62,315 nt of DNA from Candidatus Scalindua sp. (GCA_021776915.1 JAIQZU010000038.1:1-62315), one strand, 5' to 3'. Shown: positions 1 to 62,315, numbered from the stretch's first letter. The notes: generated by a model not told the origin, from the letters alone. Made by a program: numbers and translations.

Positions 1-2412
1 CGGTGTACCATCCCATCCGGGTTGCTGGAAAGCTTGAGTAGTACAACTCTTTGCACGTGATCTCCACTCATATTCCGGCCATCCCTCTTCAAAGTTTTCT
101 GTCAACATCAGTACAAAAGATCTGTTCATATGTGCCTCAGCATAGTCGGGTTTGAGAGCTATTGCTTGTTTATAATACTCCATTGTCTCATCATATTTGC
201 CCTGTTCCTGGAGTACGGCGCCAAGATTATTGTGTGCCTTGGCATGATCAGGTTTGAGCGTTATTGCTTTCTTGTATCTTACTGCCGCTTCGTCAAGTTT
301 GCCCTGCTCCTGGAGCATATTTCCAAAATTATTGTGCACTTCAGCATGATTTGGATTTAGCTCAATTGCCTTCCTGTGGCTTGCCATAGCTTCATCAGAT
401 TTGCCCTGTGCTTGAAGTACAGTGCCGAGATTGCTGTATGCTTCAGCGTAATCTGGTTTGAGTTTTATTGCTTTGCTGAAACATGATGATGCTTCATCAT
501 GTTTGCCCTGTTCCTGTAGTACGACGCCGAGATTGTTATGCGCCTCTGCATAATCTGGTTTGAGTTCTATTGCTTTACTGAAACATGATGCAGTTTCATC
601 TGGTTTACATTTTTTTCTGAGTGCATTACCAAGATTATAGTGTGCCTCTGCGTAGTCAGGTTGGAGCTCTATTGCTCGTTTATAACATTCTACGGCCTCA
701 TCAAGTTTACCTTGTTCTTGAAGCAGGGTGCCGAGATTGATGCGCGCCTCGGTGTAATCTGGTTTGAGTTCAATTATCCTATTATAAATTACGACAGCTT
801 CGTTGAGTTTGCCTTGTGATTGAAGTGTAGTGCCAAGGTTATTATATGCTGCCACATGATCCGGTTTGAGTGTAATTGTCTTCTTAAGGTACAAAGTGGC
901 CTTATCAAGGTTTCCAAGTTGTATATTCAGTGTGCCCAGGAGAAAGTTTGCATCAATGTGTCCCGGTTGCTTTCCCAGTATCATGTGATAAAAGGTTGAT
1001 GCTTCTGTAAGATTTCCATCCTGGTGAAGCCTAAGTGCCTCTTGATATATGTCTGTAACGTTTGCTATAATAAAAAAACCGTCTTTTCTAAGGGTTTTTT
1101 CTTTTGCAAACAAAAGATTAAAAATATAATCAGTTTCTACATGATGTTCCGGCAGTAATTCCACAATATTTGAACTGGAAGCATTCAGTAAATAAGTGTT
1201 GTATCCGAGTTCGTACACGAAGCGCCTGAGTGCATCTTCATTTGTACCCATTTGTTCTAAGCCAAATCTATTTATTTCACAGATTATATATGGATAATTA
1301 TATTTTTTGATTGTATCTATCCCTCCTCTAAGGACATCATGTTCAGCGCCTTCTGTGTCGATCTTGATTAGTCTTAAAGAGTTAAGCTCTCTGTCTCTGA
1401 ATACATCATCCAGGGATAAGATGTTGATGTTTTTTGTTGTTTGATTAGCACGACTCTTTTTATTGAAATCATCTAGACTAACATTCCATAGCGCATGGCC
1501 GCCGTCATTGTCTAAATTAATAAAGAATTGACCTTTCCTGCTTTTGGTTCCCAAAGCCGCATTGGCAGTCTGGATATTGTTAAGATTGTTTTCTGCAATA
1601 TGAGTGTTTAAGTGGAGATAGTTTGAAGCTTCAGGTTCAAATGAAAATACCTGTCCTTCATTTCCAACCATTAAAGATGCGAACAACGAAAAATATCCAA
1701 TATGTGCCCCTAAGTCTATGAAACAATCTCCATCTTTTAGCGCATTTGAAAAGAATTGAAATGTTGCCGGTTCATATACCTGGTCATTGCTGAATAAGCC
1801 CCACATTACTTTCTGGCTAAACTTATTAGTATCCAGATACAGCTTCAGACTGCCAGATACGGAGTTTTGATTAATTGATAGATTTAATGACTTCATTGAG
1901 TTGAAACCCTGAATCACTTGTTTGGTTTTTTGTAGATCATCTTTTATAATTTCTATATCTTCCTGCGACAAGAATTGTTCGTACTCAAATAAAGTTTTTT
2001 CTGCCTCTCTCCATTTGCCAATAGCAAAATAATTTGAGATCAGATTAAAGATTACATTCGAATTATTGCTATCGATCTGAATAGCTTTCAATAAGTTCTG
2101 TATAGCATCCTGGTATCTTCCAAGTGTATTTAACGCAACTCCCTTGTCATTCAATGCTATCGAATTTTCCGGCTCATTATCCAAGACGTCGTCAAAGATA
2201 TTAAGAGCTTCATTAATATTGCCGTTCTGAAGGAAACGTTCTCCACGTTGTAGTAGTGCAATGGATCTGTTCTTGCGTGTTATGTCATCATCAGGGTCTT
2301 CAGGATGCTTGTTGAGTATCTCTTTGTAAGACATTTCTGCTTCTGTAATGTCTCTTGCCTGGTATTGTTTGTACGCTTCTTGAACCGATTGTATGGTATC
2401 TTCTTTCTTCAT
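1..2412 (-). CDS. TPR - FkbM methyltransferase - TPR protein, 3' end outside window
   Basis: The frame stays open from ATG at 2412 to the window edge (804 codons, no stop), so the C terminus is missing. Residues ~10-140 are TPR-like. Residues ~228-390 form an FkbM-type SAM-dependent methyltransferase: FIDLGAHIGYFSLF is the SAM-binding loop, followed by FSFEPE and LIKIDTEGAEHDVL. From ~455 to ~775 there are about nine consecutive TPRs of the type LKPDYAEAHNNLG. The last residues (EEGWPEYEWR, then WDGTP) match the point where many TPR proteins enter a C-terminal glycosyltransferase-like domain, which probably lies beyond the edge. It is likely a cytoplasmic enzyme that methylates a sugar. A sigma-54 promoter lies about 210 bp upstream. 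Domain calls are firm; the substrate is unknown. Confidence 0.85.
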   Translation of the reverse strand, partial: MKKEDTIQSVQEAYKQYQARDITEAEMSYKEILNKHPEDPDDDITRKNRSIALLQRGERFLQNGNINEALNIFDDVLDNEPENSIALNDKGVALNTLGRYQDAIQNLLKAIQIDSNNSNVIFNLISNYFAIGKWREAEKTLFEYEQFLSQEDIEIIKDDLQKTKQVIQGFNSMKSLNLSINQNSVSGSLKLYLDTNKFSQKVMWGLFSNDQVYEPATFQFFSNALKDGDCFIDLGAHIGYFSLFASLMVGNEGQVFSFEPEASNYLHLNTHIAENNLNNIQTANAALGTKSRKGQFFINLDNDGGHALWNVSLDDFNKKSRANQTTKNINILSLDDVFRDRELNSLRLIKIDTEGAEHDVLRGGIDTIKKYNYPYIICEINRFGLEQMGTNEDALRRFVYELGYNTYLLNASSSNIVELLPEHHVETDYIFNLLFAKEKTLRKDGFFIIANVTDIYQEALRLHQDGNLTEASTFYHMILGKQPGHIDANFLLGTLNIQLGNLDKATLYLKKTITLKPDHVAAYNNLGTTLQSQGKLNEAVVIYNRIIELKPDYTEARINLGTLLQEQGKLDEAVECYKRAIELQPDYAEAHYNLGNALRKKCKPDETASCFSKAIELKPDYAEAHNNLGVVLQEQGKHDEASSCFSKAIKLKPDYAEAYSNLGTVLQAQGKSDEAMASHRKAIELNPNHAEVHNNFGNMLQEQGKLDEAAVRYKKAITLKPDHAKAHNNLGAVLQEQGKYDETMEYYKQAIALKPDYAEAHMNRSFVLMLTENFEEGWPEYEWRSRAKSCTTQAFQQPGWDGTP

Positions 2413-2623
2413 ATTGGCCTTTCTATGCTCTTAGTTCTGAATGTCTGCATGTAGGTTCTTATCGGTTTTCGATTTCAATTTTCATAAAGCTATACGGTGA
2501 ATTGTTTCAATGATATTTTCTGTTCGGCTGAAAGCCGGTCTAACCTGTTTTGGCAATGGCGTACCGGTACCGGAAATATTGTAAATTAGTGCTTAAACAG
2601 ATATTAAGTTAGGCGTTATTATT

Positions 2624-2637
2624 GCTAAACTCATGCC
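2624..2637 (-). promoter_or_regulatory. Sigma-54 promoter P1
   Basis: On the minus strand it reads TTTGGCATGAGTTTAGC, with GG and GC separated by exactly 10 nt as in the -24/-12 consensus. It would transcribe the TPR-FkbM gene after a leader of ~200 nt. Confidence 0.7.
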
Positions 2638-2774
2638 AAAGATAATCTGTCATTCAAGTATTTGCCTTTATGTATTATTAGTCGTAACATAATACATAGT
2701 ACAGGCTTATGTATAGCGTCTTTATGGTGGTGTTTTAGCATGCATTTTCTCCTTAATTGTTCATGTATAATATT

Positions 2775-2802
2775 TAAACATCTTTCGTGGTAAAATCTTC
2801 CT
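2775..2802 (-). promoter_or_regulatory. Putative enhancer-binding-protein site for P1
   Basis: This element (AACATCTTTCGTGGTAAAAT then CTTCC on the plus strand) resembles those found 160-180 bp upstream of the other sigma-54 promoters here. It is one of the weaker matches. Its centre is ~164 bp from the -12 GC. Confidence 0.4.
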
Positions 2803-3060
2803 GCAGGTTACTTGTATTGTATTAACCTGATATAAATCTCTTTTATTTGAGTTATTTAAGGACAATGTATAAAAGAGAAATAGTGCCAAAAGTATTAAAT
2901 ATTGGGAGGACAATTTACTCTTTACTGCGCTGTGGCAGTGGTTTAGAGGCCCAACATCGATAGTTGTTAAAAAAATAGAGGAAGGCGGGTGGGTGTAGTT
3001 GCCATGGTATCTTCGCGGCCACCTCCCGGCATCTGTGTATCATTGTTGGTCAGTATTATC

Positions 3061-3075
3061 TGGCATAAGTTTTGC
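3061..3075 (+). promoter_or_regulatory. Sigma-54 promoter P9
   Basis: TGGCATAAGTTTTGC has GG-N10-GC spacing and a good TTGC -12 box. It lies 55 bp upstream of the plus-strand glycosyltransferase start at 3130. I find no clear upstream element in the usual position; the P1 element at 2775-2802 could serve both directions. Confidence 0.6.
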
Positions 3076-3129
3076 GAATTTGATTCAGGGAGAAAAACTA
3101 AATAAACCAGTGTATGTGGGATAGTTACT

Positions 3130-4500
3130 ATGCCAATGACAATTTCTCTATGTATAATCGCCAGGGACGAGGCAGACAATCTAAAGAGTTGTATTCAATC
3201 CTATCGTGAACTTGTAGATGAGATTATCGTTGTTGATACCGGTTCAACGGATAATAGTATTCGCGTTGCTGAGCAGTTTGGAGCAAAGGTGTCACGCCTT
3301 CCCTGGAGAGGGGATTTTTCATATTCAAGAAATGCATCTCTTGAAAAAGCAACATCTGACTGGATACTCTGGACTGATGCGGATGACATTATCACAGAGG
3401 AAAACTGTGAGAAAATAAGGAAAATAAAGGATGGATATGATTTAAACTGCTGTTTCAGTTTTATGATTAAGAATTCTCTGGACGGAATACTTGGATCAGT
3501 TTTCAACCAGATCAGGATGTTTCCAAGAGACCCGAGGATACGTTTTAGACACAAAGTACATGAACAGATATTGCCGTCCATACAGGAGATTGGGTATAAA
3601 ACACACTTTACTGATATTATGGTATTACATACCGGTTATTCTGATCCGGAGATTGTCAAAAGAAAGCAAATGCGAAATATGGAAATCTTGAAGGGTCAGC
3701 TTGAAGAAAACGAGAATAATCCCGTAACGGTTTACTTGTATGCGGGAAACCTTTCTGACCTGGATAGATTTGAAGAGGCAATTCCATATTATGAAAAGGC
3801 AATGCAGCTTTCCAGAGAGCAAAACAGTAAGATGCATATTTATGAAGGTGCCCCGGTAGCGCTGGCAGATATTTACGAGAGAATAAAGGATTATGATAAT
3901 GCAAGGAAATGGGCGGAAAAGGCGCACAAAATAAACCCGAATCACCCTCAGACAAATTTTATACTCGGCGAACTTGAGGAGATAGAAGGCAATGTAGATG
4001 ATGCTATAAAACATTTTGAGTTTGTTCTGTCATGTGAAGAAAAGCCGACGTTTACACCTGTCGACGTAAATATGCTTAAGATAAATGCGTGTTCTCGCTT
4101 AAGCCAGCAGTATATGAAGAAGGGTCAAATGGATAAAATGGTTGAGATTCTGGATCAGGCGATGGAAATAAGGCTTGGCAGAAGGCCCGAACATTCTGAT
4201 AAAGGGGATATGTATTTTCAAGCTGAGGAATATTTAAAGGCGGGGCAGGAGTACCTTGTAGCCGTAAATGATGAGAAATCCAATGACTGGGCTTCATTTA
4301 CGGGGCTTGCAAAGGTGTTCATAATCGAGAATTCTCCACAGGACGCGATGGACACTTTAAACCTTGGTATTAAACGGTTTCCTGAAAATGAAGAGATTAA
4401 GAGGCTTCTTGCTGATCTATTTTGCGATCTCAGACTAAATGACAAAGCTGATAATCTCTATGAAGAGATACTAAAAACATCAAATGGTTGCCGAAGATAA
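3130..4500 (+). CDS. Family 2 glycosyltransferase with C-terminal TPR domain
   Basis: The protein has 456 aa. Residues ~3-115 are a GT2 (GT-A fold) domain of the WaaE/KdtX-like type: SLCIIARDEADNLKSCI at the start, IVVDTGSTDNS for nucleotide binding, and TDADD as the metal-binding DxD. From ~190 to the end there are TPR-like helical repeats (for example AIPYYEKAMQLS and ARKWAEKAHKINPNHP). It probably transfers a sugar from a nucleotide sugar in the cytoplasm, with the TPRs binding a partner or acceptor. A sigma-54 promoter (3061) precedes it with a ~43-nt leader. The Shine-Dalgarno sequence is weak. It runs divergently from the TPR-FkbM gene. Domain assignment is firm; donor and acceptor are unknown. 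Confidence 0.88.
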   Translation: MPMTISLCIIARDEADNLKSCIQSYRELVDEIIVVDTGSTDNSIRVAEQFGAKVSRLPWRGDFSYSRNASLEKATSDWILWTDADDIITEENCEKIRKIKDGYDLNCCFSFMIKNSLDGILGSVFNQIRMFPRDPRIRFRHKVHEQILPSIQEIGYKTHFTDIMVLHTGYSDPEIVKRKQMRNMEILKGQLEENENNPVTVYLYAGNLSDLDRFEEAIPYYEKAMQLSREQNSKMHIYEGAPVALADIYERIKDYDNARKWAEKAHKINPNHPQTNFILGELEEIEGNVDDAIKHFEFVLSCEEKPTFTPVDVNMLKINACSRLSQQYMKKGQMDKMVEILDQAMEIRLGRRPEHSDKGDMYFQAEEYLKAGQEYLVAVNDEKSNDWASFTGLAKVFIIENSPQDAMDTLNLGIKRFPENEEIKRLLADLFCDLRLNDKADNLYEEILKTSNGCRR

Positions 4501-4530
4501 GATACAGCCATCGCGTCTCATGAAAATGAG

Positions 4531-4665
4531 TTAATTAAATGCATAGGAATTTCAATGTTGATAGCACTTCGACGGAGTTTACACTGAGCATGCGAATGTG
4601 CTCAGTGTGACGTCATCCTGAGCGGAGTCGAAGGACGATCTTTGTCGTGATAGCGACCTAACTTG
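4531..4665. repeat. Interspersed palindromic repeat, copy 1
   Basis: It starts with GCATAGGAATTTCAATG and ends near GCGACCTAACTTG. Both ends and the middle (GAGCGGAGTCGA) recur at 34696-34790. Inside this copy is a perfect 10-bp inverted repeat, ACACTGAGCA / TGCTCAGTGT, around 4580-4610. It fits a REP or MITE-remnant element between two genes. Confidence 0.65.
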
Positions 4666-4725
4666 TTGTTGGTGCAACAATCATACAAACTATCGGTTAT
4701 TCATGAATTTTGGACATATATAATT

Positions 4726-5892
4726 ATGATCTATTTAATTCTGCCCAGAGGAAACAATTTTGGATGGGGTGTTTGCGGTATGTATCTCGTTAAGGAGATG
4801 TCTAAAATAACGCAGGTAAAATATATTGCAGATGAGTTCAGTGTTGTGGATATTGGTGATGAGTTAGATTTCTATTTCTTGAAAAATAAATTAATCGAAG
4901 AGGCAGAAGGCAAAAAGATTAGAGACGGTGTAATTACACAGGTGGATTATCCTATTCTGCAGGCGATGGACAATCAAACACTACTGCCCAGTGGTCCAAA
5001 TTTAAAGGGTACCTTCAAGGCCGGATATACATTTTTTGAAACAAACATACTTCCTCAAGAATATATTCAAAATGGGAGAGACAACTATGACATTGTGGTT
5101 GCCGGGTCCACATGGTGTGAGGAGGTGCTTAGAAACCATGGGCTTGATAATGTAACTACCATAATACAGGGAACAGACCCACAGATATTCAATTCATTTC
5201 ATTCAGATAAAGAACTTTTCAGGGATAAATTTGTTGTTTTCTCAGGCGGTAAATTCGAAATTCGTAAGGGGCAGGATATTGTGATAAAGGCATATAAGGT
5301 CCTGCAGGACAGGCATAAGGAAGTTGTGCTCGTAAATTCATGGTTTAACTCGTGGGCTGATAGCATGAAAACTATGGCGGCTTCAACACACATCAAGTTT
5401 GATATTACATCTGGAGATTATGTCACGATAATGAACAAGATTCTTCAGGATAATGGCATAGATTTAGAGAGGGTTATTACCCTGGTTCCTCGTCCTAATG
5501 CACTGATGGCAAGAATCTACAAGAACAGTGATATTGGCCTGTTTCCAAATAGATGTGAGGGTGGTACGAATCTCGTACTCATGGAATATATGGTGTGCGG
5601 TAAACCGGTAATTGCGTCATTCAGTAGCGGCCATAAGGATGTTATCAATAAGGACAATTCGATTATGATAAAGAATATGGAACCATTATGTATTAATGAT
5701 GGAAGTGGAACCCGGATTGCTACATGGGATGACCCTGATTTAGATGAAACTATTGAACATCTGGAGTGGGCTTACCAGAACAGGGATGAATTGAAATCGT
5801 ACGGATTACAGGCAGGAAATGATCTGAAAGGGCTTACATGGAAGAGATGTGCTGAGGAGTTTGTTGAGATCCTGGAAAGACATAAGACATAA
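4726..5892 (+). CDS. Family 4 glycosyltransferase
   Basis: The protein has 388 aa from the ATG at 4726. The frame is open back to a TTG at 4663, but that stretch overlaps the repeat at 4531-4665 and the conserved part begins with MIYLILPRGNNFGWG, so I prefer 4726. No good Shine-Dalgarno precedes either start. GT-B features are a middle linker with IVVAGSTWCEEVL, VVFSGGKFEIRKGQDI (start of the C-terminal Rossmann domain) and CEGGTNLVLMEYMVCGKPVI, the E-x7-E motif of GT4. It is cytoplasmic and probably retaining. It follows the GT2-TPR gene and may be cotranscribed, with the repeat element between them. Confidence 0.82.
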   Translation: MIYLILPRGNNFGWGVCGMYLVKEMSKITQVKYIADEFSVVDIGDELDFYFLKNKLIEEAEGKKIRDGVITQVDYPILQAMDNQTLLPSGPNLKGTFKAGYTFFETNILPQEYIQNGRDNYDIVVAGSTWCEEVLRNHGLDNVTTIIQGTDPQIFNSFHSDKELFRDKFVVFSGGKFEIRKGQDIVIKAYKVLQDRHKEVVLVNSWFNSWADSMKTMAASTHIKFDITSGDYVTIMNKILQDNGIDLERVITLVPRPNALMARIYKNSDIGLFPNRCEGGTNLVLMEYMVCGKPVIASFSSGHKDVINKDNSIMIKNMEPLCINDGSGTRIATWDDPDLDETIEHLEWAYQNRDELKSYGLQAGNDLKGLTWKRCAEEFVEILERHKT

Positions 5893-6107
5893 GAATCTTC
5901 GGTCTCTGAAACATTGTCGGACTGGTCTCACATTTGTGTGTACTGTCCTGGCCTTGGAGTTGAAGACACCAAAACGACCAACATGTTGTCGATAAGTTGA
6001 GAGGATCTGTGTTTATTAGTTTTTTCATGCTGTAAGCGGCATCTTTGCAGGCTCAGCCTGGAAAAGACTTAGATCCTTAAAATAATGTCCGCTTGAAGGA
6101 GGATAAG

Positions 6108-6858
6108 ATGGAAAGTAATTGAACTTCAAATTCCGGAATTGATGATTCAGAGGCCACAATGGGTATTACAATACTGGGTAAGGAGCGAAAAATCTTTCTA
6201 TCCAAACAATGTGAAAAATGTAATTACTGCCGTATTTAAAGGCCGTGATTATCCTATTATTAATTTACCAGGTTATTCTACTAAGACAATAGTTGATGTT
6301 GGTGCAAATGTTGGGGCAGCTGCAATTTACTTTCATTCTTGCTTCCCAGATTCAGAAATATTCTCTTATGAGCCATCATTAAAAAATTATAGATACTTAC
6401 AAAAGAACACAAAAGATTTCAATAATATTAAAACGTTCCAGTACGGGTTATATAATGAAACAAAACAGTGCCAGTTATTCCATGGTAAGAATCAATCAGC
6501 TCAAGATTCTATTATTATGTCCTATGAGACAAGTGGGGAAAGTGAGATTGTAAATCTGGTTAATGCATCAGAAGAAATAACAAATAAGGGGATTAGAGAA
6601 ATTTCAATCTTGAAGATAGATACTGAAGGATGTGAGATTCCTGTTCTAGAATAGCTTCTGATATTGGGAAATACAGATATAGGTATTATCTACACTGAAT
6701 ATCATTCTGAGGAAGATAGACTTGCCTTAGACAGGCTGCTTTCACCAGATTTCATGCTATTTTACTCAAGTGCAAATTTAATTCATAGAGGTACAAATGG
6801 TTACATTTCTAAGAATCTGTGTAAGATGCACCCGGGGATTGAATGTTTAAAGAAATAA
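6108..6858 (+). pseudogene. FkbM-type methyltransferase, frameshifted and with an internal stop
   Basis: A strong ribosome site (AAGGAGGATAAG) precedes ATG at 6108, but that frame stops after four codons. In the +1 frame the sequence continues as a coherent protein (KVIELQIPELMIQRPQWVLQ), which implies a one-base insertion just after the start. Domain motifs follow: IVDVGANVGAAAIYF, FSYEPS, ILKIDTEGCEIPVLE. An in-frame TAG then interrupts at 6652-6654, and the same frame resumes with LLILGNTDIGIIYTEYHSEEDR to a stop at 6856-6858. The intact protein would be ~249 aa. Two lesions make a decaying gene likely, although sequencing error cannot be excluded. Confidence 0.75.
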
Positions 6859-6995
6859 GGATGGTAGAAATGAGCGCCTAGGCTTTCACTAAATGTAATA
6901 TTATAAATAATTCCTGAGTTAAACAGCACACGATGCAGGTGCGAGTAACAATAAACCACGTTTTGTCTATCTATAATATAAATAGCATGTAATAT

Positions 6996-7559
6996 TTACT
7001 TTACAACTTTCACCGTAATTCGGTACTTCTTTATGACATTGTTGTGATTTCTTGTTGCGGATGCAAATTCAGCCTCAGATTTTTTTCCATCGGCAAGCAG
7101 CTTAATCCATATAGGATCGGGGGTAACATGAATATGGGTAACCTCAAAATCAACATTCAAAAAGACCCCCAACGGCGTATTCGCAAATCCTCCCTTAATC
7201 CATTCTTCATTATTCTTTTTTGAAAACAGGCCCAGACCATCGGGAGTAATAGGTCTTACATGCGTCGGATCGTTCAGAAAATCATCATGTCGCGGATGTG
7301 GCACTGTGATATGTATCAATGCCTGATCTTTGCTGACCCGATACAATTCTTTAATTATGTTCAGGTAAACATCGGTATCTCGACCAAGATGTTCAAGCAC
7401 ATGACTCATTTCAATTTCGCGAACACATGAATCAGGCCAGGGCCAGGGAAATACTTCTAAATCGTGTTGCAGATCAGGACCACCATATTTGTCAACATTG
7501 ACGAAGCCTTCTTTAAGTTGACTGCCACAACCAAGATTTAGTTTGATTTCTGTTTCCAT
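6996..7559 (-). CDS. SAM-dependent methyltransferase (class I)
   Basis: Residues from METEIKLNLGCGSQ onward form a small class I methyltransferase: LNLGCG is the SAM loop, then VNVDKYGGPDLQHDLE, and MSHVLEHLGRD is the HVLEH motif of sugar or lipid methyltransferases. I chose ATG at 7559 because GAGGAG lies 6 nt upstream of it. The frame also remains open upstream to 7730 and encodes a carbohydrate-binding-like segment that belongs to the frameshifted module at 7560-7954. The native product may therefore be a two-domain protein, with this half still translatable alone. It is the last gene of the minus-strand unit beginning at 9841. Confidence 0.75.
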   Translation of the reverse strand: METEIKLNLGCGSQLKEGFVNVDKYGGPDLQHDLEVFPWPWPDSCVREIEMSHVLEHLGRDTDVYLNIIKELYRVSKDQALIHITVPHPRHDDFLNDPTHVRPITPDGLGLFSKKNNEEWIKGGFANTPLGVFLNVDFEVTHIHVTPDPIWIKLLADGKKSEAEFASATRNHNNVIKKYRITVKVVK

Positions 7560-7954
7560 GCTTCGCTCCTCATTCGTAATTAAATTCTCTGTCAACTCGT
7601 CCAGTACCCGGAACTCGTAAAGTCCTGTGGGAACATCATGCCCGTAGTTTGATAACAGCTTCACCTTAAGATATCTGGCTATTACCCTGGGGAACTTGAA
7701 CACTTGATAAGGCGACCCATCAAATTCCATATTTTCTGCCCGAACAAGCCAATGGGGTGGAAAGTCCCTATCTGTGGGTCGCTTGTTGTTGCCAGCAGTT
7801 CGAAGTCCTTTAGATTATTCGCGTTGGTTTCAGGAACGAATACGGTGAAAGTGTCAAAGGTTGCTTTCTGTTTGTACTTGAAGGCATATACTGCCTCAGC
7901 AACTGATTTGATAAGGAATTTATGTTCATCTCCGTCATTAGTTTTTTCATCCAA
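7560..7954 (-). pseudogene. Discoidin (F5/8 type C)-like module, frameshifted upstream of the methyltransferase
   Basis: From ATG at 7954 (AAGGAG just upstream) the frame encodes KATFDTFTVFVPETNANNLK and FELLATTSDPQIGTFHPIGLF. It then loses sense near 7732-7740, while the neighbouring frame takes over with RAENMEFDGSPYQVFKFP, VIARYLKVKLLSNYG and GLYEFRVLDEL. Joined, these make a typical beta-sandwich of the F5/8 type C / discoidin class, a usual carbohydrate-binding fold. One missing base near TTCGGGCAG explains the break. Without it, 6996-7954 would be a single ~319-aa binding-module plus methyltransferase protein. No slippery sequence suggesting programmed frameshifting is visible. Confidence 0.65.
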
Positions 7955-8026
7955 ACGTCTCCTTACGTGTATTGCGTTTAAATTACATGCCTGAGATTGA
8001 TATTCATCATGCCATGCTAAATCTTC

Positions 8027-9841
8027 TTAAGAGTTGACTGATTTTGAAACCGGTGCATGGTTTAGATTAAGGATCTTATTCATCAGAGTTCGTGTCGGTG
8101 CATGGTTTTTATCAATCTCCAATGCCTTCAGGCAATATTCTGCCGCTTCTTCGATACCGCCTGCCTCGAAAAGATACTCTGCCAGATTGAGTTGATATTC
8201 CTTGTGCAATGGGGCCATGTCGGCCGCTATCCGGAAAGCATTGAGCGCTTTTTCTTTTTCATCAAGAGTCGCATATACCCTGCCGAGACTCCAGATGGCC
8301 TTACTGTAAAACGGATTTGCTTCAAGTGCATGGTTGTAGAATTCTACAGCCTTTGTATAATCACCTCTATTTTCGTAAAACAATGCAATTGCTTCGATGG
8401 ATGGTGAATAGGATGGTGAAATAGATGACGCTGCCTTGTAAGCTTGTAACGCCATCTCTTCTTCTCTCCATTCGAGAACGTTGCCCAGATAAAGTAAAGA
8501 CCTGACGGAACGGGGATTAATTTCTATAGTACGATCAAAACACTCCATAGCCATTTCTTCATCGTTATGCCTCATATAGCTATAGCCAAGCCAGAAAAGT
8601 GGAAGGTAATAACAAGGCATAAGCTCGTGCGCCTTTGTGTATAAAAATCTTGCATCCCGGGTATTGCCGTTTGCCTCATTTGCTATGCCCTTACGAAGGA
8701 AAACCTCTGCATCGGTTTTTTCCACATCATATGCTTCGCTAGTCTGGCTTAACCGGGAGAGGCTGAGAGAATCGAGGCTCTTAACGGTTTTCTTTCTGCA
8801 AAGATTTTTGTAATATTCGATTCTATTTTCTGCATGTTGATCTTCCATGCGATTACTTCTGACATAATCGTATGCATTTCGTGAAACTTCCTCTCGCAGT
8901 GTATGGTTCTGTATAAGGTCCTCCAGTATGGCCTTGAGTTTGTTATTGTCTTCAAACAGTAAGGCATTGGATCCATGAACAGCATGTTTCTTGTATGGGG
9001 TTATAGCTGACAGGACGGGAACTACCCCTCTGGAGGCATATTCCACAAACTTTATATCGGAACGGCAATGGTTATACGGTGTATCCAGCATCGTTGCAAT
9101 ACCAATATCCAGTGTTTCCAGAAAACGGAAATAATCATTGAGTGTGCCGGGAGGCGTATAAGTTTTTTGTGAATCCTGGATGCAGGAGAAAATATTGACA
9201 AATTGGTCTTCGTCTCCCATAAAAGAAAAACGCACATCAGGATATCTGGAGCAGATATCAACGATAGATTGCTTTATATGCCTCAGGTCTTCTGTGTGTC
9301 CTGATGAACCACCCCAACCTATAACAATCGAATCGGATGTTGCTGTCTTTCTGTATTCACAAAGCTCACTGATTTGATTCTCAAAAATCGCAATGTTGGA
9401 GTTTAAAGCACCTAATCTTTCCAGAAGGCCTTCTCCGGTTACCTGAGCAGCATCTGCAAGTTTTATGAGTTGAATAGCCGATGCCATGTTCACAGGGTCG
9501 CTGAACCAGTTTTTTATCCCACCATCAGGTTTAATTGCGGCAAAATTATCAGATATTTCGTAAACCGTTGTAAGATTTCTTTGTTTTCGTTCTTCTATGA
9601 CAGGCAGTAAATCATGCTCTGTCAGAAGGTGTAAAACAAGAACATCTGCCTGAAGGCAGAGAAATTCAAAGTAAGGAGATATAGTACTGATATTGATAAC
9701 GGATACTCCAGGAATCTTGCCCATAGCGATTGAAGGTTGTTCAACCCGATAGACATAGTCACCTACTCCGGAGGTTTGCATGGCAACGGCATTTACAATT
9801 AATAAATTATCAGATATTCCTGTATCGTCCTTAATATTCAT
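8027..9841 (-). CDS. Glycosyltransferase (GT-B type) with C-terminal TPR domain
   Basis: The protein has 604 aa. Residues ~10-330 look like a GT4-class glycosyltransferase: VGDYVYRVEQPSIAMG early, VIGWGGSSGHTEDLRHIKQ at the domain switch, and IGIATMLDTPYNHCRSDIKFVEYASRGVVPVLS replacing the usual acceptor/E-x7-E region. Residues ~355-595 are six or seven TPRs (EMAMECFDRTIEINPRSVRSLLYLG and similar). It is probably cytoplasmic. It is the first gene of a unit that continues into the module/methyltransferase genes, and sigma-54 promoter P2 lies ~85 bp upstream. The sugar is unknown. Confidence 0.82.
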   Translation of the reverse strand: MNIKDDTGISDNLLIVNAVAMQTSGVGDYVYRVEQPSIAMGKIPGVSVINISTISPYFEFLCLQADVLVLHLLTEHDLLPVIEERKQRNLTTVYEISDNFAAIKPDGGIKNWFSDPVNMASAIQLIKLADAAQVTGEGLLERLGALNSNIAIFENQISELCEYRKTATSDSIVIGWGGSSGHTEDLRHIKQSIVDICSRYPDVRFSFMGDEDQFVNIFSCIQDSQKTYTPPGTLNDYFRFLETLDIGIATMLDTPYNHCRSDIKFVEYASRGVVPVLSAITPYKKHAVHGSNALLFEDNNKLKAILEDLIQNHTLREEVSRNAYDYVRSNRMEDQHAENRIEYYKNLCRKKTVKSLDSLSLSRLSQTSEAYDVEKTDAEVFLRKGIANEANGNTRDARFLYTKAHELMPCYYLPLFWLGYSYMRHNDEEMAMECFDRTIEINPRSVRSLLYLGNVLEWREEEMALQAYKAASSISPSYSPSIEAIALFYENRGDYTKAVEFYNHALEANPFYSKAIWSLGRVYATLDEKEKALNAFRIAADMAPLHKEYQLNLAEYLFEAGGIEEAAEYCLKALEIDKNHAPTRTLMNKILNLNHAPVSKSVNS

Positions 9842-9924
9842 AACCGGCCTTTCTCATATTGATTTTTATTCAGATTTTTTTTGAGTGGTTTTTATGCTTA
9901 CTCACTTTTTCACAATTTAATATT

Positions 9925-9938
9925 GCTAAAATTATGCC
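9925..9938 (-). promoter_or_regulatory. Sigma-54 promoter P2
   Basis: The minus strand reads TTTTGGCATAATTTTAGC, with GG-N10-GC spacing. The predicted start of transcription is ~70 nt upstream of the 9841 gene. Confidence 0.72.
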
Positions 9939-10072
9939 AAAATAGTTCTACATTTGAATTTTGTTTCATAGTATAAGAGCCTCGGTAACATGTTGTAGTA
10001 ATTAGTGTTATCAATAATAAGCATACAGGGTATATTAGTACGCTTTGTCTCTTTATTCTTTCAGGAAAATAT

Positions 10073-10102
10073 TTTCACATTTGTCGGGTAAAAATTTCTT
10101 TT
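10073..10102 (-). promoter_or_regulatory. Putative enhancer-binding-protein site for P2
   Basis: TTCACATTTGTCGGGTAAAA followed by ATTTC matches the shared element. Its centre is ~162 bp from the -12 GC, the same distance as at P3. A second half-like GGAAAATATTTTC lies immediately before it (10064-10076). Confidence 0.5.
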
Positions 10103-10252
10103 GTGAACTTTTTAATGGCGAATTATTCCTACCTGTAAATATATTTTTTTACTGAAGGTCGGGGATATGTCATAATGATGTTGGAAGCAAGAAGGCAGGT
10201 TTTAAAGGAAAAGTTTAGATGGAAAAACAATATAATCAAGCAGAATCAGGTG

Positions 10253-10870
10253 TTATTTTGATGGTTTTTCAAATAGCAATAATCTGAAAACGTCAAGAAA
10301 GATGGGAGTGGTATTAATAATCCTGAAACCATTTCTCTCGAAAACGTTTGCAAAGTCTTTTATGCGGTAATTATATTCAAAGACATTTTCTCTGTCGCGA
10401 ATCAATTCGGCCAGATATGCAAGGGTCTTTCCAAAGAAAGAATCATGGTTTGGTTGGATCAACAACACATAGTTGCTGCTTATGTTCATTAGCTGCTGTG
10501 CATAAGGTTCGAAATTTAGAAAGTGTTCCAGCATGCCATCACTTGATACCAGATCATATTTTTCGGTTACATCTTCAAGTCTTTTTAAAGTTGCGTTTAA
10601 GCCTTTTTTTCTGCAAACTGAAATAGCATGATGGGAAACGTCAACACCCGTACAGTTTAGGCCTATTTCCTTAAAAACTTCCATAGTATGACCCAGGCCA
10701 CAGCCGACTTCTATTGCCGTTTTGATTGGAAGGTTTTTGATTACTCTCGTCAGTACACGTTTCTTGGCCTTGAACATCATTCGTCCAATGAGTGTCAATC
10801 GCTCCACATCTTCAGATCCTTCCCATCGTTTATCCCATGTTTCGTATAACACTTCACTGTTGGTTTTCAT
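10253..10870 (-). CDS. SAM-dependent methyltransferase
   Basis: A class I methyltransferase of 205 aa. AIEVGCGLGHTMEVF is the SAM loop, TGVDVS is the acidic loop, and DLVSSDGMLEHFLNFEPYAQ is motif IV, as in UbiG/Methyltransf_11-type proteins. It is clearly paralogous to the gene at 19883-20488: both begin with EVLYDTWDK-W, share MLEHFLNFEP, QPNHDSF-G-TLAY and F-NVFERNGFR, and differ in detail. It is the last gene of the operon starting at 15488, 4 bp after the GT2 gene. A role in modifying a glycan or lipid intermediate is inferred from context. Confidence 0.85.
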   Translation of the reverse strand: MKTNSEVLYETWDKRWEGSEDVERLTLIGRMMFKAKKRVLTRVIKNLPIKTAIEVGCGLGHTMEVFKEIGLNCTGVDVSHHAISVCRKKGLNATLKRLEDVTEKYDLVSSDGMLEHFLNFEPYAQQLMNISSNYVLLIQPNHDSFFGKTLAYLAELIRDRENVFEYNYRIKDFANVFERNGFRIINTTPIFLDVFRLLLFEKPSK

Positions 10871-10873
10871 AAT

Positions 10874-11863
10874 TTATTTTACCTTTGTATATAATAATCC
10901 ATAAACCTCTCCTGCCGCATATCCGAAGTGCTGAATGAGATAGACCAGCATTACATGCAGTACTAATTCAGGATGCTTCTTCTTAATGCACATATATAAC
11001 GAAAAACACAAGAGAGCTGGAAAATAGATTGCCGAAAAGGAAAAAACTATGGAAAATGGGATTAAAGATATAGAAAGAATCGCGGCAATAAATAAGAGTG
11101 GTAAAGCAAAAGAAACAGTCCACATATGAGGGTATCGTTTCAGGAGCCTTGCCCGTCCCTTTCCATAACGAAACATGTTCGCAAGCCATGTCTTCGGGGT
11201 AGGACGCATTTTATGCCAGACAAAGGAGTGTGGAATAAAAAGAAATCTGCTACCGGAAGAAAAGAGCCTGAAGTTAATGTCTGCATCCTCTGCCTCACTG
11301 ACAAGTGATTCGTCATAATATCCAACGTCGATAATCTTCTGCTTATCATACAGCACATTCAGATTAGAGAGACTTGAAACGTGCATTGGTTTCTTGAATT
11401 GTCTGCCCTGGACGCTGCCAAAACTGCCAATGTATGAGTCAAGCGCAACCCCTATTGCCTGGAGGAAACTACCGGCATTTCCCGGAGGGATATTCGTTCC
11501 GCCAACAGCGATTACTTTATTATCTGTTAGTTGAATATCCTGGAACAGTTCTACTAACGTTTCCAACCAGTTCCGCGGCGCTTCGCAGTCTGCGTCAATA
11601 AAGGCAATATAGTCATATTTCGCGGCTTTTATTCCCGCATTTCTACCGGCGGCAGTGCCTTTCTTTGACTCGACTACCAGGTTAACATTGTGGTGTGTCT
11701 GCATGAATTCATTTACAATAGACTGTGTTCTGTCTCTTGAACCGCCGTCAGCAACGATGATTTCGTATTTGTCCTCCGCATACGTCTGGTGGGCAAGAGT
11801 GTTTAAGCATTCTAGAATATTATTCTCTTCGTTATAACAGGCTACTATTACCGATACATTCAT
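10874..11863 (-). CDS. Membrane-anchored family 2 glycosyltransferase
   Basis: The protein has 329 aa. The N-terminal ~230 residues are a GT2 domain: VSVIVACYNEENNILECL, IIVADGGSRDRT, AFIDADCEAPRNW with the DxD, and a later ED-DINFR segment. The C-terminal ~90 residues hold two or three hydrophobic segments (FALPLLFIAAILSISLIPFS and the following stretch), so it is an inner-membrane protein with a cytoplasmic active site. It lies in the operon running from 15488 to 10253. It is probably a polyprenyl-linked or cell-surface glycan glycosyltransferase. Confidence 0.87.
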   Translation of the reverse strand: MNVSVIVACYNEENNILECLNTLAHQTYAEDKYEIIVADGGSRDRTQSIVNEFMQTHHNVNLVVESKKGTAAGRNAGIKAAKYDYIAFIDADCEAPRNWLETLVELFQDIQLTDNKVIAVGGTNIPPGNAGSFLQAIGVALDSYIGSFGSVQGRQFKKPMHVSSLSNLNVLYDKQKIIDVGYYDESLVSEAEDADINFRLFSSGSRFLFIPHSFVWHKMRPTPKTWLANMFRYGKGRARLLKRYPHMWTVSFALPLLFIAAILSISLIPFSIVFSFSAIYFPALLCFSLYMCIKKKHPELVLHVMLVYLIQHFGYAAGEVYGLLYTKVK

Positions 11864-11895
11864 ATTAGTTAATTACAAATTATTAATACAGGAAT

Positions 11896-11915
11896 CCCTG
11901 CCAGACGAATGGCAG
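11896..11915. repeat. REP-like palindrome
   Basis: CCTGCC and GGCAGG are separated by 8 nt, in the 206-bp spacer between the GT2 gene and the radical SAM gene. Similar GC-rich hairpins recur through the window. Confidence 0.45.
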
Positions 11916-11923
11916 GCGGGTTT

Positions 11924-11955
11924 GCGAAAAGTCCTCGGCGTCTTTTGTCAGGGGA
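11924..11955. repeat. Short dispersed repeat, copy 1
   Basis: AAAGTCCTCGGCG followed by a TTTTGTC-GGGGA segment recurs at 39192-39222. The two copies differ at a few positions and lie 27 kb apart, both in intergenic DNA. Confidence 0.45.
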
Positions 11956-12021
11956 AGCAAGGTTTTCCTCTCTTTCGAGAGGAGTCCAGAGTTGCCGAAT
12001 CTTTCAAGTTGCGTATTTCTT

Positions 12022-12039
12022 CGCAGGCTAAAGCCTGCG
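12022..12039. repeat. REP-like palindrome
   Basis: A perfect 8-bp inverted repeat, CGCAGGCT-AA-AGCCTGCG. A half copy (CGCAGGCTAAAG) occurs again near 60387. Confidence 0.5.
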
Positions 12040-12069
12040 GCTATATAAAATATTAAATTCCGGTCAGAA

Positions 12070-13530
12070 TCAGTTGCTCCCTGCAAGTTGGCCTCTGAAC
12101 AGCTTTGAGAAAAACACAATTGCTGATTTATATGTGCGATATCCTTCTGAAGGATTCATGACTCCCTGCCATAGTTTCGATAGAATATAGCCGGGACGAA
12201 GATGATACTTTTTCAGGTAATAATCACACAAATTTACCATATCTTTAGAAGACAGTTCAGGCGTATTTAGTACGCAGTTGTGCAATCCTTCTTCCGTGAG
12301 CCATTCTGAAAAATCATCAGTATTGATATAGTTGTTTATTTTGGCCCAGTCAAATGCCTCTGTTCCGGGATATACATAAAGCGGGTAAAACTGCATACTG
12401 TCACAGTTAATTTTCTTTGCAAATTCATAGCTTGCAGCCAGGGTCTCTTTGGTATCTCCCGGGTTGCCAACCATGATACAGCCATGTACAAGAATGCCGG
12501 CTCTTCTGGCATCTTCTGCAAATTGATAATAGTTCTCAACCTTTTCACCTTTATGCATATTATCCAGTATATTTTGACTACCGCTTTCAAAACCAACTGT
12601 TACTAATCGGCAACCGGCTTTTTTTATTAATTTCAACAACTTATAGTCTAAATCACCTCGAACATTGCAGTACCATTTCATTTTTACATTTCGTTCAATT
12701 AACAGCTCGCATATCCTTCTTACATGATTGCGGTTGGCAGTGAAACAATCATCTTCAATACCGATCTCCTTAACGTCTGGGAAATTATCTGCAATGTATT
12801 CAAATTCATCAACTACATTTTCCGGTGTGCGTGTACGGTATTTTCTGTCATGGAAAACCTGTGGATAGACGCAGAAAAAGCATTTGAATGGACAGCCTCT
12901 ACCGGTAATAATCATCATCATAGGATAACTTGCTGCTGCGAAGAAATAATTCCTGTGATTCAAATGTTTCTTATAAACAGAGGAAACAAAAGGGATTTCA
13001 TCCAGATTCTCAATCTTGCCCTGTTTTCGGTTTATAATCCAGGTATTACCATTTCTATAAGCAAGTCCGTCAACATTGTCCAAAGACCGGTTATTTTCAA
13101 GAGCACCTGCCAGATCCCGAATAGTATAGTCATATTCACCAACGGCTACGGCATCTATGCTATTGCTGAGTTTTAGTGTTTCTTCCGGTAGGGCGGAGGG
13201 GTGGGTGCCAACCAGTACAGAGAATACCTGTGGATATTTATTCTTAATCTTTTCGGCCACAATGATGTCACTGTAGATACTGGGAGTACTGGTATCTACA
13301 ATTGACAGGTCAGGAACGAAATCACCCATTTTGTCGAAGATTTGATCAAGATCCAGATTATCTGCCGGAGCATCTAAAAACACGACATTATGTCCTGCTT
13401 TTTCTGCTACTCCAACTGCATAAGCCAACCAGATGGGATAGTACAAAGTACCTCCCTTGGCCACAGCCGGACTTCTTGATGTGCGTGAGAAACGACCGAT
13501 AAAGGGTGGATTAAGAAATAAAATATTCAT
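12070..13530 (-). CDS. B12-binding-domain radical SAM protein
   Basis: The protein has 486 aa. The N-terminal ~30-140 residues are a cobalamin-binding-like Rossmann domain (VGVAEKAGHNVVFLDAPADN, VLVGTHPSALPEE). The radical SAM core has the CxxxCxxC cluster at Cys213, Cys217 and Cys220 in GRGCPFKCFFC. IGIEDDCFTANRNHVRRIC and TVGFESGSQNILDNM are typical of the BchE/HpnJ/HpnP class. Such enzymes methylate or rearrange unreactive carbons. Within the operon it sits between the SPASM-like radical SAM gene and the GT2 gene, so a sugar or lipid precursor is the likely substrate. No Shine-Dalgarno is obvious at 13530. Confidence 0.87.
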   Translation of the reverse strand: MNILFLNPPFIGRFSRTSRSPAVAKGGTLYYPIWLAYAVGVAEKAGHNVVFLDAPADNLDLDQIFDKMGDFVPDLSIVDTSTPSIYSDIIVAEKIKNKYPQVFSVLVGTHPSALPEETLKLSNSIDAVAVGEYDYTIRDLAGALENNRSLDNVDGLAYRNGNTWIINRKQGKIENLDEIPFVSSVYKKHLNHRNYFFAAASYPMMMIITGRGCPFKCFFCVYPQVFHDRKYRTRTPENVVDEFEYIADNFPDVKEIGIEDDCFTANRNHVRRICELLIERNVKMKWYCNVRGDLDYKLLKLIKKAGCRLVTVGFESGSQNILDNMHKGEKVENYYQFAEDARRAGILVHGCIMVGNPGDTKETLAASYEFAKKINCDSMQFYPLYVYPGTEAFDWAKINNYINTDDFSEWLTEEGLHNCVLNTPELSSKDMVNLCDYYLKKYHLRPGYILSKLWQGVMNPSEGYRTYKSAIVFFSKLFRGQLAGSN

Positions 13531-13541
13531 GTAAAGTTTGT

Positions 13542-14834
13542 TTAATTATTCATTGCATGAAGTTCCGGATAAACAATCTTATCGTTCTTATTCTCGTAAT
13601 CCTTTATAGCGGTTGTCAATTCATCAATTGACAGATGACCCTTTTCGTTCAGCTTATTATAATAAATCTCCATAAAGTCTGGGTCATCTGCAAGAAAGCA
13701 TGAATGGTATCTGCCGAACGGAGTGTTTTTTAAAGCCCTGTCCCTGATTACTCCAAGAGGTTCCTCGCATACATTTCCGAAATAGATATGCATATTTGCA
13801 CAATTCATAACATCGCCATAAGGAGTGAAGTTAATCATCTCTTTCGTTCCCGGACATCCAAACTGTTTTCCGTAATTGTAATTAAGATGGCGTTGTACAT
13901 AATTGTAAGGTTCAATGATTTTTTCATACGCTTGAAGATCTTCTTTGCTAAGCATAACGTCCTTATCTTTGAAACTTCCAACACCTTTTGCAAGGAGAGT
14001 ATTAACCAGTACTTTTTCTTTTTCCGCGAACTCTAACAGTTTTCTAAACCCGTCAGTGTAAATATTCCCTTTATGTACTACTGTATTAATGATTATTTTG
14101 ATTTTATGTTTTTTACAAAGTTTGATACCTTTAACTACCAGATCAAAACTTCCTCTCTTTCTTCTGAAGGCATCATGCAGTTCAGGTATACCGCTGTCCA
14201 GACTGAAATTAATGGTGTCAACGCCCATTTCTGCACATCTTTTTGCTTTCTTCTCATCAAAGAGGTATCCGTTTGTTGATATTATTACGTGATTGTATTT
14301 CGGCTGACATGCTTCAATGATCTTGTCCCATTCTTTAGTGACAAAAGGTTCTCCTCCTTCAAGGCCGAAGGTTGTGGCGCCCAGTGCCATCGCCTCTTTT
14401 GTGACTCTTTTATAGTCTTCAGGTGACATTTCTCTCCGCGTGCTGGTTTCATCTATCCTGGAACAGAGACAATGGTTGCAGGTGAAATTGCATTTATAAG
14501 TACCTGCAAATTCGAGCCCTCTCAAAACATGCTTTTTGACACCAAACATATTGTAGAATTTTCCCAGCAATACGTTTCTTACCAGCCTGAAAGGATACAG
14601 GGGTTTATTCCAGTGAAGGCCGTAGTGAAACCTGATTTTCCATAGAATAAGGTATTTCAAAAGCGGTCTTGGTTTTCTTGTTCTGATAATCTCTTTTCTT
14701 TTTGACTGTTCTTCAGCTTCATCAAGTAATTTGCTCAATCGTTCTTTTTCCTCAGGTGTCTTACAGACAGACTTTATATCGTCTTCCTTTGTACTGAAGA
14801 CCGAAACCTTCTCTTCTAATGTGGTTGTAACCAT
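13542..14834 (-). CDS. Radical SAM protein with C-terminal SPASM-like region (paralogue A)
   Basis: The protein has 430 aa. A coiled-coil-like N-terminal ~60 residues (EKERLSKLLDEAEEQSKRKE) is followed by the radical SAM core, with Cys115, Cys119 and Cys122 in YKCNFTCNHC. GLEGGEPFVTKEWDKII is the GGEP SAM motif. CPGTKEMINFTPYGDVMNC near the C terminus supplies auxiliary-cluster cysteines. It is strongly similar over its full length to the protein at 24698-25978. Proteins of this type oxidise or epimerise sugars and peptides. The gene overlaps nothing and sits 11 bp upstream of the B12 radical SAM gene. Confidence 0.87.
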   Translation of the reverse strand: MVTTTLEEKVSVFSTKEDDIKSVCKTPEEKERLSKLLDEAEEQSKRKEIIRTRKPRPLLKYLILWKIRFHYGLHWNKPLYPFRLVRNVLLGKFYNMFGVKKHVLRGLEFAGTYKCNFTCNHCLCSRIDETSTRREMSPEDYKRVTKEAMALGATTFGLEGGEPFVTKEWDKIIEACQPKYNHVIISTNGYLFDEKKAKRCAEMGVDTINFSLDSGIPELHDAFRRKRGSFDLVVKGIKLCKKHKIKIIINTVVHKGNIYTDGFRKLLEFAEKEKVLVNTLLAKGVGSFKDKDVMLSKEDLQAYEKIIEPYNYVQRHLNYNYGKQFGCPGTKEMINFTPYGDVMNCANMHIYFGNVCEEPLGVIRDRALKNTPFGRYHSCFLADDPDFMEIYYNKLNEKGHLSIDELTTAIKDYENKNDKIVYPELHAMNN

Positions 14835-14852
14835 ACAGATTTCCCTTTCTTT

Positions 14853-15488
14853 TTATATCCAACCTCTTAACTTGAAATAAATAATTGATCCATACTCTCG
14901 TAAAATTTCTAAAATAAATCTTGCTCTATGCGTTGCGTGTTGAAGATTTTTCTCATAACATGGTACAGGTGCAGGGTATACGTTTACACCCAATTTTTTA
15001 CAAATTGACAGGCTTCTATACATATGGTAAGAAGAAGTAACTAAAAGTGAGTTCTTTATATCTAACTGTTGTAATATAGGCTTCGCATACTTAATATTTT
15101 CGTAAGTATTCAGAGAATTGTTTTCCGTTATAATGCACTTCTTACTTATTCCGATCTCTACTAAAAAGTCTTTCATTACTTCTGCCAATGATGGTATCTC
15201 TTTAAAGTCTGCCCCTCCACATACAATTATCTTGTCTGCAAATCCTTTCTTATATAATCTATACGCATGAAGCATTCTTTGATAATTATTTTCAGTATGT
15301 ATTTTGCCAGTGTAGATTCCATTGCCGAGTAAAATAATGGCATCTGCTTTTTTAAATTCCGGTTCAACATCTAATACGGCATAAAGATAATTTGTTGCAG
15401 GAGTAATAACCAGTGATGAAGCAATTACGTTTAAACTAAGCAATAAGAAGAATAATAGCCTATATTTTGCAAATCTTTTTCCTGGCAC
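14853..15488 (-). CDS. YdcF/SanA-like (DUF218) membrane protein
   Basis: The protein has 211 aa and starts with GTG at 15488. One N-terminal transmembrane segment (LLFFLLLSLNVIASSLVI) is followed by a DUF218 domain: DAIILLGNGIYTG, YRLYKKGFADKIIVCGG, ENNSLNTYENI and LLVTSSYHMYRSLSICKKLG. ElyC/SanA/YdcF relatives act in cell-envelope carbon metabolism, and their chemistry is poorly defined. It is the first gene of the operon under P3 (leader ~37 nt). A paralogue is at 23864-24658, and both lie next to similar radical SAM genes. Confidence 0.83.
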   Translation of the reverse strand: MPGKRFAKYRLLFFLLLSLNVIASSLVITPATNYLYAVLDVEPEFKKADAIILLGNGIYTGKIHTENNYQRMLHAYRLYKKGFADKIIVCGGADFKEIPSLAEVMKDFLVEIGISKKCIITENNSLNTYENIKYAKPILQQLDIKNSLLVTSSYHMYRSLSICKKLGVNVYPAPVPCYEKNLQHATHRARFILEILREYGSIIYFKLRGWI

Positions 15489-15536
15489 TTATCAGACCTG
15501 TATAATTGACTAGAATTAAATCCAAAACATATGTAT

Positions 15537-15550
15537 GCTAAAATCATGCC
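15537..15550 (-). promoter_or_regulatory. Sigma-54 promoter P3
   Basis: The minus strand reads TTTTAGGCATGATTTTAGC with GG-N10-GC spacing. The expected transcript start is ~37 nt before the YdcF-like gene. Confidence 0.75.
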
Positions 15551-15685
15551 TAAAATGGTTTTAACTAATTGTTAGATGTTGAATTTATAACTATAGGAAT
15601 TATAAGGAGATGTGAATACTTATTGTGTTAGATAAACATCAATTAATATTATTTATTGTTGTCACGCTATCAACTTGTTCACAAT

Positions 15686-15712
15686 TTCAACATTATGTGG
15701 GAAATGTTTTCC
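15686..15712 (-). promoter_or_regulatory. Putative enhancer-binding-protein site for P3
   Basis: TTCAACATTATGTGGGAAAT followed by GTTTTCC is the best example of the shared element, with the palindrome-like core GGGAAA-TG-TTTTCC. Its centre is ~162 bp from the -12 GC. Confidence 0.6.
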
Positions 15713-15726
15713 TTGCTATTTAATAG

Positions 15727-17265
15727 TTATTCTGAACTCTTGCCCAGTTGGTTACCGACAAACATCATTCCTATATAATATCTCAAGAAACTTAATTTAC
15801 GGAAAATCGTAAATTCTAACCCTGGAGATATTTTATGAACAAATTTTGAGATGTTTGCAAGAAAACGATCAAACATTAGCATCAATGATATTAGAATATT
15901 TTTTTTTGCAATAAAATTACCATGATTTAGCGCTTTGAATTCAATGTAAAAATCCTTTAATTCTTCTATAGCTTTTTGGGGCAATTCAAAATAATTATGA
16001 TCAATAATATCAATCGTGTTTAATTCCAGAATTTGACCATAGTATGTACTCATTGTGTCGTTAAAGCCTTTTCGTAAATACCACTTATTAATTTTTGGGT
16101 ACTTATCATAATACATCGTTCCCGGCATGGGTTGTATAATATTCAAGTGGGTTACTTGGACATATTTCAATATGTTGCGTAATGCTTGTTTTTCTCTTTT
16201 TAACAGGTCATCTGTTTCAAATGGAAAACCTAAAAGAAAGTTGATGTGAACATCGATATTGTAGCGCTGTAGCAAGGAGAAACCTCTATGAACTTTCTTG
16301 ATATCAGCGTTCTTTTTAATCATTTTCAATGAGTATGGATCCAGCCTTTCCAAACCAATGGCCATCCTATGTACTCCAGCTTTCTTTAATAGTGAAAGCA
16401 ACTGCCCATCGTTTACTGTTTCAACTTTTGTCTGAACAACTAGCATGATTTTCTTATTTAATCCAGACTCAATCATTTTGTTACAAAAGTCAACAACTCT
16501 CTTCTTTGCAAGAAGAAAATTATTATCTACGATTGAGAAATACTTGGCACCATAATTTTCGTAACAATATACTAAATTGCGGAACATATAGTCGGCCGAT
16601 GCAAGACGGTTGTCTAATACCTGTTCTTCATTACTACAAAAGGTGCATTTAAATGGACATCCTCGCTGACCATTCAATATCATGAGTCCCTGCTCCTTTT
16701 TTGTTTTGAAGTAATCACTTAAATTAAATAAACTGTAATCAACAAAAGGGACGTTGTCTAGATTTTCTATCATTGGAAATTCAGTAGAAATGTGTAAAGA
16801 AGAATCGTCTCTAATAAATGAAATTCCAGGCACTGCTTCCAGTCCTGTTTTAAAGTCTTCTTTTGTTTTGCCTTGAAGATGCTTAAAAAGAGGGATTACA
16901 ACCATCTCTCCCTCTCTATTTACTACAACGTCTATGCTGTGTTCTAGTGCTTCTTCAAAACAATATTTCATATGTATTCCGCCAGCAACAATCAACATTT
17001 GGGGATATTTTTTTCTTACCTTTTCTATCAAGTCATATGTGATACGGGCAGTGGCGGTATTTATATTAAGTGCCAGAACATCAGGCTTATAGCGTTTGAT
17101 GATTTTCATCATATAATTGTCATTATAAAATGTATAAAGGGAATTATTATCAATGACCTTGACCTGGTGTCCTGCCTGGTGAAGAATAGTTGCAATAATG
17201 CCCATCCCATGGCTTAATGTTGGGGCAGGATAAAACATGGAATGTCTGACAAATATTATACGCAT
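15727..17265 (-). CDS. B12-binding-domain radical SAM protein
   Basis: The frame opens at 17283, but I prefer ATG at 17265 (MRIIFVRHSMFYPAP). GGGAG then lies 8 nt upstream and the conserved B12-domain start is directly at the N terminus. The product has 512 aa. Residues ~10-140 are cobalamin-binding-like (IIATILHQAGHQVKVIDNN, LIVAGGIHMKY). Cys203, Cys207 and Cys210 sit in GQRGCPFKCTFC. HRMAIGLERLDPYSLKMIKK and INFLLGFPFETDDLL follow the BchE-like pattern. The C-terminal ~100 residues are extra and unassigned. It is the last gene of the long operon from 29496. Confidence 0.85.
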   Translation of the reverse strand: MRIIFVRHSMFYPAPTLSHGMGIIATILHQAGHQVKVIDNNSLYTFYNDNYMMKIIKRYKPDVLALNINTATARITYDLIEKVRKKYPQMLIVAGGIHMKYCFEEALEHSIDVVVNREGEMVVIPLFKHLQGKTKEDFKTGLEAVPGISFIRDDSSLHISTEFPMIENLDNVPFVDYSLFNLSDYFKTKKEQGLMILNGQRGCPFKCTFCSNEEQVLDNRLASADYMFRNLVYCYENYGAKYFSIVDNNFLLAKKRVVDFCNKMIESGLNKKIMLVVQTKVETVNDGQLLSLLKKAGVHRMAIGLERLDPYSLKMIKKNADIKKVHRGFSLLQRYNIDVHINFLLGFPFETDDLLKREKQALRNILKYVQVTHLNIIQPMPGTMYYDKYPKINKWYLRKGFNDTMSTYYGQILELNTIDIIDHNYFELPQKAIEELKDFYIEFKALNHGNFIAKKNILISLMLMFDRFLANISKFVHKISPGLEFTIFRKLSFLRYYIGMMFVGNQLGKSSE

Positions 17266-17342
17266 CTCCATTTTCTCCCACATTTTTTAACAATCGAATA
17301 TAATATCAAAATAATATTCCTTAGAATAAGATGAACAATTAC

Positions 17343-18851
17343 TTAGCAAGCTCGTTTTACTGCTCTGAAAATTGAGCTTAAGAAGCTATATTTTCTACAA
17401 GAAGTTGATGGTTCAGTTATTATTTCCATGACATATTTTTTTACTGTAAGTTTAAATGCATTTTGCATCTCTAATTGATATTTAGGTTTCAAGTAAAAGA
17501 AGAATACAAGAAGATCCCAGAAGAAAACTAATTTCTTGTGCTTTATTCCTTCCCAGACATATTTTTTAATCTGATAGTTTCTTGCCTTATTATAAAATGA
17601 TTTTATTTGCCTTGATGTGGCATATTTTGATTTCATAACCGGTGCAGAATACATAACCTGAGAATCCTTAAATTTATTCATCTCCACTAATTTTTCTCTT
17701 TCACATATTTTTTTTATTTCTGTACCAGGTAAAGGCATCAATATTGAAAACATAATGGTGTTAGCATCAATTTTCTGAGCCATTTCAAGGGTTGCTTCCA
17801 TCGTCTCTACGGTCTCGAATGGAGCGCCGATTATAAACTGGGTGCTTAGTTGCAGCCCGGCATCTTTTATTATTCTAACCGCATTCATTATTTGTGATTT
17901 GCTCATATTTCGTTTATATATTTTGTTTCTTATAAAATCATCACTTGATTCGATCCCCATGCCAACCTGATAACATCCGGCTTCCTTCATTGAATGAATA
18001 ATCTCTTCGTCAACAAGATTTGCCCTCACACTTGACGTCCATTTGACCTTTTCGTTATAACCTCTTTCCTTATACTTTCTGCAAAATTCAAGGACCCACT
18101 TCTTGTTAAGAATAAAAATATCGTCTATAAAATAAATATATTTAAACCCTCTAGAAGAGTAGTTCTCAATAACATTACCTACTTCATCGAGAATATTATC
18201 AACACTTCTAAATCTGACGTATTTACCATTCAATGCTTTATTTAATACATGATTACTGCAATACGTACATGAGTAAGGGCACCCACGTGATGCCATCAAA
18301 GTAAGGTGGTTATTATTAACCAGGAAATATTTCTCTAATTCAAAGTCGTGCCATTCAGGAAAAGGAAAAGTATCTAGTGTTTCGGTGACATTTCTTTTTT
18401 TATTTTTAATTATCTTTCCATTGTCTCTATACCATAATCCCTGAATTTCCTGACAATTCAGATTATTGTCCAATATTTCCTTCAGAACATATTCACCTTC
18501 TCCTGTGCAGACAATATCAACATCATTTTGTGTCATTACTTCATCTGGTTCTAAAATAGCATGTACACCGCCAAAAATGATTTTAATACAGTAGTTGTCC
18601 TTAATATATGATGCGATCTCCAGTGCCTGGAAAAAATCGAAAGACATTACAGAAATACCAACCAAATCCGGTTTCTCGTTCTCTATTTCATTTTTCAAAT
18701 ACTGTTTCCATGTATTTTTATAAAATGTGAGATCTGATATCTTTGCTTGATGCTCTGTACAATTCTTTATAAAGGAGCTTAGCAATGCAACATTAAATGG
18801 AGGCGATCCTACCCGTCCTTCTATATTTGGAACTACTAACAGTATTTTCAT
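17343..18851 (-). CDS. B12-binding-domain radical SAM protein
   Basis: The protein has 502 aa. Cobalamin-binding-like residues are at ~60-125 (DLVGISVMSFDFFQALEIA, KIIFGGVHAILEPDEVM). The cluster cysteines are Cys191, Cys195 and Cys198 in SRGCPYSCTYC. IYFIDDIFILNKKWVLEFC, VGMGIESSDDFIRNKIY and FIIGAPFETVETMEATLEMA complete the core. The tail is basic and unassigned. It lies 77 bp upstream of a second B12 radical SAM gene and 3 bp downstream of the flippase-like gene, suggesting joint work on a lipid-linked precursor. The substrate is unknown. Confidence 0.86.
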   Translation of the reverse strand: MKILLVVPNIEGRVGSPPFNVALLSSFIKNCTEHQAKISDLTFYKNTWKQYLKNEIENEKPDLVGISVMSFDFFQALEIASYIKDNYCIKIIFGGVHAILEPDEVMTQNDVDIVCTGEGEYVLKEILDNNLNCQEIQGLWYRDNGKIIKNKKRNVTETLDTFPFPEWHDFELEKYFLVNNNHLTLMASRGCPYSCTYCSNHVLNKALNGKYVRFRSVDNILDEVGNVIENYSSRGFKYIYFIDDIFILNKKWVLEFCRKYKERGYNEKVKWTSSVRANLVDEEIIHSMKEAGCYQVGMGIESSDDFIRNKIYKRNMSKSQIMNAVRIIKDAGLQLSTQFIIGAPFETVETMEATLEMAQKIDANTIMFSILMPLPGTEIKKICEREKLVEMNKFKDSQVMYSAPVMKSKYATSRQIKSFYNKARNYQIKKYVWEGIKHKKLVFFWDLLVFFFYLKPKYQLEMQNAFKLTVKKYVMEIITEPSTSCRKYSFLSSIFRAVKRAC

Positions 18852-18854
18852 TAT

Positions 18855-19883
18855 TTATAATCCTTGCGTTGTTAATTTTTCTCTATCAAATAATATATTT
18901 CTGTTGCGTCTGGAATACAGATTGTGTACCAATAATGTTAAGCTTGAGGCTACAATAATTGCCAGATTTGAAAAGATCCTTGCACTGATAACAAAAAGTA
19001 CTATCTCCGGATCTGATATACTTGCCCATGAAAGCACACCATACCACCCCAATTCACCCAGACCAAGTTGCGCAGGAATGAATGAGATTAATCCTATCAG
19101 TAACATTAATGAAGAACAGAGAAGCAGTACCAGGTAATTCATCTCAATCCCTAATACCAGAACTATGAAATAAAGCCGAAGAGCAATCAAAAAGTGTCGA
19201 ATAAATCCTATTACTAATACCTTTCTTGCAATTTCCGGTCTTATATTAAAATCTTCTGCAGATACTAACGTATGTGAACGTTTAATTTTAAGAAGTGGTA
19301 TACGATAACTCAATCTGACTAACCATGAGTATGTATAAGCACAGGCTGATAGTATATGTCCGTTGAAGCGGCAAAAGATTATGGAAAATGAAGCCATGCA
19401 CACCAGTACCATAAGTAATGTGTGAAACAATGAAAACTTCATCAAGAGAAAAGCTATTGCCGGTAGAACGAATACAAGGCTTATCATAACATTTAAAAAC
19501 TGGTCCAGTAAGACTGAGTATGCTCCGGTCTTGAATGGAACGCCATGTGTATTTTTAAGAGAATAGCTTCTCACTCCTACGTCACTGACAGCCTGTGGTA
19601 TTACAAGTGCAAAAAGGTAGCCCATAGCAACGTGATGATATAGATGGCCAAACGAGATATTTATATTACTCCCGATTAAGTCTCCGGCAATATATCTCCA
19701 CTTTAACGTAGTAATGTAGTAAAAGATTGCTGTAAACGCTGAAACACCCAGCAGGAGGATCCATCCACCGTCCATAATCCTGCTAGTTACGTCTTTCCAT
19801 GAAAAGTCTGCCAGATGGAAAAACAGTGCAATCAAGCCAGATCCGATTAATAGTCCATAAAATTCTTTTTTTTTGTAAAACAT
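18855..19883 (-). CDS. Flippase-like/lysylphosphatidylglycerol synthase TM-region (UPF0104) protein
   Basis: A polytopic protein of 342 aa with about eight hydrophobic segments and little else. Recognisable pieces are VSDVGVRSYSLKN, TGAYSVLLDQFLNV and SFIPAQLGLGELGWYGVL, the signature PxxxGxxE-like loop of the UPF0104/AglD-like family. Family members transport or flip lipids in the inner membrane. Its stop region overlaps nothing, and its start shares one base with the stop of the methyltransferase at 19883. In this context it may move a lipid-linked glycan or a modified lipid. Confidence 0.82.
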   Translation of the reverse strand: MFYKKKEFYGLLIGSGLIALFFHLADFSWKDVTSRIMDGGWILLLGVSAFTAIFYYITTLKWRYIAGDLIGSNINISFGHLYHHVAMGYLFALVIPQAVSDVGVRSYSLKNTHGVPFKTGAYSVLLDQFLNVMISLVFVLPAIAFLLMKFSLFHTLLMVLVCMASFSIIFCRFNGHILSACAYTYSWLVRLSYRIPLLKIKRSHTLVSAEDFNIRPEIARKVLVIGFIRHFLIALRLYFIVLVLGIEMNYLVLLLCSSLMLLIGLISFIPAQLGLGELGWYGVLSWASISDPEIVLFVISARIFSNLAIIVASSLTLLVHNLYSRRNRNILFDREKLTTQGL

Positions 19884-20488
19884 TATTCTTTCTCAAATAA
19901 TATCAGTCTGGAAGTATTGAGAATTAAAGGCTCATTTTTAATTGCACGAAAACCATTTCTCTCGAATACAGATATAAAATCTTTGATTTGATAATTATAT
20001 TCAAGCACGATGTTTGATCCGCGAAGTGTCTGTGTAACATAAGCAAGTGTTCTACCGGTAAAAGAATCGTGATTTGGCTGCATTATCAAAACATAGCGTT
20101 TGCTGATACGCATCATATGTTTGGCAAAAGGTTCAAAATTCAGAAAATGTTCCAACATACCTTCGGCTGCAACTAAATCATACTGTTGTGTCTCATCTTC
20201 AACTTTTCCAAGCCTTGCGTTCAGATTCATATGTTTGCAAACCTCAATTGACCTGGGCGAAACATCAAGACCAACATAGTCCAATCCGGATTCATGAAAA
20301 AGCTCAAGGAGATAACCAAAACCGCAGCCCACATCTATGGCTGTATTGATATCCAGTTCCTGAAAAGTTCTTCTCAAGGCTCTCATTCTGATAGGGCAGA
20401 ATATACGGCCTATCGGTGTTAGACTTCTTTCCTTTGCCCAATGTTTATCCCATGTGTCATAGAGTACTTCGTCTTTTTGCTTTATCAT
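19883..20488 (-). CDS. SAM-dependent methyltransferase (paralogue of the one at 10253)
   Basis: The protein has 201 aa. SAM motif AIDVGCGFGYLLELF, acidic loop VGLDVS, motif IV DLVAAEGMLEHFLNFEPFA. It matches the 10253-10870 protein from end to end, including QPNHDSF-GRTLAYV and FERNGFRAIKN. It lies 14 bp after the radical SAM gene (20503) and overlaps the flippase-like gene by one base, so translation is probably coupled. Duplication of this gene together with its radical SAM neighbours suggests that two related substrates are processed. Confidence 0.85.
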   Translation of the reverse strand: MIKQKDEVLYDTWDKHWAKERSLTPIGRIFCPIRMRALRRTFQELDINTAIDVGCGFGYLLELFHESGLDYVGLDVSPRSIEVCKHMNLNARLGKVEDETQQYDLVAAEGMLEHFLNFEPFAKHMMRISKRYVLIMQPNHDSFTGRTLAYVTQTLRGSNIVLEYNYQIKDFISVFERNGFRAIKNEPLILNTSRLILFEKE

Positions 20489-20502
20489 AAGTGGTTTCCT
20501 TT

Positions 20503-21600
20503 CTAATTTAATTCACTGAATACATCCTCTGCCTTTACAGGATAAGGATCGGTTTCATATGTTTTAGATAAGCATGACTCTATGAATTGTTCATCATCAG
20601 ATGGCGGACAGCCGGTATATGATTCATTAAAATATTTAACTCTTCGCCCACGGTTAATAATTGTCTGTAGATCGTCTCGTCTTAAATTTCCAAAAGTAAA
20701 ATGGGCAGCATTACAAGGTAATACGTCTCCATACGCAGTTATTGTAATTAAGCCGTAAAATGCGGGACAGGTACTATCTTTGCTTCCGACACAGGTTCTT
20801 TGAAGGAAAGAATATTTACGGTGAAGTGTGTGTAAAGCATTTCTATCTTCCTGCGTTACTAAACTGTCAATATCACCTTCCAATGCGCCCAGGGGTATGG
20901 CGGTTTTAAAGCCTGTCCGGATTCTGTGTTTAATAGCGTAATTAACCAGGCTGTTAAAATCATCAGTTTTAGTAAAGTTTTTATAAACGAATATTGTAAT
21001 ACTAGACCCCATGCCTACTTTTTTGCATAGATTAATAGTATTAAATGCGCTCTGGTACGACCCTTTTTTTCTTCTCAGATCATCATGTATTTCAGGGTCC
21101 CAGCTATCTATGGAAACATTTATTTTGTCAACACCGGTATCGAGTAAATATTTGATTTTGTTTTCAGTAAATCCGTAACCATTACTGGCTAATGTTATGT
21201 ACGTGCTTTTCGGTCGACAGGCTTTAATTAACTCAGGAAGCTCAGGATCCAGAGAGCTTTCACCACTGACAAAGTCAAACGTCAGTGCCCCTGCTTTTAA
21301 GCAATCAGAAATATATTTTTTCTTTTCACTTAAGGTTAATGGGACTTCGTTAGTTCTGTTAAAGTTTGTCTCGTAGCAATGACGACAACTGAAGTTACAT
21401 TTGTAATGTGTATGAAATAGAATTGATCTCAGTGGCTTAGATTTGCAGAAATGCTGAATAAACGGCCTGAAGAGCATTCTCGAAAGAAAAATAGGCTTCT
21501 TAAGTATCAATCTTGGCGTGATCAATGACAATTTATTACTGACATCTTGTAAATTTACTGGTATTCTCATAGTCGTGTTTGCTTTCTTATTTCTTACCAT
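20503..21600 (-). CDS. Radical SAM protein with SPASM-like C terminus
   Basis: The protein has 365 aa. Cys68, Cys72 and Cys75 sit in HYKCNFSCRHCYE. DFVSGESSLDPELPELI replaces the usual GGEP motif. INVSIDSWDPEIHDDLRRKKGSY and CPAFYGLITITAYGDVLPCNAAHFTFGNLR supply late cysteines for auxiliary cluster binding. It is more distant from the 13542/24698 pair than those are from each other. Its first 14 bases overlap the end of the methyltransferase gene at 21587, indicating coupling. The substrate is unknown; a sugar or peptide is inferred. Confidence 0.85.
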   Translation of the reverse strand: MVRNKKANTTMRIPVNLQDVSNKLSLITPRLILKKPIFLSRMLFRPFIQHFCKSKPLRSILFHTHYKCNFSCRHCYETNFNRTNEVPLTLSEKKKYISDCLKAGALTFDFVSGESSLDPELPELIKACRPKSTYITLASNGYGFTENKIKYLLDTGVDKINVSIDSWDPEIHDDLRRKKGSYQSAFNTINLCKKVGMGSSITIFVYKNFTKTDDFNSLVNYAIKHRIRTGFKTAIPLGALEGDIDSLVTQEDRNALHTLHRKYSFLQRTCVGSKDSTCPAFYGLITITAYGDVLPCNAAHFTFGNLRRDDLQTIINRGRRVKYFNESYTGCPPSDDEQFIESCLSKTYETDPYPVKAEDVFSELN

Positions 21601-22366
21601 CGCTTAATCTGGCAACAAATACCCACGAACCAGCCAATGAGTGTGGGACGTAATTGGCCAGTTTACATTCAAGATATTTTAACGCACGAAAGCACTTCCA
21701 ATCCAAAAACAAGCCAAGTCCCACATTAACTATATCAAGTAGTTCAAAACCACATTCAGTTAGTAAATATTTAAACCTGTGAAATAGAAAGAACTGAACA
21801 TGGTCACAGAAAATATTTAAGCTGTGATATGGGGTATCCGATCCGGTCAAAGCTGTATATATTTTTTTGGGTAATTTGTGAAATATTTTAGTGATCCTCA
21901 TTCTTTGGCATATTCTGCTGAACAAAATTTCGTAGATTGAATATCCATTGGGAATATTTATTATGGTAATGCCATTCTTGCCAATATACTTTTCTATTGT
22001 TTTCAGTAAGAGTGGTGGTTGTGGAACATGTTCCAGTACTCCAATGCAGATTACAACATCAAATTGTTCTTGCAAATCAAGAATTGCCCCGTCTGCTGCT
22101 AAATATTTTGCATTTGAGAATGTATTGTTTTTTTTACACCATTCTATTGATTCTGAATGTATATCAACACCAGTTATCCTGTGTCCAAGATAACTCAATG
22201 GAAAGGAGATACCGCCTATTCCACAGCCCAAATCAAGAATCCTGAGTGAATCTTTTTTTATTTTTCTGGCAAACATAGAAACCTGTTCTACAACTGAAAT
22301 AAGTGTGCGAATTGCCAGTTCATCTTTGTAATGAGAATATTCTAGATAATCGTAACAATTAGACAT
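21587..22366 (-). CDS. SAM-dependent methyltransferase (UbiG-like)
   Basis: The protein has 259 aa. RILDLGCGIGGISFPLSYLG is the SAM loop, TGVDIHSESIEWCKK the acidic loop, and FDVVICIGVLEHVPQPPLLL motif IV. KNGITIINIPNGYSIYEI follows. The C-terminal third is longer than in UbiG and slightly hydrophobic (FHRFKYLLTECGFELL, then SLAGSWVFVARL). Its end overlaps the following radical SAM gene by 14 bp. This is probably O-, N- or C-methylation of a glycan or lipid intermediate; the exact substrate is not visible. Confidence 0.85.
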   Translation of the reverse strand: MSNCYDYLEYSHYKDELAIRTLISVVEQVSMFARKIKKDSLRILDLGCGIGGISFPLSYLGHRITGVDIHSESIEWCKKNNTFSNAKYLAADGAILDLQEQFDVVICIGVLEHVPQPPLLLKTIEKYIGKNGITIINIPNGYSIYEILFSRICQRMRITKIFHKLPKKIYTALTGSDTPYHSLNIFCDHVQFFLFHRFKYLLTECGFELLDIVNVGLGLFLDWKCFRALKYLECKLANYVPHSLAGSWVFVARLSDGKK

Positions 22367-22443
22367 AAATTTAATTCCATTTATATGGTTATGATTAATA
22401 TCCTTATTGACACTATGTTAAATTAATTCACTAAACGCTTACA

Positions 22444-23829
22444 TCACAAGATATTTTTTGATATCAAATCTTTAATAATTGTATGAGCAATCTTTTCCTT
22501 ACCCTGTTTGTTGTAGTGGATGGCATCTTTTACATATACTTTATCTGCATGAGGCATATCTTTAAGAATGTATGCAAGATTTTCAAAATGACCATGGTTA
22601 TCTGCGTTTAAATCAGAGTACATTTTCTCTGCTTTTTCATAAAGCCCTTCTGTTGGAACCAGAAATCTTCCGCCAAATCGATTCCAATGCTTATTCTCTG
22701 TAAAGAAATTGACTGCAAAATAATTGAAATTTGGATAGTTAAAAGATTCAGGAACAGGGTGAGGATAGTACTTATCCAGAAGCACCGGTTGGAGATATGA
22801 GATGTAATTTATCTCTCTGATCTCAGCAGCGCCATAGAAATCCAGTATGCAGCTTTTGTAAGCGTCAATGATGTCTTTCTCGGTTTTCTCCTTAAGTTTA
22901 TACTTGTTTGCCGATGCAATTTCGATAATCTTCTCTTGAGATGGTGCATTCTGTACAACATTTCTTGCTAATTCTAAGCCAGCCTTAATTGTGTATGGGA
23001 ATATTGGCGATATATAGTTGATAACACTCATATATGACATCTTTGCTAAAGAAGAAAATGTCTGTGACAATGATCTTCCAAAGCTGTCCAGGTTTCTCAT
23101 ATCAGTATCAAGTTGTTGATGGTAACCGTGATATTGGCTGTACCATACAGGTGAATTCTGGTTCTCACTCTCCATAAATCCCATAATTCTGGCCCATATA
23201 TCGTTAACTCCATCAAGAGACAATACAAGATCAGGCTTAACACCAGACTTAATCAATTCAGGCAGAATCCAGCTTGTAAAATATATTTTCTCGTTGAAAG
23301 ACATATACCCCCAATGCCCGGCATTTAAAACAACAATGTCCTTATCAACATTTTCTTCTTTTGCATATTTTATAAGATACGTTGGCCAGTTGTCTTTTAC
23401 TGTTGTAGATCCGCCAAAGGTTACTATCAAGAACTTGGATTCTAAATTGTCCAGAGATCCTCCATACCATTCTATTGCATTATTTGCTCTAAATCCCATT
23501 ACGGGATCAAAGGGAAAGGTCATATAATTACCTGTTGCATTTGTTGGCAGGGCACGAGGGAACATTTTCCTTATTTCATTGCTGCTCAAGCGGAATTGAG
23601 CAGGAAATTTCTTTGTCATTTTCTCTGTATTAAAGTAATCGATAGTCGTCTCAGTTTTTAGAACTGTAACAAGCAGCAAGAAACTTACTAATTCAATCAC
23701 TACTGTACAAACACCCCATATAATAAAGAGAAACAAGAGGTGTTTGAGTGTAACCTTGTAATTCTCCGGGGAAAATTTACTTAAAAAAGATTTAACAATT
23801 TTGCTTGTCTGCATAGTTATTGTTCTCAT
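22444..23829 (-). CDS. Membrane-anchored SGNH/GDSL hydrolase-like protein
   Basis: The protein has 461 aa. One transmembrane segment at ~30-57 is followed by an extracytoplasmic SGNH-like domain: IVTFGGSTT (Ser141 as block I nucleophile), VLNAGHWGYMSF for block II, VLSLDGVNDIW for block III, and near the C terminus DAIHYNKQG with Asp and His of block V. Such proteins remove or transfer acyl groups on surface polysaccharides. It lies between the YdcF-like gene and the UbiG-like methyltransferase. There is a 77-bp gap downstream, but no terminator is visible. Confidence 0.82.
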   Translation of the reverse strand: MRTITMQTSKIVKSFLSKFSPENYKVTLKHLLFLFIIWGVCTVVIELVSFLLLVTVLKTETTIDYFNTEKMTKKFPAQFRLSSNEIRKMFPRALPTNATGNYMTFPFDPVMGFRANNAIEWYGGSLDNLESKFLIVTFGGSTTVKDNWPTYLIKYAKEENVDKDIVVLNAGHWGYMSFNEKIYFTSWILPELIKSGVKPDLVLSLDGVNDIWARIMGFMESENQNSPVWYSQYHGYHQQLDTDMRNLDSFGRSLSQTFSSLAKMSYMSVINYISPIFPYTIKAGLELARNVVQNAPSQEKIIEIASANKYKLKEKTEKDIIDAYKSCILDFYGAAEIREINYISYLQPVLLDKYYPHPVPESFNYPNFNYFAVNFFTENKHWNRFGGRFLVPTEGLYEKAEKMYSDLNADNHGHFENLAYILKDMPHADKVYVKDAIHYNKQGKEKIAHTIIKDLISKNIL

Positions 23830-23863
23830 ACAAAAAGACTAATATTAAATGTTTTGCTGTTTG

Positions 23864-24658
23864 TTATCTTTCCGAAAAAAATATTTCATATAATTCTTTA
23901 TCTTCATCATGAGATCTACCCTTGCTTTTATCCCATACAAAAGTTGAGGGATTTGAAAATCTGTCTGTAAGATAAAAATATGGTATCCCGAAAATAATTT
24001 CGTTTGCTACTCTTCTGAAAATATGGAATCTTCGTCCCCAGTCTTTTGTAAACTCGTAATGTTCGCCGGTAACAACTATCGGGTTTTTAATTTCACTCTC
24101 AAGACATTTATTCAGACGGTAACTTTGATCCGAGGAGGTTACAAAGATTGCACGATCAAAATCAAACATGATCTTATATTTTTCCATCATATCTAAAAGA
24201 TTCTCATAATAATTTAATTTGCCACGGACCTGGTCCTGAACAATAATATCTTCTTCCGGTACACCATAAAGAAGCAACCTTTCTTTAATAGCCTGTCCTG
24301 TTGTCATGTTGGAGTTTGGCATCCATATGCCGCCAAAGGCAATTATTTTGTCTGCGTATCCGTCACGGTAGAGTCTTAATCCTTTTTCCATTCGTACCAG
24401 AGTGCTAAGATCCGGAAGGCCGGTTTCTGTATCGAATGGAAAATTTGAAGAACAGATTATGATAACATCAGCATTCTCTGGAGGCTCTTTGTTAACCAAC
24501 ACAAGTTTATGGGCCCATTCATTCAGAGGGGTAAATAAAATAGAGAAGAGACCAATATTTATTGATAAAGAAAAAAACATGATTGTAATTAAAGCAACTC
24601 TCAAGCATATTGCTTTATTACTGCGGTTGAGCTTATCTGAAACTGATATTGTTTTCAT
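23864..24658 (-). CDS. YdcF/SanA-like (DUF218) membrane protein
   Basis: The protein has 264 aa with one N-terminal transmembrane segment (~18-40). The DUF218 domain is ADVIIICSSNFPFDTETG, LRLYRDGYADKIIAFGGIW, EEDIIVQDQVRGKLNYYENL and FVTSSDQSYRLNKCLESE. It is longer than the paralogue at 14853 and has a C-terminal extension (IIFGIPYFYLTDRF onward). It lies 34 bp before the SGNH hydrolase gene and 39 bp after a radical SAM gene. Envelope function is inferred from the family. Confidence 0.82.
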   Translation of the reverse strand: MKTISVSDKLNRSNKAICLRVALITIMFFSLSINIGLFSILFTPLNEWAHKLVLVNKEPPENADVIIICSSNFPFDTETGLPDLSTLVRMEKGLRLYRDGYADKIIAFGGIWMPNSNMTTGQAIKERLLLYGVPEEDIIVQDQVRGKLNYYENLLDMMEKYKIMFDFDRAIFVTSSDQSYRLNKCLESEIKNPIVVTGEHYEFTKDWGRRFHIFRRVANEIIFGIPYFYLTDRFSNPSTFVWDKSKGRSHDEDKELYEIFFSER

Positions 24659-24697
24659 CTTATATGCCAGTCAGTTAATGTAATAATATAGAATTCT

Positions 24698-25978
24698 CTA
24701 GTTATGAAGTTCAGGATAAACTATTTTATCGTGTTTCTTTTCATATTGTCTCAATGCATGACTGAATTCGTTTATGTTTAAGTGAGATTTCTTTTCAAGC
24801 TGAGTGTAATAAACATTCATAAAATCTTTGTCTAATGCCAGAAAGCATGGGCGATATTCGCCAAAGGGTGTCTCCTTTAAGGCTCTGTTTCTAATCTGTG
24901 CCAGGGACTCTTCTCTTACATTACCAAAATATATATGCATATTTGCACAGTTCATAATGTCACCATATGGCGTAAACTGCATCATCTCCTTGGTCCCGTT
25001 ACAACCATGTGCTCCATAAGCAGCTTGTGTGTCATGGTGAACAAATGCGTATGGATACGGTTCTACAATTTTATCAAATGCTTTGAAGTCTTCAGAATCC
25101 AGCATTGAACTGTTTCCTTTGAAATTACCGATTGATTTCGCAAAAAGACAATGAACCATTATTTTCTCTCTGTCACCGAATTCTAATATTTTTATGAAAC
25201 CTTCTGTGTATAAATTATGCTTATGTACAACCGTATTTAAGATTACTTTAATCCCGTACTTTCTGCAGAGCTTTATTGCGTTCATAACCTTGTCAAAACT
25301 ACCTTTTTTCTTTCTAAACAGATCATGTATCTCAGGTATTCCGTTATCCAGACTGAAATTAACAGTGTCTACCCCCAGTTCTGAGCATTTCTTTGCTATT
25401 TTTTCATTAAAAAGCCATCCATTTGTTGAGATGAGAATATGATTATATTTCCCTTTACATGCTTCAATTATTTCTCCCCACCCTTTATGCATAAAGGGTT
25501 CTCCGCCTTCAAGCCCGAATGAAGTAGCTCCAAGCTTCATAGCCTGCCTGACAATATCTTTATATTCATCAACCTCAAGAATTTTCTTATTTATATCTTT
25601 GTCGAGTCGTGCGGTAGAGCAATGTGAACAGGTAAAGTTACACTTAAAAGTTATGTCAAATTCACATCCTCTCAGGATAAATTTCTTTTTCCCCAAATAT
25701 ACGTACAACCTGCTTAACAAAATGTTTCTTGCCAGCCTGAATGGATAAAATGGTTTAGTCCAGTGAATTCCGTAATGAAACATCCATCTCAATCTACTAA
25801 GTTTGTTGTATAAAGGTCTTACTTTTCTGATAATCTTGATCTCTTTTTTCAATGACTCCTCTTCTGCCTGCCTGAGGACCTTTTTTACGCACTCAATCTC
25901 CTGTGGCGTTTTGAATACTTTTCTGATCTCTTCTTCCGTTACACCGGAAATTACTTCATTTTGCAGTTTCGCAATCAT
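24698..25978 (-). CDS. Radical SAM protein with SPASM-like region (paralogue B)
   Basis: The protein has 426 aa with a strong ribosome site (GAGGAG) before the ATG at 25978. Cys113, Cys117 and Cys120 sit in FKCNFTCSHC. GLEGGEPFMHKGWGEII matches paralogue A at 13542, and so do the N-terminal block FHYGIHWTKPFYPFRLARN and the late block MQFTPYGDIMNCANMHIYFG. The two are full-length paralogues that each neighbour a YdcF-like gene. Here an SDR enzyme lies directly upstream, which favours sugar oxidation or epimerisation, but that is inference. Confidence 0.87.
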   Translation of the reverse strand: MIAKLQNEVISGVTEEEIRKVFKTPQEIECVKKVLRQAEEESLKKEIKIIRKVRPLYNKLSRLRWMFHYGIHWTKPFYPFRLARNILLSRLYVYLGKKKFILRGCEFDITFKCNFTCSHCSTARLDKDINKKILEVDEYKDIVRQAMKLGATSFGLEGGEPFMHKGWGEIIEACKGKYNHILISTNGWLFNEKIAKKCSELGVDTVNFSLDNGIPEIHDLFRKKKGSFDKVMNAIKLCRKYGIKVILNTVVHKHNLYTEGFIKILEFGDREKIMVHCLFAKSIGNFKGNSSMLDSEDFKAFDKIVEPYPYAFVHHDTQAAYGAHGCNGTKEMMQFTPYGDIMNCANMHIYFGNVREESLAQIRNRALKETPFGEYRPCFLALDKDFMNVYYTQLEKKSHLNINEFSHALRQYEKKHDKIVYPELHN

Positions 25979-25995
25979 ATTGATCTCCTCAATTT

Positions 25996-26844
25996 CTAAT
26001 AATTTGCCATTGCTGTTTTTTTGTCAGGATATTTTTTGACAAAATTCCGATTCTTATCAGCAATAATTTTATCAAGTGTTCCTGGTGCCCAGTAACTGAG
26101 GTGATATCCAATTTTGTCTTTTAAGGTACTCAAGTTAATTTCTGAATCTCCTCTTTCAATAGCCTCGCATATTTTTGTTGCTACAAATGAAGGATCACGC
26201 AGGCCATTACCAGCAGGTAGTTTAAAGTCACTGATTCGTCCATCAACATCAGTATTCTCCCAGTAATTTGACTTAAAACTTCCTGGTCTGATACGCAGTG
26301 TCTTTACATTTGTGCCGGATAATTCAGTTTTCAGGCTTTCGTGAATTGCACCTAAAGCACATTTTGAAGCACAATAAGAAGAAACACCGGGAAACGCGTG
26401 GTACATTATTGAACTCATTACATTAGCAATGACACCTTTATTGTGATTTATCATGTCCGGCAGAGCGCATTGAATCAAGGCAATGGGAGCCAGGGTATTA
26501 ACACGATAATTTTTATTGTACACCTCTACCGGTGTATTCTGCACAAAACCTGCCACCTGGTAGCCGACATTATTAATCAGGATAGTAGGGGTCTTTCCTA
26601 CTTCTTGAACTATCTCTTTATAAAATTCTGGAATTTGTGAAATATTCTCCAGGTCAAAGCAGTAATAATAACCGCTTCCACCACTCCCATTGATCTCATT
26701 AGTGACTTCTTTTAATACCTCTTCATTTCTAGCTATAGAGATAACGGTAGCATTTAATTCACCTGCCATTAACGCTAATGCTTTTCCAAGGCCGGAGCTG
26801 GCGCCCGTAACAAATATGACTTCATTTTCCCAATTAAATTCCAT
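25996..26844 (-). CDS. Short-chain dehydrogenase/reductase
   Basis: A classical SDR of 282 aa. VTGASSGLGKA binds NAD(P), NNVG is at ~91-94, and the catalytic pair is Tyr157 and Lys161 in SSYCASKCALGAIHESL, with a Ser just before. It has a strong GGGGGAGG ribosome site. It lies in the long operon between the heptose genes and radical SAM paralogue B. The substrate could be a sugar or an acyl/keto lipid; the sequence does not decide. Confidence 0.87.
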   Translation of the reverse strand: MEFNWENEVIFVTGASSGLGKALALMAGELNATVISIARNEEVLKEVTNEINGSGGSGYYYCFDLENISQIPEFYKEIVQEVGKTPTILINNVGYQVAGFVQNTPVEVYNKNYRVNTLAPIALIQCALPDMINHNKGVIANVMSSIMYHAFPGVSSYCASKCALGAIHESLKTELSGTNVKTLRIRPGSFKSNYWENTDVDGRISDFKLPAGNGLRDPSFVATKICEAIERGDSEINLSTLKDKIGYHLSYWAPGTLDKIIADKNRNFVKKYPDKKTAMANY

Positions 26845-26933
26845 AGGAGCCTCCCCCTTGTTGACAAAATATTTTGATGATAGGGCAACTATTCACATTT
26901 TCTTTTAATATTTATTTGCACGATTAAAACAAT

Positions 26934-27524
26934 TTAATTATCACTGGCTACACGTTGTTTCAAACACTGAGAAATCATGTGTACCAGAATAAGATGCATA
27001 TCTTCTACACGTCCATAATCCGTGCTATCAACAACTATTCTCTCATCTACAATAGTTTTTAATTTACCCCCATCAAAACCAATAAGACCTACTGAGATTG
27101 CACTATTTCTATGGGCGCACTCTACCGCTTTCAAAATGCTGGGAGAGTCCCCTGATGCGGTTATGGCAATTACTACATCACCCGGGTTTAGTAAATTTAT
27201 TAATTGTTCTTTGAATACTTCTTCATAGCTAATATCATTAGATAAGGCTGTGACTAGCGCCATATTATCGTTCAAACTCATTACACGCAGGCGTTTTTTA
27301 TCTTCCACAATTGCTCCCTTGCCCAGGTCACAGGCAAAATGAGAAGCTGTTGATGCACTCCCGCCATTTCCCATAATAAAAACCTGTTTATCCTCTAAAT
27401 AGGCTGACCATAGGATATCTACTATTCGGTCGACTCTATCCAGATTTAATTTATCAAGGGAATATTTAAGGTTCTCGATATATGACGTGATAAACGATTT
27501 TGTTGAGTTACATAGAATTGCCAT
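26934..27524 (-). CDS. gmhA: SIS-domain sugar isomerase, phosphoheptose isomerase-like
   Basis: The protein has 196 aa. The SIS fold is clear: VFIMGNGGSASTASHFACDLGKG (residues ~48-70), DVVIAITASGDSPSILKAVE, and a late region GRVEDMHLILVHMI. This is the GmhA/DiaA pattern. GmhA converts sedoheptulose 7-phosphate to D-glycero-D-manno-heptose 7-phosphate. The gene overlaps the heptose kinase gene by some bases, and hddC lies just upstream, which favours GmhA over DiaA. Confidence 0.85.
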   Translation of the reverse strand: MAILCNSTKSFITSYIENLKYSLDKLNLDRVDRIVDILWSAYLEDKQVFIMGNGGSASTASHFACDLGKGAIVEDKKRLRVMSLNDNMALVTALSNDISYEEVFKEQLINLLNPGDVVIAITASGDSPSILKAVECAHRNSAISVGLIGFDGGKLKTIVDERIVVDSTDYGRVEDMHLILVHMISQCLKQRVASDN

Positions 27525-28521
27525 TGTTTAGAATAGTTACTCCTTTTTCAGAAAAATTAAAATCCAGGAATCCCAGCTTTTCAGCTTCCAAAGCACTTTT
27601 GAGATTACCCTGTTTGTCCTCTTCACAATAAAACATGAAATACCCGCCGCCTCCGGCACCTGCGATCTTGCCCCCCAGAGCTCCGTTTTGCATGGCAATT
27701 CCATAAATACGGTCCAAATATTCATCTGTAATTCCGGAACTCATCTTTTTCTTAGAATTCCATGCTTCATCTAACAGTTTTCCAAAACGTTTAAGGTGAC
27801 CTCCTTCGAGTGCTTCTTTAATAAGATAAGCGTTATTCTTGACCTCAATCATTGCTTCGATAACAGAATTATTATTGTCTTTAATTGAATCTTCCTGTCG
27901 CTGTAAGATTGTTGATGCCTGACGGGTTTTTTTTGTGAAGAAAAGTAATAAATTCTTTTCCAGGCATTTTTTTACATCCGGATCTATTCGGATTGGTTCT
28001 ACAGATACATCTTTTTCTGAAAATTCAATAAAGTTCAAACCGCCGAATGCAGCGGCATATTCATCCTGCTTTCCGATAGGGAGGTTTAGTATTTCTCTTT
28101 GTATAAAATATGCATCCTCAGCAATCTGGCGTTGAGTCAGTTTTTCATTCTTTAGTTTAGAGCAAAGATTTACCATATTTACAGTTACAGCGCCTGAAGA
28201 ACCAAGTCCGCTTCCGGGAGGGATTTCAGAAGCCGTAAATAGATCGAACCCGTGATATAGTCTATAATGTTTAATTACAGCACTAGGGATATCAAAACCT
28301 TCGCCAAATTTCAGGCTGTAAAAATCATCCACCGCTAGAAGAGATTGAAAGTCTGATGAAATCATCTGAATCTTTTCATCTTCACGAGGGTTATAGAAGC
28401 TGTAAAAATACTTGTTAATCGTAATGCTTACTACAGCGCCGCCATATTTTTCGTAAAAACCAGGTATATCAGTGCCGCCACCGCCAAAACTGATACGGAC
28501 CGGAGCTCGTGTAATAATCAT
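27508..28521 (-). CDS. hddA: GHMP kinase, D-glycero-D-manno-heptose 7-phosphate kinase type
   Basis: The frame opens with TTG at 28530. I chose ATG at 28521 (MIITRAPVRISFGGGGTD) because it gives the family's normal N terminus and GGGAG lies 12 nt upstream. PPGSGLGSSGAVTVNMVN is the GHMP ATP loop, and GGKIAGAGGGGYFMFYCE is the C-terminal motif. HddA kinases act in the GDP-D-alpha-D-heptose route. Its 3' end overlaps gmhA, and hddC is upstream. The phosphatase gmhB, needed between kinase and guanylyltransferase, is not in this window. Confidence 0.87.
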   Translation of the reverse strand: MIITRAPVRISFGGGGTDIPGFYEKYGGAVVSITINKYFYSFYNPREDEKIQMISSDFQSLLAVDDFYSLKFGEGFDIPSAVIKHYRLYHGFDLFTASEIPPGSGLGSSGAVTVNMVNLCSKLKNEKLTQRQIAEDAYFIQREILNLPIGKQDEYAAAFGGLNFIEFSEKDVSVEPIRIDPDVKKCLEKNLLLFFTKKTRQASTILQRQEDSIKDNNNSVIEAMIEVKNNAYLIKEALEGGHLKRFGKLLDEAWNSKKKMSSGITDEYLDRIYGIAMQNGALGGKIAGAGGGGYFMFYCEEDKQGNLKSALEAEKLGFLDFNFSEKGVTILNNGNSM

Positions 28522-28773
28522 TTCGTTCAAATGCTCCCTATTTTTTTATCAACGAGATTACTAAGACGCTAAGAAGTAAAAAACAAAGAGCAGGCATTTG
28601 AAATAAAAGTCTTTTTTTAGAAATCTTGTGGATAAGATACATTTTATACTCCTTATACAGTAAACCTGGTTTCGATTCTTCATGTACACAATCTGCCGTA
28701 TGAGCAATTCTAATATTAATCCTTCCTTTTTATTAGAAACTGTCTATGCTTTATATTCTTTTACTTTGCGCCT

Positions 28774-29496
28774 TTATGCCTTAGTGGCAAAAAGTTGATT
28801 ATTTGCATAATCTTGAAACGCCTTCAGCCGTTCCGGTGTTCCGATATCATAAAATCTTTCCCGGGTTACAAAACCGGCACATTGCTGTCTTGCAATCAAA
28901 TCAGGGAAAATATCTTTTTCAAGAGAAACCTCTCGATCAGAAGGTACTATATCTAAAATCTCTTTTTTCAAGACCAAGACGCCGGCGTCTACATATTTCA
29001 GCATCCTGTCAGAAGAATCTTTTTTATATTGGGCTACTGCACCATATTCATTAAGACAAACGTTGTTTGGAACAGTAGTATCTTCCTGGTTATCATACAA
29101 TACCATCAAAACCGTTTTATCAATTTCAAGAAAATGCTTTTCTATTGATAAATAGTTTATTGGCAGATAAGAATCCCCATAAATCAGGAAGAAACTATCA
29201 TGCAGTTGATTCATGGCATTCTTTAATGCGCCACCTGTACCAAGGGGTTTTTCCTCATGAGAGTATGTAATGCTCAAATCCATGGACTGACCATTACCAA
29301 AGTGGTTTTGTATCTTTTCACCCAGATATCCAACGCAAAGTAGAATATCAGTTATGTTATAATTTTTCAGATACTGAAGCTGGTATTCCAGGTATGGCCT
29401 TCCCATAACGTGGATCATTGGTTTGGGCGTTTTCAGGGTTAGTGGCCTGAATCTCGTTCCCAACCCACCAGCTAGAATTACCGCTTGCATTGACAT
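28774..29496 (-). CDS. hddC: Nucleotidyltransferase, heptose 1-phosphate guanylyltransferase type
   Basis: The protein has 240 aa. VILAGGLGTRFRPLTLKTPKPMI is the nucleotide-binding signature of sugar-nucleotide transferases, PLGTGGALKNAM follows, and FLIYGDSYLP carries the metal aspartate. The family also includes glucose- and mannose-1-phosphate enzymes. The hddA and gmhA genes directly downstream favour HddC. It is the first gene of a ~14-kb operon and is preceded by sigma-54 promoter P4. A 252-bp spacer to hddA holds no gene. Confidence 0.78.
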   Translation of the reverse strand: MSMQAVILAGGLGTRFRPLTLKTPKPMIHVMGRPYLEYQLQYLKNYNITDILLCVGYLGEKIQNHFGNGQSMDLSITYSHEEKPLGTGGALKNAMNQLHDSFFLIYGDSYLPINYLSIEKHFLEIDKTVLMVLYDNQEDTTVPNNVCLNEYGAVAQYKKDSSDRMLKYVDAGVLVLKKEILDIVPSDREVSLEKDIFPDLIARQQCAGFVTRERFYDIGTPERLKAFQDYANNQLFATKA

Positions 29497-29594
29497 AGGA
29501 AAAACACATATTTTCAGGTTTAAATTTATACCTATTTATAGCCTGGAAAATAATGCATAAATGGTAAATACACAGAATTTTGTTATTCTATTTA

Positions 29595-29608
29595 GCTAAA
29601 ATCATGCC
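29595..29608 (-). promoter_or_regulatory. Sigma-54 promoter P4
   Basis: The minus strand reads TTTCGGCATGATTTTAGC with GG-N10-GC spacing. It drives the hddC-hddA-gmhA-SDR-radical SAM operon with a ~87-nt leader. Confidence 0.75.
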
Positions 29609-29740
29609 GAAAAACTTATATATTTCCAGCAAAAAAACTTTTGATAATTGGCTACAATAAAAGGACTTACATGAAATAATTGTGTAGGAATGTTTCAGGA
29701 TGAGATATCTTCTTTTTTTCTGTATCAACCTGTATATTTT

Positions 29741-29769
29741 TTCAACATTATGTAGGAAAATATTTCTAC
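29741..29769 (-). promoter_or_regulatory. Putative enhancer-binding-protein site for P4
   Basis: TTCAACATTATGTAGGAAAA followed by TATTTCTAC is nearly identical over its first 13 bases to the P3 element. Its centre is ~160 bp from the -12 GC. Confidence 0.6.
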
Positions 29770-29941
29770 ATTACTAAAAAGAATCTGCTTAAAAATAGTT
29801 GCATACTCCTTGTGCCTCATAGCAATATATGGATACAGAGAATAATGGGGAGATGGGGAGAGATTATGCTTTCCACGAGAAATCGATCAACGCTTGCAGA
29901 TGTATTAATCTTACCTGAATTCTTTTTGCATGGGATATGTT

Positions 29942-32035
29942 TTAACTACATTGAGTTGCGATTTGATCAAGATTGAAAATCGCATCTTCATTATCAGGGT
30001 CTAGCTCCAGCACCTTTCTAAAACTCTCAGCAGCTTCTTCAATCTTGTTTTGTTTGAAATATACAAACCCCAAATTGCTTAATACGGTAGAATTATCTGG
30101 AGTGAGCCTAAGGATTTTATGGAATAGTTCTTCTGCCTCATTAAATTTATTCTGGCTACAATAAGCCTCTCCAAGCTTATTCAACAATTCCAGCCTGGAT
30201 ATTGTTGAAATCAGTTTATTTTCAATTAGCCTGTTGTAAAATCTGAAGAGAAGAGTGTAATTACCTGAGCCTATTAAACACTCGCCCAGTGTCAGCAAGT
30301 GTTCTAATTTATAGGGATTTTCTTTTAACAACTGCTTTGAAATTGCTAAAGCAGAATCCCAATCCTGAGGATCGATACTATCTGATAACTCGATTTTATT
30401 TGAATCCCTTCCTTTTGTTTTCTGAATTGATTTGTTTTTTGTGTTTTCAAAAAAAGACATTAACTCCGTCAGCTCCAGATCCGCGCGAAAGACAGGTATT
30501 AATCCCCCCATGCTTGCTTCAAATGAATACTTTATTCCCGTAAGTTTTTCGAATCCTTCAACGTCTACCTTTCCCTCTGCAAACACGATAATCTCAGGGT
30601 GGCCTTTGTGGAAGATATTCTCTCTCTGCTTGATAATCTTGAAGTTCTTAAACTTGTATATACGGTTCAGAAATTCCAGATGCGTTGGGTTCTCACGGTT
30701 AAAGATATCAATGTAATCCTCCTGATACAGGCATGGTTCGATAGTAAAATGGTCCCGATCAGAGTACAATAACAGGTGGGGGGCATGACCACAAATAAGG
30801 ACCCTGTCTTCAGGCTTTGTTGCCTTCTTTATGTACTCACCTGACTGAGACCATAATTTGTAGCCGTTTACCAGTGCCTGTCCGTGAACTTTTCTCAGGA
30901 ATTGATACGGATCTTTTGAAAAGACATAGTATTTTTTATCAACACGAATAGCATCAACAAAAAGTAGAATAACTACCGGAATACCAATAAGGGTAAATAC
31001 GGTAGGATGCCCGACCCGGAATGAGCTTTGTATAATCTCACTTAGTCCGTAACCGGCAAATATAGCCAGCCATGGAACCATATTAAGCCAGTAATGTGGG
31101 AAAAAGGTTCCACGCATGAATATTGTTGATGTAGATAATATAAGACATATAAATAACCCAAGGTATAAGAGAGAAAAATTGTAGCTGAAGAGCAAACATG
31201 CTCCTATAACAGCTAAAAACAGTACCGGCGGAAGAGAGCGTGAATTTTCTTTAATGGTCTTCCATTTAACTTTAGAGTCGTTAATAACTCCACGCTGATT
31301 AGCACAAGGATAGAATTTATTGTATTTTTTTGGATGTATCGCGAATGGGAGATGAAACAGTCCGAACGAAATTAAGTATTCCCAGAATGCATTGTGTCTC
31401 AACCAGTAATAGAAAAGAGGGATTAAATTTGCGATTATAATGCCACTTAAAAAGTAGAGGCAATCATAATATGTGTGACCTGTGCCTACCAATATAAGGA
31501 AATAACCTGGTAATAAGATGGCGGCATTCTGTTTGACGAGTATGGCATAACCAAATAACATCCCTCCTGGAATAACTAAGAAATATGAACTATTGTTAGA
31601 TGAAATTATTATACACAAAAGGCTTCCGAAAAGAGGAAGAGGTTTCAATTGTTCAAAGGGCCCCCAGTTGCCATCGAGCCTTGGACTTACAATATAAAGA
31701 GAAAATAGCATGCTTCCTGTGACGGCTGGCATCAGACCGAACAAATGATTCATTATCCAGAATAAGGTTACAGAAGAGATCGAGGTATACAGGCACATAA
31801 TCCAGTAAAAGGCTTTTGTGTTATACTTATCCCAGAAGATCTGCATAAAAATTGTATGCAGATAATGCCCAATTGGAGACATAAGAGTGTCTTTATAGAA
31901 AATAATGTTTCTATTTCTGCTTTGTTCTACTATGTATTGATTTGATGCTATATCATGGCCATAGACACCATTTAGAAATGGTATCCATGTGATAACACCA
32001 AAAACAAAAACTAATATACTGATATAGTATTCCAT
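29942..32035 (-). CDS. Polytopic membrane glycosyltransferase-like protein with C-terminal TPRs
   Basis: The protein has 697 aa. The first ~375 residues contain about ten hydrophobic segments, as in GT39/ArnT-type (GT-C) transferases. An early loop FLNGVYGHDIASNQ carries the acidic residue position typical of GT-C enzymes. A soluble segment (~380-540) follows, then three or four TPRs (~560-697), for example AEELFHKILRLTPDNSTVLSNLGFVYFKQ. GT-C enzymes use polyprenyl-phosphate sugars outside the inner membrane. The DPM1-like GT2 and DUF2304 genes just upstream in the same operon would supply such a donor. The exact family is uncertain. Confidence 0.72.
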   Translation of the reverse strand: MEYYISILVFVFGVITWIPFLNGVYGHDIASNQYIVEQSRNRNIIFYKDTLMSPIGHYLHTIFMQIFWDKYNTKAFYWIMCLYTSISSVTLFWIMNHLFGLMPAVTGSMLFSLYIVSPRLDGNWGPFEQLKPLPLFGSLLCIIISSNNSSYFLVIPGGMLFGYAILVKQNAAILLPGYFLILVGTGHTYYDCLYFLSGIIIANLIPLFYYWLRHNAFWEYLISFGLFHLPFAIHPKKYNKFYPCANQRGVINDSKVKWKTIKENSRSLPPVLFLAVIGACLLFSYNFSLLYLGLFICLILSTSTIFMRGTFFPHYWLNMVPWLAIFAGYGLSEIIQSSFRVGHPTVFTLIGIPVVILLFVDAIRVDKKYYVFSKDPYQFLRKVHGQALVNGYKLWSQSGEYIKKATKPEDRVLICGHAPHLLLYSDRDHFTIEPCLYQEDYIDIFNRENPTHLEFLNRIYKFKNFKIIKQRENIFHKGHPEIIVFAEGKVDVEGFEKLTGIKYSFEASMGGLIPVFRADLELTELMSFFENTKNKSIQKTKGRDSNKIELSDSIDPQDWDSALAISKQLLKENPYKLEHLLTLGECLIGSGNYTLLFRFYNRLIENKLISTISRLELLNKLGEAYCSQNKFNEAEELFHKILRLTPDNSTVLSNLGFVYFKQNKIEEAAESFRKVLELDPDNEDAIFNLDQIATQCS

Positions 32036-32079
32036 GATTATTTACTTAAAGATTTGAAATCGGTTAAGAATTGCAATAT

Positions 32080-32457
32080 TTATTCGCATGTATCTGCGCG
32101 AATCTGTGCCCTGATTTCCTTATTACGTTCAACCTCTCGATTAAGAAAAGTTATTTCCTGTGCCAGTTTCTTAGATATGTCCATAAGCCCGGAGATTACC
32201 ATTGCAAAATGGATGTTAATTACCAGTAGAGAAAATAATATGAAAAACAAGACAATCTCAATCCATGAATCTACTCTCAAAAGTTTCATAGATAAGTCTA
32301 TTGCGCCGGGCCAGAACATTAAAACCAGGAAACCCAGGCCGAATACAAGCCAAATCCAAGAAGCACCGGTCTTGAGTTTGCTTCCATAGATCAACCTGAT
32401 TATTAAGCAAAACATTATTATTGATAATAACCTGATTATTAATTGTTTTGATTCCAT
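32080..32457 (-). CDS. DUF2304-like small membrane protein
   Basis: The protein has 125 aa with three hydrophobic segments (LLSIIMFCLIIRLIYG; WIWLVFGLGFLVLMFWPGAID; IEIVLFFILFSLLVINIHFAMVI) and a coiled C-terminal helix (ISKKLAQEITFLNREVERNKE). This matches the layout of DUF2304, a family that is regularly adjacent to DPM1-like GT2 enzymes. Here it sits 35 bp downstream of one. It probably anchors or assists polyprenyl-phosphate sugar synthesis. Confidence 0.75.
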   Translation of the reverse strand: MESKQLIIRLLSIIMFCLIIRLIYGSKLKTGASWIWLVFGLGFLVLMFWPGAIDLSMKLLRVDSWIEIVLFFILFSLLVINIHFAMVISGLMDISKKLAQEITFLNREVERNKEIRAQIRADTCE

Positions 32458-32492
32458 GTGTAAGAATTATACCAGATGATAATTTAAGAGAA

Positions 32493-33293
32493 TTAATGTG
32501 TCAATTTTACACCAGACGTTACCATTGGCCCGATCCTCTTGTGGGCGTAAGCCAGATTGCCTAATTCTACAGAGTCTTTACAGATGTTTCTCTTTCTTAG
32601 TACAGTTATCAGTATGGAGATCAGCATCTTGATTACATAAATAATGGTCTTCAGGCCAGTTGTCATAGACTTTCCATTCATCCGGTCATACATAATTACT
32701 GGAATCTCTTTCACCTTAAACCCGGCAAAAACCATAGTTATTATGATATCGGCATCGGGATAATCATAAGGGAAGTTCTCCACCTTAGAGAAGAAGTTAA
32801 GGGCCTTGCGATTGAGGGTCTGAAAACCTGAAGTGGAGTCGGTTATCTTCTGTCCCGTAATAAAGCTTGCTATCTTTGAGAAAAACCTGATTCCGATCTT
32901 TCTGGCTATAGGCACGTCGTAGCCGCCTCCTTTCAGGAACCGCGAGCCTATAACAACATCTGATTCCGAAGACTCCAGGGCAGATAGTAACGGCCTGATA
33001 TATTTAGGATCGTGCTGGCCATCACCATCAATCTGTACCACTATGTCGTAATCATTCTTGACGGCATATTTGTAGCCTGTCTGTATTGCAACACCATATC
33101 CCATATTAAAAGGATGTACCAGCGAATCAAAATCATTAAAAGAGACAATTTCCTCAGTTAGATCTTTTGAACCGTCTATTATCATCAGGACATCAATGTC
33201 AGGAACATACTTCTCTAGTCCCTGCAGTACTCTTGCGATATTTTCTTCTTCTCTGTACGAAGGGACAATTATCAATATTTTTGGTTTATCCAT
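32493..33293 (-). CDS. Family 2 glycosyltransferase, DPM1-like
   Basis: The protein has 266 aa. ILIIVPSYREEENIARVL, MIIDGSKDLTEEI and IVVQIDGDGQHDPKYI (DxD-type metal site) are followed by VVIGSRFLKGGGYDVP and SGFQTLNRKAL. This is the dolichyl/polyprenyl-phosphate sugar synthase type. The C-terminal ~50 residues are amphipathic rather than clearly transmembrane. Together with the DUF2304 gene and the membrane GT-C-like gene downstream, it would make and use a lipid-linked sugar. The sugar is unknown. Confidence 0.86.
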   Translation of the reverse strand: MDKPKILIIVPSYREEENIARVLQGLEKYVPDIDVLMIIDGSKDLTEEIVSFNDFDSLVHPFNMGYGVAIQTGYKYAVKNDYDIVVQIDGDGQHDPKYIRPLLSALESSESDVVIGSRFLKGGGYDVPIARKIGIRFFSKIASFITGQKITDSTSGFQTLNRKALNFFSKVENFPYDYPDADIIITMVFAGFKVKEIPVIMYDRMNGKSMTTGLKTIIYVIKMLISILITVLRKRNICKDSVELGNLAYAHKRIGPMVTSGVKLTH

Positions 33294-33324
33294 AAATCAT
33301 TTCGTCTTCAAAATATTTCTTTAA

Positions 33325-34680
33325 TTAAGAACAAGCGCTTAATTTTGCAGGCTTTATATCTACCGATTGAAAATCTGATGTACTTTCATTACCGCTTCCT
33401 GAAATTATTCTATCTATGCTTTCCAGTTGTTTTTCCATGCTATAGTTGGTTTCAATAAAATCTCTATATTCAGCAGGATCGTAGTCATCTTTCATGGCCA
33501 TCCTGACAAAGTCAGGGATCGTGTTCCATAAATATTTGTCAGGGTAAATACCCCTTGCTCCAACAAAGTTATGAATGAGAGGTTTCAGCCCTCTTGCCAT
33601 AGCTTCCATAATTCCGACCGGATGCCCTTCAAGAAGACTGGTACAAACTATATATTGCTTATCTTCAAGCCAGACATTAACATCTTTAACCCATCCATCA
33701 AGTCGGACATTATTTTCTAAATCCATTTCCTTTATCATTTGATTAAAATAGAGTTGATATCTGGTATCCTGAAAAGTTCCAGCGAGGAACAGACGATATT
33801 CGTCATCTTTTCGGGCAAGTTCTCCAAAGGCATGCAAAAGCAGCATAGGTCCTTTTTTGAAATTTATTTGACCTATGTAAGCTATGTTTTTCCCCTTTGA
33901 TCTTTTCTTGAATGAAAACTTATCCATATCAATGCCGTTTGGAACAAGATGGATATTTTTAACCATATCAGGAAGATCTGGAACCTGTTGTAGCGCAATA
34001 TTTTTAATATGTTCAGCTACAAATATCAAATCATCTATATTCTTCCAGTTGATTTTTTTAATTTCTATATCTATTGCTTCATAACTGTGCAAGCGGCAGA
34101 TTACATGCTTGTCTTTAAGAATATTTTCTGGATGATTGGCAAGTGCAATTGTTAATTCATTTGCCCATTCCAACCAGACGATATCCGACCACATAATTGC
34201 TGAATTTATCTCCTGTACATTTGTGGTGTAACATACCCTTACTTCATACCTGGTCTTAAGGAAATAAACAATGTTACCTAAAAAAGATTCAAGTCCAGGT
34301 GAGCAGATAACGGCTATCTTTGACTGGTCTTGATCAGGAGCACTGACTTTTTTCAGAAGATTGGCTATTTCCTTATCACCTGGGTATCTCTCTACTACCT
34401 TCTCCAGGAGAGGTTTTGCAATCAGAAGTTGATTCAGGCTGCAAAGCAGGTCGGCATAGTTTATAATAGCGTCTTTATAGAAAGGGTCTATTTTCAGCGA
34501 TTTCGCAAAATAATCAACAGCACTCTTTACATCTTCCTTTTGAATTGCAACAACTCCAAGGTTATTATACGCTTCCTTGTTATTTATGTCTTTTTTGATT
34601 GCTGACAGAAAAAACTCCTCTGCCTCGTCAATCTTGCCATCTGCAAAAAGTATTTCACCTTCTTCTAGTTTGTTTTCCAT
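33325..34680 (-). CDS. TPR - family 4 glycosyltransferase
   Basis: The frame extends to 34740, but its first 20 codons lie in the repeat at 34696-34790 and look non-native. I start at ATG 34680 (MENKLEEGEILFADG), giving 451 aa. Residues ~1-100 hold three TPRs (AEEFFLSAIKKDINNKEAYNNLG). From ~120 a GT4 domain follows: AVICSPGLESFLGNIVYFL, IAYIGQINFKKGPMLLLHAF and TSLLEGHPVGIMEAMARGLKPLI (E-x7-E). It belongs to the second glycan operon. The repeat probably inserted just upstream of the start. Confidence 0.83.
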   Translation of the reverse strand: MENKLEEGEILFADGKIDEAEEFFLSAIKKDINNKEAYNNLGVVAIQKEDVKSAVDYFAKSLKIDPFYKDAIINYADLLCSLNQLLIAKPLLEKVVERYPGDKEIANLLKKVSAPDQDQSKIAVICSPGLESFLGNIVYFLKTRYEVRVCYTTNVQEINSAIMWSDIVWLEWANELTIALANHPENILKDKHVICRLHSYEAIDIEIKKINWKNIDDLIFVAEHIKNIALQQVPDLPDMVKNIHLVPNGIDMDKFSFKKRSKGKNIAYIGQINFKKGPMLLLHAFGELARKDDEYRLFLAGTFQDTRYQLYFNQMIKEMDLENNVRLDGWVKDVNVWLEDKQYIVCTSLLEGHPVGIMEAMARGLKPLIHNFVGARGIYPDKYLWNTIPDFVRMAMKDDYDPAEYRDFIETNYSMEKQLESIDRIISGSGNESTSDFQSVDIKPAKLSACS

Positions 34681-34695
34681 TTGAAGTCTTTCTTG

Positions 34696-34790
34696 TAATT
34701 TAACGCATAGGAATTTCAATGCTTCGACTTCGCTCAGCATGACGTCATTCCGAGCGGAGTCGAGGAATCATAGTCGCCAAAGGCCTAACT
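34696..34790. repeat. Interspersed palindromic repeat, copy 2
   Basis: GCATAGGAATTTCAATG and GCCTAACTTG mark the same ends as copy 1 at 4531. The centre is a ~44-bp nearly perfect palindrome: TTCGACTTCGCTCAGCATGA is mirrored by TCATTCCGAGCGGAGTCGA. It sits between the oxidoreductase-acetyltransferase gene and the TPR-GT4 gene. Confidence 0.65.
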
Positions 34791-34980
34791 TGATTACTTT
34801 TACCTTAAATCTATGTTTAGATGGTTCGCGTTTGTTGTCAGGATAAAAGGTCGCTCCTCCTGCACGGACAAACGAGTTTATCAAAGCTTCCCTTGCAATT
34901 TAAACCGCACACGTTCAAAGATGAGGCTCTTTTTCACATGGAATCCAGTCTTTACTGATGCATCAAAATCAGAATTGTAA

Positions 34981-36696
34981 TCAAGATATTGAGAAGAAAT
35001 CTGCTACCTGCGGCAGAGTCAATTCCTTTTCAAATGTCCTTAAACTTCCTTTGCTTTTGTTGTTAGATTGGTCTTCACTGTCATCATGAGCGTCAGTTTC
35101 ATTATATTTGTCGCGATTTCTACCGCAATCAGATTCAAGGCATTTAATCCCTCCTTCGAGTTTCTTGTATCGATTGCTGCAGCTATTACAGGTAGCGGTG
35201 TCATTATGGAAGACAAGAGGATCACCGCATTTGCAAGCCCAACCGGCTATCCTTGCAGGATTTCCCAATACTAATGCATGATCTGGTACATCTTTTGTAA
35301 CCACGGCGCCTGCTCCTATCAAGGCGTAACTGCCGATGGTGTTTCCACAAATGATAGTAGCATTGGCTCCTATGGTAGCGCCTTTCTTTACAAGTGTAAT
35401 CCTGAACTCGTGCTTCCGGGGAACATGACTCCGTGGATTAATAACATTTGTAAAGACCATAGAGGGGCCGCAGAAAACATCGTCTTCAATGATTACGCCG
35501 GAGTACACAGAGACGTTGTTCTGTATCTTTACATTGTTGCCTATAATGGCATCTGATGCGATGGATGCATTTTGTCCAATGTTGCAGTTGTTCCCTACTT
35601 TGGCCTTTGGCATTATGTGACTGAAGTGCCATACTTTTGTTCCCTTTCCTATACTGCATGGGGCATCTATTACGGCTGTTTCATGGGCAAAGAAAGTTTC
35701 AGGACGATCTTCTCCATTAAGCTGGACAACAGTACTGTTATGTTCCAGGGAATCCTGGCATGCGTTTAGAATCTTCAGGACGTTGATTCCATTGACACCA
35801 TCTGTTCTGGGTGTTGTGCCTGAGTTTATACATTCAAGAAAATGCTGGCACTCGGCCTTCAGCGGCTCACAAGAATCAACAGGAACGATAAGAGTTCCAT
35901 TTCTACGTGGGACAGGCTGCCGGTTGATCCAATCAACCCCTTTGTCATGGATCTGCAGCTTGCCTTCCGTTGCAGTATCATCAAATACAGCCATTTTATT
36001 GTCACCCATGATTATCAGCTTCTGTTCTTTGTTTGGATGGAGCCAGCTGACAAAGATATGTCCTCTGACGCCACTCTTGAAGGAGAGGATAGTGTTTGTT
36101 ACATCAGCGATATTATGGTTTAAGTAATTGCCACCCTGAGCAATAACCTGCGAGGGCATCTCCTCCAATAAATATACAATGGCTGATATGTCGTGCGGGG
36201 CGAAGCTCCACAAGATGTTCTCCTCGCTACGAATCTTACCCAGATTTAAGCGGTTGGAATATATGTAATTGATTTTTCCCAATTCACCGGAATTGATAAT
36301 CTCTTTTAGTTTTATTATTGCAGGGTGATAAAGCAGTATATGTCCTACCATTAGTTTAAGGTTCATGCGTATGGCCAGTTGATTAAGTTCTTCTGCTTTA
36401 CTTGCAAGCAGCGCCAACGGTTTTTCTACAAAAACATGTTTGTTGGCGAGTAGGGCCATCCTGGCCATCTCGAAATGAGTTTCTGCCGGTGTGGCAATGA
36501 CCACAGCATCTATAGCCGGGTTTTGGAGTATCAGTTGAAATGAGCTTTGAAATTCCGCTTCCGGATATTTCTTCTGAAATGGTAAAAGCGTTTCTGGATT
36601 ACTGTCGCAAACAGTATGAAGTGCTCCTAATTCATTAAAGTTGCGAACTAAATTCTTCCCCCAGTATCCTGATCCGACTACTGCAATATTTGTCAT
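34981..36696 (-). CDS. Fused Gfo/Idh/MocA oxidoreductase - left-handed beta-helix acetyltransferase
   Basis: The protein has 571 aa. Residues ~3-325 are a Gfo/Idh/MocA dehydrogenase: IAVVGSGYWGKNLVRNF binds NAD, and HVFVEKPLA carries the conserved EKP. Residues ~330-500 are a hexapeptide-repeat acetyltransferase (GKGTKVWHFSHIMPKAKVG, GVIIEDDVFCGPSMVFTN, GAVVTKDVPDHALVLGNPA). A CxC...CxxC zinc-ribbon-like tail follows (WACKCGDPL, ATCNSC). WbpB/WlbA and WbpD/WlbB perform two steps toward 2,3-diacetamido-uronic acid sugars, here on one chain. The matching aminotransferase (WbpE type) is not in the window. The last ~50 residues are unlike the family. Confidence 0.86.
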   Translation of the reverse strand: MTNIAVVGSGYWGKNLVRNFNELGALHTVCDSNPETLLPFQKKYPEAEFQSSFQLILQNPAIDAVVIATPAETHFEMARMALLANKHVFVEKPLALLASKAEELNQLAIRMNLKLMVGHILLYHPAIIKLKEIINSGELGKINYIYSNRLNLGKIRSEENILWSFAPHDISAIVYLLEEMPSQVIAQGGNYLNHNIADVTNTILSFKSGVRGHIFVSWLHPNKEQKLIIMGDNKMAVFDDTATEGKLQIHDKGVDWINRQPVPRRNGTLIVPVDSCEPLKAECQHFLECINSGTTPRTDGVNGINVLKILNACQDSLEHNSTVVQLNGEDRPETFFAHETAVIDAPCSIGKGTKVWHFSHIMPKAKVGNNCNIGQNASIASDAIIGNNVKIQNNVSVYSGVIIEDDVFCGPSMVFTNVINPRSHVPRKHEFRITLVKKGATIGANATIICGNTIGSYALIGAGAVVTKDVPDHALVLGNPARIAGWACKCGDPLVFHNDTATCNSCSNRYKKLEGGIKCLESDCGRNRDKYNETDAHDDSEDQSNNKSKGSLRTFEKELTLPQVADFFSIS

Positions 36697-36708
36697 ATTT
36701 TCCTTAAG

Positions 36709-37749
36709 CTATCGTTTACAATTTAAATTTCTTTCAGAGTGTATATAATTATGAACAACTTGTAAGCTCGAAGTATAGTCTTCTTTTTGTCTTTCATATC
36801 TGGTAAATAGTTCGTGGAGTTTTCCAAAGATTTTCGAGATTTCTTTACTTATAACTGCAGCCATCCTATCTTTGACTGAATCTTTCCATGATGTATTGTA
36901 TGTGCGTGACATTCTTTGATGTCCAATAGATTCAGAATTGAGGTGGTGCCGGGTATATCTTCTTTCAGGGATGTTATTGTCGTTAGACTCTGGCGTGATG
37001 AAATCCGTAGACCCATGTAAGTCTGCTAATAATTGGTATGTCTCCCAACTATCATGTTTTGAAATCATACTGGCCAGTCTGCTTGCTTCTAAGTGTGACA
37101 ATGTAAATATTGGTTCTCTGTATTCAGTCTGCTTTATGATTTCCATTGGTATTATACCGTTCCAGTCACTGGAAAAACCTTCAACAACATATAATTGACC
37201 TTCTTTGTCTATCAGTTGATACCATACGTGTGCTTTTGCAACTCCAATTCTTCTGTCGATTACCCATCCCCAGACAATCTCAGCATTTTCCTGATTTGAG
37301 AGGAGATGTGAGAAGAAAAGAAAGACTGCATCTTCGCAATCACCGTTCTTGGACTTAGTAGTTTCAAACGGTGTCTGCCAGAAATCAGTCTTAGTAGATT
37401 CTGGAGTGTATTTAATATTAAAGGCTATATCCTTATAAGCTTCGTATATATAATTTCCGTGTTTAAATGTTATTTCGCACCATTCCTTGTATAAAAAATT
37501 ATCACATGGTAGGGGCGTATTGCCACCTGCCCGTGTAGGTACAGGCGGGTACGCCTCAACTTCAATATCAGGACACTCATCAGGCACCAGTTTATAGCCA
37601 AACTCGTTCCCACGCTCCAGCGTGGGAACGATAGAACCTGCCCGGTTGACAGCCACATCATTATCAATAGCAAATGAAAGATTAACCATTTCCATTATAA
37701 TGGAAGTACAAACAAATCCGGTTATTATTGGGATATTTATAATCTTCAT
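36709..37749 (-). CDS. Secreted transglutaminase-like cysteine protein
   Basis: The protein has 346 aa with an N-terminal signal sequence (IINIPIITGFVCTSIIMEMV). A transglutaminase-like core carries Cys138 in KNGDCEDAVFLFF and His174 in AKAHVWYQLIDKEGQLYVVEGF, with a following acidic residue. Such domains act as peptidases or amidases, or bind without catalysis. Two GC-rich palindromes lie in its coding sequence (37525-37550 and 37604-37631), encoding a Pro/Gly-rich linker near the N terminus that may be an insertion. It is the first gene of the operon under P5, 12 bp upstream of the oxidoreductase fusion gene. Confidence 0.75.
   Translation of the reverse strand: MKIINIPIITGFVCTSIIMEMVNLSFAIDNDVAVNRAGSIVPTLERGNEFGYKLVPDECPDIEVEAYPPVPTRAGGNTPLPCDNFLYKEWCEITFKHGNYIYEAYKDIAFNIKYTPESTKTDFWQTPFETTKSKNGDCEDAVFLFFSHLLSNQENAEIVWGWVIDRRIGVAKAHVWYQLIDKEGQLYVVEGFSSDWNGIIPMEIIKQTEYREPIFTLSHLEASRLASMISKHDSWETYQLLADLHGSTDFITPESNDNNIPERRYTRHHLNSESIGHQRMSRTYNTSWKDSVKDRMAAVISKEISKIFGKLHELFTRYERQKEDYTSSLQVVHNYIHSERNLNCKR
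37525..37550. repeat. REP-like imperfect palindrome inside a coding sequence
   Basis: CCTGCCCGT pairs with ACAGGCGGG around a short loop, preceded by GGGGCGTATTG, a motif seen again at 45363-45373. It encodes part of the Pro/Gly-rich linker of the transglutaminase-like protein. Confidence 0.5.
37604..37631. repeat. REP-like perfect palindrome inside a coding sequence
   Basis: CGTTCCCACGCT-CC-AGCGTGGGAACG is a perfect 12-bp inverted repeat. It encodes IVPTLERGNEF within the transglutaminase-like protein. Its form is like dispersed intergenic elements, so insertion into the gene is likely. Confidence 0.6.
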
Positions 37750-37979
37750 ATCTATATCCTTTAAAAAACCTAAATTCCCTGATTGTATTCGATTCCATGC
37801 GTAACTTTAAGTTTGTCAAGTAACTGAACCTGATCATTTTTAAATCAATGTTCAAAACCAAATGTCTACATTAAGCAATATTTTGTTTATGGTGCTTTAT
37901 GAATGTTATTATCTGAACAACCTGAGTTAACATTTATCAAAGAAGCTGAAAACATTTGATAACTTTGTTTTAAGTAAGC

Positions 37980-37993
37980 GCTAAAACCATGCC
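37980..37993 (-). promoter_or_regulatory. Sigma-54 promoter P5
   Basis: The minus strand reads TTTTAGGCATGGTTTTAGC with GG-N10-GC spacing. It drives the second glycan operon (37749 to 29942) with a ~219-nt leader. Confidence 0.73.
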
Positions 37994-38140
37994 TAAAATA
38001 ATTTATCTCTAAGAGATTTGGCCATTCAAAAAAGTCTTTTGGTAAGCGTCTGTAAGATAAAGGCTTACGCATAGTGGGATTGGAAAGATATCCACAATAT
38101 TTTTCCTGGCTGTTTGCCAATAAATTATCTTGCATATATT

Positions 38141-38169
38141 TTCAACATGTTGATGGGAAAACTTTTCTT
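38141..38169 (-). promoter_or_regulatory. Putative enhancer-binding-protein site for P5
   Basis: TTCAACATGTTGATGGGAAA followed by ACTTTTCTT matches the shared element with one extra base. Its centre is ~175 bp from the -12 GC. Confidence 0.55.
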
Positions 38170-38328
38170 TGCTATGTCATTAAGGAGGTTAGAAGACAAG
38201 ATATGATTTAAAGAGGTGATTACCGCCAATGTTGATGATAAAAAACATCAAGTTGTGTTTAAGGTAATAACGATGTAAGGTTGATTTCGCAGGAAAGATT
38301 TAGAGAAAAGAGGTTTTATTACTGTTTC

Positions 38329-38553
38329 TTATTTTATGTTATCAGGGATATTGGAGAGATCAACAATGCCGGAGATAGATGCCATCTTGTTTTCCTCTTT
38401 GATTTTCATAAATACCTCTTCTCTGTATATTGTCAGGTCTTTTGGAGCATTTATACCTATTTTAATATTGTTTTTATTGATCTCGACAACAGATAGTTGT
38501 ACCTCTTCTCCAATTATTATACTTTCACCTAACTTCCTTGTTAGTATGAGCAT
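38329..38553 (-). CDS. csrA: Carbon storage regulator CsrA
   Basis: The protein has 74 aa: MLILTRKLGESIIIG, VEINKNNIKIGINAPKDLTIYREEV. This is a full-length CsrA, an RNA-binding dimer that recognises GGA in leader RNAs and represses translation, in many flagellated bacteria that of flagellin. GGAAGGTG precedes the start. The fliW gene lies 40 bp upstream in the same direction, the usual partner-switch pair in which FliW sequesters CsrA. It is the last gene of the flgI-to-csrA run. Confidence 0.95.
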   Translation of the reverse strand: MLILTRKLGESIIIGEEVQLSVVEINKNNIKIGINAPKDLTIYREEVFMKIKEENKMASISGIVDLSNIPDNIK

Positions 38554-38593
38554 TTGTCACCTTCCTGGTTACATGCCGGAGTTTCTTTGCTAA

Positions 38594-39025
38594 TTAATTT
38601 GCATTTTCCATTATATAATAATGTACCGGATACTTGTCGTCATATAGGACAAGTTGTTTTGCTACCTTATTTACAGGATTATATATAATCGGGGCGCGCA
38701 AATTAGTCCTGATTGATGACATGGTTTGTGGCACCACCATGAGTGTCATAACAAGAACATCATTAATATCTTTCATCTGAATATCTTCAAGATCATGAGT
38801 ATGTAGTTTGATAGAATAATCCTCATTAATAGAGAACGGAGATATCACTGGAAATGCCAGCCCGGGGTTATTGACAGATTGTAACCAGAATGTGGGGAAT
38901 ATTGACTCTTTCTCAACCAGAATATATTGCTTACAATCATCAAAACCTAAAATAGGTTTTGTGAAATTGATTACTTCTTCCTCTTTAACTTCGATTTCAC
39001 CAAACAAACGTGTTTTTAGTAACAT
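38594..39025 (-). CDS. fliW: Flagellar assembly factor FliW
   Basis: LKTRLFGEIEVKEEEVINF, PILGFDDCKQYILV and FWLQSVNNPGLAFPVISPF are the FliW signature. I start at ATG 39025 (MLLKTRLFG); the frame also opens three codons earlier with TTG at 39034, and neither has a good ribosome site. FliW binds flagellin and CsrA, coupling flagellin level to CsrA activity. It lies upstream of csrA and downstream of flgL with a 195-bp spacer. Confidence 0.93.
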   Translation of the reverse strand: MLLKTRLFGEIEVKEEEVINFTKPILGFDDCKQYILVEKESIFPTFWLQSVNNPGLAFPVISPFSINEDYSIKLHTHDLEDIQMKDINDVLVMTLMVVPQTMSSIRTNLRAPIIYNPVNKVAKQLVLYDDKYPVHYYIMENAN

Positions 39026-39191
39026 GTTTTTCAATAGTAGATTTCAACAGATAGAGGTTCTTAATTGTCACCTTTCTCCAGAATCTACACCTTTATAAAA
39101 AAGTTATCAAATTGTAATTCTCTATCTCTTCCTGATTAAGATGGAGGTAAAGCAAAAATACATTCCTCTTGTCCCCGTGGTTTTTTTACGA

Positions 39192-39222
39192 GGAAAGTCC
39201 TCGGCGCCTTTTGTCCGGGGAT
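39192..39222. repeat. Short dispersed repeat, copy 2
   Basis: AAAGTCCTCGGCGCCTTTTG followed by TC-GGGGA matches 11924-11955. It lies in the fliW-flgL spacer, just before the flgL stop codon. Confidence 0.45.
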
Positions 39223-39228
39223 GAATTA

Positions 39229-40131
39229 CTACAGATAGTCCAGTATTGATGTGTTAAAGATTACGGAACCGGAAGCCAATGATGCCTGGAAGATATTCTC
39301 TTGTTCTTTAAGTTTTAAAACCAGTTCGGTTAAATCAGCGCTTTCGGCTGTTGCTAATACTTCATTGAGCGAAAGTTTTGTATCCGCGATTCTGTTGCCG
39401 GTAAGCTCCAGGGTGTTGGCAACACCTCCTGCTTTTGCTATTGCGTTCAGTACGCTATTATGTGCATTATTCAGGTTGTCTAATTCGCCTTGTGCCGATG
39501 TAACTGCTCCGCTTGCAAGGCTGTCCCTTATATTGATAATTGAACTAAAAAGTTTGTTGCCAATAAAGATTTCATTACCTGTCTGGTTAACTTGTACGGT
39601 GGTACCTGCGCTAATCTGGTATTCTATTTTTTCTCGATTTCCTTTATAGGTAACTGCGGATATTTCTCCATTAGCATTGCGTGTTGCCTCAAATGGTACA
39701 GTTTTCGTTGCTGTGCCTGCAAAGGAGTAACGGCCCGATCGTGTGGAATTCGCACTCTGTAATATTGATTCCACGAGTTGGTTTATCTCGGATGCAATTG
39801 TATTTCTTCCGTCCTGGTCAGTCGTATTGCTGACGCCCTGCATTGTTAGTTCTTGTATCCTTTGCAATGTATTTATAGTATTCTGCAAAGTTGATGCATT
39901 GAAATTTAATGATTGTGTTGCAGTCTGTACGTTTGAGGCATAATGGTCTAGCCTGATTCCTTCTGACCTTATATTCAGTATCCTTCTTGCACCTGCAGGT
40001 GCATCAGAAGGGCGGTTAACTTTTTTTCCGGTTGAAATCTGCTCCTGGAGTTTACTCAGGTTGGACGTACTCCGTTGAACATTTAAGAGTGTAGAATTTA
40101 CGATGGTTTCAAGGTTTACTCTGGTAGTCAT
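39229..40131 (-). CDS. flgL: Flagellar hook-associated protein 3 (FlgL)
   Basis: The protein has 300 aa. The N terminus LNVQRSTSNLSKLQEQISTGKKVNRPSDAPAG and the C terminus LTELVLKLKEQENIFQASLA are the flagellin-like coiled ends of FlgL. It forms the junction between hook and filament. It lies 18 bp downstream of flgK with AAAGGGGG as ribosome site. The central variable region is short. Its small size and position after flgK distinguish it from flagellin itself, which is not in the window. Confidence 0.93.
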   Translation of the reverse strand: MTTRVNLETIVNSTLLNVQRSTSNLSKLQEQISTGKKVNRPSDAPAGARRILNIRSEGIRLDHYASNVQTATQSLNFNASTLQNTINTLQRIQELTMQGVSNTTDQDGRNTIASEINQLVESILQSANSTRSGRYSFAGTATKTVPFEATRNANGEISAVTYKGNREKIEYQISAGTTVQVNQTGNEIFIGNKLFSSIINIRDSLASGAVTSAQGELDNLNNAHNSVLNAIAKAGGVANTLELTGNRIADTKLSLNEVLATAESADLTELVLKLKEQENIFQASLASGSVIFNTSILDYL

Positions 40132-40149
40132 ATTTAAAAACCCCCTTTA

Positions 40150-42312
40150 TTATATTTGCATCAGAATCTTGCTCATCTCACTTATGACAGAAACAAATCT
40201 TGCCGAGGCCTGAAAGGCCTGTTGGAACCTTATTGTATTTATCATTTCTTCATCTATAGAGACTCCGGTTACTTCCTGACGGCGATTCTCTAAATTAGTA
40301 AGTAATGAACTAAAACTTTCTTTCTCACTGGCTTTTTCTGCTGTTTCAATACCCAATTTAGCTACGGTACTATGCAGGAAATCACTGAATGTTGAGTTAT
40401 TGGTCGATGCAGTATTTTGTAAATTAATCAGCCTGAGTGCATTTGAGTTGTCTCCCTGTGAAGCGGTGGTAGCAGCAGCGATTCTAGCTACGTCATCTTT
40501 GATATACTGTGTTACCTCAATAGTTGAAGCATCTTTTCCTGAAAAAAATGTGTTTATGCCTAAAGCCGTGAGCATGTTGCTGGTATCAGGGTCATTAGTG
40601 ACGTCAAACGTTAATTTCTGATTCACAACTATTGCACCACTACCAAAGCTTATGGCTACGCCATCAGCTATCTGCAAAACATCGTCAGCAGTATATGATG
40701 ATCCGACATCCAGGTCTGCGACAACGGCTCCTGACGCATCTGTTACCCTTATCACGGCAGAACCAGTTCCAATAGAGCCGGTTCCGGCGTTCTGTACATT
40801 CAGTGTGTAAATATCATTATCATTACCACTATAATTTCCTGAAAGTGTGGCTGTGGAAGCCCCTATACTACCGGGATTGGTGTCCAATGCCTTTGTAAAA
40901 CTGTATTTATAGCCGCTATCAGAGGTGATGGTTAGGAAATTGCTGCTGACACTTGCATTAAGGTTTGTAATACCATCAAGCTTTGTTGTCAATGAATTAA
41001 GAGTTTCGTCTGAAGCAATGCTTATGCTGGTCTTTGTAATTTCACCTGTTGAATCATTCGTAACGGTTACGTATAGACTGCCATTTGTTATGTTAGTAGA
41101 TATAGAAGTGGCATCTGTGTACGATCCACTTATGGTCAATTGAGTATCACTATCAACGGATACAACCTTATACCGGTTTCCATCGTTGAGTTTAATCCAG
41201 TCATTAGCTTTTACATTGCTTGTAAATGAAGTTCCTACTCCAGTGACTGTAGAGACTGCACTCGTTACTGTACCTGTTGTATATGTTGTCACTGAAGGTG
41301 CAAATGGGAGTCCTGTGCTGGCCAGTGAGTCTGTAGCGCTGTTAACTGCATTTGTACTGGTTAGAGAGGTAAAACCTCCACTTAATCCTACACCCTCACT
41401 GTGGATATTATTTATTTCCTTGATAAGACTGGCAGCCAGTGTATCCAAATCCTGTGTGTATTTAGGGATCGTTGTATTCTGCATGTTCAGCAGGCCCTTT
41501 AGCGCACCACCTGTCAGACTGTCAGTTGATATTCCATGTATTTTGGTAATCCCATCTCCGATAACTGATGAAACAATTGGTTCAGAACGATTCCCAATTA
41601 CTACCATACCACCGCCAAGCAGAATATCAACAGAACTGTTGTTTTTATTGCTTATTACTTTAGTGTCAGCCAGTTTACTTAGATTATTTATGAGATAATC
41701 TCTCTTGTCCTGCATATCATTTGCATTAATATTCGTACCTGTTTCGATTTCAGTTATTCTTTTGTTTAAGTATGCAATTTCACTTGTTATACTATTTAGC
41801 TCGGATACCTTTGCTTCTATCCTTTTGCTGATATCTATTTTCAGATCTCTAAATTGTTCATTCAGGGAATTAAAGCCATTATTGACTAAGCTCAAAGAAT
41901 CCTGTAATAGCTGAGATCGTGTACTGGTAAGTTCTGGATCTGTGGATAATTGCTGTAAGCTGCCGAAAAAACTTTCTATCCTGTTATTCAAGCTGGATTC
42001 AGACAGTTCATTAAATATGGCTTCTAAATACTGAAATGTGTCATTTTCTACTTCTGAACTACCAAGTAAAGATGTGAAGCCGTTTATTTGAGAGTCCATT
42101 AGATCATCTTTTATTCTCTGTATTTGATTTATTGATACTCCGGCACCGATTGGGCCAAATGGAGAAGAGTCCGGAGCATTTGCAGTAAGTGACACTGTTT
42201 GCCTGCTGTATCCGGGAGTATTTACGTTGGCAATATTGTGTCCGGCGGTTTGCAGGGCGCGTTGTGCTGCTAATAGTCCGCTTAATCCGATTGATAAATC
42301 TGTTGATGCCAT
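40150..42312 (-). CDS. flgK: Flagellar hook-associated protein 1 (FlgK)
   Basis: The protein has 720 aa, longer than the usual ~550. The N terminus ALQTAGHNIANVNTPGYSRQ and the C terminus INTIRFQQAFQASARFVSVI are diagnostic. Residues ~345-405 (VTGVGTSFTSNVKANDWIKL and SVDSDTQLTISGSY) form an extra beta-rich module that also occurs twice in FlgE. This partly explains the length. The protein forms the first hook-filament junction ring. It lies 35 bp downstream of flgN, its likely chaperone. Confidence 0.93.
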   Translation of the reverse strand: MASTDLSIGLSGLLAAQRALQTAGHNIANVNTPGYSRQTVSLTANAPDSSPFGPIGAGVSINQIQRIKDDLMDSQINGFTSLLGSSEVENDTFQYLEAIFNELSESSLNNRIESFFGSLQQLSTDPELTSTRSQLLQDSLSLVNNGFNSLNEQFRDLKIDISKRIEAKVSELNSITSEIAYLNKRITEIETGTNINANDMQDKRDYLINNLSKLADTKVISNKNNSSVDILLGGGMVVIGNRSEPIVSSVIGDGITKIHGISTDSLTGGALKGLLNMQNTTIPKYTQDLDTLAASLIKEINNIHSEGVGLSGGFTSLTSTNAVNSATDSLASTGLPFAPSVTTYTTGTVTSAVSTVTGVGTSFTSNVKANDWIKLNDGNRYKVVSVDSDTQLTISGSYTDATSISTNITNGSLYVTVTNDSTGEITKTSISIASDETLNSLTTKLDGITNLNASVSSNFLTITSDSGYKYSFTKALDTNPGSIGASTATLSGNYSGNDNDIYTLNVQNAGTGSIGTGSAVIRVTDASGAVVADLDVGSSYTADDVLQIADGVAISFGSGAIVVNQKLTFDVTNDPDTSNMLTALGINTFFSGKDASTIEVTQYIKDDVARIAAATTASQGDNSNALRLINLQNTASTNNSTFSDFLHSTVAKLGIETAEKASEKESFSSLLTNLENRRQEVTGVSIDEEMINTIRFQQAFQASARFVSVISEMSKILMQI

Positions 42313-42347
42313 TTTTTTACCTTGTATATCAGGTTTATTTGAGAAAT

Positions 42348-42848
42348 TTAAGCACTTATCTCAAATAGCATTCTTTTAAGTTCAGGCTCATTTAATTTGC
42401 CTGATTGTTGATAAGTAGAGTCGTTAAGCGACTCAGAACATATGGATTTTATAAGATTGTTTATATATTCAAGTGAGTATCTTGTAAGTGATGTGTTGGT
42501 CTTATTAATTATTTCCACTTTTGAAATTACTTCGATAATAACGTCATACTGTTCCCTTAGTTTGCTTTTATAAGGTTCTCTAATCTGCGCTATGAGATCA
42601 TTAAGCTTTATGGAATCGGTATTATTTCCCAGTGTTTGATTTATTGAGTGTAGTATGTACCTTCGTTTTTCTTCAGCAAGAAGAACCCTTTCTGCCAGGT
42701 TCCGTTCCTGGTAAATGATTGATTCGAGTTTGTCTATGTCTCCGGAAATTATTTGTTCCTTCTTTTCATTTGCAGTATGGAGTATATCTCTATACGTAAT
42801 AATCATTTTGTCTAACGTTTCAGAGAGGTTCTGCAGCAGATTTTCCAT
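42348..42848 (-). CDS. flgN: FlgN-type chaperone for hook-associated proteins
   Basis: The protein has 166 aa and is largely alpha-helical with coiled-coil character (LHTANEKKEQIISGDIDKLE, then IYQERNLAERVLLAEEKRRY). The pattern and its position directly before flgK fit FlgN, the cytoplasmic export chaperone for FlgK and FlgL. Sequence conservation in this family is weak, so context carries much of the call. It follows the flgJ gene by ~30 bp. Confidence 0.8.
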   Translation of the reverse strand: MENLLQNLSETLDKMIITYRDILHTANEKKEQIISGDIDKLESIIYQERNLAERVLLAEEKRRYILHSINQTLGNNTDSIKLNDLIAQIREPYKSKLREQYDVIIEVISKVEIINKTNTSLTRYSLEYINNLIKSICSESLNDSTYQQSGKLNEPELKRMLFEISA

Positions 42849-42878
42849 GACGTTCTATTCCATTTATTAAGATTACGA

Positions 42879-43193
42879 TTATTTCTGTTCTCTACTGAGT
42901 TGTTGATATAGTGCTTTTGCAATACCCATTCCGCCATTCCTTGCCATTTCTTCTGAAAGTGAAGAGTGCATGAGACCTTCATATATCTGTGTTGCGTTGT
43001 TTTTTTCAAATAGGCCGGAGTCGGGTATAGTCTTCCACATTGCCTTGATCACCATGTTTAGCATTACGGCTTCAAAATCTTGTGCGGCTTTTTGAAGTTC
43101 CTGTTGCGATTTAGGCCCGTTCTTTAAAATGGTTTTTGAACTTTCTGCCTTTGCAAAGTTTATTGAGAATTCACTGTTGAACGGTATTTCCAT
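42879..43193 (-). CDS. flgJ: FlgJ-type rod-binding protein, no muramidase domain
   Basis: The protein has 104 aa. QELQKAAQDFEAVMLNMVIKA, DSGLFEKNNATQIYEGLMHS and ARNGGMGIAKALYQQL form the rod-binding domain of FlgJ. The peptidoglycan hydrolase half of enterobacterial FlgJ is absent, as in many non-enteric bacteria, so a separate hydrolase is needed. It acts in the periplasm during rod assembly. AAGGAAA precedes the start. Confidence 0.9.
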   Translation of the reverse strand: MEIPFNSEFSINFAKAESSKTILKNGPKSQQELQKAAQDFEAVMLNMVIKAMWKTIPDSGLFEKNNATQIYEGLMHSSLSEEMARNGGMGIAKALYQQLSREQK

Positions 43194-43221
43194 TTCGGTT
43201 TCCTTGTTATGTTATAAATCG

Positions 43222-44343
43222 TTACATAATTATGAGATCTGCATGAAGAGCACCCGCTTTGTGTATTGCTTGAAAGATTGCCATAAGATCTCTTGGTGTT
43301 ACGCCAAGAACGTTTAATGCGCGTGCTATTTCAGAAATATTTACACCATCCGGTATTATATGTAGTTTTGCTTCCTCTTCTACTACATCTATGGTTGTAC
43401 GATCTAATTCCTTCGTGGTTGCACTTGTCGGGGCAAAGGATCCAGGCTGAGATGCTTCTGTTTTCTCACCTATTGTTATCGTGAGGCTGCCATGTGCAAT
43501 CGCTACAGTAGAAATCTTGACATTTTCTCCGGCAACAATTGTTCCTGTTCTCTCGTTGATGACGACTCTGGCAACGGCATCCGGAGTAATAGGCAACTCT
43601 TCTAACTTAGAGATAAATTGTGTTATTCTGTCCATTGTTCTGAATTCCTGTGGGGGTGTTATTCTTACTTCTGCAGCGCTTACGGCCTGTGCAGAATCAG
43701 GATATATTGCATTAATAATTTCCATTAAACGAAGCGATGTAGTAAAATCGCTTTCATGCAGGCCTAACGTAATTGAGTTTTCATGAAAAATATGAACTGG
43801 TATTTCCTTTTCAATTAATGCTCCCTTCGGAATATTGGCTGTTGTTGCTACGTTTTTTCTCGTATCAGCTGCTTTCCCACCTACATTAAACCCGCCTCCG
43901 ATGGATAGCGGTCCCTGCGCAACTGCATAGACCTCATTGTCTACTCCCTGAAGTGTTGTGTGAACAAGCACACCGCCTTCCAGACTTTTTGAATCTCCTA
44001 TAGATGATACGAGTATATCCATTCTGTCTCCGGGCTTGGCAAATGGACGGATTTTTGCCGTAACCAGGACACTTGCAATATTTTTTGAATCGAAATCAGC
44101 AATCGTTATTACTACGCCAAGTTTCTCGAATACGTTCTTTGCCATATTCTTTGTGAAATCAATTTTGTCTCCTGATCCCTGTAACCCGATTACGAGTCCA
44201 TAACCGAATAAGAAGTTGTCTCTAACACCCTGTACGTATGCAATGTCTTTAATGCGTGTAGTTATGCTTCCGTGTATAGGTGTAAACGATGTGATGAAAC
44301 AAGTTGAGATTAATACAATAATGCTTAATAAATATCGAAACAT
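43222..44343 (-). CDS. flgI: Flagellar P-ring protein FlgI
   Basis: The protein has 373 aa with an N-terminal signal sequence (LSIIVLISTCFITSFTPIHG). IKDIAYVQGVRDNFLFGYGL, GLQGSGDKIDFTKNM and PGDRMDILVSSIGDSKSLEGG are strong P-ring motifs. NALGVTPRDLMAIFQAIHKAGALHADL closes the protein. It forms the ring around the rod in the peptidoglycan layer. A candidate sigma-54 promoter is 60-75 bp upstream, after a terminator that follows flgH. Confidence 0.95.
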   Translation of the reverse strand: MFRYLLSIIVLISTCFITSFTPIHGSITTRIKDIAYVQGVRDNFLFGYGLVIGLQGSGDKIDFTKNMAKNVFEKLGVVITIADFDSKNIASVLVTAKIRPFAKPGDRMDILVSSIGDSKSLEGGVLVHTTLQGVDNEVYAVAQGPLSIGGGFNVGGKAADTRKNVATTANIPKGALIEKEIPVHIFHENSITLGLHESDFTTSLRLMEIINAIYPDSAQAVSAAEVRITPPQEFRTMDRITQFISKLEELPITPDAVARVVINERTGTIVAGENVKISTVAIAHGSLTITIGEKTEASQPGSFAPTSATTKELDRTTIDVVEEEAKLHIIPDGVNISEIARALNVLGVTPRDLMAIFQAIHKAGALHADLIIM

Positions 44344-44405
44344 AGATTCATTCCTTGAACATGATTAATGTGATTTGTGTGCAACATAAGCCGTCTTGTA
44401 AAATA

Positions 44406-44419
44406 GCAATATTTATACC
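44406..44419 (-). promoter_or_regulatory. Candidate sigma-54 promoter P8
   Basis: The minus strand reads TTTTTGGTATAAATATTGCT: GG-N10-GC with a consensus TTGCT -12 box, but the -24 box lacks the usual C after GG. The leader to flgI would be ~51 nt. A weak upstream-element-like stretch lies at 44523-44550. Confidence 0.5.
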
Positions 44420-44574
44420 AAAAACATATTAATTATATTTGTTATTAAGGCCTTATTGAGAAGTGACTTATGAAGCTGCCGGATTGTGTGTCTCTGCAAG
44501 GCAGAAAGTGCGGTAGTTAATTTTTACACATGATGTCTATTTTTTCCCTATTGAGATGTTTTCTATACAGATAC

Positions 44575-44613
44575 AAAAAGAGGGAGGATAGATTTATCCA
44601 CCCTCCCTCTTTT
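44575..44613 (-). terminator. Rho-independent terminator after flgH
   Basis: On the minus strand AAGAGGGAGG pairs with CCTCCCTCTT, with an inner GGATA/TATCC helix, and TTTTTG follows. It lies ~55 bp past the flgH stop. Confidence 0.75.
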
Positions 44614-44667
44614 AGCAATGAAGCATTTTTAGTTTAATACGTTGTTATGCCTGTATCCAGTGTTAGT

Positions 44668-45333
44668 TTAGAATGGCCAGAGCATATCTTTTACTCTATG
44701 GTACCAGCCTTTTGACCCTGCTCTGGTCAACCAGCCCTTTCCGTCAAGTCCAAATTTTACGTTTGACATCTTGCTTGATTGTATTGTGTTACTGGTAGTT
44801 ATGTCGATTGGCCTGGCTATGCCCGTAAGTTTCAAGGTATACTGCTCTTTGTTGACTTTTACATTTCTTTTGCCTTCAAGGGCAAGATTACCATTGTCAA
44901 GTACTTCTACTACCATTGCCGTAATTGTTACAGATACTGATCTGTCGACATCGTTGGACCCTCCACCACTGAAGGCGGAGGTGTAATCAGTTGCAAATGT
45001 GTTAGCCGCTCTATCTTCCTGGATTTTTGCATTACGTCCGCTTGATAGTGCATGTCGGAGGCCTGTCATGAAATTGTCATTGTCAATAGACCCTGAAGCT
45101 GAGTTTGAATTATCAGTGGTATTTGTTTCTGTATTGAGGATATTAGCTGTTTCTGTGACTACTACTGTAACAATGTCTCCGACCCTTTTACCTCTATTAT
45201 CATCGAAAAGATTATAGTTTACGGTAACCCTTTTTCTCCATAATGAATCTGCAAGGACGCTATCACATACCACAGCAAAGATGCTTATCGTTACAATAAA
45301 TATAAGGATGATAGTTTTATAAAACTTTGTCAT
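44668..45333 (-). CDS. flgH: Flagellar L-ring protein FlgH
   Basis: The protein has 221 aa. YNLFDDNRGKRVGDIVTVVVTET, VVEVLDNGNLALEGKRNVKVN and ITTSNTIQSSKMSNVKFGLDG are FlgH motifs. The signal peptide ends ...AVVCDSVLADS. The only Cys lacks a regular lipobox (valine at -1), so the ring may not be lipidated by the standard route; cleavage after VLA is an alternative. It has a GAGGAG ribosome site. It forms the outer-membrane ring, confirming a diderm cell. It lies 193 bp after flgA. Confidence 0.93.
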   Translation of the reverse strand: MTKFYKTIILIFIVTISIFAVVCDSVLADSLWRKRVTVNYNLFDDNRGKRVGDIVTVVVTETANILNTETNTTDNSNSASGSIDNDNFMTGLRHALSSGRNAKIQEDRAANTFATDYTSAFSGGGSNDVDRSVSVTITAMVVEVLDNGNLALEGKRNVKVNKEQYTLKLTGIARPIDITTSNTIQSSKMSNVKFGLDGKGWLTRAGSKGWYHRVKDMLWPF

Positions 45334-45526
45334 TTGAGCTCCTCTTTCATAACTTTAGCAGGGGCGTATTGTCGTGCCTTATGCAGATTCGCCGTGGAGA
45401 ACACCTACGCCACTACACTCTAAATTTAGTTGCCTGTCCGGTTTCACCATTCAAGCTGGCGGCATTGCCGCATGTTGTTTATCCGTGTCCAAAACTGAGA
45501 TATTGCTCTATGAACTTACGTAATCT

Positions 45527-46528
45527 TTAGAATGCTACTAGGACTCTGTCCGAATCTATAATTTCACCATAAAGTATCTTCTTTGAATCCAGGTTCTTTA
45601 CCTTTATGACCTCGCCTGTGTATCCAGTTTGTTGTGCCAGCCCTTTGGTAACAATTTTAAAGCCACTTGCCTTAATGAGTAATTTTACAACACTGCCCTG
45701 TTTTATTGTCGGGGGCGTCTCAACCATATCTTCAGTAAGTATAGTATATGGCAGTATTGATACGGCTGCTGTCTTGCCTGTCAGTTTGTCTCTGCTGGAA
45801 AAGGCCAAGCCGCGTATTTTTGTAGTTTCCCTTCTGGCCATGAATACGTTTTCTTTCGTTAATTGATTGTTGCGGGCTATTTTTCTCTTTGCAATAACGA
45901 CATATTCAAATACCCTGACTTTAAAATAAACCGGTATTTTGAAATATCTCATACCGTTTGAGGATGCGCTGACTATTAATTCAATATTCCCCCTGTCTTT
46001 GCTCGTGTCCACAAGTGAGACATCAAAATTAATTTTATCTCTTCTGCTTGGTATCCATTGGTCACCGGGCAATCTTACTAATTCTACAGTGGCTTCTCTG
46101 TCTGTTACCGGCAGAAAATTTAGTAAACATTCTTTTGCTTTTTGTGAGATTTCAAGGCCGGTTACCTTTGTTGATTCGACTGAAACTTCTACTGAGTTGG
46201 CATTAGTAAAGGTCACGTCCGATACATTAACGTTTGAAGAATTCAAACGCATCTTCATAAAATCTTTATTTATCCTTCTGACATTGTTTGGCCATGGCGT
46301 CCTTCCAATCTCAATGTCATTGATTTTGTTTACCAGTTTTACATCATCACCGGTTATAGTAGAGATATCACGGAATGTGATTGTTTTCTCTTCCAATGTA
46401 ACATTATCCATTAAATTTACTTCAATCTTGCTTGCCTGCCGTGCCAGCGGCTCAGGCAGGCCGGCTAAAATGTCAGGTATTAATATGAACGTGCTTAGAA
46501 TAAGAATCAAAAATATTCTGACTTTCAT
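45527..46528 (-). CDS. flgA: Flagellar P-ring assembly chaperone FlgA
   Basis: The protein has 333 aa, longer than enterobacterial FlgA (219 aa) but of the two-part plan seen in other phyla. It has a signal peptide (RIFLILILSTFILIPDILA), an N-terminal region of unclear fold, then the SAF-like C-terminal domain: VVIAKRKIARNNQLTKENV, GKTAAVSILPYTILTEDM and QQTGYTGEVIKVKNLDSKKI. It helps polymerise FlgI. A GC palindrome (46434-46461) lies in the codons just after the signal peptide. AAAGGAGAG precedes the start. Confidence 0.88.
   Translation of the reverse strand: MKVRIFLILILSTFILIPDILAGLPEPLARQASKIEVNLMDNVTLEEKTITFRDISTITGDDVKLVNKINDIEIGRTPWPNNVRRINKDFMKMRLNSSNVNVSDVTFTNANSVEVSVESTKVTGLEISQKAKECLLNFLPVTDREATVELVRLPGDQWIPSRRDKINFDVSLVDTSKDRGNIELIVSASSNGMRYFKIPVYFKVRVFEYVVIAKRKIARNNQLTKENVFMARRETTKIRGLAFSSRDKLTGKTAAVSILPYTILTEDMVETPPTIKQGSVVKLLIKASGFKIVTKGLAQQTGYTGEVIKVKNLDSKKILYGEIIDSDRVLVAF
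46434..46461. repeat. REP-like palindrome inside flgA
   Basis: GCCTGCC and GGCAGGC form 7-bp arms around 14 nt. They encode LPEPLARQA near the mature N terminus of FlgA. The element is GC-rich against AT-rich surroundings, so an inserted element is plausible. Confidence 0.45.
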
Positions 46529-46574
46529 TACTGCTCTCCTTTAGAGTACGAGTTGTGAAGATTCATATTATTAA

Positions 46575-47360
46575 TTACGACGTAATACGGTTTGTAGTTT
46601 GTAACATGTCGTCACTTGCTTTAATTGCCCTTGAGCTTGTTTCGTATGCCCTTTGTGCCACGATGAGGTTTACCAATTCAGTCACAACCTCCACATTTGA
46701 ACTTTCACGAAATCCCTGCATAATCTCCCCAATTCCGGTTTGCCCCGGCGTCCCTGTTGTCGCAGTGCCTGATGCGGTTGTTTCCCTGTAAAGATTTTTC
46801 CCCATGCTTTCCAGACCTGCCGGATTAGCAAATGTCGCAAGGGTTATTGTACCTGTAGCTTGACTGCTCCCATCTGCGCCTTGGGTAGAAACGGTTCCGT
46901 CTGATCCAATGCTGATGCCTACTGCGTCAGCTGTAATTGAGATTGTGGGTTCAAGTTTAAGGCCTTCAGAGTTTACCACCTCTCCGGCACTGTTAAGATG
47001 AAAGGTGCCATCACGTGTGTAGACAACCGTTCCATCAGGGTGTGTTATCTGAAAGAATCCCTTTCCCTGTATGGCCATGTCCAGTGTTCTGCCGGTATTT
47101 TCAGGAACACCTTGAGTAAATACTTTATTGGTTGATACAACACGGACTCCGCTACCAATCTGCAGACCGGTTGGCGTTTCTACTCCTTGGGCAGATTCTG
47201 AACCTGCAGGTACAAATTTATCGTATAATAAATCCTGGAAATTAGCCTGTACCCGTTTATATCCTGTTGTATTAACATTGGCCAGATTATTTGATATAAC
47301 ATCAAGGAGGAACTGGTGTGCCTTCATACCTGTTGCACTTGTATATAATGCTTTCATCAT
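46575..47360 (-). CDS. flgG: Flagellar distal rod protein FlgG
   Basis: The protein has 261 aa, the usual length. ALYTSATGMKAHQFLLDVIS, NNLANVNTTGYKR, MAIQGKGFFQI and the C-terminal MQGFRESSNVEVVTELVNLI match FlgG closely. It forms the distal rod. The first codons are ATG ATG; GGAGAC lies upstream. It lies between flgF and flgA, the common order in several phyla. Confidence 0.95.
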   Translation of the reverse strand: MMKALYTSATGMKAHQFLLDVISNNLANVNTTGYKRVQANFQDLLYDKFVPAGSESAQGVETPTGLQIGSGVRVVSTNKVFTQGVPENTGRTLDMAIQGKGFFQITHPDGTVVYTRDGTFHLNSAGEVVNSEGLKLEPTISITADAVGISIGSDGTVSTQGADGSSQATGTITLATFANPAGLESMGKNLYRETTASGTATTGTPGQTGIGEIMQGFRESSNVEVVTELVNLIVAQRAYETSSRAIKASDDMLQTTNRITS

Positions 47361-47420
47361 GATTCTTGTCTCCTTTACTAAATTAGTTTAAGTATTAATA
47401 TGGTCTTGTATGATTACATG

Positions 47421-48134
47421 TTAAATTGATTGATTGCTGATTAAACGCTCCATTAAGTCACTGAAAGTCTTTATGACATTATTACTTGCTTCATAACTCC
47501 TCATGTTAGTTATCATATCAACCATTTCCATAACAACATTTACGTTCGACCTTTCCAGGTAACCCTGTGCAACTCTGTATTTTACATCCGCAGCATCGTT
47601 TATAATTTCTAAAGGTGCTGTAAACGTAGAATCACCTGTTGGGACAAGTTTACTAAGGTCTGTAAAGTGAGTAATTATCAATTTTCCTATATCTTTACCG
47701 TCTACCTTGACTACCCCTTTGTTATCTATTACTATTTCACTGCCGCCCTTGGGGATTATTATCGGGCCACTTTGTCCCAATAATTTTGAACCGGTGTCGG
47801 TTATTATTTCACCATTGCTTGAAAGCTGGAATTGTCCATTCCTCGTATATCTCATGCCTTTGTCTGTATCCAGAGTAAATAACCCGTCACCGTCTATGGA
47901 TATGTCTAGGCTGTTACCTGTGTAAGTAAGATTGCCGTTAGATTGATCAACGCCATAGTTTGTCTGAAGGCTGCTTGTTTCCACCCCATCAGCTTCTGTC
48001 AGAATAGTTTTGAAAGAGATGGTATTCTTTTTAAAACCGACAGTGTTGGCATTTGCGAGATTCCTTGCTATAACTTCCTGTACATTGGCATAAGCATCCA
48101 GTCCTGAGGCTGCCAACTCAATTCCGTCAATCAT
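47421..48134 (-). CDS. flgF: Flagellar proximal rod protein FlgF
   Basis: The protein has 237 aa. ASGLDAYANVQEVIARNLAN, ANTVGFKKNTISF, DISIDGDGLFTLDTDKG and the C-terminal VAQGYLERSNVNVVMEMVDMI are those of a rod/hook-family protein. Its position before flgG and its length identify FlgF. It is the first gene under sigma-54 promoter P6, with AAAGG before the start. Confidence 0.9.
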   Translation of the reverse strand: MIDGIELAASGLDAYANVQEVIARNLANANTVGFKKNTISFKTILTEADGVETSSLQTNYGVDQSNGNLTYTGNSLDISIDGDGLFTLDTDKGMRYTRNGQFQLSSNGEIITDTGSKLLGQSGPIIIPKGGSEIVIDNKGVVKVDGKDIGKLIITHFTDLSKLVPTGDSTFTAPLEIINDAADVKYRVAQGYLERSNVNVVMEMVDMITNMRSYEASNNVIKTFSDLMERLISNQSI

Positions 48135-48289
48135 GTTTAACCTTTCTATTAGTATTTATTAACATGGTTGTGATAGGTACATCTCTTGTAGTGAGTATTC
48201 CAGATTGTATTTTTAATAATTGCCCAGACATTTCGAAGTTGTTTGAGAGAAAAGATTTAAAATAACCTGATAGTTGCGTTCTTATGTAT

Positions 48290-48303
48290 GCTATCTTTAT
48301 GCC
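48290..48303 (-). promoter_or_regulatory. Sigma-54 promoter P6
   Basis: The minus strand reads TTTTTGGCATAAAGATAGC with GG-N10-GC spacing. It drives flgF-flgG-flgA-flgH with a ~144-nt leader. Confidence 0.7.
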
Positions 48304-48452
48304 AAAAAAGAATTTAAAGTAAATAAATAAAAATATTTTTTAAGAATGTCGTAATGCTTTGTATTTTGGTCGTTTAGATTAATCATATTATTGGATTTAG
48401 AGAAATGTTGTTCGTTGGAATTCTGAGTTGCTTAAATATCTACGACAATTTT

Positions 48453-48480
48453 TTCCACATTTTGTAGAAAAACCTTCCCC
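48453..48480 (-). promoter_or_regulatory. Putative enhancer-binding-protein site for P6
   Basis: TTCCACATTTTGTAGAAAAA followed by CCTTCCCC matches the shared element. Its centre is ~176 bp from the -12 GC. Confidence 0.5.
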
Positions 48481-48553
48481 ATACGAGTTACTGGTTGTGA
48501 GTTGCAGTAAATGAAGGATGGATGCAGACCGCTACTTTGCGGCCGGAAAGACT

Positions 48554-48596
48554 AACCTGAATTGAGCAAATTATCATAAATCGCTCAATTCAGGTT
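48554..48596 (-). terminator. Hairpin terminator after flgE
   Basis: Perfect 14-bp arms, AACCTGAATTGAGC and GCTCAATTCAGGTT, around a 15-nt loop, just past the flgE stop. There is no long T-run, so termination strength is uncertain. One arm plus flank recurs at 60313-60330. Confidence 0.6.
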
Positions 48597-48613
48597 TGAG
48601 GTATTTAGTTTGA

Positions 48614-50641
48614 TTATCTTACTATACTAACCAATTCCTGCAGTACCTCATCAGTTGTCGTTATAGTACGTGCATTTGCCTGGAAGGCTCTCTGGGCAAC
48701 TATTAACTTTGTGAACTCTTCTGCTATATCAACGTTAGAAGATTCTAAGACGCCACTGACAATAGCGCCAACCCTACCGGAGAGAGCGGTCTTAAGAATT
48801 GCTTGACCTGAACTCAGGGTTGGGAGAAAAGCATTATTTCCTTCATTGGACAAGCCTGCTGGATTGCTGAAGGTTGCCAGTTGAAGTTGGCCTATATCCT
48901 GGGTTTGTCCGTTTGTAAATAACGCTACAACTTTCCCATCTGAGTTTACTGTAGTCGATGAAAAAAAACCTTCTCCATTGCCATCCTGGTCAGTTGCTGC
49001 GGCAGATCCGGTACCACCAAATTGGGTCAGACCAGCGAACGCATTTGCTGTGCCGAAGTCAAGGGTTATCGTCTGTGTACTTCCATCTTTATAGGTCACT
49101 GTTAGGGTTGATGCCCCTGTAGTAGATGCAAATGAACCGTTACTGTTAAAGGTTATAGACGTAAGAGCATCAGTGACAGAACCATCTTTGGCTGCCATAG
49201 TTGGTGTTAAATCCCATGTGTTACTGGCTGTTTTTTCAAAATGAAGGGCAACCAGAAAAGATGAACCACGGGTATCAAATATTGGTATGGTAGTAGAGTA
49301 TACGTCTCCACTTCCTGTAGTATTGATAGCATAATTAGGATGAGTAGTAGCGCCGGTGTTTCCTGTGGCATCGGAGATGGTCAGCGTGAGCTCTGAAGCA
49401 CCTGGAGGATCTGCTGTGAGGGTAAGAAATCCACTTGAATCAATCGTTGCTGCAGCTGTGCCATAATTATCTGTGATAAAGGTTCTAAGGGCGCCAAGTG
49501 TTGTGCCGTCCTGGCCGGTTCCGGTTCCATATGTGAAGGTTTTGGTAACGTCTGAGCCATTATGCTCTGTACCGACTATGCTGATCTTGTCTCCTGCAAC
49601 ATAATCTGTTGTATTGACTGAAAGGTCATTCAGGTCAGCAACAGCCATTGAATCAGTCATTACACTCGTATCATTAGCGTTGTTTGAAAAAGCCGCGGAA
49701 ACAGTTAAGCTCGTATCTGATGCAATTGCTGAAATTGTTCTTGTTTCTCCTGAAACAGTTATCTGATCACCAACAGCCAGTTCTTTTGTAAAGAGAGTGC
49801 CTACCCCGGTGACTGTTGTAGATGCCGCGGGGTCAATTGAGCCGGTCAGTACTCCAACACCAGCAGTTAGTGCCGTATCATTACCGGTGTCTGTAAAAGC
49901 CGTTTCAACAGTTAAAGCCGTATCGCTTGTAATTGTAGCGACTTTTCTTATCTCTCCGTTAACGTTTATCTTGTCACCAACCGCCAATTCAGTTGTAAAG
50001 GCAGTACCTACTCCAGTAACTGATGTAGAAGCTGTAGGGTCAATTGAACCGGTCAGTGTACGTGTAGTCCCTGTTCCAGTTACTGCATACGCACTGGCGG
50101 TCTGAATAATGTGGTTAATTGCTCCTGATGTAAATTCAGCGTTTAAATTTCCTTTTATATCAGTAGTAGCTGTAGCCTTTCCAGCTACAGTCTGGTTTAC
50201 CGGGATGTTTATAGCGTTTCCCGAAACACCTTTTACTTTAAGGCCGGTACCGGAGTCAACAAGGTCATTACTTTTATCCACATTAAATGCGCCTACCCTT
50301 GTGAAAGAATCCTGAAAACCGTCTGTAAGAATAAAGAAGCCATCACCCTGTATTGCAAGGTCAAGCGGACGTCCGGTAGGTGCTAAATTTCCCTGAGAGA
50401 AATCCCTGTCAACGCTTGATACCCTGGTACCGCTACCAACTTGTATTGGATTTATACCACCGATTCCGCCGGTTGGTGCCAGAGCTGGCTTTAAAGTTGA
50501 TGTCAATTCATTGGCAAAGCTTACACGTGATGCCTTGAAACCAGATGTGTTTAAGTTGGCCAGATTATCTCCGATTACGTTTAATGATGTTTGTGAAGAC
50601 TTTAAACCTGATATACCTGCGAATAGTGATGATGAACCCAT
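48614..50641 (-). CDS. flgE: Flagellar hook protein FlgE
   Basis: The protein has 675 aa, long for a hook protein (typically 400-450). The N terminus SGLKSSQTSLNVIGDNLANL, NTSGFKASRVSFANE, the middle LDLAIQGDGFFIL and the C terminus LESSNVDIAEEFTKLIVAQR are those of FlgE. Residues ~196-330 are two tandem ~66-aa repeats (SVTGVGTAFTTELAVGDKI and SDTALTVETAF type) not found in ordinary hook proteins. Further Thr/Gly-rich sequence fills the outer domain. It lies 33 bp downstream of flgD with a good AAGGGG ribosome site. The surplus domain would face outward on the hook. Confidence 0.93.
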   Translation of the reverse strand: MGSSSLFAGISGLKSSQTSLNVIGDNLANLNTSGFKASRVSFANELTSTLKPALAPTGGIGGINPIQVGSGTRVSSVDRDFSQGNLAPTGRPLDLAIQGDGFFILTDGFQDSFTRVGAFNVDKSNDLVDSGTGLKVKGVSGNAINIPVNQTVAGKATATTDIKGNLNAEFTSGAINHIIQTASAYAVTGTGTTRTLTGSIDPTASTSVTGVGTAFTTELAVGDKINVNGEIRKVATITSDTALTVETAFTDTGNDTALTAGVGVLTGSIDPAASTTVTGVGTLFTKELAVGDQITVSGETRTISAIASDTSLTVSAAFSNNANDTSVMTDSMAVADLNDLSVNTTDYVAGDKISIVGTEHNGSDVTKTFTYGTGTGQDGTTLGALRTFITDNYGTAAATIDSSGFLTLTADPPGASELTLTISDATGNTGATTHPNYAINTTGSGDVYSTTIPIFDTRGSSFLVALHFEKTASNTWDLTPTMAAKDGSVTDALTSITFNSNGSFASTTGASTLTVTYKDGSTQTITLDFGTANAFAGLTQFGGTGSAAATDQDGNGEGFFSSTTVNSDGKVVALFTNGQTQDIGQLQLATFSNPAGLSNEGNNAFLPTLSSGQAILKTALSGRVGAIVSGVLESSNVDIAEEFTKLIVAQRAFQANARTITTTDEVLQELVSIVR
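49652..50056 (-). repeat. Two tandem ~200-bp repeats in flgE
   Basis: The two units encode LTGSIDP-AS-VTGVGT-FT-ELAVGD and then I-SDT-LTV--AF. They remain similar at protein level but have diverged in sequence. A related unit lies in flgK at 41098-41280. Confidence 0.75.
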
Positions 50642-50674
50642 CGTTCACCCCTTTCTAAAAAAATGTTTGAAAAA

Positions 50675-51058
50675 TTAATTGTTTTCAAATATTCCAGTTA
50701 TATTTGATATTGGAATTTCTCTGTTTTGTATTATGACTGATGTTGTGCCGTCCGTTATCTTGGAGCCTTGTATTACTCCCTCGCTGGTGTCTCCGAAAGT
50801 AGTATCGACATATGTGGCCTTCTTCCCGATTAAATCACCTCCTCCTAATAATTGCTGAAATTTGAATTCATCTTCAAATGAAGTATTAAGGTTGGTAAGC
50901 TGTTCAACCGAACTGAACTGCGCCAGTTGTGCTATGAATTCATGTCCTTTTAAAGGGTCAAGGGGACTCTGGTTCTTCAGTTGTGCTACAAACAGCTTCA
51001 AAAATTCATCTTTATTGACTGCCGAGCTGGCAACGCCACCTACGCTGGAAACTGCCAT
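50675..51058 (-). CDS. flgD: Flagellar hook-capping protein FlgD
   Basis: The protein has 127 aa, short compared with FlgD of enterobacteria (~230). KDEFLKLFVAQLKNQSPLDP followed by LKGHEFIAQLAQFSSVEQL is the conserved N-terminal FlgD domain. The C-terminal immunoglobulin-like part is absent or reduced; LLGGDLIGKKATYVDT and VIIQNREIPISNITGI remain. It scaffolds hook polymerisation. AAAGGAG precedes the start. It lies between fliK and flgE as in many genomes. Confidence 0.92.
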   Translation of the reverse strand: MAVSSVGGVASSAVNKDEFLKLFVAQLKNQSPLDPLKGHEFIAQLAQFSSVEQLTNLNTSFEDEFKFQQLLGGGDLIGKKATYVDTTFGDTSEGVIQGSKITDGTTSVIIQNREIPISNITGIFENN

Positions 51059-51071
51059 ATCAAACTCCTTT

Positions 51072-53243
51072 CTACACTAAAAAGTTAATTTTGTTTGAAT
51101 CTTCATCATATTCTATAGATTCCTCGTCTATACCATCCTCGATAAATTCCTTATCTTGATCCGGAAGATCTTTGGTATGATCACTTTCTGAGCCTGATTG
51201 AAGGTCTTTGTCCATAAGGCTCAATTGCCCATCTCCATTTCCCTGTAGTGAGACGTCAAGCTTACCAACATTAATATCAGTATTGGAAACAAGCTCTCTT
51301 AACCTTGGAATATCTTTTTCAATAACATCCTTTACTGCTGACCTTTCTACCTTAATCTTTATTTCCAGGTTGTCGTCTTCAACCTCAAATTCAAGTTTTA
51401 GGAATCCAAGTTCTGGTGGATTAAGCTGGATTTTTACTTCGGATTTGCCTCCCTCCATAAACAATTTCGCCTTTTGAATAATATTGTCTGCTGTGTCGCT
51501 GCCTAAAGATTCAAAAGGTTTTGTCAAATTATTAATTTGTGATAAGGTACTGGTGAAATTCTTTCCAGGTTCAACTTTTTGTTTGCTATTCAAGGTATTT
51601 ATGTAGAATTCATCAGGGGTATCTGTTTCCTGGTTGCTAAAGGAAGAGTTCTCCGGCGATGTAGTTACCTGTAATACTGTTTCATCTGTATTAATGCTGT
51701 TAACACCGAAATTATTGGTGGAGTTAGTATTATCCGATGATTTAGAAACAGTCGCTCCGGTAGCATCCGGGTGGGTACCAAGGATTTTCTGTGATTCATT
51801 GATGTCAGTCTGCGCGAGCTTTGAATTATATTGAGACAATGAATTTGTGCTGGAATTTGATGTTCTGGATGCTTGTACTGTTAGCTCGGAACTTATTTTT
51901 TCAATTGTTGGAGCGTTATCAAGTTTGTCTGCATTATTAACTGTGTTTTGGTTATTTGTTTTTGCGTTGTTCTGGTTGCTCTGGTTTGTGTTAAAGTTGT
52001 TTACTGAAGGTGCAGGTGTTTGCGGCTGGATAAAATTCTTATTTGTGTCTAATTGTACATTAAGAGCGTTTGCGTTATATCCTTTATGTGACTCAGCGAT
52101 TTGTTTACCAGGGATTCTGGAAGATTGAGAAAGAGGTTCACTGCCTGTCGTGTCAGCTATTTTAGCAGTGTCAAGTTTTAGTATGCCTGCTGCATTTTGT
52201 TCATTTATTTTTGTGTTAAAGTTGTTTAATGAAGGCGCAGGTGTTTGCTCCTGGTTGGAATTCTTGTTTGTGTCTAATTGTACATTACGTAAGTTTGTGT
52301 CAGATTTTTTAAGTGACTCAGCGATTTGTTTGCCCGGGATTCTGGAAGATTGAGAAAGAGGTTCTTTGCCTGTAGTGTCAGCTATTTTAGCAGGATCGAG
52401 TTTGTTTAGTATGCCTGCTGCATTTTGTTCATTTATTTTTGTGTTAAAGTTGTTTACTGAAGGCGCAGGTGTTTGCTCCTGACTGGAATTCTTGTTTGTG
52501 TCTAATTGTACATTAAGTAAGTTTGTGTCAGATTTTTTAAGTGACTTAACGATTTGTTTGCCCGGGATTTTTGAAGATTGAGAAAGAGGTTCACTGCCTG
52601 TCGTGTCAGCTATTTTAGCAGGATTAAGTTTGTTTAGGATGCCTGTTACATTTTGTTCATTTGTCTCTGTGCTGATTTGACTTGTATTTAATTTATCCGT
52701 AAAAGATGTTGATGGCAGTCCCGGATGCGAGCCTCGAGTTGTCTCTTGCATAATTCTTGCAAGGTCTATGTTTGGTTCATTAAATGCGCTTGAACCTTGA
52801 TTGCCTGGAAGTGAGTGACCTGGAAATGTATTTGCCTGTGTATGTACAGGAGAGGCCTTGTCACTATTAATATAATTGATTATGCCGTTTGTAAAGGCTT
52901 CTACTGGTATATCATGATTCAATATCTGATATAATGGCATTTGATCACCGTGAATGTTAGTTGCGATGTTAGTTGGTGCTCCAATTGAGGCCATATCAAT
53001 TAAGTGGTTAATTCCTTCAATGCTTGGTATTTTATTTAGTTCATATGGAACAGGGGTAGAGTTTTGGTCATCAATTGTGGATGCGTTCTTCATTGAATTT
53101 GCCAGTTTTGCAATAAAACTGTTTTCCCCTTTACTGCTTTGGTTGCTTTGCAGGGAGTTGCTGGTGGTTTTCAGTATGCCTGCGGCAGGCAGCTCTTTCG
53201 TTGATGACATTCCAAATAAAGAATTTAAGGATTGTTCAGGCAT
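51072..53243 (-). CDS. fliK: Flagellar hook-length control protein FliK
   Basis: The protein has 723 aa. The C-terminal domain is clear (~585-690): SEVKIQLNPPELGFLKLEFE, LEIKIKVERSAVKDVIEKDI and SLQGNGDGQLSL. The long N-terminal part is low-complexity and rich in Asn, Ser, Thr and Gln, as expected of a molecular ruler. It contains three near-identical ~76-aa repeats at residues ~195-420. Adjacent flgD and flgE support the call. It is the first gene under sigma-54 promoter P7, behind a structured leader. The ribosome site is weak. Confidence 0.88.
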   Translation of the reverse strand: MPEQSLNSLFGMSSTKELPAAGILKTTSNSLQSNQSSKGENSFIAKLANSMKNASTIDDQNSTPVPYELNKIPSIEGINHLIDMASIGAPTNIATNIHGDQMPLYQILNHDIPVEAFTNGIINYINSDKASPVHTQANTFPGHSLPGNQGSSAFNEPNIDLARIMQETTRGSHPGLPSTSFTDKLNTSQISTETNEQNVTGILNKLNPAKIADTTGSEPLSQSSKIPGKQIVKSLKKSDTNLLNVQLDTNKNSSQEQTPAPSVNNFNTKINEQNAAGILNKLDPAKIADTTGKEPLSQSSRIPGKQIAESLKKSDTNLRNVQLDTNKNSNQEQTPAPSLNNFNTKINEQNAAGILKLDTAKIADTTGSEPLSQSSRIPGKQIAESHKGYNANALNVQLDTNKNFIQPQTPAPSVNNFNTNQSNQNNAKTNNQNTVNNADKLDNAPTIEKISSELTVQASRTSNSSTNSLSQYNSKLAQTDINESQKILGTHPDATGATVSKSSDNTNSTNNFGVNSINTDETVLQVTTSPENSSFSNQETDTPDEFYINTLNSKQKVEPGKNFTSTLSQINNLTKPFESLGSDTADNIIQKAKLFMEGGKSEVKIQLNPPELGFLKLEFEVEDDNLEIKIKVERSAVKDVIEKDIPRLRELVSNTDINVGKLDVSLQGNGDGQLSLMDKDLQSGSESDHTKDLPDQDKEFIEDGIDEESIEYDEDSNKINFLV
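51984..52661 (-). repeat. Three tandem 228-bp repeats in fliK
   Basis: Units begin at residues 195, 271 and 347 (NEQN-GILNKL-PAKIADTTG, then SQSS-IPGKQI and VQLDTNKN, then PAPS-NNFN). The unit is 76 codons. The third copy lacks two codons and has drifted after GKQIAESH. High DNA similarity indicates recent duplication. Confidence 0.85.
53177..53191. repeat. Short perfect palindrome inside fliK
   Basis: TGCCTGC-G-GCAGGCA is a GC-rich palindrome encoding LPAAG near the FliK N terminus, resembling the elements in flgA and at 11896. Confidence 0.4.
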
Positions 53244-53309
53244 TTCTCTATGAATATATTTTAATAAAATAAGTTTTAATACCAGGGGTACATTTACATA
53301 TCACTTTAC

Positions 53310-53381
53310 CCGCCAGGGCGGATTCATGTTTGACCCAATAGGGTCGCCCCAGACAGAGTCGTCTCTGTGGGTTGCCCACAG
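53310..53381 (-). repeat. Cluster of four short hairpins in the fliK leader
   Basis: Consecutive inverted repeats CCGC/GCGG (53310-53321), GACCC/GGGTC (53332-53345), ACAGAG/CTCTGT (53353-53368) and TGTGGG/CCCACA (53366-53380) lie ~70-140 nt upstream of the fliK start, inside the predicted transcript. Confidence 0.55.
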
Positions 53382-53532
53382 GGTCGTGCTCAGGCGACTG
53401 TCGTACCTAAGGCAGTTTCTGCAATGTTTTTGGCAAGCCCCCAGACACTGCTTTGTCATATTCGGGATGATATCAATCTAAACTGCGTTACACTCTCGGT
53501 AGTAAAATGTCAGTAAGATGTTTGTGTATTAA

Positions 53533-53546
53533 GCTAGCATTGTGCC
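53533..53546 (-). promoter_or_regulatory. Sigma-54 promoter P7
   Basis: The minus strand reads TTTTGGCACAATGCTAGC with GG-N10-GC spacing and the best -24 box (TGGCAC) in the window. It drives fliK-flgD-flgE with a ~278-nt leader. Confidence 0.75.
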
Positions 53547-53700
53547 AAAACGAATTTTTTTAACTGTTAGTACCGGAAATTATCCTAATTAATGTTTCTA
53601 TTTTCATTTGTAGCAAGCAGTTAAGAAAGAAATATTTTTGTTTAAGCTTGCAAATAGTAATGTTGTTTTCAGTTATAGTGAGGTGCGTCTTATAACAATT

Positions 53701-53730
53701 ATTACCGTATGGAGAGGAAAAATATTTCCG
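53701..53730 (-). promoter_or_regulatory. Putative enhancer-binding-protein site for P7
   Basis: ACCGTATGGAGAGGAAAAAT followed by ATTTCCGGT keeps the GGAAA/TTTCC core of the shared element but not the ACAT part. Its centre is ~182 bp from the -12 GC. Confidence 0.4.
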
Positions 53731-53868
53731 GTACATAGGAATCAAGGGGTAGTCAGCAGGAGGCAATAGGCGAGAGATGAGAATGGGAAGTTATAAGTCG
53801 GGTAAGCGTTGTCAGGCCGCACAATTGGTGTACTATCTTGTTTATCTTATAACAAGCGTATTATGGTT

Positions 53869-54543
53869 TCAGAGGGTTGCTATCATATGATAGGCAACAA
53901 ATTGGGCATATCGTTTCATAGACAACAGTATGAGATTCCAATCGTATAGCGATTGTTTTCTCTGATATTGTTTTTTGTGGTAGGATTTTAGAAGTTTTAT
54001 AACTGAGGCTTGACTGCTATCAAATATAGCGTCGGCGCTCCACATTATGTTGCCGGACTTGGCAGAAAACATACCGATCTTTATGCCTAAAACCGGTGGT
54101 TCGTATGGTTGGTACTGAGTAATTGTACCAAAAATAATTGCGTCTACTTTATATCTCTTTTTTGCTTCTACAACTGTTTCAGCTCTAATCAGGCCTCTGG
54201 TCCAGACATCCTTTTGTTGTGATAGTATATCCTGAAACTCTCTAGCTTCTACAATATCAAATTTAGCGCTTTTTTGTAATTCAATAAAAAATGCTTCTGT
54301 AACATCGTCTACCACTTTGTCTCTTCTGGATTCTATAGTGAGTGGTAGTAATAAAACTCTTTGCACACTGGTATTGTTGTATTCTTCTGATTTATGATAG
54401 CTGATAGAATCAAATTTTCTTGTAAATAATGTACTTTGGACTGTTCCGGCCATGTTGGCCACCTCGGACGTTACACAGCCACTGGTACTTATTACAATAA
54501 AAAAGAATAAGATTGTTGTTATAGTGGTATGAAATATTTTCAT
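53869..54543 (-). CDS. Outer-membrane lipoprotein, CsgG/FlgO-like fold
   Basis: The protein has 224 aa. Signal peptide with lipobox ending VISTSGC. After it, QRVLLLPLTIESRRDKVVDD, TEAFFIELQKSAKFDIVEAREF and YKVDAIIFGTITQYQPYEPPVLGIKIGM follow the plan of the CsgG/LpoB/FlgT-middle family: a beta-alpha fold with a 'VDAIIFGTIT' strand. Such lipoproteins form or stabilise outer-membrane secretion or flagellar rings. It follows the coiled-coil lipoprotein gene and borders the flagellar cluster, so a flagellar outer-membrane role is possible. It is not one of the standard flg genes. Confidence 0.6.
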   Translation of the reverse strand: MKIFHTTITTILFFFIVISTSGCVTSEVANMAGTVQSTLFTRKFDSISYHKSEEYNNTSVQRVLLLPLTIESRRDKVVDDVTEAFFIELQKSAKFDIVEAREFQDILSQQKDVWTRGLIRAETVVEAKKRYKVDAIIFGTITQYQPYEPPVLGIKIGMFSAKSGNIMWSADAIFDSSQASVIKLLKSYHKKQYQRKQSLYDWNLILLSMKRYAQFVAYHMIATL

Positions 54544-54624
54544 ATTTATCAGAATCGTCGGTAATAAGTATTAATATATTTTGAAGATGGTGGACGGTGT
54601 TTTCTTTCCATTTTGGGAAAAATG

Positions 54625-55266
54625 CTATTCTGTTTCTTCTTGCTTCAAATTATCGATTTTTAATTTATACAACTCTTGCTGCGCTTTTATTTCAGAGAGT
54701 TGAACCTTTAGGAGTTCTTTTTTTACGGGGTTTAGCTCTTTTTCCGCGTCAACAGCCCTTGCTTCAGTATCACTTAACTCAGATTCCAAAGCTTTAATTT
54801 TATCTGACAAATCTTTGTTTTTTTTCTCAAGTTCCATTTTGGTATCAGCAAGATCTTTCTCAACACCTTCTTTTGCTGCTTGCAGGTCGGATAGCTTCTT
54901 ATTAGAGGTTTCCGTCTGGATATGCATCTCATTTTCTAATGCTTTTAGCCTGGCCTCTAATAATTTAATCTTTTTTAAAACTTTTAGTTCTTCATCTCCG
55001 TCTACAATTCCAAGTCCCAGCGTAGACCCTTCTGACAAGTATCCTGATCCTTGTTCAGATGGCACGTCTTTTGTCTCGCTCTTCTGAATTAAAGGCTTGT
55101 CTCTACTGGCAGCAGGTTTATCCTTTTTGATTACATGCTTTTTGATATTTGTATTATCAGGTTTAGGCCGATTTAGTTCCAGCAATTGGCAACCATTCAA
55201 TAATATGATAGAAATACAGAGTGCGGCCCAAGTGTATTCTTTAAATTTAAGATTGGCTTTTGACAT
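54625..55266 (-). CDS. Coiled-coil lipoprotein
   Basis: I start at ATG 55266 (MSKANLKFKEYTWAAL); the frame is open to a TTG at 55320, which lacks support. The signal ends in a lipobox (IILLNGC). A disordered, Lys-rich linker and then a long coiled coil (~100-210; LKALENEMHIQTETSNKKL and EKDLADTKMELEKKNKDL) fill the rest. It is probably an envelope spacer or scaffold. It is upstream of, and likely cotranscribed with, the CsgG-like lipoprotein gene (81-bp gap). I do not recognise a specific family. Confidence 0.65.
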   Translation of the reverse strand: MSKANLKFKEYTWAALCISIILLNGCQLLELNRPKPDNTNIKKHVIKKDKPAASRDKPLIQKSETKDVPSEQGSGYLSEGSTLGLGIVDGDEELKVLKKIKLLEARLKALENEMHIQTETSNKKLSDLQAAKEGVEKDLADTKMELEKKNKDLSDKIKALESELSDTEARAVDAEKELNPVKKELLKVQLSEIKAQQELYKLKIDNLKQEETE

Positions 55267-55396
55267 TTTTACGTAAAATTGTTTTATTGGGTTAAACAAA
55301 CAGATTAATGTTTCTGGCAAAGGTTTAGTGGTGCCCGTGTATGGATCTTCAATTCCGGGACGGTTGAAAGTACTCGATATTTTTTACTTAACTATA

Positions 55397-55425
55397 GTCA
55401 TATATAATATATTTTCAATTGTCAA
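55397..55425 (-). promoter_or_regulatory. Candidate sigma-70 promoter
   Basis: The minus strand has a consensus TTGACA (-35), 17 nt spacing, then TATGAC (-10). It lies ~130 bp before the coiled-coil lipoprotein gene. The lipoprotein pair lacks the sigma-54 signals of the neighbouring operons. Confidence 0.45.
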
Positions 55426-55708
55426 TATTTTTCATTATCAAATTTGCAATAAAATAAGCAGTATCCTGTTTCCTGGCTTAATTACTTGATTTTCCTTCAT
55501 GCATAGCCTAGAATGCTTTTCGCCTCTCTGCCTCCGATTGAATTACTATTATTATGCATTCTTCCAAGTTGTCCGGATGTGCAAGGCAAGGTCTGATCAA
55601 GCTTGATTTGTATATAAGTATTGCCTGGGTTATTACAGGGAGTTAAGCACTTAATGAAAGTTTTTGGCCATTTTTGCAAAAAACCAGAATTTAAGAATTG
55701 GGGAATTC

Positions 55709-55751
55709 AGGGATTAAGGAATTAAAGGGATTCCTCAATTCCTAAATCCCT
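55709..55751. terminator. Long inverted repeat, possible terminator or structural repeat
   Basis: AGGGATTAAGGAATT and AATTCCTAAATCCCT form a 15-position stem with a single mismatch and a 13-nt loop. It lies ~60 bp before the aminotransferase start. No gene directly upstream on the plus strand needs it, so its function is unclear. Confidence 0.4.
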
Positions 55752-55814
55752 CAATATTATAATTCCGACTCGTTTGGTTTAAGTATGTAGTAAAAACATT
55801 ATTATTAAAACACT

Positions 55815-57113
55815 ATGAGAAATAATATAGTACATGTAGGCGCTCATGAACTCCGGTATGAGATACGTGAAATAGTAACAGTTGGCACCAAGTTGCAGGA
55901 TATGGGGTTGGATGTTTGCTGGGAGAATATTGGAGACCCCATTCATAAGGGCGAGAAGGTACAGCCATGGATCAAGGAGGTGATAAAGGAGGCTATTGAT
56001 ACCGATTCTTCCTTTGCATACTGTCCTACAAAGGGTCTGGATGAAACAAGGAATTTCCTTGCAGGCATTTGTAACAAAAGAGAAAAGGCACAGATAACAA
56101 AAGAAGATATTGTTTTCTTTAATGGTATTGGAGATGCGATATCTAACGTTTATAACTATTTAAGGAGAGAAGCAAGGGTGATCGGCCCTTCACCTGCATA
56201 TTCTACCCATTCATCATCGGAAGCAGCACATGCCGGCGAGGATCCATTGATGTATAAATTAGATCCTGGAAACAACTGGTATCCTGATATTGATGATCTT
56301 CGCAGTAAAATAATAGACGATCACTCAATCTCCGGGATATTAATTATAAACCCCAACAACCCTACAGGTACAGTATACCCGCTTGAGATAATGGAGAGGA
56401 TTGTGGGAATTGCGGAAGAGTTTGATTTGTTTATTGTGTGTGATGAGGTTTATACAGAAATAACTTATAATGGGAAAGTTTCAACCCCGTTGAGTGATAT
56501 TGTTAATAACGTATGTGGGATTTCTATGAGAGGGATTTCCAAGGAACTTCCATGGCCGGGAGCAAGGTGCGGATGGATAGAGGTTTATAATAAAAATAAG
56601 GATCCAATGTTTGAGAAATATATTGAGGCAATAATACATGCAAAGATGTTGGAAGTCTGTTCTACAACACTTCCTCAGAAGGTTATTCCGTCCGTGTTAT
56701 CTGATCCAAGATACAAAGAATATCATATCACAAGAAACAAACAATATGAAATCAGGTCTAAATTTGCTTATGCTGCACTGAGGGAAATTGACGGTGTAAT
56801 AGTTAACCAGACCGATGGCGCATTTTACATGACGGTTGCCTTTAAAAAAGGTGTTCTAAATGATAAACAGAGGCTTGAGATCAGTGATAATAAAATAAAA
56901 GATTATATTGAAGATATTACTGATGGTGTTGCCCTTGATAAAAGATTTGTATATTACCTGCTGGGCGCTACCGGTATATGCGTAGTACCATTAACCGGTT
57001 TCAGTTGCGACCTTTACGGATTCAGGGTGACACTGCTGGAAACAGACACGGAAAGATTTGAGTGGATATTTAAGACAATCGCTGAAAACATAAAAGTATA
57101 CTTAAATTCCTGA
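55815..57113 (+). CDS. Class I/II PLP-dependent aminotransferase
   Basis: The protein has 432 aa. Fold-type I motifs: INPNNPTGTVYPLEIMERIV, LFIVCDEVYTEITYNGK, and the PLP lysine, about Lys243, in RGISKELPWPGARCGW followed by the phosphate-binding Arg region. An N-terminal MGLDVCWENIGDPIHKGE is typical of alanine/aspartate-type aminotransferases. It is followed after 10-35 bp by glutamate dehydrogenase, so it may move amino groups between glutamate and a keto acid. Specificity is not visible. No clear ribosome site is seen. Confidence 0.87.
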   Translation: MRNNIVHVGAHELRYEIREIVTVGTKLQDMGLDVCWENIGDPIHKGEKVQPWIKEVIKEAIDTDSSFAYCPTKGLDETRNFLAGICNKREKAQITKEDIVFFNGIGDAISNVYNYLRREARVIGPSPAYSTHSSSEAAHAGEDPLMYKLDPGNNWYPDIDDLRSKIIDDHSISGILIINPNNPTGTVYPLEIMERIVGIAEEFDLFIVCDEVYTEITYNGKVSTPLSDIVNNVCGISMRGISKELPWPGARCGWIEVYNKNKDPMFEKYIEAIIHAKMLEVCSTTLPQKVIPSVLSDPRYKEYHITRNKQYEIRSKFAYAALREIDGVIVNQTDGAFYMTVAFKKGVLNDKQRLEISDNKIKDYIEDITDGVALDKRFVYYLLGATGICVVPLTGFSCDLYGFRVTLLETDTERFEWIFKTIAENIKVYLNS

Positions 57114-57147
57114 CTGATTATTTTTGTTAATGAGGAGAAATACGGAA

Positions 57148-58386
57148 ATGTCTTTTTTGGAATCTGTCTTAGAACAATATGAGATTGTAGCTGATAAGAT
57201 TAAGTTGGATGATGGGATTAGGGAGAGACTGAGGTGTCCTAAACGGGCATTGATAGTGTCTGTCCCGATAGAGATGGATAATGGAACAGTGAAGGTGTTC
57301 AAAGGATACAGGGTTCAACATGATATCGCCATGGGTCCAACAAAAGGGGGAATTCGTTATCACCCGAATGTAAATTTGGAAGAGGTGACCGCACTGGCCA
57401 TGTTGATGAGTCTGAAATGTGCATTGATGCAGCTTCCATACGGTGGCGCAAAGGGTGGAATATGTTGCAATCCAAAAGAAATGTCACAAAAGGAAATAGA
57501 GCGGCTTACCAGAAGGTTTACAACAGAGATTATCTGGGCAATTGGCCCGGAAGAGGATATACCTGCCCCGGATTTAAATACTAATATGCAAACTATGGCA
57601 TGGATGATGGATACGTATAGCATGCAAAAAGGCCATACAATCCTGGGCGTGGTAACAGGCAAACCATTGGTACTGGGGGGTTCCTTAGGAAGAGAAGACG
57701 CAACGGGGAGAGGTGTTTTCTATATGGTAGAAGAGTCTGCAAAAGTCAAGGGGACAAAACTAAAAGGGCTGACAGTTGCTATACAGGGATTTGGAAATGT
57801 AGGTTCGGTGGCTGCCAGACTACTTTTTGAAAAAGGATGTAAAGTTATTGCGGTAAGCGGGAGTAAAGGAGGAATTTATAATAAAGGTGGCATAAATATT
57901 AAAGATTTAATTCAACACATTCAGGAAAACAAAGAAATCGCTGATTTTCACAGCGTTGATACTATAACTAATGAAGAACTTCTTGCATTAGACTGTGATG
58001 TCTTAATCCCTGCGGCAATCGAGGGACAAATTAATAAACATAATGTGAATGATATTAAGGCAAAAATAATAGTTGAGGGTGCAAATGGACCAATTACACC
58101 TGAAGCGGACATGGTTTTATACGATCGAGATGTGCTTTTGATACCTGATATACTTGCAAATTCAGGAGGCGTAGTCATCTCATATTTTGAATGGGTGCAA
58201 GACCTTCAATTCTATTTCTGGAATGAAAGAGAAATACAGCAACGTTTAAAAGAAATGATGGTTAACATATTCAATAGCATTTTGTCGTTATCAGGAGAAA
58301 AGAAGATTGATTTGCGAACTGCGTCATGGATGCTTGGTGTTAGCCGTATTTCTGAGGCACATAAGGCCAGGGGCCTGTATCCCTGA
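57148..58386 (+). CDS. gdhA: Glutamate dehydrogenase (Glu/Leu/Phe/Val type)
   Basis: The frame opens with TTG at 57124. I use ATG 57148 (MSFLESVLEQYEIVADK) because GAGGAG lies 10 nt before it; 412 aa, normal for hexameric GDH. VQHDIAMGPTKGGIRYHP binds substrate, ALMQLPYGGAKGGI carries the catalytic lysine, EEDIPAPDLNT is conserved, and VAIQGFGNVGSVAA is the NAD(P) site. It interconverts glutamate and 2-oxoglutarate with ammonia. The aminotransferase upstream and the glutamate-synthase-like gene downstream make this a nitrogen-assimilation locus. Confidence 0.92.
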   Translation: MSFLESVLEQYEIVADKIKLDDGIRERLRCPKRALIVSVPIEMDNGTVKVFKGYRVQHDIAMGPTKGGIRYHPNVNLEEVTALAMLMSLKCALMQLPYGGAKGGICCNPKEMSQKEIERLTRRFTTEIIWAIGPEEDIPAPDLNTNMQTMAWMMDTYSMQKGHTILGVVTGKPLVLGGSLGREDATGRGVFYMVEESAKVKGTKLKGLTVAIQGFGNVGSVAARLLFEKGCKVIAVSGSKGGIYNKGGINIKDLIQHIQENKEIADFHSVDTITNEELLALDCDVLIPAAIEGQINKHNVNDIKAKIIVEGANGPITPEADMVLYDRDVLLIPDILANSGGVVISYFEWVQDLQFYFWNEREIQQRLKEMMVNIFNSILSLSGEKKIDLRTASWMLGVSRISEAHKARGLYP

Positions 58387-58724
58387 TACAAGATTGCAAT
58401 GAGAGGCGAATGAATTATTCAGTAATTTCTTCAATCATTTTTCATCACAACGGAAATGTCATTCACACAGCAGGGAAACGTGATTTGCATAAAAATGGCT
58501 GTTATGAAAATAACGGTTGAATTTAGCCGGATACTTGGTATATTCTTTGCGGTAAATGTTTTACGTAAGAGTTTGATTTTACACCGCTTACAGCTTTAAT
58601 ATTAAATAAATGCAGTGGTACTACATTTGCGTAAGTTAGTACTCTGGAAAATTTTACAATTAAATAGAAATTATTTTTTCACATACTATAAATAATGATC
58701 TTTTTAAAGAACGGAGGATTTTAG
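58387..58724. other. Intergenic region upstream of the glutamate synthase-like gene
   Basis: A 338-bp AT-rich gap. A TATAAA-like -10 (58689 region) is present, but no well-spaced -35 is visible. I see no gene and no clear terminator. Confidence 0.4.
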
Positions 58725-60305
58725 ATGGGAAGTTTGCAAATACCTAATAAATCGGCTGCAACCGGGACTAGAACGAGGACAGGAAGAGATGTTCTGCCGC
58801 AAAGTGGAATGTGTGTTGTCTGTCTGGATGGATGTCCCGGATACTGTGAGATTGGTTTGTCATCTATGAGGGGCCCGGAGACGATATATCCGATACCATT
58901 TGGAAAGAGTACATCGAGCGGTACAAAAGATTATCCGGTAGACTATTCACATTTTAACATTTCGGGAACTGTTGCCAGTCATCACCAGAAAGAGTACGAA
59001 CAGTTTACAAACGTAAATGTTGAAACACGTCTCGGTAGAGACAAAGGCCTTAAATTAAAATTACCCTTGATCTGTACAGGTTTGGGTTCCACTCAGATAG
59101 CTCAGAAACATTTTGCGGATCTCGGGGCCGGTTCTGCCATTTGTGGTACGGGGATAGTAATTGGTGAGAATGTGGTAGGGATGGATGAGACGTCTAAATT
59201 TGACAAAGATCATAAAGTTACACAGTGTAAGGAACTTGAAAGAAGGTTTAAATCTTTTAAAGACAATCAGAGGGACGGTTATGGCTTTATTGCCATTCAG
59301 GCTAACCCGGAAGATTGGAGATTGGGGGTTCTTGAGTATAGTTTGAATACATTGGGTTCTGATGCCGTTGAATTGAAATGGGGACAGGGCGCTAAGAATA
59401 TAGGTGGTGAAGTTAAGATTTATAATCTGGAAAAAGCAATACTATTGAAAAAAAGGGGCTACATTGTAATCCCTGACCCGGAAGACAAGGTTGTGCAGAA
59501 AGCCTTTAAAACAGGTGCTGTTGAGGGGTTTGAGAGGCATACCAGGGTGAAGGCAATATCAGAGTATCTGCCTAAAGCGATTGATGATTTTGGTAAGCAG
59601 GTAGACCACCTGAGACATGCTGGCGCTAAATATGTATTCCTGAAGACAGGTGCATACAGGCCATCTGATCTGGCAAGGGCCATCAAGTTCTGCTCGATTT
59701 ATAAACTTGACGTTCTAACCATTGACGGCGCTGGCGGAGGGACTGGCATGAGTCCGTGGAGAATGATGAATGAATGGGGGGTGCCGACCGTTTATATTGC
59801 CGCTATGACTTATAATTTCTGTAAGAGGCTGGCAGACAGGGGAGAGTATGTGCCGGACATAATTCTTGCAGGTGGACTTACAGCCGAAGATCATATTTAT
59901 AAATCATTCGCGTTGGCCGCGCCGTTTGTAAAGGCTGTAGGCATGTCTCGATCCACAATCTGTGCTACCATGGTTGGGAATACCAATGGAGAAGCGATTA
60001 AGGCCGGTGATATACCAAAACCTGCTTCAGAACATGGCGATTCTGTTGATAAGATTTTCTATTACTCATCAAAGGTCAAAGAGGAATTTGGAAAGGTGAC
60101 TCCGGGTGTATTGGGTATGTATTCCTATTATGAAAAAATGGCAATGGGTCTTCGACAACTAATGGCCGGATCAAGGAGATTTGACCTCAGTGAAATCGTC
60201 AGGGATGACATTTTCGCGTTGACCAGGGAAGCCGCTGATGTTACAGGGATCAATTATATAATGGATTGGGAAAATGAGGCATCAGAAGCAATACTGGATG
60301 CATAA
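58725..60305 (+). CDS. gltB: FMN-binding glutamate synthase-domain protein (GltB central domain)
   Basis: The protein has 526 aa. ACGGAGG precedes the ATG. An N-terminal Cys-rich segment (SGMCVVCLDGCPGYCEIG) is followed by the FMN/2-oxoglutarate domain: VELKWGQGAKNIGGEV, TIDGAGGGTGMSPWRMM and ILAGGLTAEDHIYKSFAL. The glutaminase domain and C-terminal GXGXG domain of bacterial GltB are absent, as in archaeal-type split glutamate synthases and related FMN enzymes. It may need a separate glutaminase, or may perform another reaction. Position after gdhA supports nitrogen metabolism. The symbol refers to the domain only. Confidence 0.82.
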   Translation: MGSLQIPNKSAATGTRTRTGRDVLPQSGMCVVCLDGCPGYCEIGLSSMRGPETIYPIPFGKSTSSGTKDYPVDYSHFNISGTVASHHQKEYEQFTNVNVETRLGRDKGLKLKLPLICTGLGSTQIAQKHFADLGAGSAICGTGIVIGENVVGMDETSKFDKDHKVTQCKELERRFKSFKDNQRDGYGFIAIQANPEDWRLGVLEYSLNTLGSDAVELKWGQGAKNIGGEVKIYNLEKAILLKKRGYIVIPDPEDKVVQKAFKTGAVEGFERHTRVKAISEYLPKAIDDFGKQVDHLRHAGAKYVFLKTGAYRPSDLARAIKFCSIYKLDVLTIDGAGGGTGMSPWRMMNEWGVPTVYIAAMTYNFCKRLADRGEYVPDIILAGGLTAEDHIYKSFALAAPFVKAVGMSRSTICATMVGNTNGEAIKAGDIPKPASEHGDSVDKIFYYSSKVKEEFGKVTPGVLGMYSYYEKMAMGLRQLMAGSRRFDLSEIVRDDIFALTREAADVTGINYIMDWENEASEAILDA

Positions 60306-60336
60306 CTCTTTTACCTGAATTGAGCGATTTTGTAGC

Positions 60337-60354
60337 CGCAACCTTGAGGTTGCG
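60337..60354. repeat. REP-like palindrome
   Basis: CGCAACCT-TG-AGGTTGCG is a perfect 8-bp inverted repeat, just after the glutamate synthase-like gene. ACCTGAATTGAGCGATTT directly before it (60313-60330) matches, in reverse, the hairpin after flgE. Confidence 0.5.
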
Positions 60355-60412
60355 AAACTTGTGTAGCTTCATCAAATGTAGAGAAACGCAGGCTAAAGTA
60401 TAAAATAATTTT

Positions 60413-60457
60413 AAAGGCTGTATAAGGTTTTAAAAGAACCTTACACAGCCTTTTTTT
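60413..60457 (+). terminator. Rho-independent terminator
   Basis: AAAGGCTGT and TAAGGTT pair with AACCTTA and ACAGCCTTT (one mismatch, 7-nt loop), followed by a run of T. It terminates the glutamate synthase-like transcript. Confidence 0.85.
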
Positions 60458-60623
60458 ATAACTTGAAATAAAACAAAGAATATTGTAACTTTAGCTCACT
60501 GTTAGAAGATGAATAATATCAAGACTCATAAATGAAAGTGAAGGGTTTGGATAAATACCATTCAGCCAACATAGCTAGATTGGTCATCATCCAAAAATCA
60601 TATCCAATATTAATATAGACTTT

Positions 60624-60695
60624 GCCCGCGTGGCTCAATGGCAGAGCACGTCACTCGTAATGATGAGATTGGGGGTTCGACTCCCCCCGTGGGCT
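60624..60695 (+). tRNA. tRNA-Thr (CGT anticodon)
   Basis: The cloverleaf folds well. The acceptor arms GCCCGCG and CGTGGGC pair (one G-U). The anticodon stem CGTCA/TGATG has loop CTCGTAA, giving anticodon CGT. The T-arm is GGGGG-TTCGACT-CCCCC. The discriminator is T and CCA is not encoded. A T-run follows at once. It decodes ACG. Confidence 0.92.
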
Positions 60696-61009
60696 TTTTT
60701 TAACTCTTTTAATATTAGATACTTACTGTTTTCAAAGACCCAAAAAAAGCGTCACCAGACCGTCACCAGAATGAAAAACAATTACCCGACGATGTTAGAT
60801 CAGAACTAAGAACATCATTGCATCAAATAATGGGTTTAGCAAACTCGCGTTATGAAAATTGCCTTGACTTTGCGGTGAATTATATTAGCATCATATATAG
60901 TACACGCCCACATGAGCATTTCAGTATAAGTTGACTTTTTTCAAAAGAAATTTATTTTCCATGATTTTAATCATTTTGTGGGAAATGTACCGATTATATA
61001 GACGAGTAT

Positions 61010-61441
61010 ATGAGCGATCCCTTAAGTCAGCATTACGAGTACCTTGATGCAATAAATCCTATTGATGGGAATAAATTTACTGTAAAAATAAGTTGTGAAC
61101 GTATGCAAATTGTTGCTCGCAGAGGAAAGGGACACGTCTATGAAATGGCATATGTTTTGCCTGAAGTATTAATAAAACCGAAAGCCATATTTACAGGTTT
61201 ACGCAGAGACGAAGATGAACCCATGAAAAGCAACAGTTTTGGATCTCTGTGTTATGTTGGTAGGCCATCAGTAGCTTATATGTCCAATGGACAGCGAGTG
61301 GAACCTTGGCCAGACCAAGTTTATTTGGTGTTTGTAAGTGATGAGAATGCTGTCTACAATTGGCGGTGGGAAAAAGCTGACAGTTATGACTTGGATTTGC
61401 CTAAAGAACATGATAAACGATTCAAAAGGAGAGCATTGTGA
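61010..61441 (+). CDS. Hypothetical protein, first gene of three-gene cassette
   Basis: The protein has 143 aa and starts with ATG at 61010. No family is certain. KPKAIFTGLRRDEDEP, GSLCYVGRPSVAYM and QVYLVFVSDENAVYNWRWEKAD give a small soluble mixed alpha/beta protein with a 'VYNWRWE' ending, reminiscent of accessory genes on mobile DNA, possibly a nuclease-like toxin. It overlaps the next gene by 4 bp, ending at TGA inside GTGA. It is downstream of a tRNA, a usual integration site. Confidence 0.6.
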   Translation: MSDPLSQHYEYLDAINPIDGNKFTVKISCERMQIVARRGKGHVYEMAYVLPEVLIKPKAIFTGLRRDEDEPMKSNSFGSLCYVGRPSVAYMSNGQRVEPWPDQVYLVFVSDENAVYNWRWEKADSYDLDLPKEHDKRFKRRAL

Positions 61442-61854
61442 TTAATAAGCCAGAAAAGAACTTTGAAGACATAGCGCTCGGATATCTTGACGAAAATATT
61501 GAGTTTGAACCTACAGCAACCTATGATGTAGATGGTGACTGTGTGGAGTTTTTGGCCAGACCTGACAGTTTTTATGCTGAACGTATAGATGATTTAGTGA
61601 CTGTTTATTACAGCCAGGAAACCGATGAGATTATTGGATCGTTAATAAAAGGTGTTTCAAAATATTGTCAAAAACTCAAAGAGAAAATGCCAGGTTTCAT
61701 TATAGAAATACATGAAGGGTCGATTATGTTAGAGCATTTATTCCTTGCCCGTATGTGGGAAAGTGATATGGAGGAGATGCGGGTTATTGTTTATAAGCAA
61801 TTACAGGAAGCAGCCGAAAGAACAAATATTCGTGTTCCTATATGTAAAGTGTAG
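61438..61854 (+). CDS. Hypothetical protein, second gene of cassette
   Basis: The protein has 138 aa with a GTG start overlapping the previous stop, and AAGGAGAG 4-6 nt before it. YAERIDDLVTVYYSQETDEIIGSLI is loosely like DUF2283-type short beta proteins, but this is not enough to assign the family. It is acidic overall and has no signal peptide. It overlaps the third gene by one base, so the three are translated together. Function unknown. Confidence 0.6.
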   Translation: MINKPEKNFEDIALGYLDENIEFEPTATYDVDGDCVEFLARPDSFYAERIDDLVTVYYSQETDEIIGSLIKGVSKYCQKLKEKMPGFIIEIHEGSIMLEHLFLARMWESDMEEMRVIVYKQLQEAAERTNIRVPICKV

Positions 61855-62120
61855 TGGCAACACCAATAAAAGATACTCCTATTTTATCTGGTAAAGATTC
61901 AGATCGTTTCTTAAAAAAACCGAAAGAAAATTTAAGTGAAGCGTTATCATTGTTTCTGATTTCTTGTTTTGAACAAGGCACGCTAGCTGACGTTTTAAGA
62001 GAATCTGGCCTCATGCCATTACATGCGGCGCCACATACCCCCAAAAAAACAGACAAATCAAAATACATAGACATAGACATTCCTTTTAATATTCAAAGCT
62101 CACAAGCATGCCACGCATAA
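61854..62120 (+). CDS. Small hypothetical protein, third gene of cassette
   Basis: The protein has 88 aa with a GTG start sharing its first base with the preceding TAG. VATPIKDTPILSGKDSDRFL at the N terminus resembles the start of short antitoxin-like proteins found in toxin-antitoxin pairs ('PI..TPVL.G.D..RF'). LSEALSLFLISCFEQGTLADVLRESG is helical. The resemblance is a memory-based impression only. It ends ~195 bp before the window edge. Confidence 0.5.
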   Translation: MATPIKDTPILSGKDSDRFLKKPKENLSEALSLFLISCFEQGTLADVLRESGLMPLHAAPHTPKKTDKSKYIDIDIPFNIQSSQACHA

Positions 62121-62315
62121 CCCCTGTTCGTTGGCAATTTCCTTGAAGAGTGTAAACAATTCATACCTTAAGCCATTCAATAAGCGAATCAGTTCATTAT
62201 GCGAAGCCGTAAGGCCGCAAAATCCTGCATCACTTCAACAGTTCCGCTCCTTTGCCCCATAATCCAGCTTTACGTTGTCCTGGGCGTTTCTCCGGCCCGG
62301 AGGCGGGAAGAAATC
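62121..62315. other. Window end, no clear gene
   Basis: On the minus strand there is a 43-codon open stretch (GLTASHNELIRLLNGLRYEL and following) ending at a stop near 62105. It has no start or known motif. It may be the 3' tail of a gene entering from outside or chance. Confidence 0.35.

Follow-up and report, generated by a model that had tools for sequence, protein, structure and literature searches.

The stretch analysed here (the window) comprises 62,315 nucleotides from Candidatus Scalindua sp. (GCA_021776915.1, JAIQZU010000038.1), whose genome belongs to the Scalinduaceae (anammox). An initial annotation had read positions 15727-29496 as one operon joining heptose-type genes with radical SAM enzymes, and all thirteen of its ORFs are present on the minus strand. 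They are given here with the upstream promoter element:

15727-17283, minus: B12-binding-domain radical SAM protein (PF04055, PF02310)
17343-18851, minus: B12-binding-domain radical SAM protein (PF04055, PF02310)
18855-19883, minus: UPF0104/LPG_synthase_TM membrane protein (PF03706, TIGR00374)
19883-20488, minus: methyltransferase (PF13489), paralogue (53%) of 10253-10870
20503-21600, minus: radical SAM/SPASM protein (PF04055, PF13186), 47% homologue in G016
21587-22366, minus: class I methyltransferase (PF13489/PF08241)
22444-23829, minus: SGNH-motif membrane protein
23864-24658, minus: YdcF/DUF218 protein (PF02698), 46% homologue in G016
24698-25978, minus: radical SAM/SPASM protein (PF04055, PF13186), paralogue (57%) of 13542-14834
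25996-26844, minus: SDR oxidoreductase (PF00106), 51% homologue, among the compared loci only in G016
26934-27524, minus: GmhA-like SIS-domain phosphoheptose isomerase, best PDB match C. jejuni GmhA (1tk9)
27508-28530, minus: HddA-like GHMP sugar kinase, best PDB match C. jejuni HddA (4n3o), start codon uncertain
28774-29496, minus: HddC-like sugar-1-phosphate nucleotidyltransferase (NCBIfam; PDB 6jq8/5xhw)
29594-29609, minus: sigma-54-type -24/-12 element CGGCATGATTTTAGCT (GG-N10-GC), about 113 bp upstream of hddC, conserved across genomes

Pfam and NCBIfam searches uphold the proposed gene classes, i.e., four radical SAM proteins (two with B12-binding domains, 15727-17283 and 17343-18851, and two with SPASM domains, 20503-21600 and 24698-25978), two methyltransferases, and the LPG_synthase_TM/UPF0104, DUF218/YdcF, SDR, GmhA-, HddA- and HddC-like proteins. 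The statement that hddC, hddA and gmhA overlap or adjoin holds for hddA and gmhA, which share 17 bp, but not for hddC and hddA, which are separated by a gap of 243 bp. The SGNH hydrolase call is likewise borne out in part: motif blocks I, II, III and V (GGST, NAG, GVND and DAIH) are invariant between 22444-23829 and its 49%-identical G016 homologue (two sequences), whereas searches of Pfam and of PDB sequences gave no match, and the fold model (pLDDT 32) was unusable. A PDB sequence search with the SDR protein at 1e-20 returned nothing useful.

The co-directional block runs past this interval both ways (8027-15488 and 29942-37749); as a unit, the interval holds real and correctly named genes between arbitrary boundaries. 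The neighbouring genes are as follows, where G- and L-numbers denote the genomes and loci compared, L040 being from Chloroflexi, and "shell" the part of the locus conserved among them:

8027-9841, minus: outer-flank glycosyltransferase-like protein with TPR repeats (TPR Pfams), 66% in G016 and 86% in G001
10253-10870, minus: shell methyltransferase (PF13489), 72-76% in relatives, 45% in L040
10874-11863, minus: shell GT2 glycosyltransferase (PF00535), 75-86% in relatives
12070-13530, minus: shell B12-binding-domain radical SAM protein of an HpnJ-like subfamily (TIGR03471, below cutoff), nearest solved fold AprD4
13542-14834, minus: shell radical SAM protein with a C-terminal Cys motif (PF04055), 95% in G009, 88% in G014, 40% in L040
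14853-15488, minus: shell YdcF/DUF218 protein, ElyC-like (PF02698), 74% in G009
29942-32035, minus: shell PMT-like membrane transferase with TPR repeats (PF13231 below cutoff, plus TPR), 52-69% in relatives
32080-32457, minus: shell DUF2304 membrane protein (PF10066), 67-84% in relatives
32493-33293, minus: shell polyprenyl-phosphate-sugar-synthase-like GT2 (PF00535), best NCBIfam models PpgS and dolichyl-P hexose transferase, both below cutoffs
33325-34740, minus: outer-flank TPR and GT1 glycosyltransferase (PF00534)
34981-36696, minus: outer-flank Gfo/Idh dehydrogenase-hexapeptide acyltransferase fusion (PF01408, PF00132), 72-94%, downstream of flgL in relatives
39229-40131, minus: flgL-type flagellar gene (PF00669), the site anchor and start of the flagellar block, with a like neighbourhood in relatives

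The single sigma-54 promoter proposed for the run appears plausible. The element at 29594-29609 matches the textbook sigma-54 consensus poorly, and that consensus, with two mismatches allowed, finds 31 matches versus 28.3 by chance. However, the GG-N10-GC arrangement of a -24/-12 element is conserved, with counterparts in front of hddC (-74 to -115) in G009, G016 and L036, and 14 of 16 columns are invariant in the four genomes versus 40 of 239 columns outside the element. A strict pattern, YGGCAY-N5-TWGCW, which was tuned post hoc after inspection of the same window, matches there five times, always between genes and twice before flagellar genes, versus 0.44 expected; the support independent of this tuning would be the conservation of the element in three other genomes. 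A second sigma-54-like site lies at 9924-9939, where it would serve the outer-flank gene 8027-9841.

Set against five other genomes, the locus resolves into two parts. The shell consists of GmhA/HddA/HddC, the polyprenyl-phosphate-type GT2, DUF2304, the PMT-like transferase, GT2, a methyltransferase, a SPASM radical SAM protein, YdcF and the B12-type radical SAM protein 12070-13530, whereas the interior (15727-26844, the bulk of the interval first annotated) is different in each strain compared. Across five strain versions, mostly MAGs, 24 of the 45 interior ORFs encode radical SAM proteins, and a 40% identity threshold sorts these into 17 families. Between the window's genome (G000) and its congener G009, the stretch compared yields seven reciprocal best hits (74-95%), every one in the shell and none in the interior; interior kin cross genera, linking G000 with G016 (46-56%) and G009 with G014 (47-65%). 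Same-site replacement is seen in G001, again of the same genus, which keeps the transglutaminase-like (76%), Gfo (84%), TPR-GT, GT1 and GT2 genes (86% each) and carries between these flanks a SPASM radical SAM protein, an asparagine synthase, a formyltransferase and a methyltransferase, that is, strain-variable cargo between conserved flanks. L040, from a flagellum-less Chloroflexi genome, has a compact shell with consecutive methyltransferase, radical SAM, YdcF, UPF0104 and GT2 genes. The trio and shell co-occur at one Chloroflexi locus and at five Scalinduaceae loci, of which that of G016 showed no GmhA. This recurrence, which the initial annotation had proposed looking for, supports the linkage of the heptose-type trio to sugar-modifying enzymes and lipid-carrier glycosylation genes. 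Radical SAM genes number 70 genome-wide, and six lie in 12070-25978 versus 0.26 expected, a comparison that is descriptive only because the model is uniform; the clustering is not chance in a simple sense.

These comparisons bear on the pathway originally advanced, in which the four radical SAM proteins and two methyltransferases would together convert GDP-heptose to a heptose that is branched or C-methylated and borne on a lipid carrier. B12-binding domains in radical SAM enzymes are typical of C-methylases, and here such enzymes share one co-directional run with the heptose trio, the methyltransferases and UPF0104 behind one sigma-54 element. However, the set is strain-specific: in strains of the same family the trio is paired with entirely different radical SAM sets, which argues against one fixed pathway. 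"Branched" and "C-methylated" found no direct support, and the conserved B12-radical SAM protein has a sugar diol dehydratase as its closest relative of solved structure. We regard a dedicated pathway of this kind as decidedly unlikely.

Within the trio, the HddA-like protein (83-89% identity in relatives, 65% in Chloroflexi) resembles an HddA-type anomeric kinase, with C. jejuni HddA (4n3o, 194 bits) and other heptose kinases on top and fucokinase at only 79 bits, though it falls below the NCBIfam equivalog cutoff. The GmhA-like protein scores 98 bits to C. jejuni GmhA (1tk9), and its top phmmer matches are phosphoheptose isomerases; the C-terminal His is retained, and Asp replaces the known GmhA Glu at the aligned position in all relatives examined. 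The HddC-like protein (66-73% in relatives) gives 92 bits to the heptose-pathway enzyme 6jq8/5xhw and 130 bits to NCBIfam HddC (cutoff 300) versus 154 bits to mannose-1-P guanylyltransferase; the MurU model also outscores HddC, and all three remain far below equivalog cutoffs. GmhB is absent from the window, as initially observed, and neither PF08645 nor TIGR00213 found it in the genome (95% complete); TIGR00213 gave no match in G009, G014, G059 and G001 either. Another phosphatase may replace it, e.g., the histidine phosphatase encoded after the trio in G519, which could stand in for GmhB, and for which searches in G000 gave weak, generic homologues that are not decisive. The HddC-like scores, the missing GmhB and the Asp substitution would suit a trio making some other NDP-sugar, so that this would be a glycan locus and not a heptose locus; the kinase and isomerase matches and the G519 phosphatase speak against this alternative, which we consider unlikely. 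Heptose is the likely product on grounds of homology, with kinase and isomerase having their best matches among heptose-pathway enzymes; the nucleotidyltransferase is no closer to HddC than to other enzymes of its kind, and GmhB was not found.

The conserved B12-radical SAM enzyme 12070-13530 (76-87% identity in relatives, 58% in L040) has HpnJ (TIGR03471) as its top NCBIfam model, at 392 bits versus a cutoff of 577.6. HpnJ was rejected as its identity because of this sub-cutoff score and because G009 and G014 possess true HpnJ genes apart from it (745-750 bits); the enzyme appears related to HpnJ, the nearest named family and one with sugar-directed radical chemistry, yet distinct from it. 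AprD4 (6fd2) is the nearest solved structure (E 3.8e-32) and the top Foldseek match (E 5e-24), and comparison of the two indicates the same fold (Z 31.9, next 25.6; 416 residues, rmsd 3.1, 22% identity). AprD4, which with AprD3 serves apramycin C3′-deoxygenation, is a sugar-deoxygenating diol dehydratase and not a methyltransferase. It differs in its CxxxCxxxC cluster motif, whereas CxxxCxxC is invariant in 13 sequences of the present family. Reductase partners are conceivable at the locus, because interiors carry SDR/epimerase genes.

HpnJ converts BHT glucosamine, in which the sugar is carried by bacteriohopanetetrol, into a cyclitol ether. Its rank among the models could point to a lipid head-group pathway, in which the HpnJ-like enzyme, UPF0104 and the methyltransferases would modify a heptose-bearing composite hopanoid or related membrane lipid. 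However, in addition to the sub-cutoff score and the separate HpnJ genes, hpnI/hpnK-type genes were not found among the window proteins scanned, and the locus is patchy in the family and set among glycoprotein-type glycosyltransferases, making this highly unlikely. Because ladderanes are general in anammox bacteria and this locus occurs only patchily in its family, a ladderane pathway was set aside; TIGR04072 matches are also weak. An AprD4-like enzyme and the richness in radical SAM proteins would also suit a secreted aminoglycoside- or nucleoside-like small molecule using a heptose unit. That proposal is extremely improbable given the polyprenyl-P GT2, DUF2304, PMT-like and TPR-GT genes and a location next to flagellar genes that is itself conserved; no genes for resistance or export of such a kind were seen.

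The locus adjoins flgL in G000 and G009, as in a flagellar glycosylation island, is split over contig ends in G014, and in G016 has its heptose block and flgL on separate contigs. Homologues of the TPR and GT1 protein 33325-34740 lie downstream of flgL in G001, G008, G010, G007, G014 and G016. The window genome's own flagellin gene is away from the locus, on contig C50. A flagellar acceptor for the glycan is only suggested, because G059 has the shell and no flagellin-domain match in its genome, and because of the separate contigs in G016.

We consider it probable that this is a polymorphic surface- or flagellum-linked glycan locus, in which a heptose precursor is made and then diversified by exchangeable radical SAM cassettes; the direct observations behind this reading are the gene content, the division into shell and interior, the same-site replacement and the conserved sigma-54 element. 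The promoter before hddC would drive a surface-glycan locus beside the flagellar operon, and GmhA, HddA, some phosphatase and HddC would yield a GDP-heptose-type precursor. The enzyme 12070-13530, together with the paired SPASM radical SAM protein, methyltransferase and YdcF, may alter the sugar by radical chemistry, e.g., by deoxygenating it or rearranging its ring. The polyprenyl-phosphate GT2 and DUF2304, the PMT-like transferase and the other glycosyltransferases, including TPR-bearing ones, would bring sugars via a lipid carrier to an acceptor at the surface, for which a flagellar or S-layer protein is plausible. The strain-specific interior cassette (3-12 genes, rich in radical SAM proteins with SDR, aminotransferase and methyltransferase partners) would then fix the final sugar structure. 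Somewhat more tentatively, the heptose/lipid-carrier shell, with its own AprD4/HpnJ-like subfamily, might define a system of radical-SAM glycan diversification, in which strains swap radical SAM cassettes and so decorate the flagellum or cell surface with sugars particular to each strain.

Clustered GmhA-, HddA- and HddC-like enzymes recall the GDP-D-glycero-D-manno-heptose pathway of the C. jejuni capsule and the Aneurinibacillus S-layer. In C. jejuni, gmhB also lies outside the cluster and downstream modification uses dehydratases, epimerases and reductases (PMC10680097), whereas here GmhB was not found genome-wide and the downstream genes are radical SAM genes. The Kuenenia stuttgartiensis S-layer is evidence that heavily modified, methylated O-glycans occur in anammox bacteria; these are HexNAc-rich with a putative dimethyl-deoxyhexose, and heptose is not reported (PMC5088730), in contrast to the heptose-type genes here. 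Conserved flanks, strain-specific glycosyltransferase-rich cargo, flagellar neighbours and a sigma-54 promoter are shared with flagellar or surface glycosylation islands and O-antigen-type polymorphic loci, from which this locus differs by its radical SAM-dominated cargo and by the presence of its shell in a flagellin-less genome. Strain-variable surface-glycan loci usually consist of dehydratases, epimerases, aminotransferases and acetyltransferases, and a variable part that is mostly radical SAM is unlike them. Literature searches combining radical SAM with heptose/GT/B12, flagellin glycosylation islands or O-antigen found nothing relevant; in the literature searched, only four papers mention both anammox and heptose, and none is titled as a study of anammox surface glycans.

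To our knowledge, very few sugar substrates of radical SAM enzymes have been described, and this locus offers a bounded set of about 17 radical SAM families that probably act on sugar-type substrates. Anammox bacteria are ecologically important and their surface chemistry is barely known; the present comparison suggests that marine members of this group use radical chemistry to vary the sugars on their surface.

The window's locus lies in a 3.79-Mb genome, with flagellar genes as its upstream neighbours (39229-53243). All of the genes that the initial annotation had placed at 15727-29496 were found on the minus strand (13/13), and family assignments uphold their classes. Six loci were compared: those of the window (G000), its congener S225 (G009), S. 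rubra (G014) and SCAELEC01 (G016), an anammox contig assigned to a Maribacter MAG (L036), and a Chloroflexi groundwater MAG (L040). In the anammox loci, the genes outside 15727-26844 form an orthologous, well-conserved shell, although no GmhA was seen in the G016 locus.

Identity of shell proteins among the anammox loci
HddA-like, 83-89%
GmhA-like, 69-78%
HddC-like, 66-73%
PMT-like membrane transferase (29942-32035), 52-69%
B12-radical SAM enzyme (12070-13530), 76-87%
GT2 10874, 75-86%

Inside 15727-26844, by contrast, the window and G009 share no reciprocal best hits, and thus the initial annotation's attention fell mostly on the variable part of the locus (GC 35.4% vs. 37.8-40.1% in the flanks). 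The interior likeness cuts across genus: the window's interior is nearest in kind to that of G016 (five genes, 46-56%) and those of G014 and G009 are alike (five genes, 47-65%), yet the congeneric pair G000 and G009 have unalike interiors. Across the five anammox interiors there are 24 radical SAM genes, which group into 17 families at 40% identity. The linkage of the trio and shell genes, proposed as part of one gene set, recurs in the anammox loci (except for the GmhA of G016) and in L040, whereas the radical SAM and methyltransferase interior is not fixed, being replaced by other genes between strains.

Two shell genes, methyltransferase 10253 (53%) and radical SAM 13542 (57%), have paralogues in the interior (19883-25978), and a YdcF gene occurs both there and in 10253-14834; judged by this likeness, a module of methyltransferase, radical SAM and YdcF seems to have been duplicated inside the locus. 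S. rubra carries an additional, incomplete copy of the shell SPASM radical SAM (L034:3331-3681), and a frame change breaks up one YdcF gene (L034:5732-6351); these features reflect either decay or assembly error. The L036 contig (JAAETN010000435.1) is of Scalindua type and probably mis-binned.

Relatives without the heptose block retain the outer flanks downstream of flgL, with different genes in between. In G001, SPASM radical SAM, asparagine synthase, formyltransferase and methyltransferase genes lie between these flanks:

Flanking proteins of G001 and their identity to the window
Transglutaminase-like protein, 76%
Gfo/hexapeptide fusion, 84%
Homologue of TPR-GT 8027, 86%
Homologue of GT1 4663, 86%
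Homologue of GT2 3130, 86%

G008, G010 and G007 partly retain the flgL-side genes, and the glycan cargo beyond them is different or absent. Retained flanks with exchanged cargo are characteristic of a polymorphic glycan locus, whose product here may be attached to a flagellar or S-layer acceptor.

The HddA-like protein is the firmest member of the trio (194 bits to C. jejuni HddA). The GmhA-like protein matches phosphoheptose isomerases, with a Glu of the known enzymes replaced by Asp in all relatives examined, and scores for the HddC-like protein do not separate HddC from other nucleotidyltransferases. GmhB is missing from the window, as had been noted, and a genome-wide search found none in the window's genome; in C. 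jejuni, too, gmhB lies outside the capsule cluster (PMC10680097). On these grounds, a GDP-heptose-type product is likely, though unproven. In the distant planctomycete G519, a histidine phosphatase gene (L105:13124-13729) directly follows HddC-HddA-GmhA and may encode a GmhB substitute. In two Chloroflexota loci (L107 in G271, L108 in G310), HddA/GmhA-like genes adjoin genes that, by visual inspection, resemble those for ATP sulfurylase and APS kinase, which suggests a sulfated sugar.

The window shows no enrichment of the textbook sigma-54 consensus. However, the sigma-54 promoter proposed for the operon is made plausible by a GG-N10-GC element, CGGCATGATTTTAGCT, at 29594-29609, 113 bp upstream of hddC, which recurs in three other genomes at -74, -99 and -115; in the hddC-upstream alignment, 14/16 columns are invariant in the element vs. 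40/239 outside. The pattern YGGCAYNNNNNTWGCW has five matches in the window, 5/5 intergenic, with 0.44 expected, but it was picked after the window had been inspected, and the cross-genome comparison therefore bears the weight. The other sigma-54-like elements are:

2623-2638, intergenic
9924-9939, intergenic
48289-48304, intergenic
53532-53547, intergenic

Of these four, two lie in front of flagellar genes (47421-48134; fliK, 51072-53243), and another lies in front of TPR-GT 8027.

The signature enzyme of the shell is encoded at 12070-13530, just beyond the edge of the annotated operon. Its nearest NCBIfam model is HpnJ, with a score under the cutoff, and G009 and G014 encode a true HpnJ in addition to the HpnJ-like enzyme. 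Its best sequence match is AprD4 (3.8e-32), a sugar diol dehydratase of the radical SAM class. For an AlphaFold model built with 13 sequences (pLDDT 84), AprD4 is also the top match in Foldseek and in VIA-align, where it reaches Z 31.9 across 416 residues against 25.6 for the next match. While its fold likeness is the highest among the matches to the model, AprD4 has the cluster motif CxxxCxxxC, whereas this family has CxxxCxxC, and thus AprD4 membership is not claimed. AprD4 acts on a pseudodisaccharide with the partner reductase AprD3 (PMC5461906), and HpnJ converts BHT glucosamine to the cyclitol ether (PMC12583986). Each of the two works on a sugar bound to another moiety, and we therefore propose that the 12070-13530 enzyme would alter a carrier-linked sugar by radical chemistry. 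The glycan would be assembled on a carrier.

L040 carries a compact shell in the order GT2, DUF2304, membrane transferase, HpnJ-like radical SAM, HddC, HddA, methyltransferase, SPASM radical SAM, YdcF, UPF0104, GT2, GmhA. Its genome gave no flagellin-domain match, so the shell is independent of flagella. In more distant Brocadiales, the HpnJ-like enzyme occurs in other polysaccharide-type clusters, often next to further B12-radical SAMs; in one Brocadiales relative (L054, G053:C1:4998-6218; L025), the HpnJ-like radical SAM (10 in-frame stops) and HddA (1 stop) occur as degraded copies. The main flagellin gene is on another contig (L111, G000:C50; L112, G009:C13), directly after a TPR or GT2-type protein gene, whose product is a possible flagellin glycosyltransferase. 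A second glycan locus in the window's genome (L110, G000:C83:168000-187999) has NeuA/NeuB/NeuC-like genes, recognised by eye, with two B12-radical SAM proteins, GT2s and large membrane transferases, so that radical SAM enzymes are once more found among surface-sugar genes.

The locus is of a kind already known, the polymorphic surface-glycan locus; what is new is that radical SAM enzymes dominate its variable cargo.
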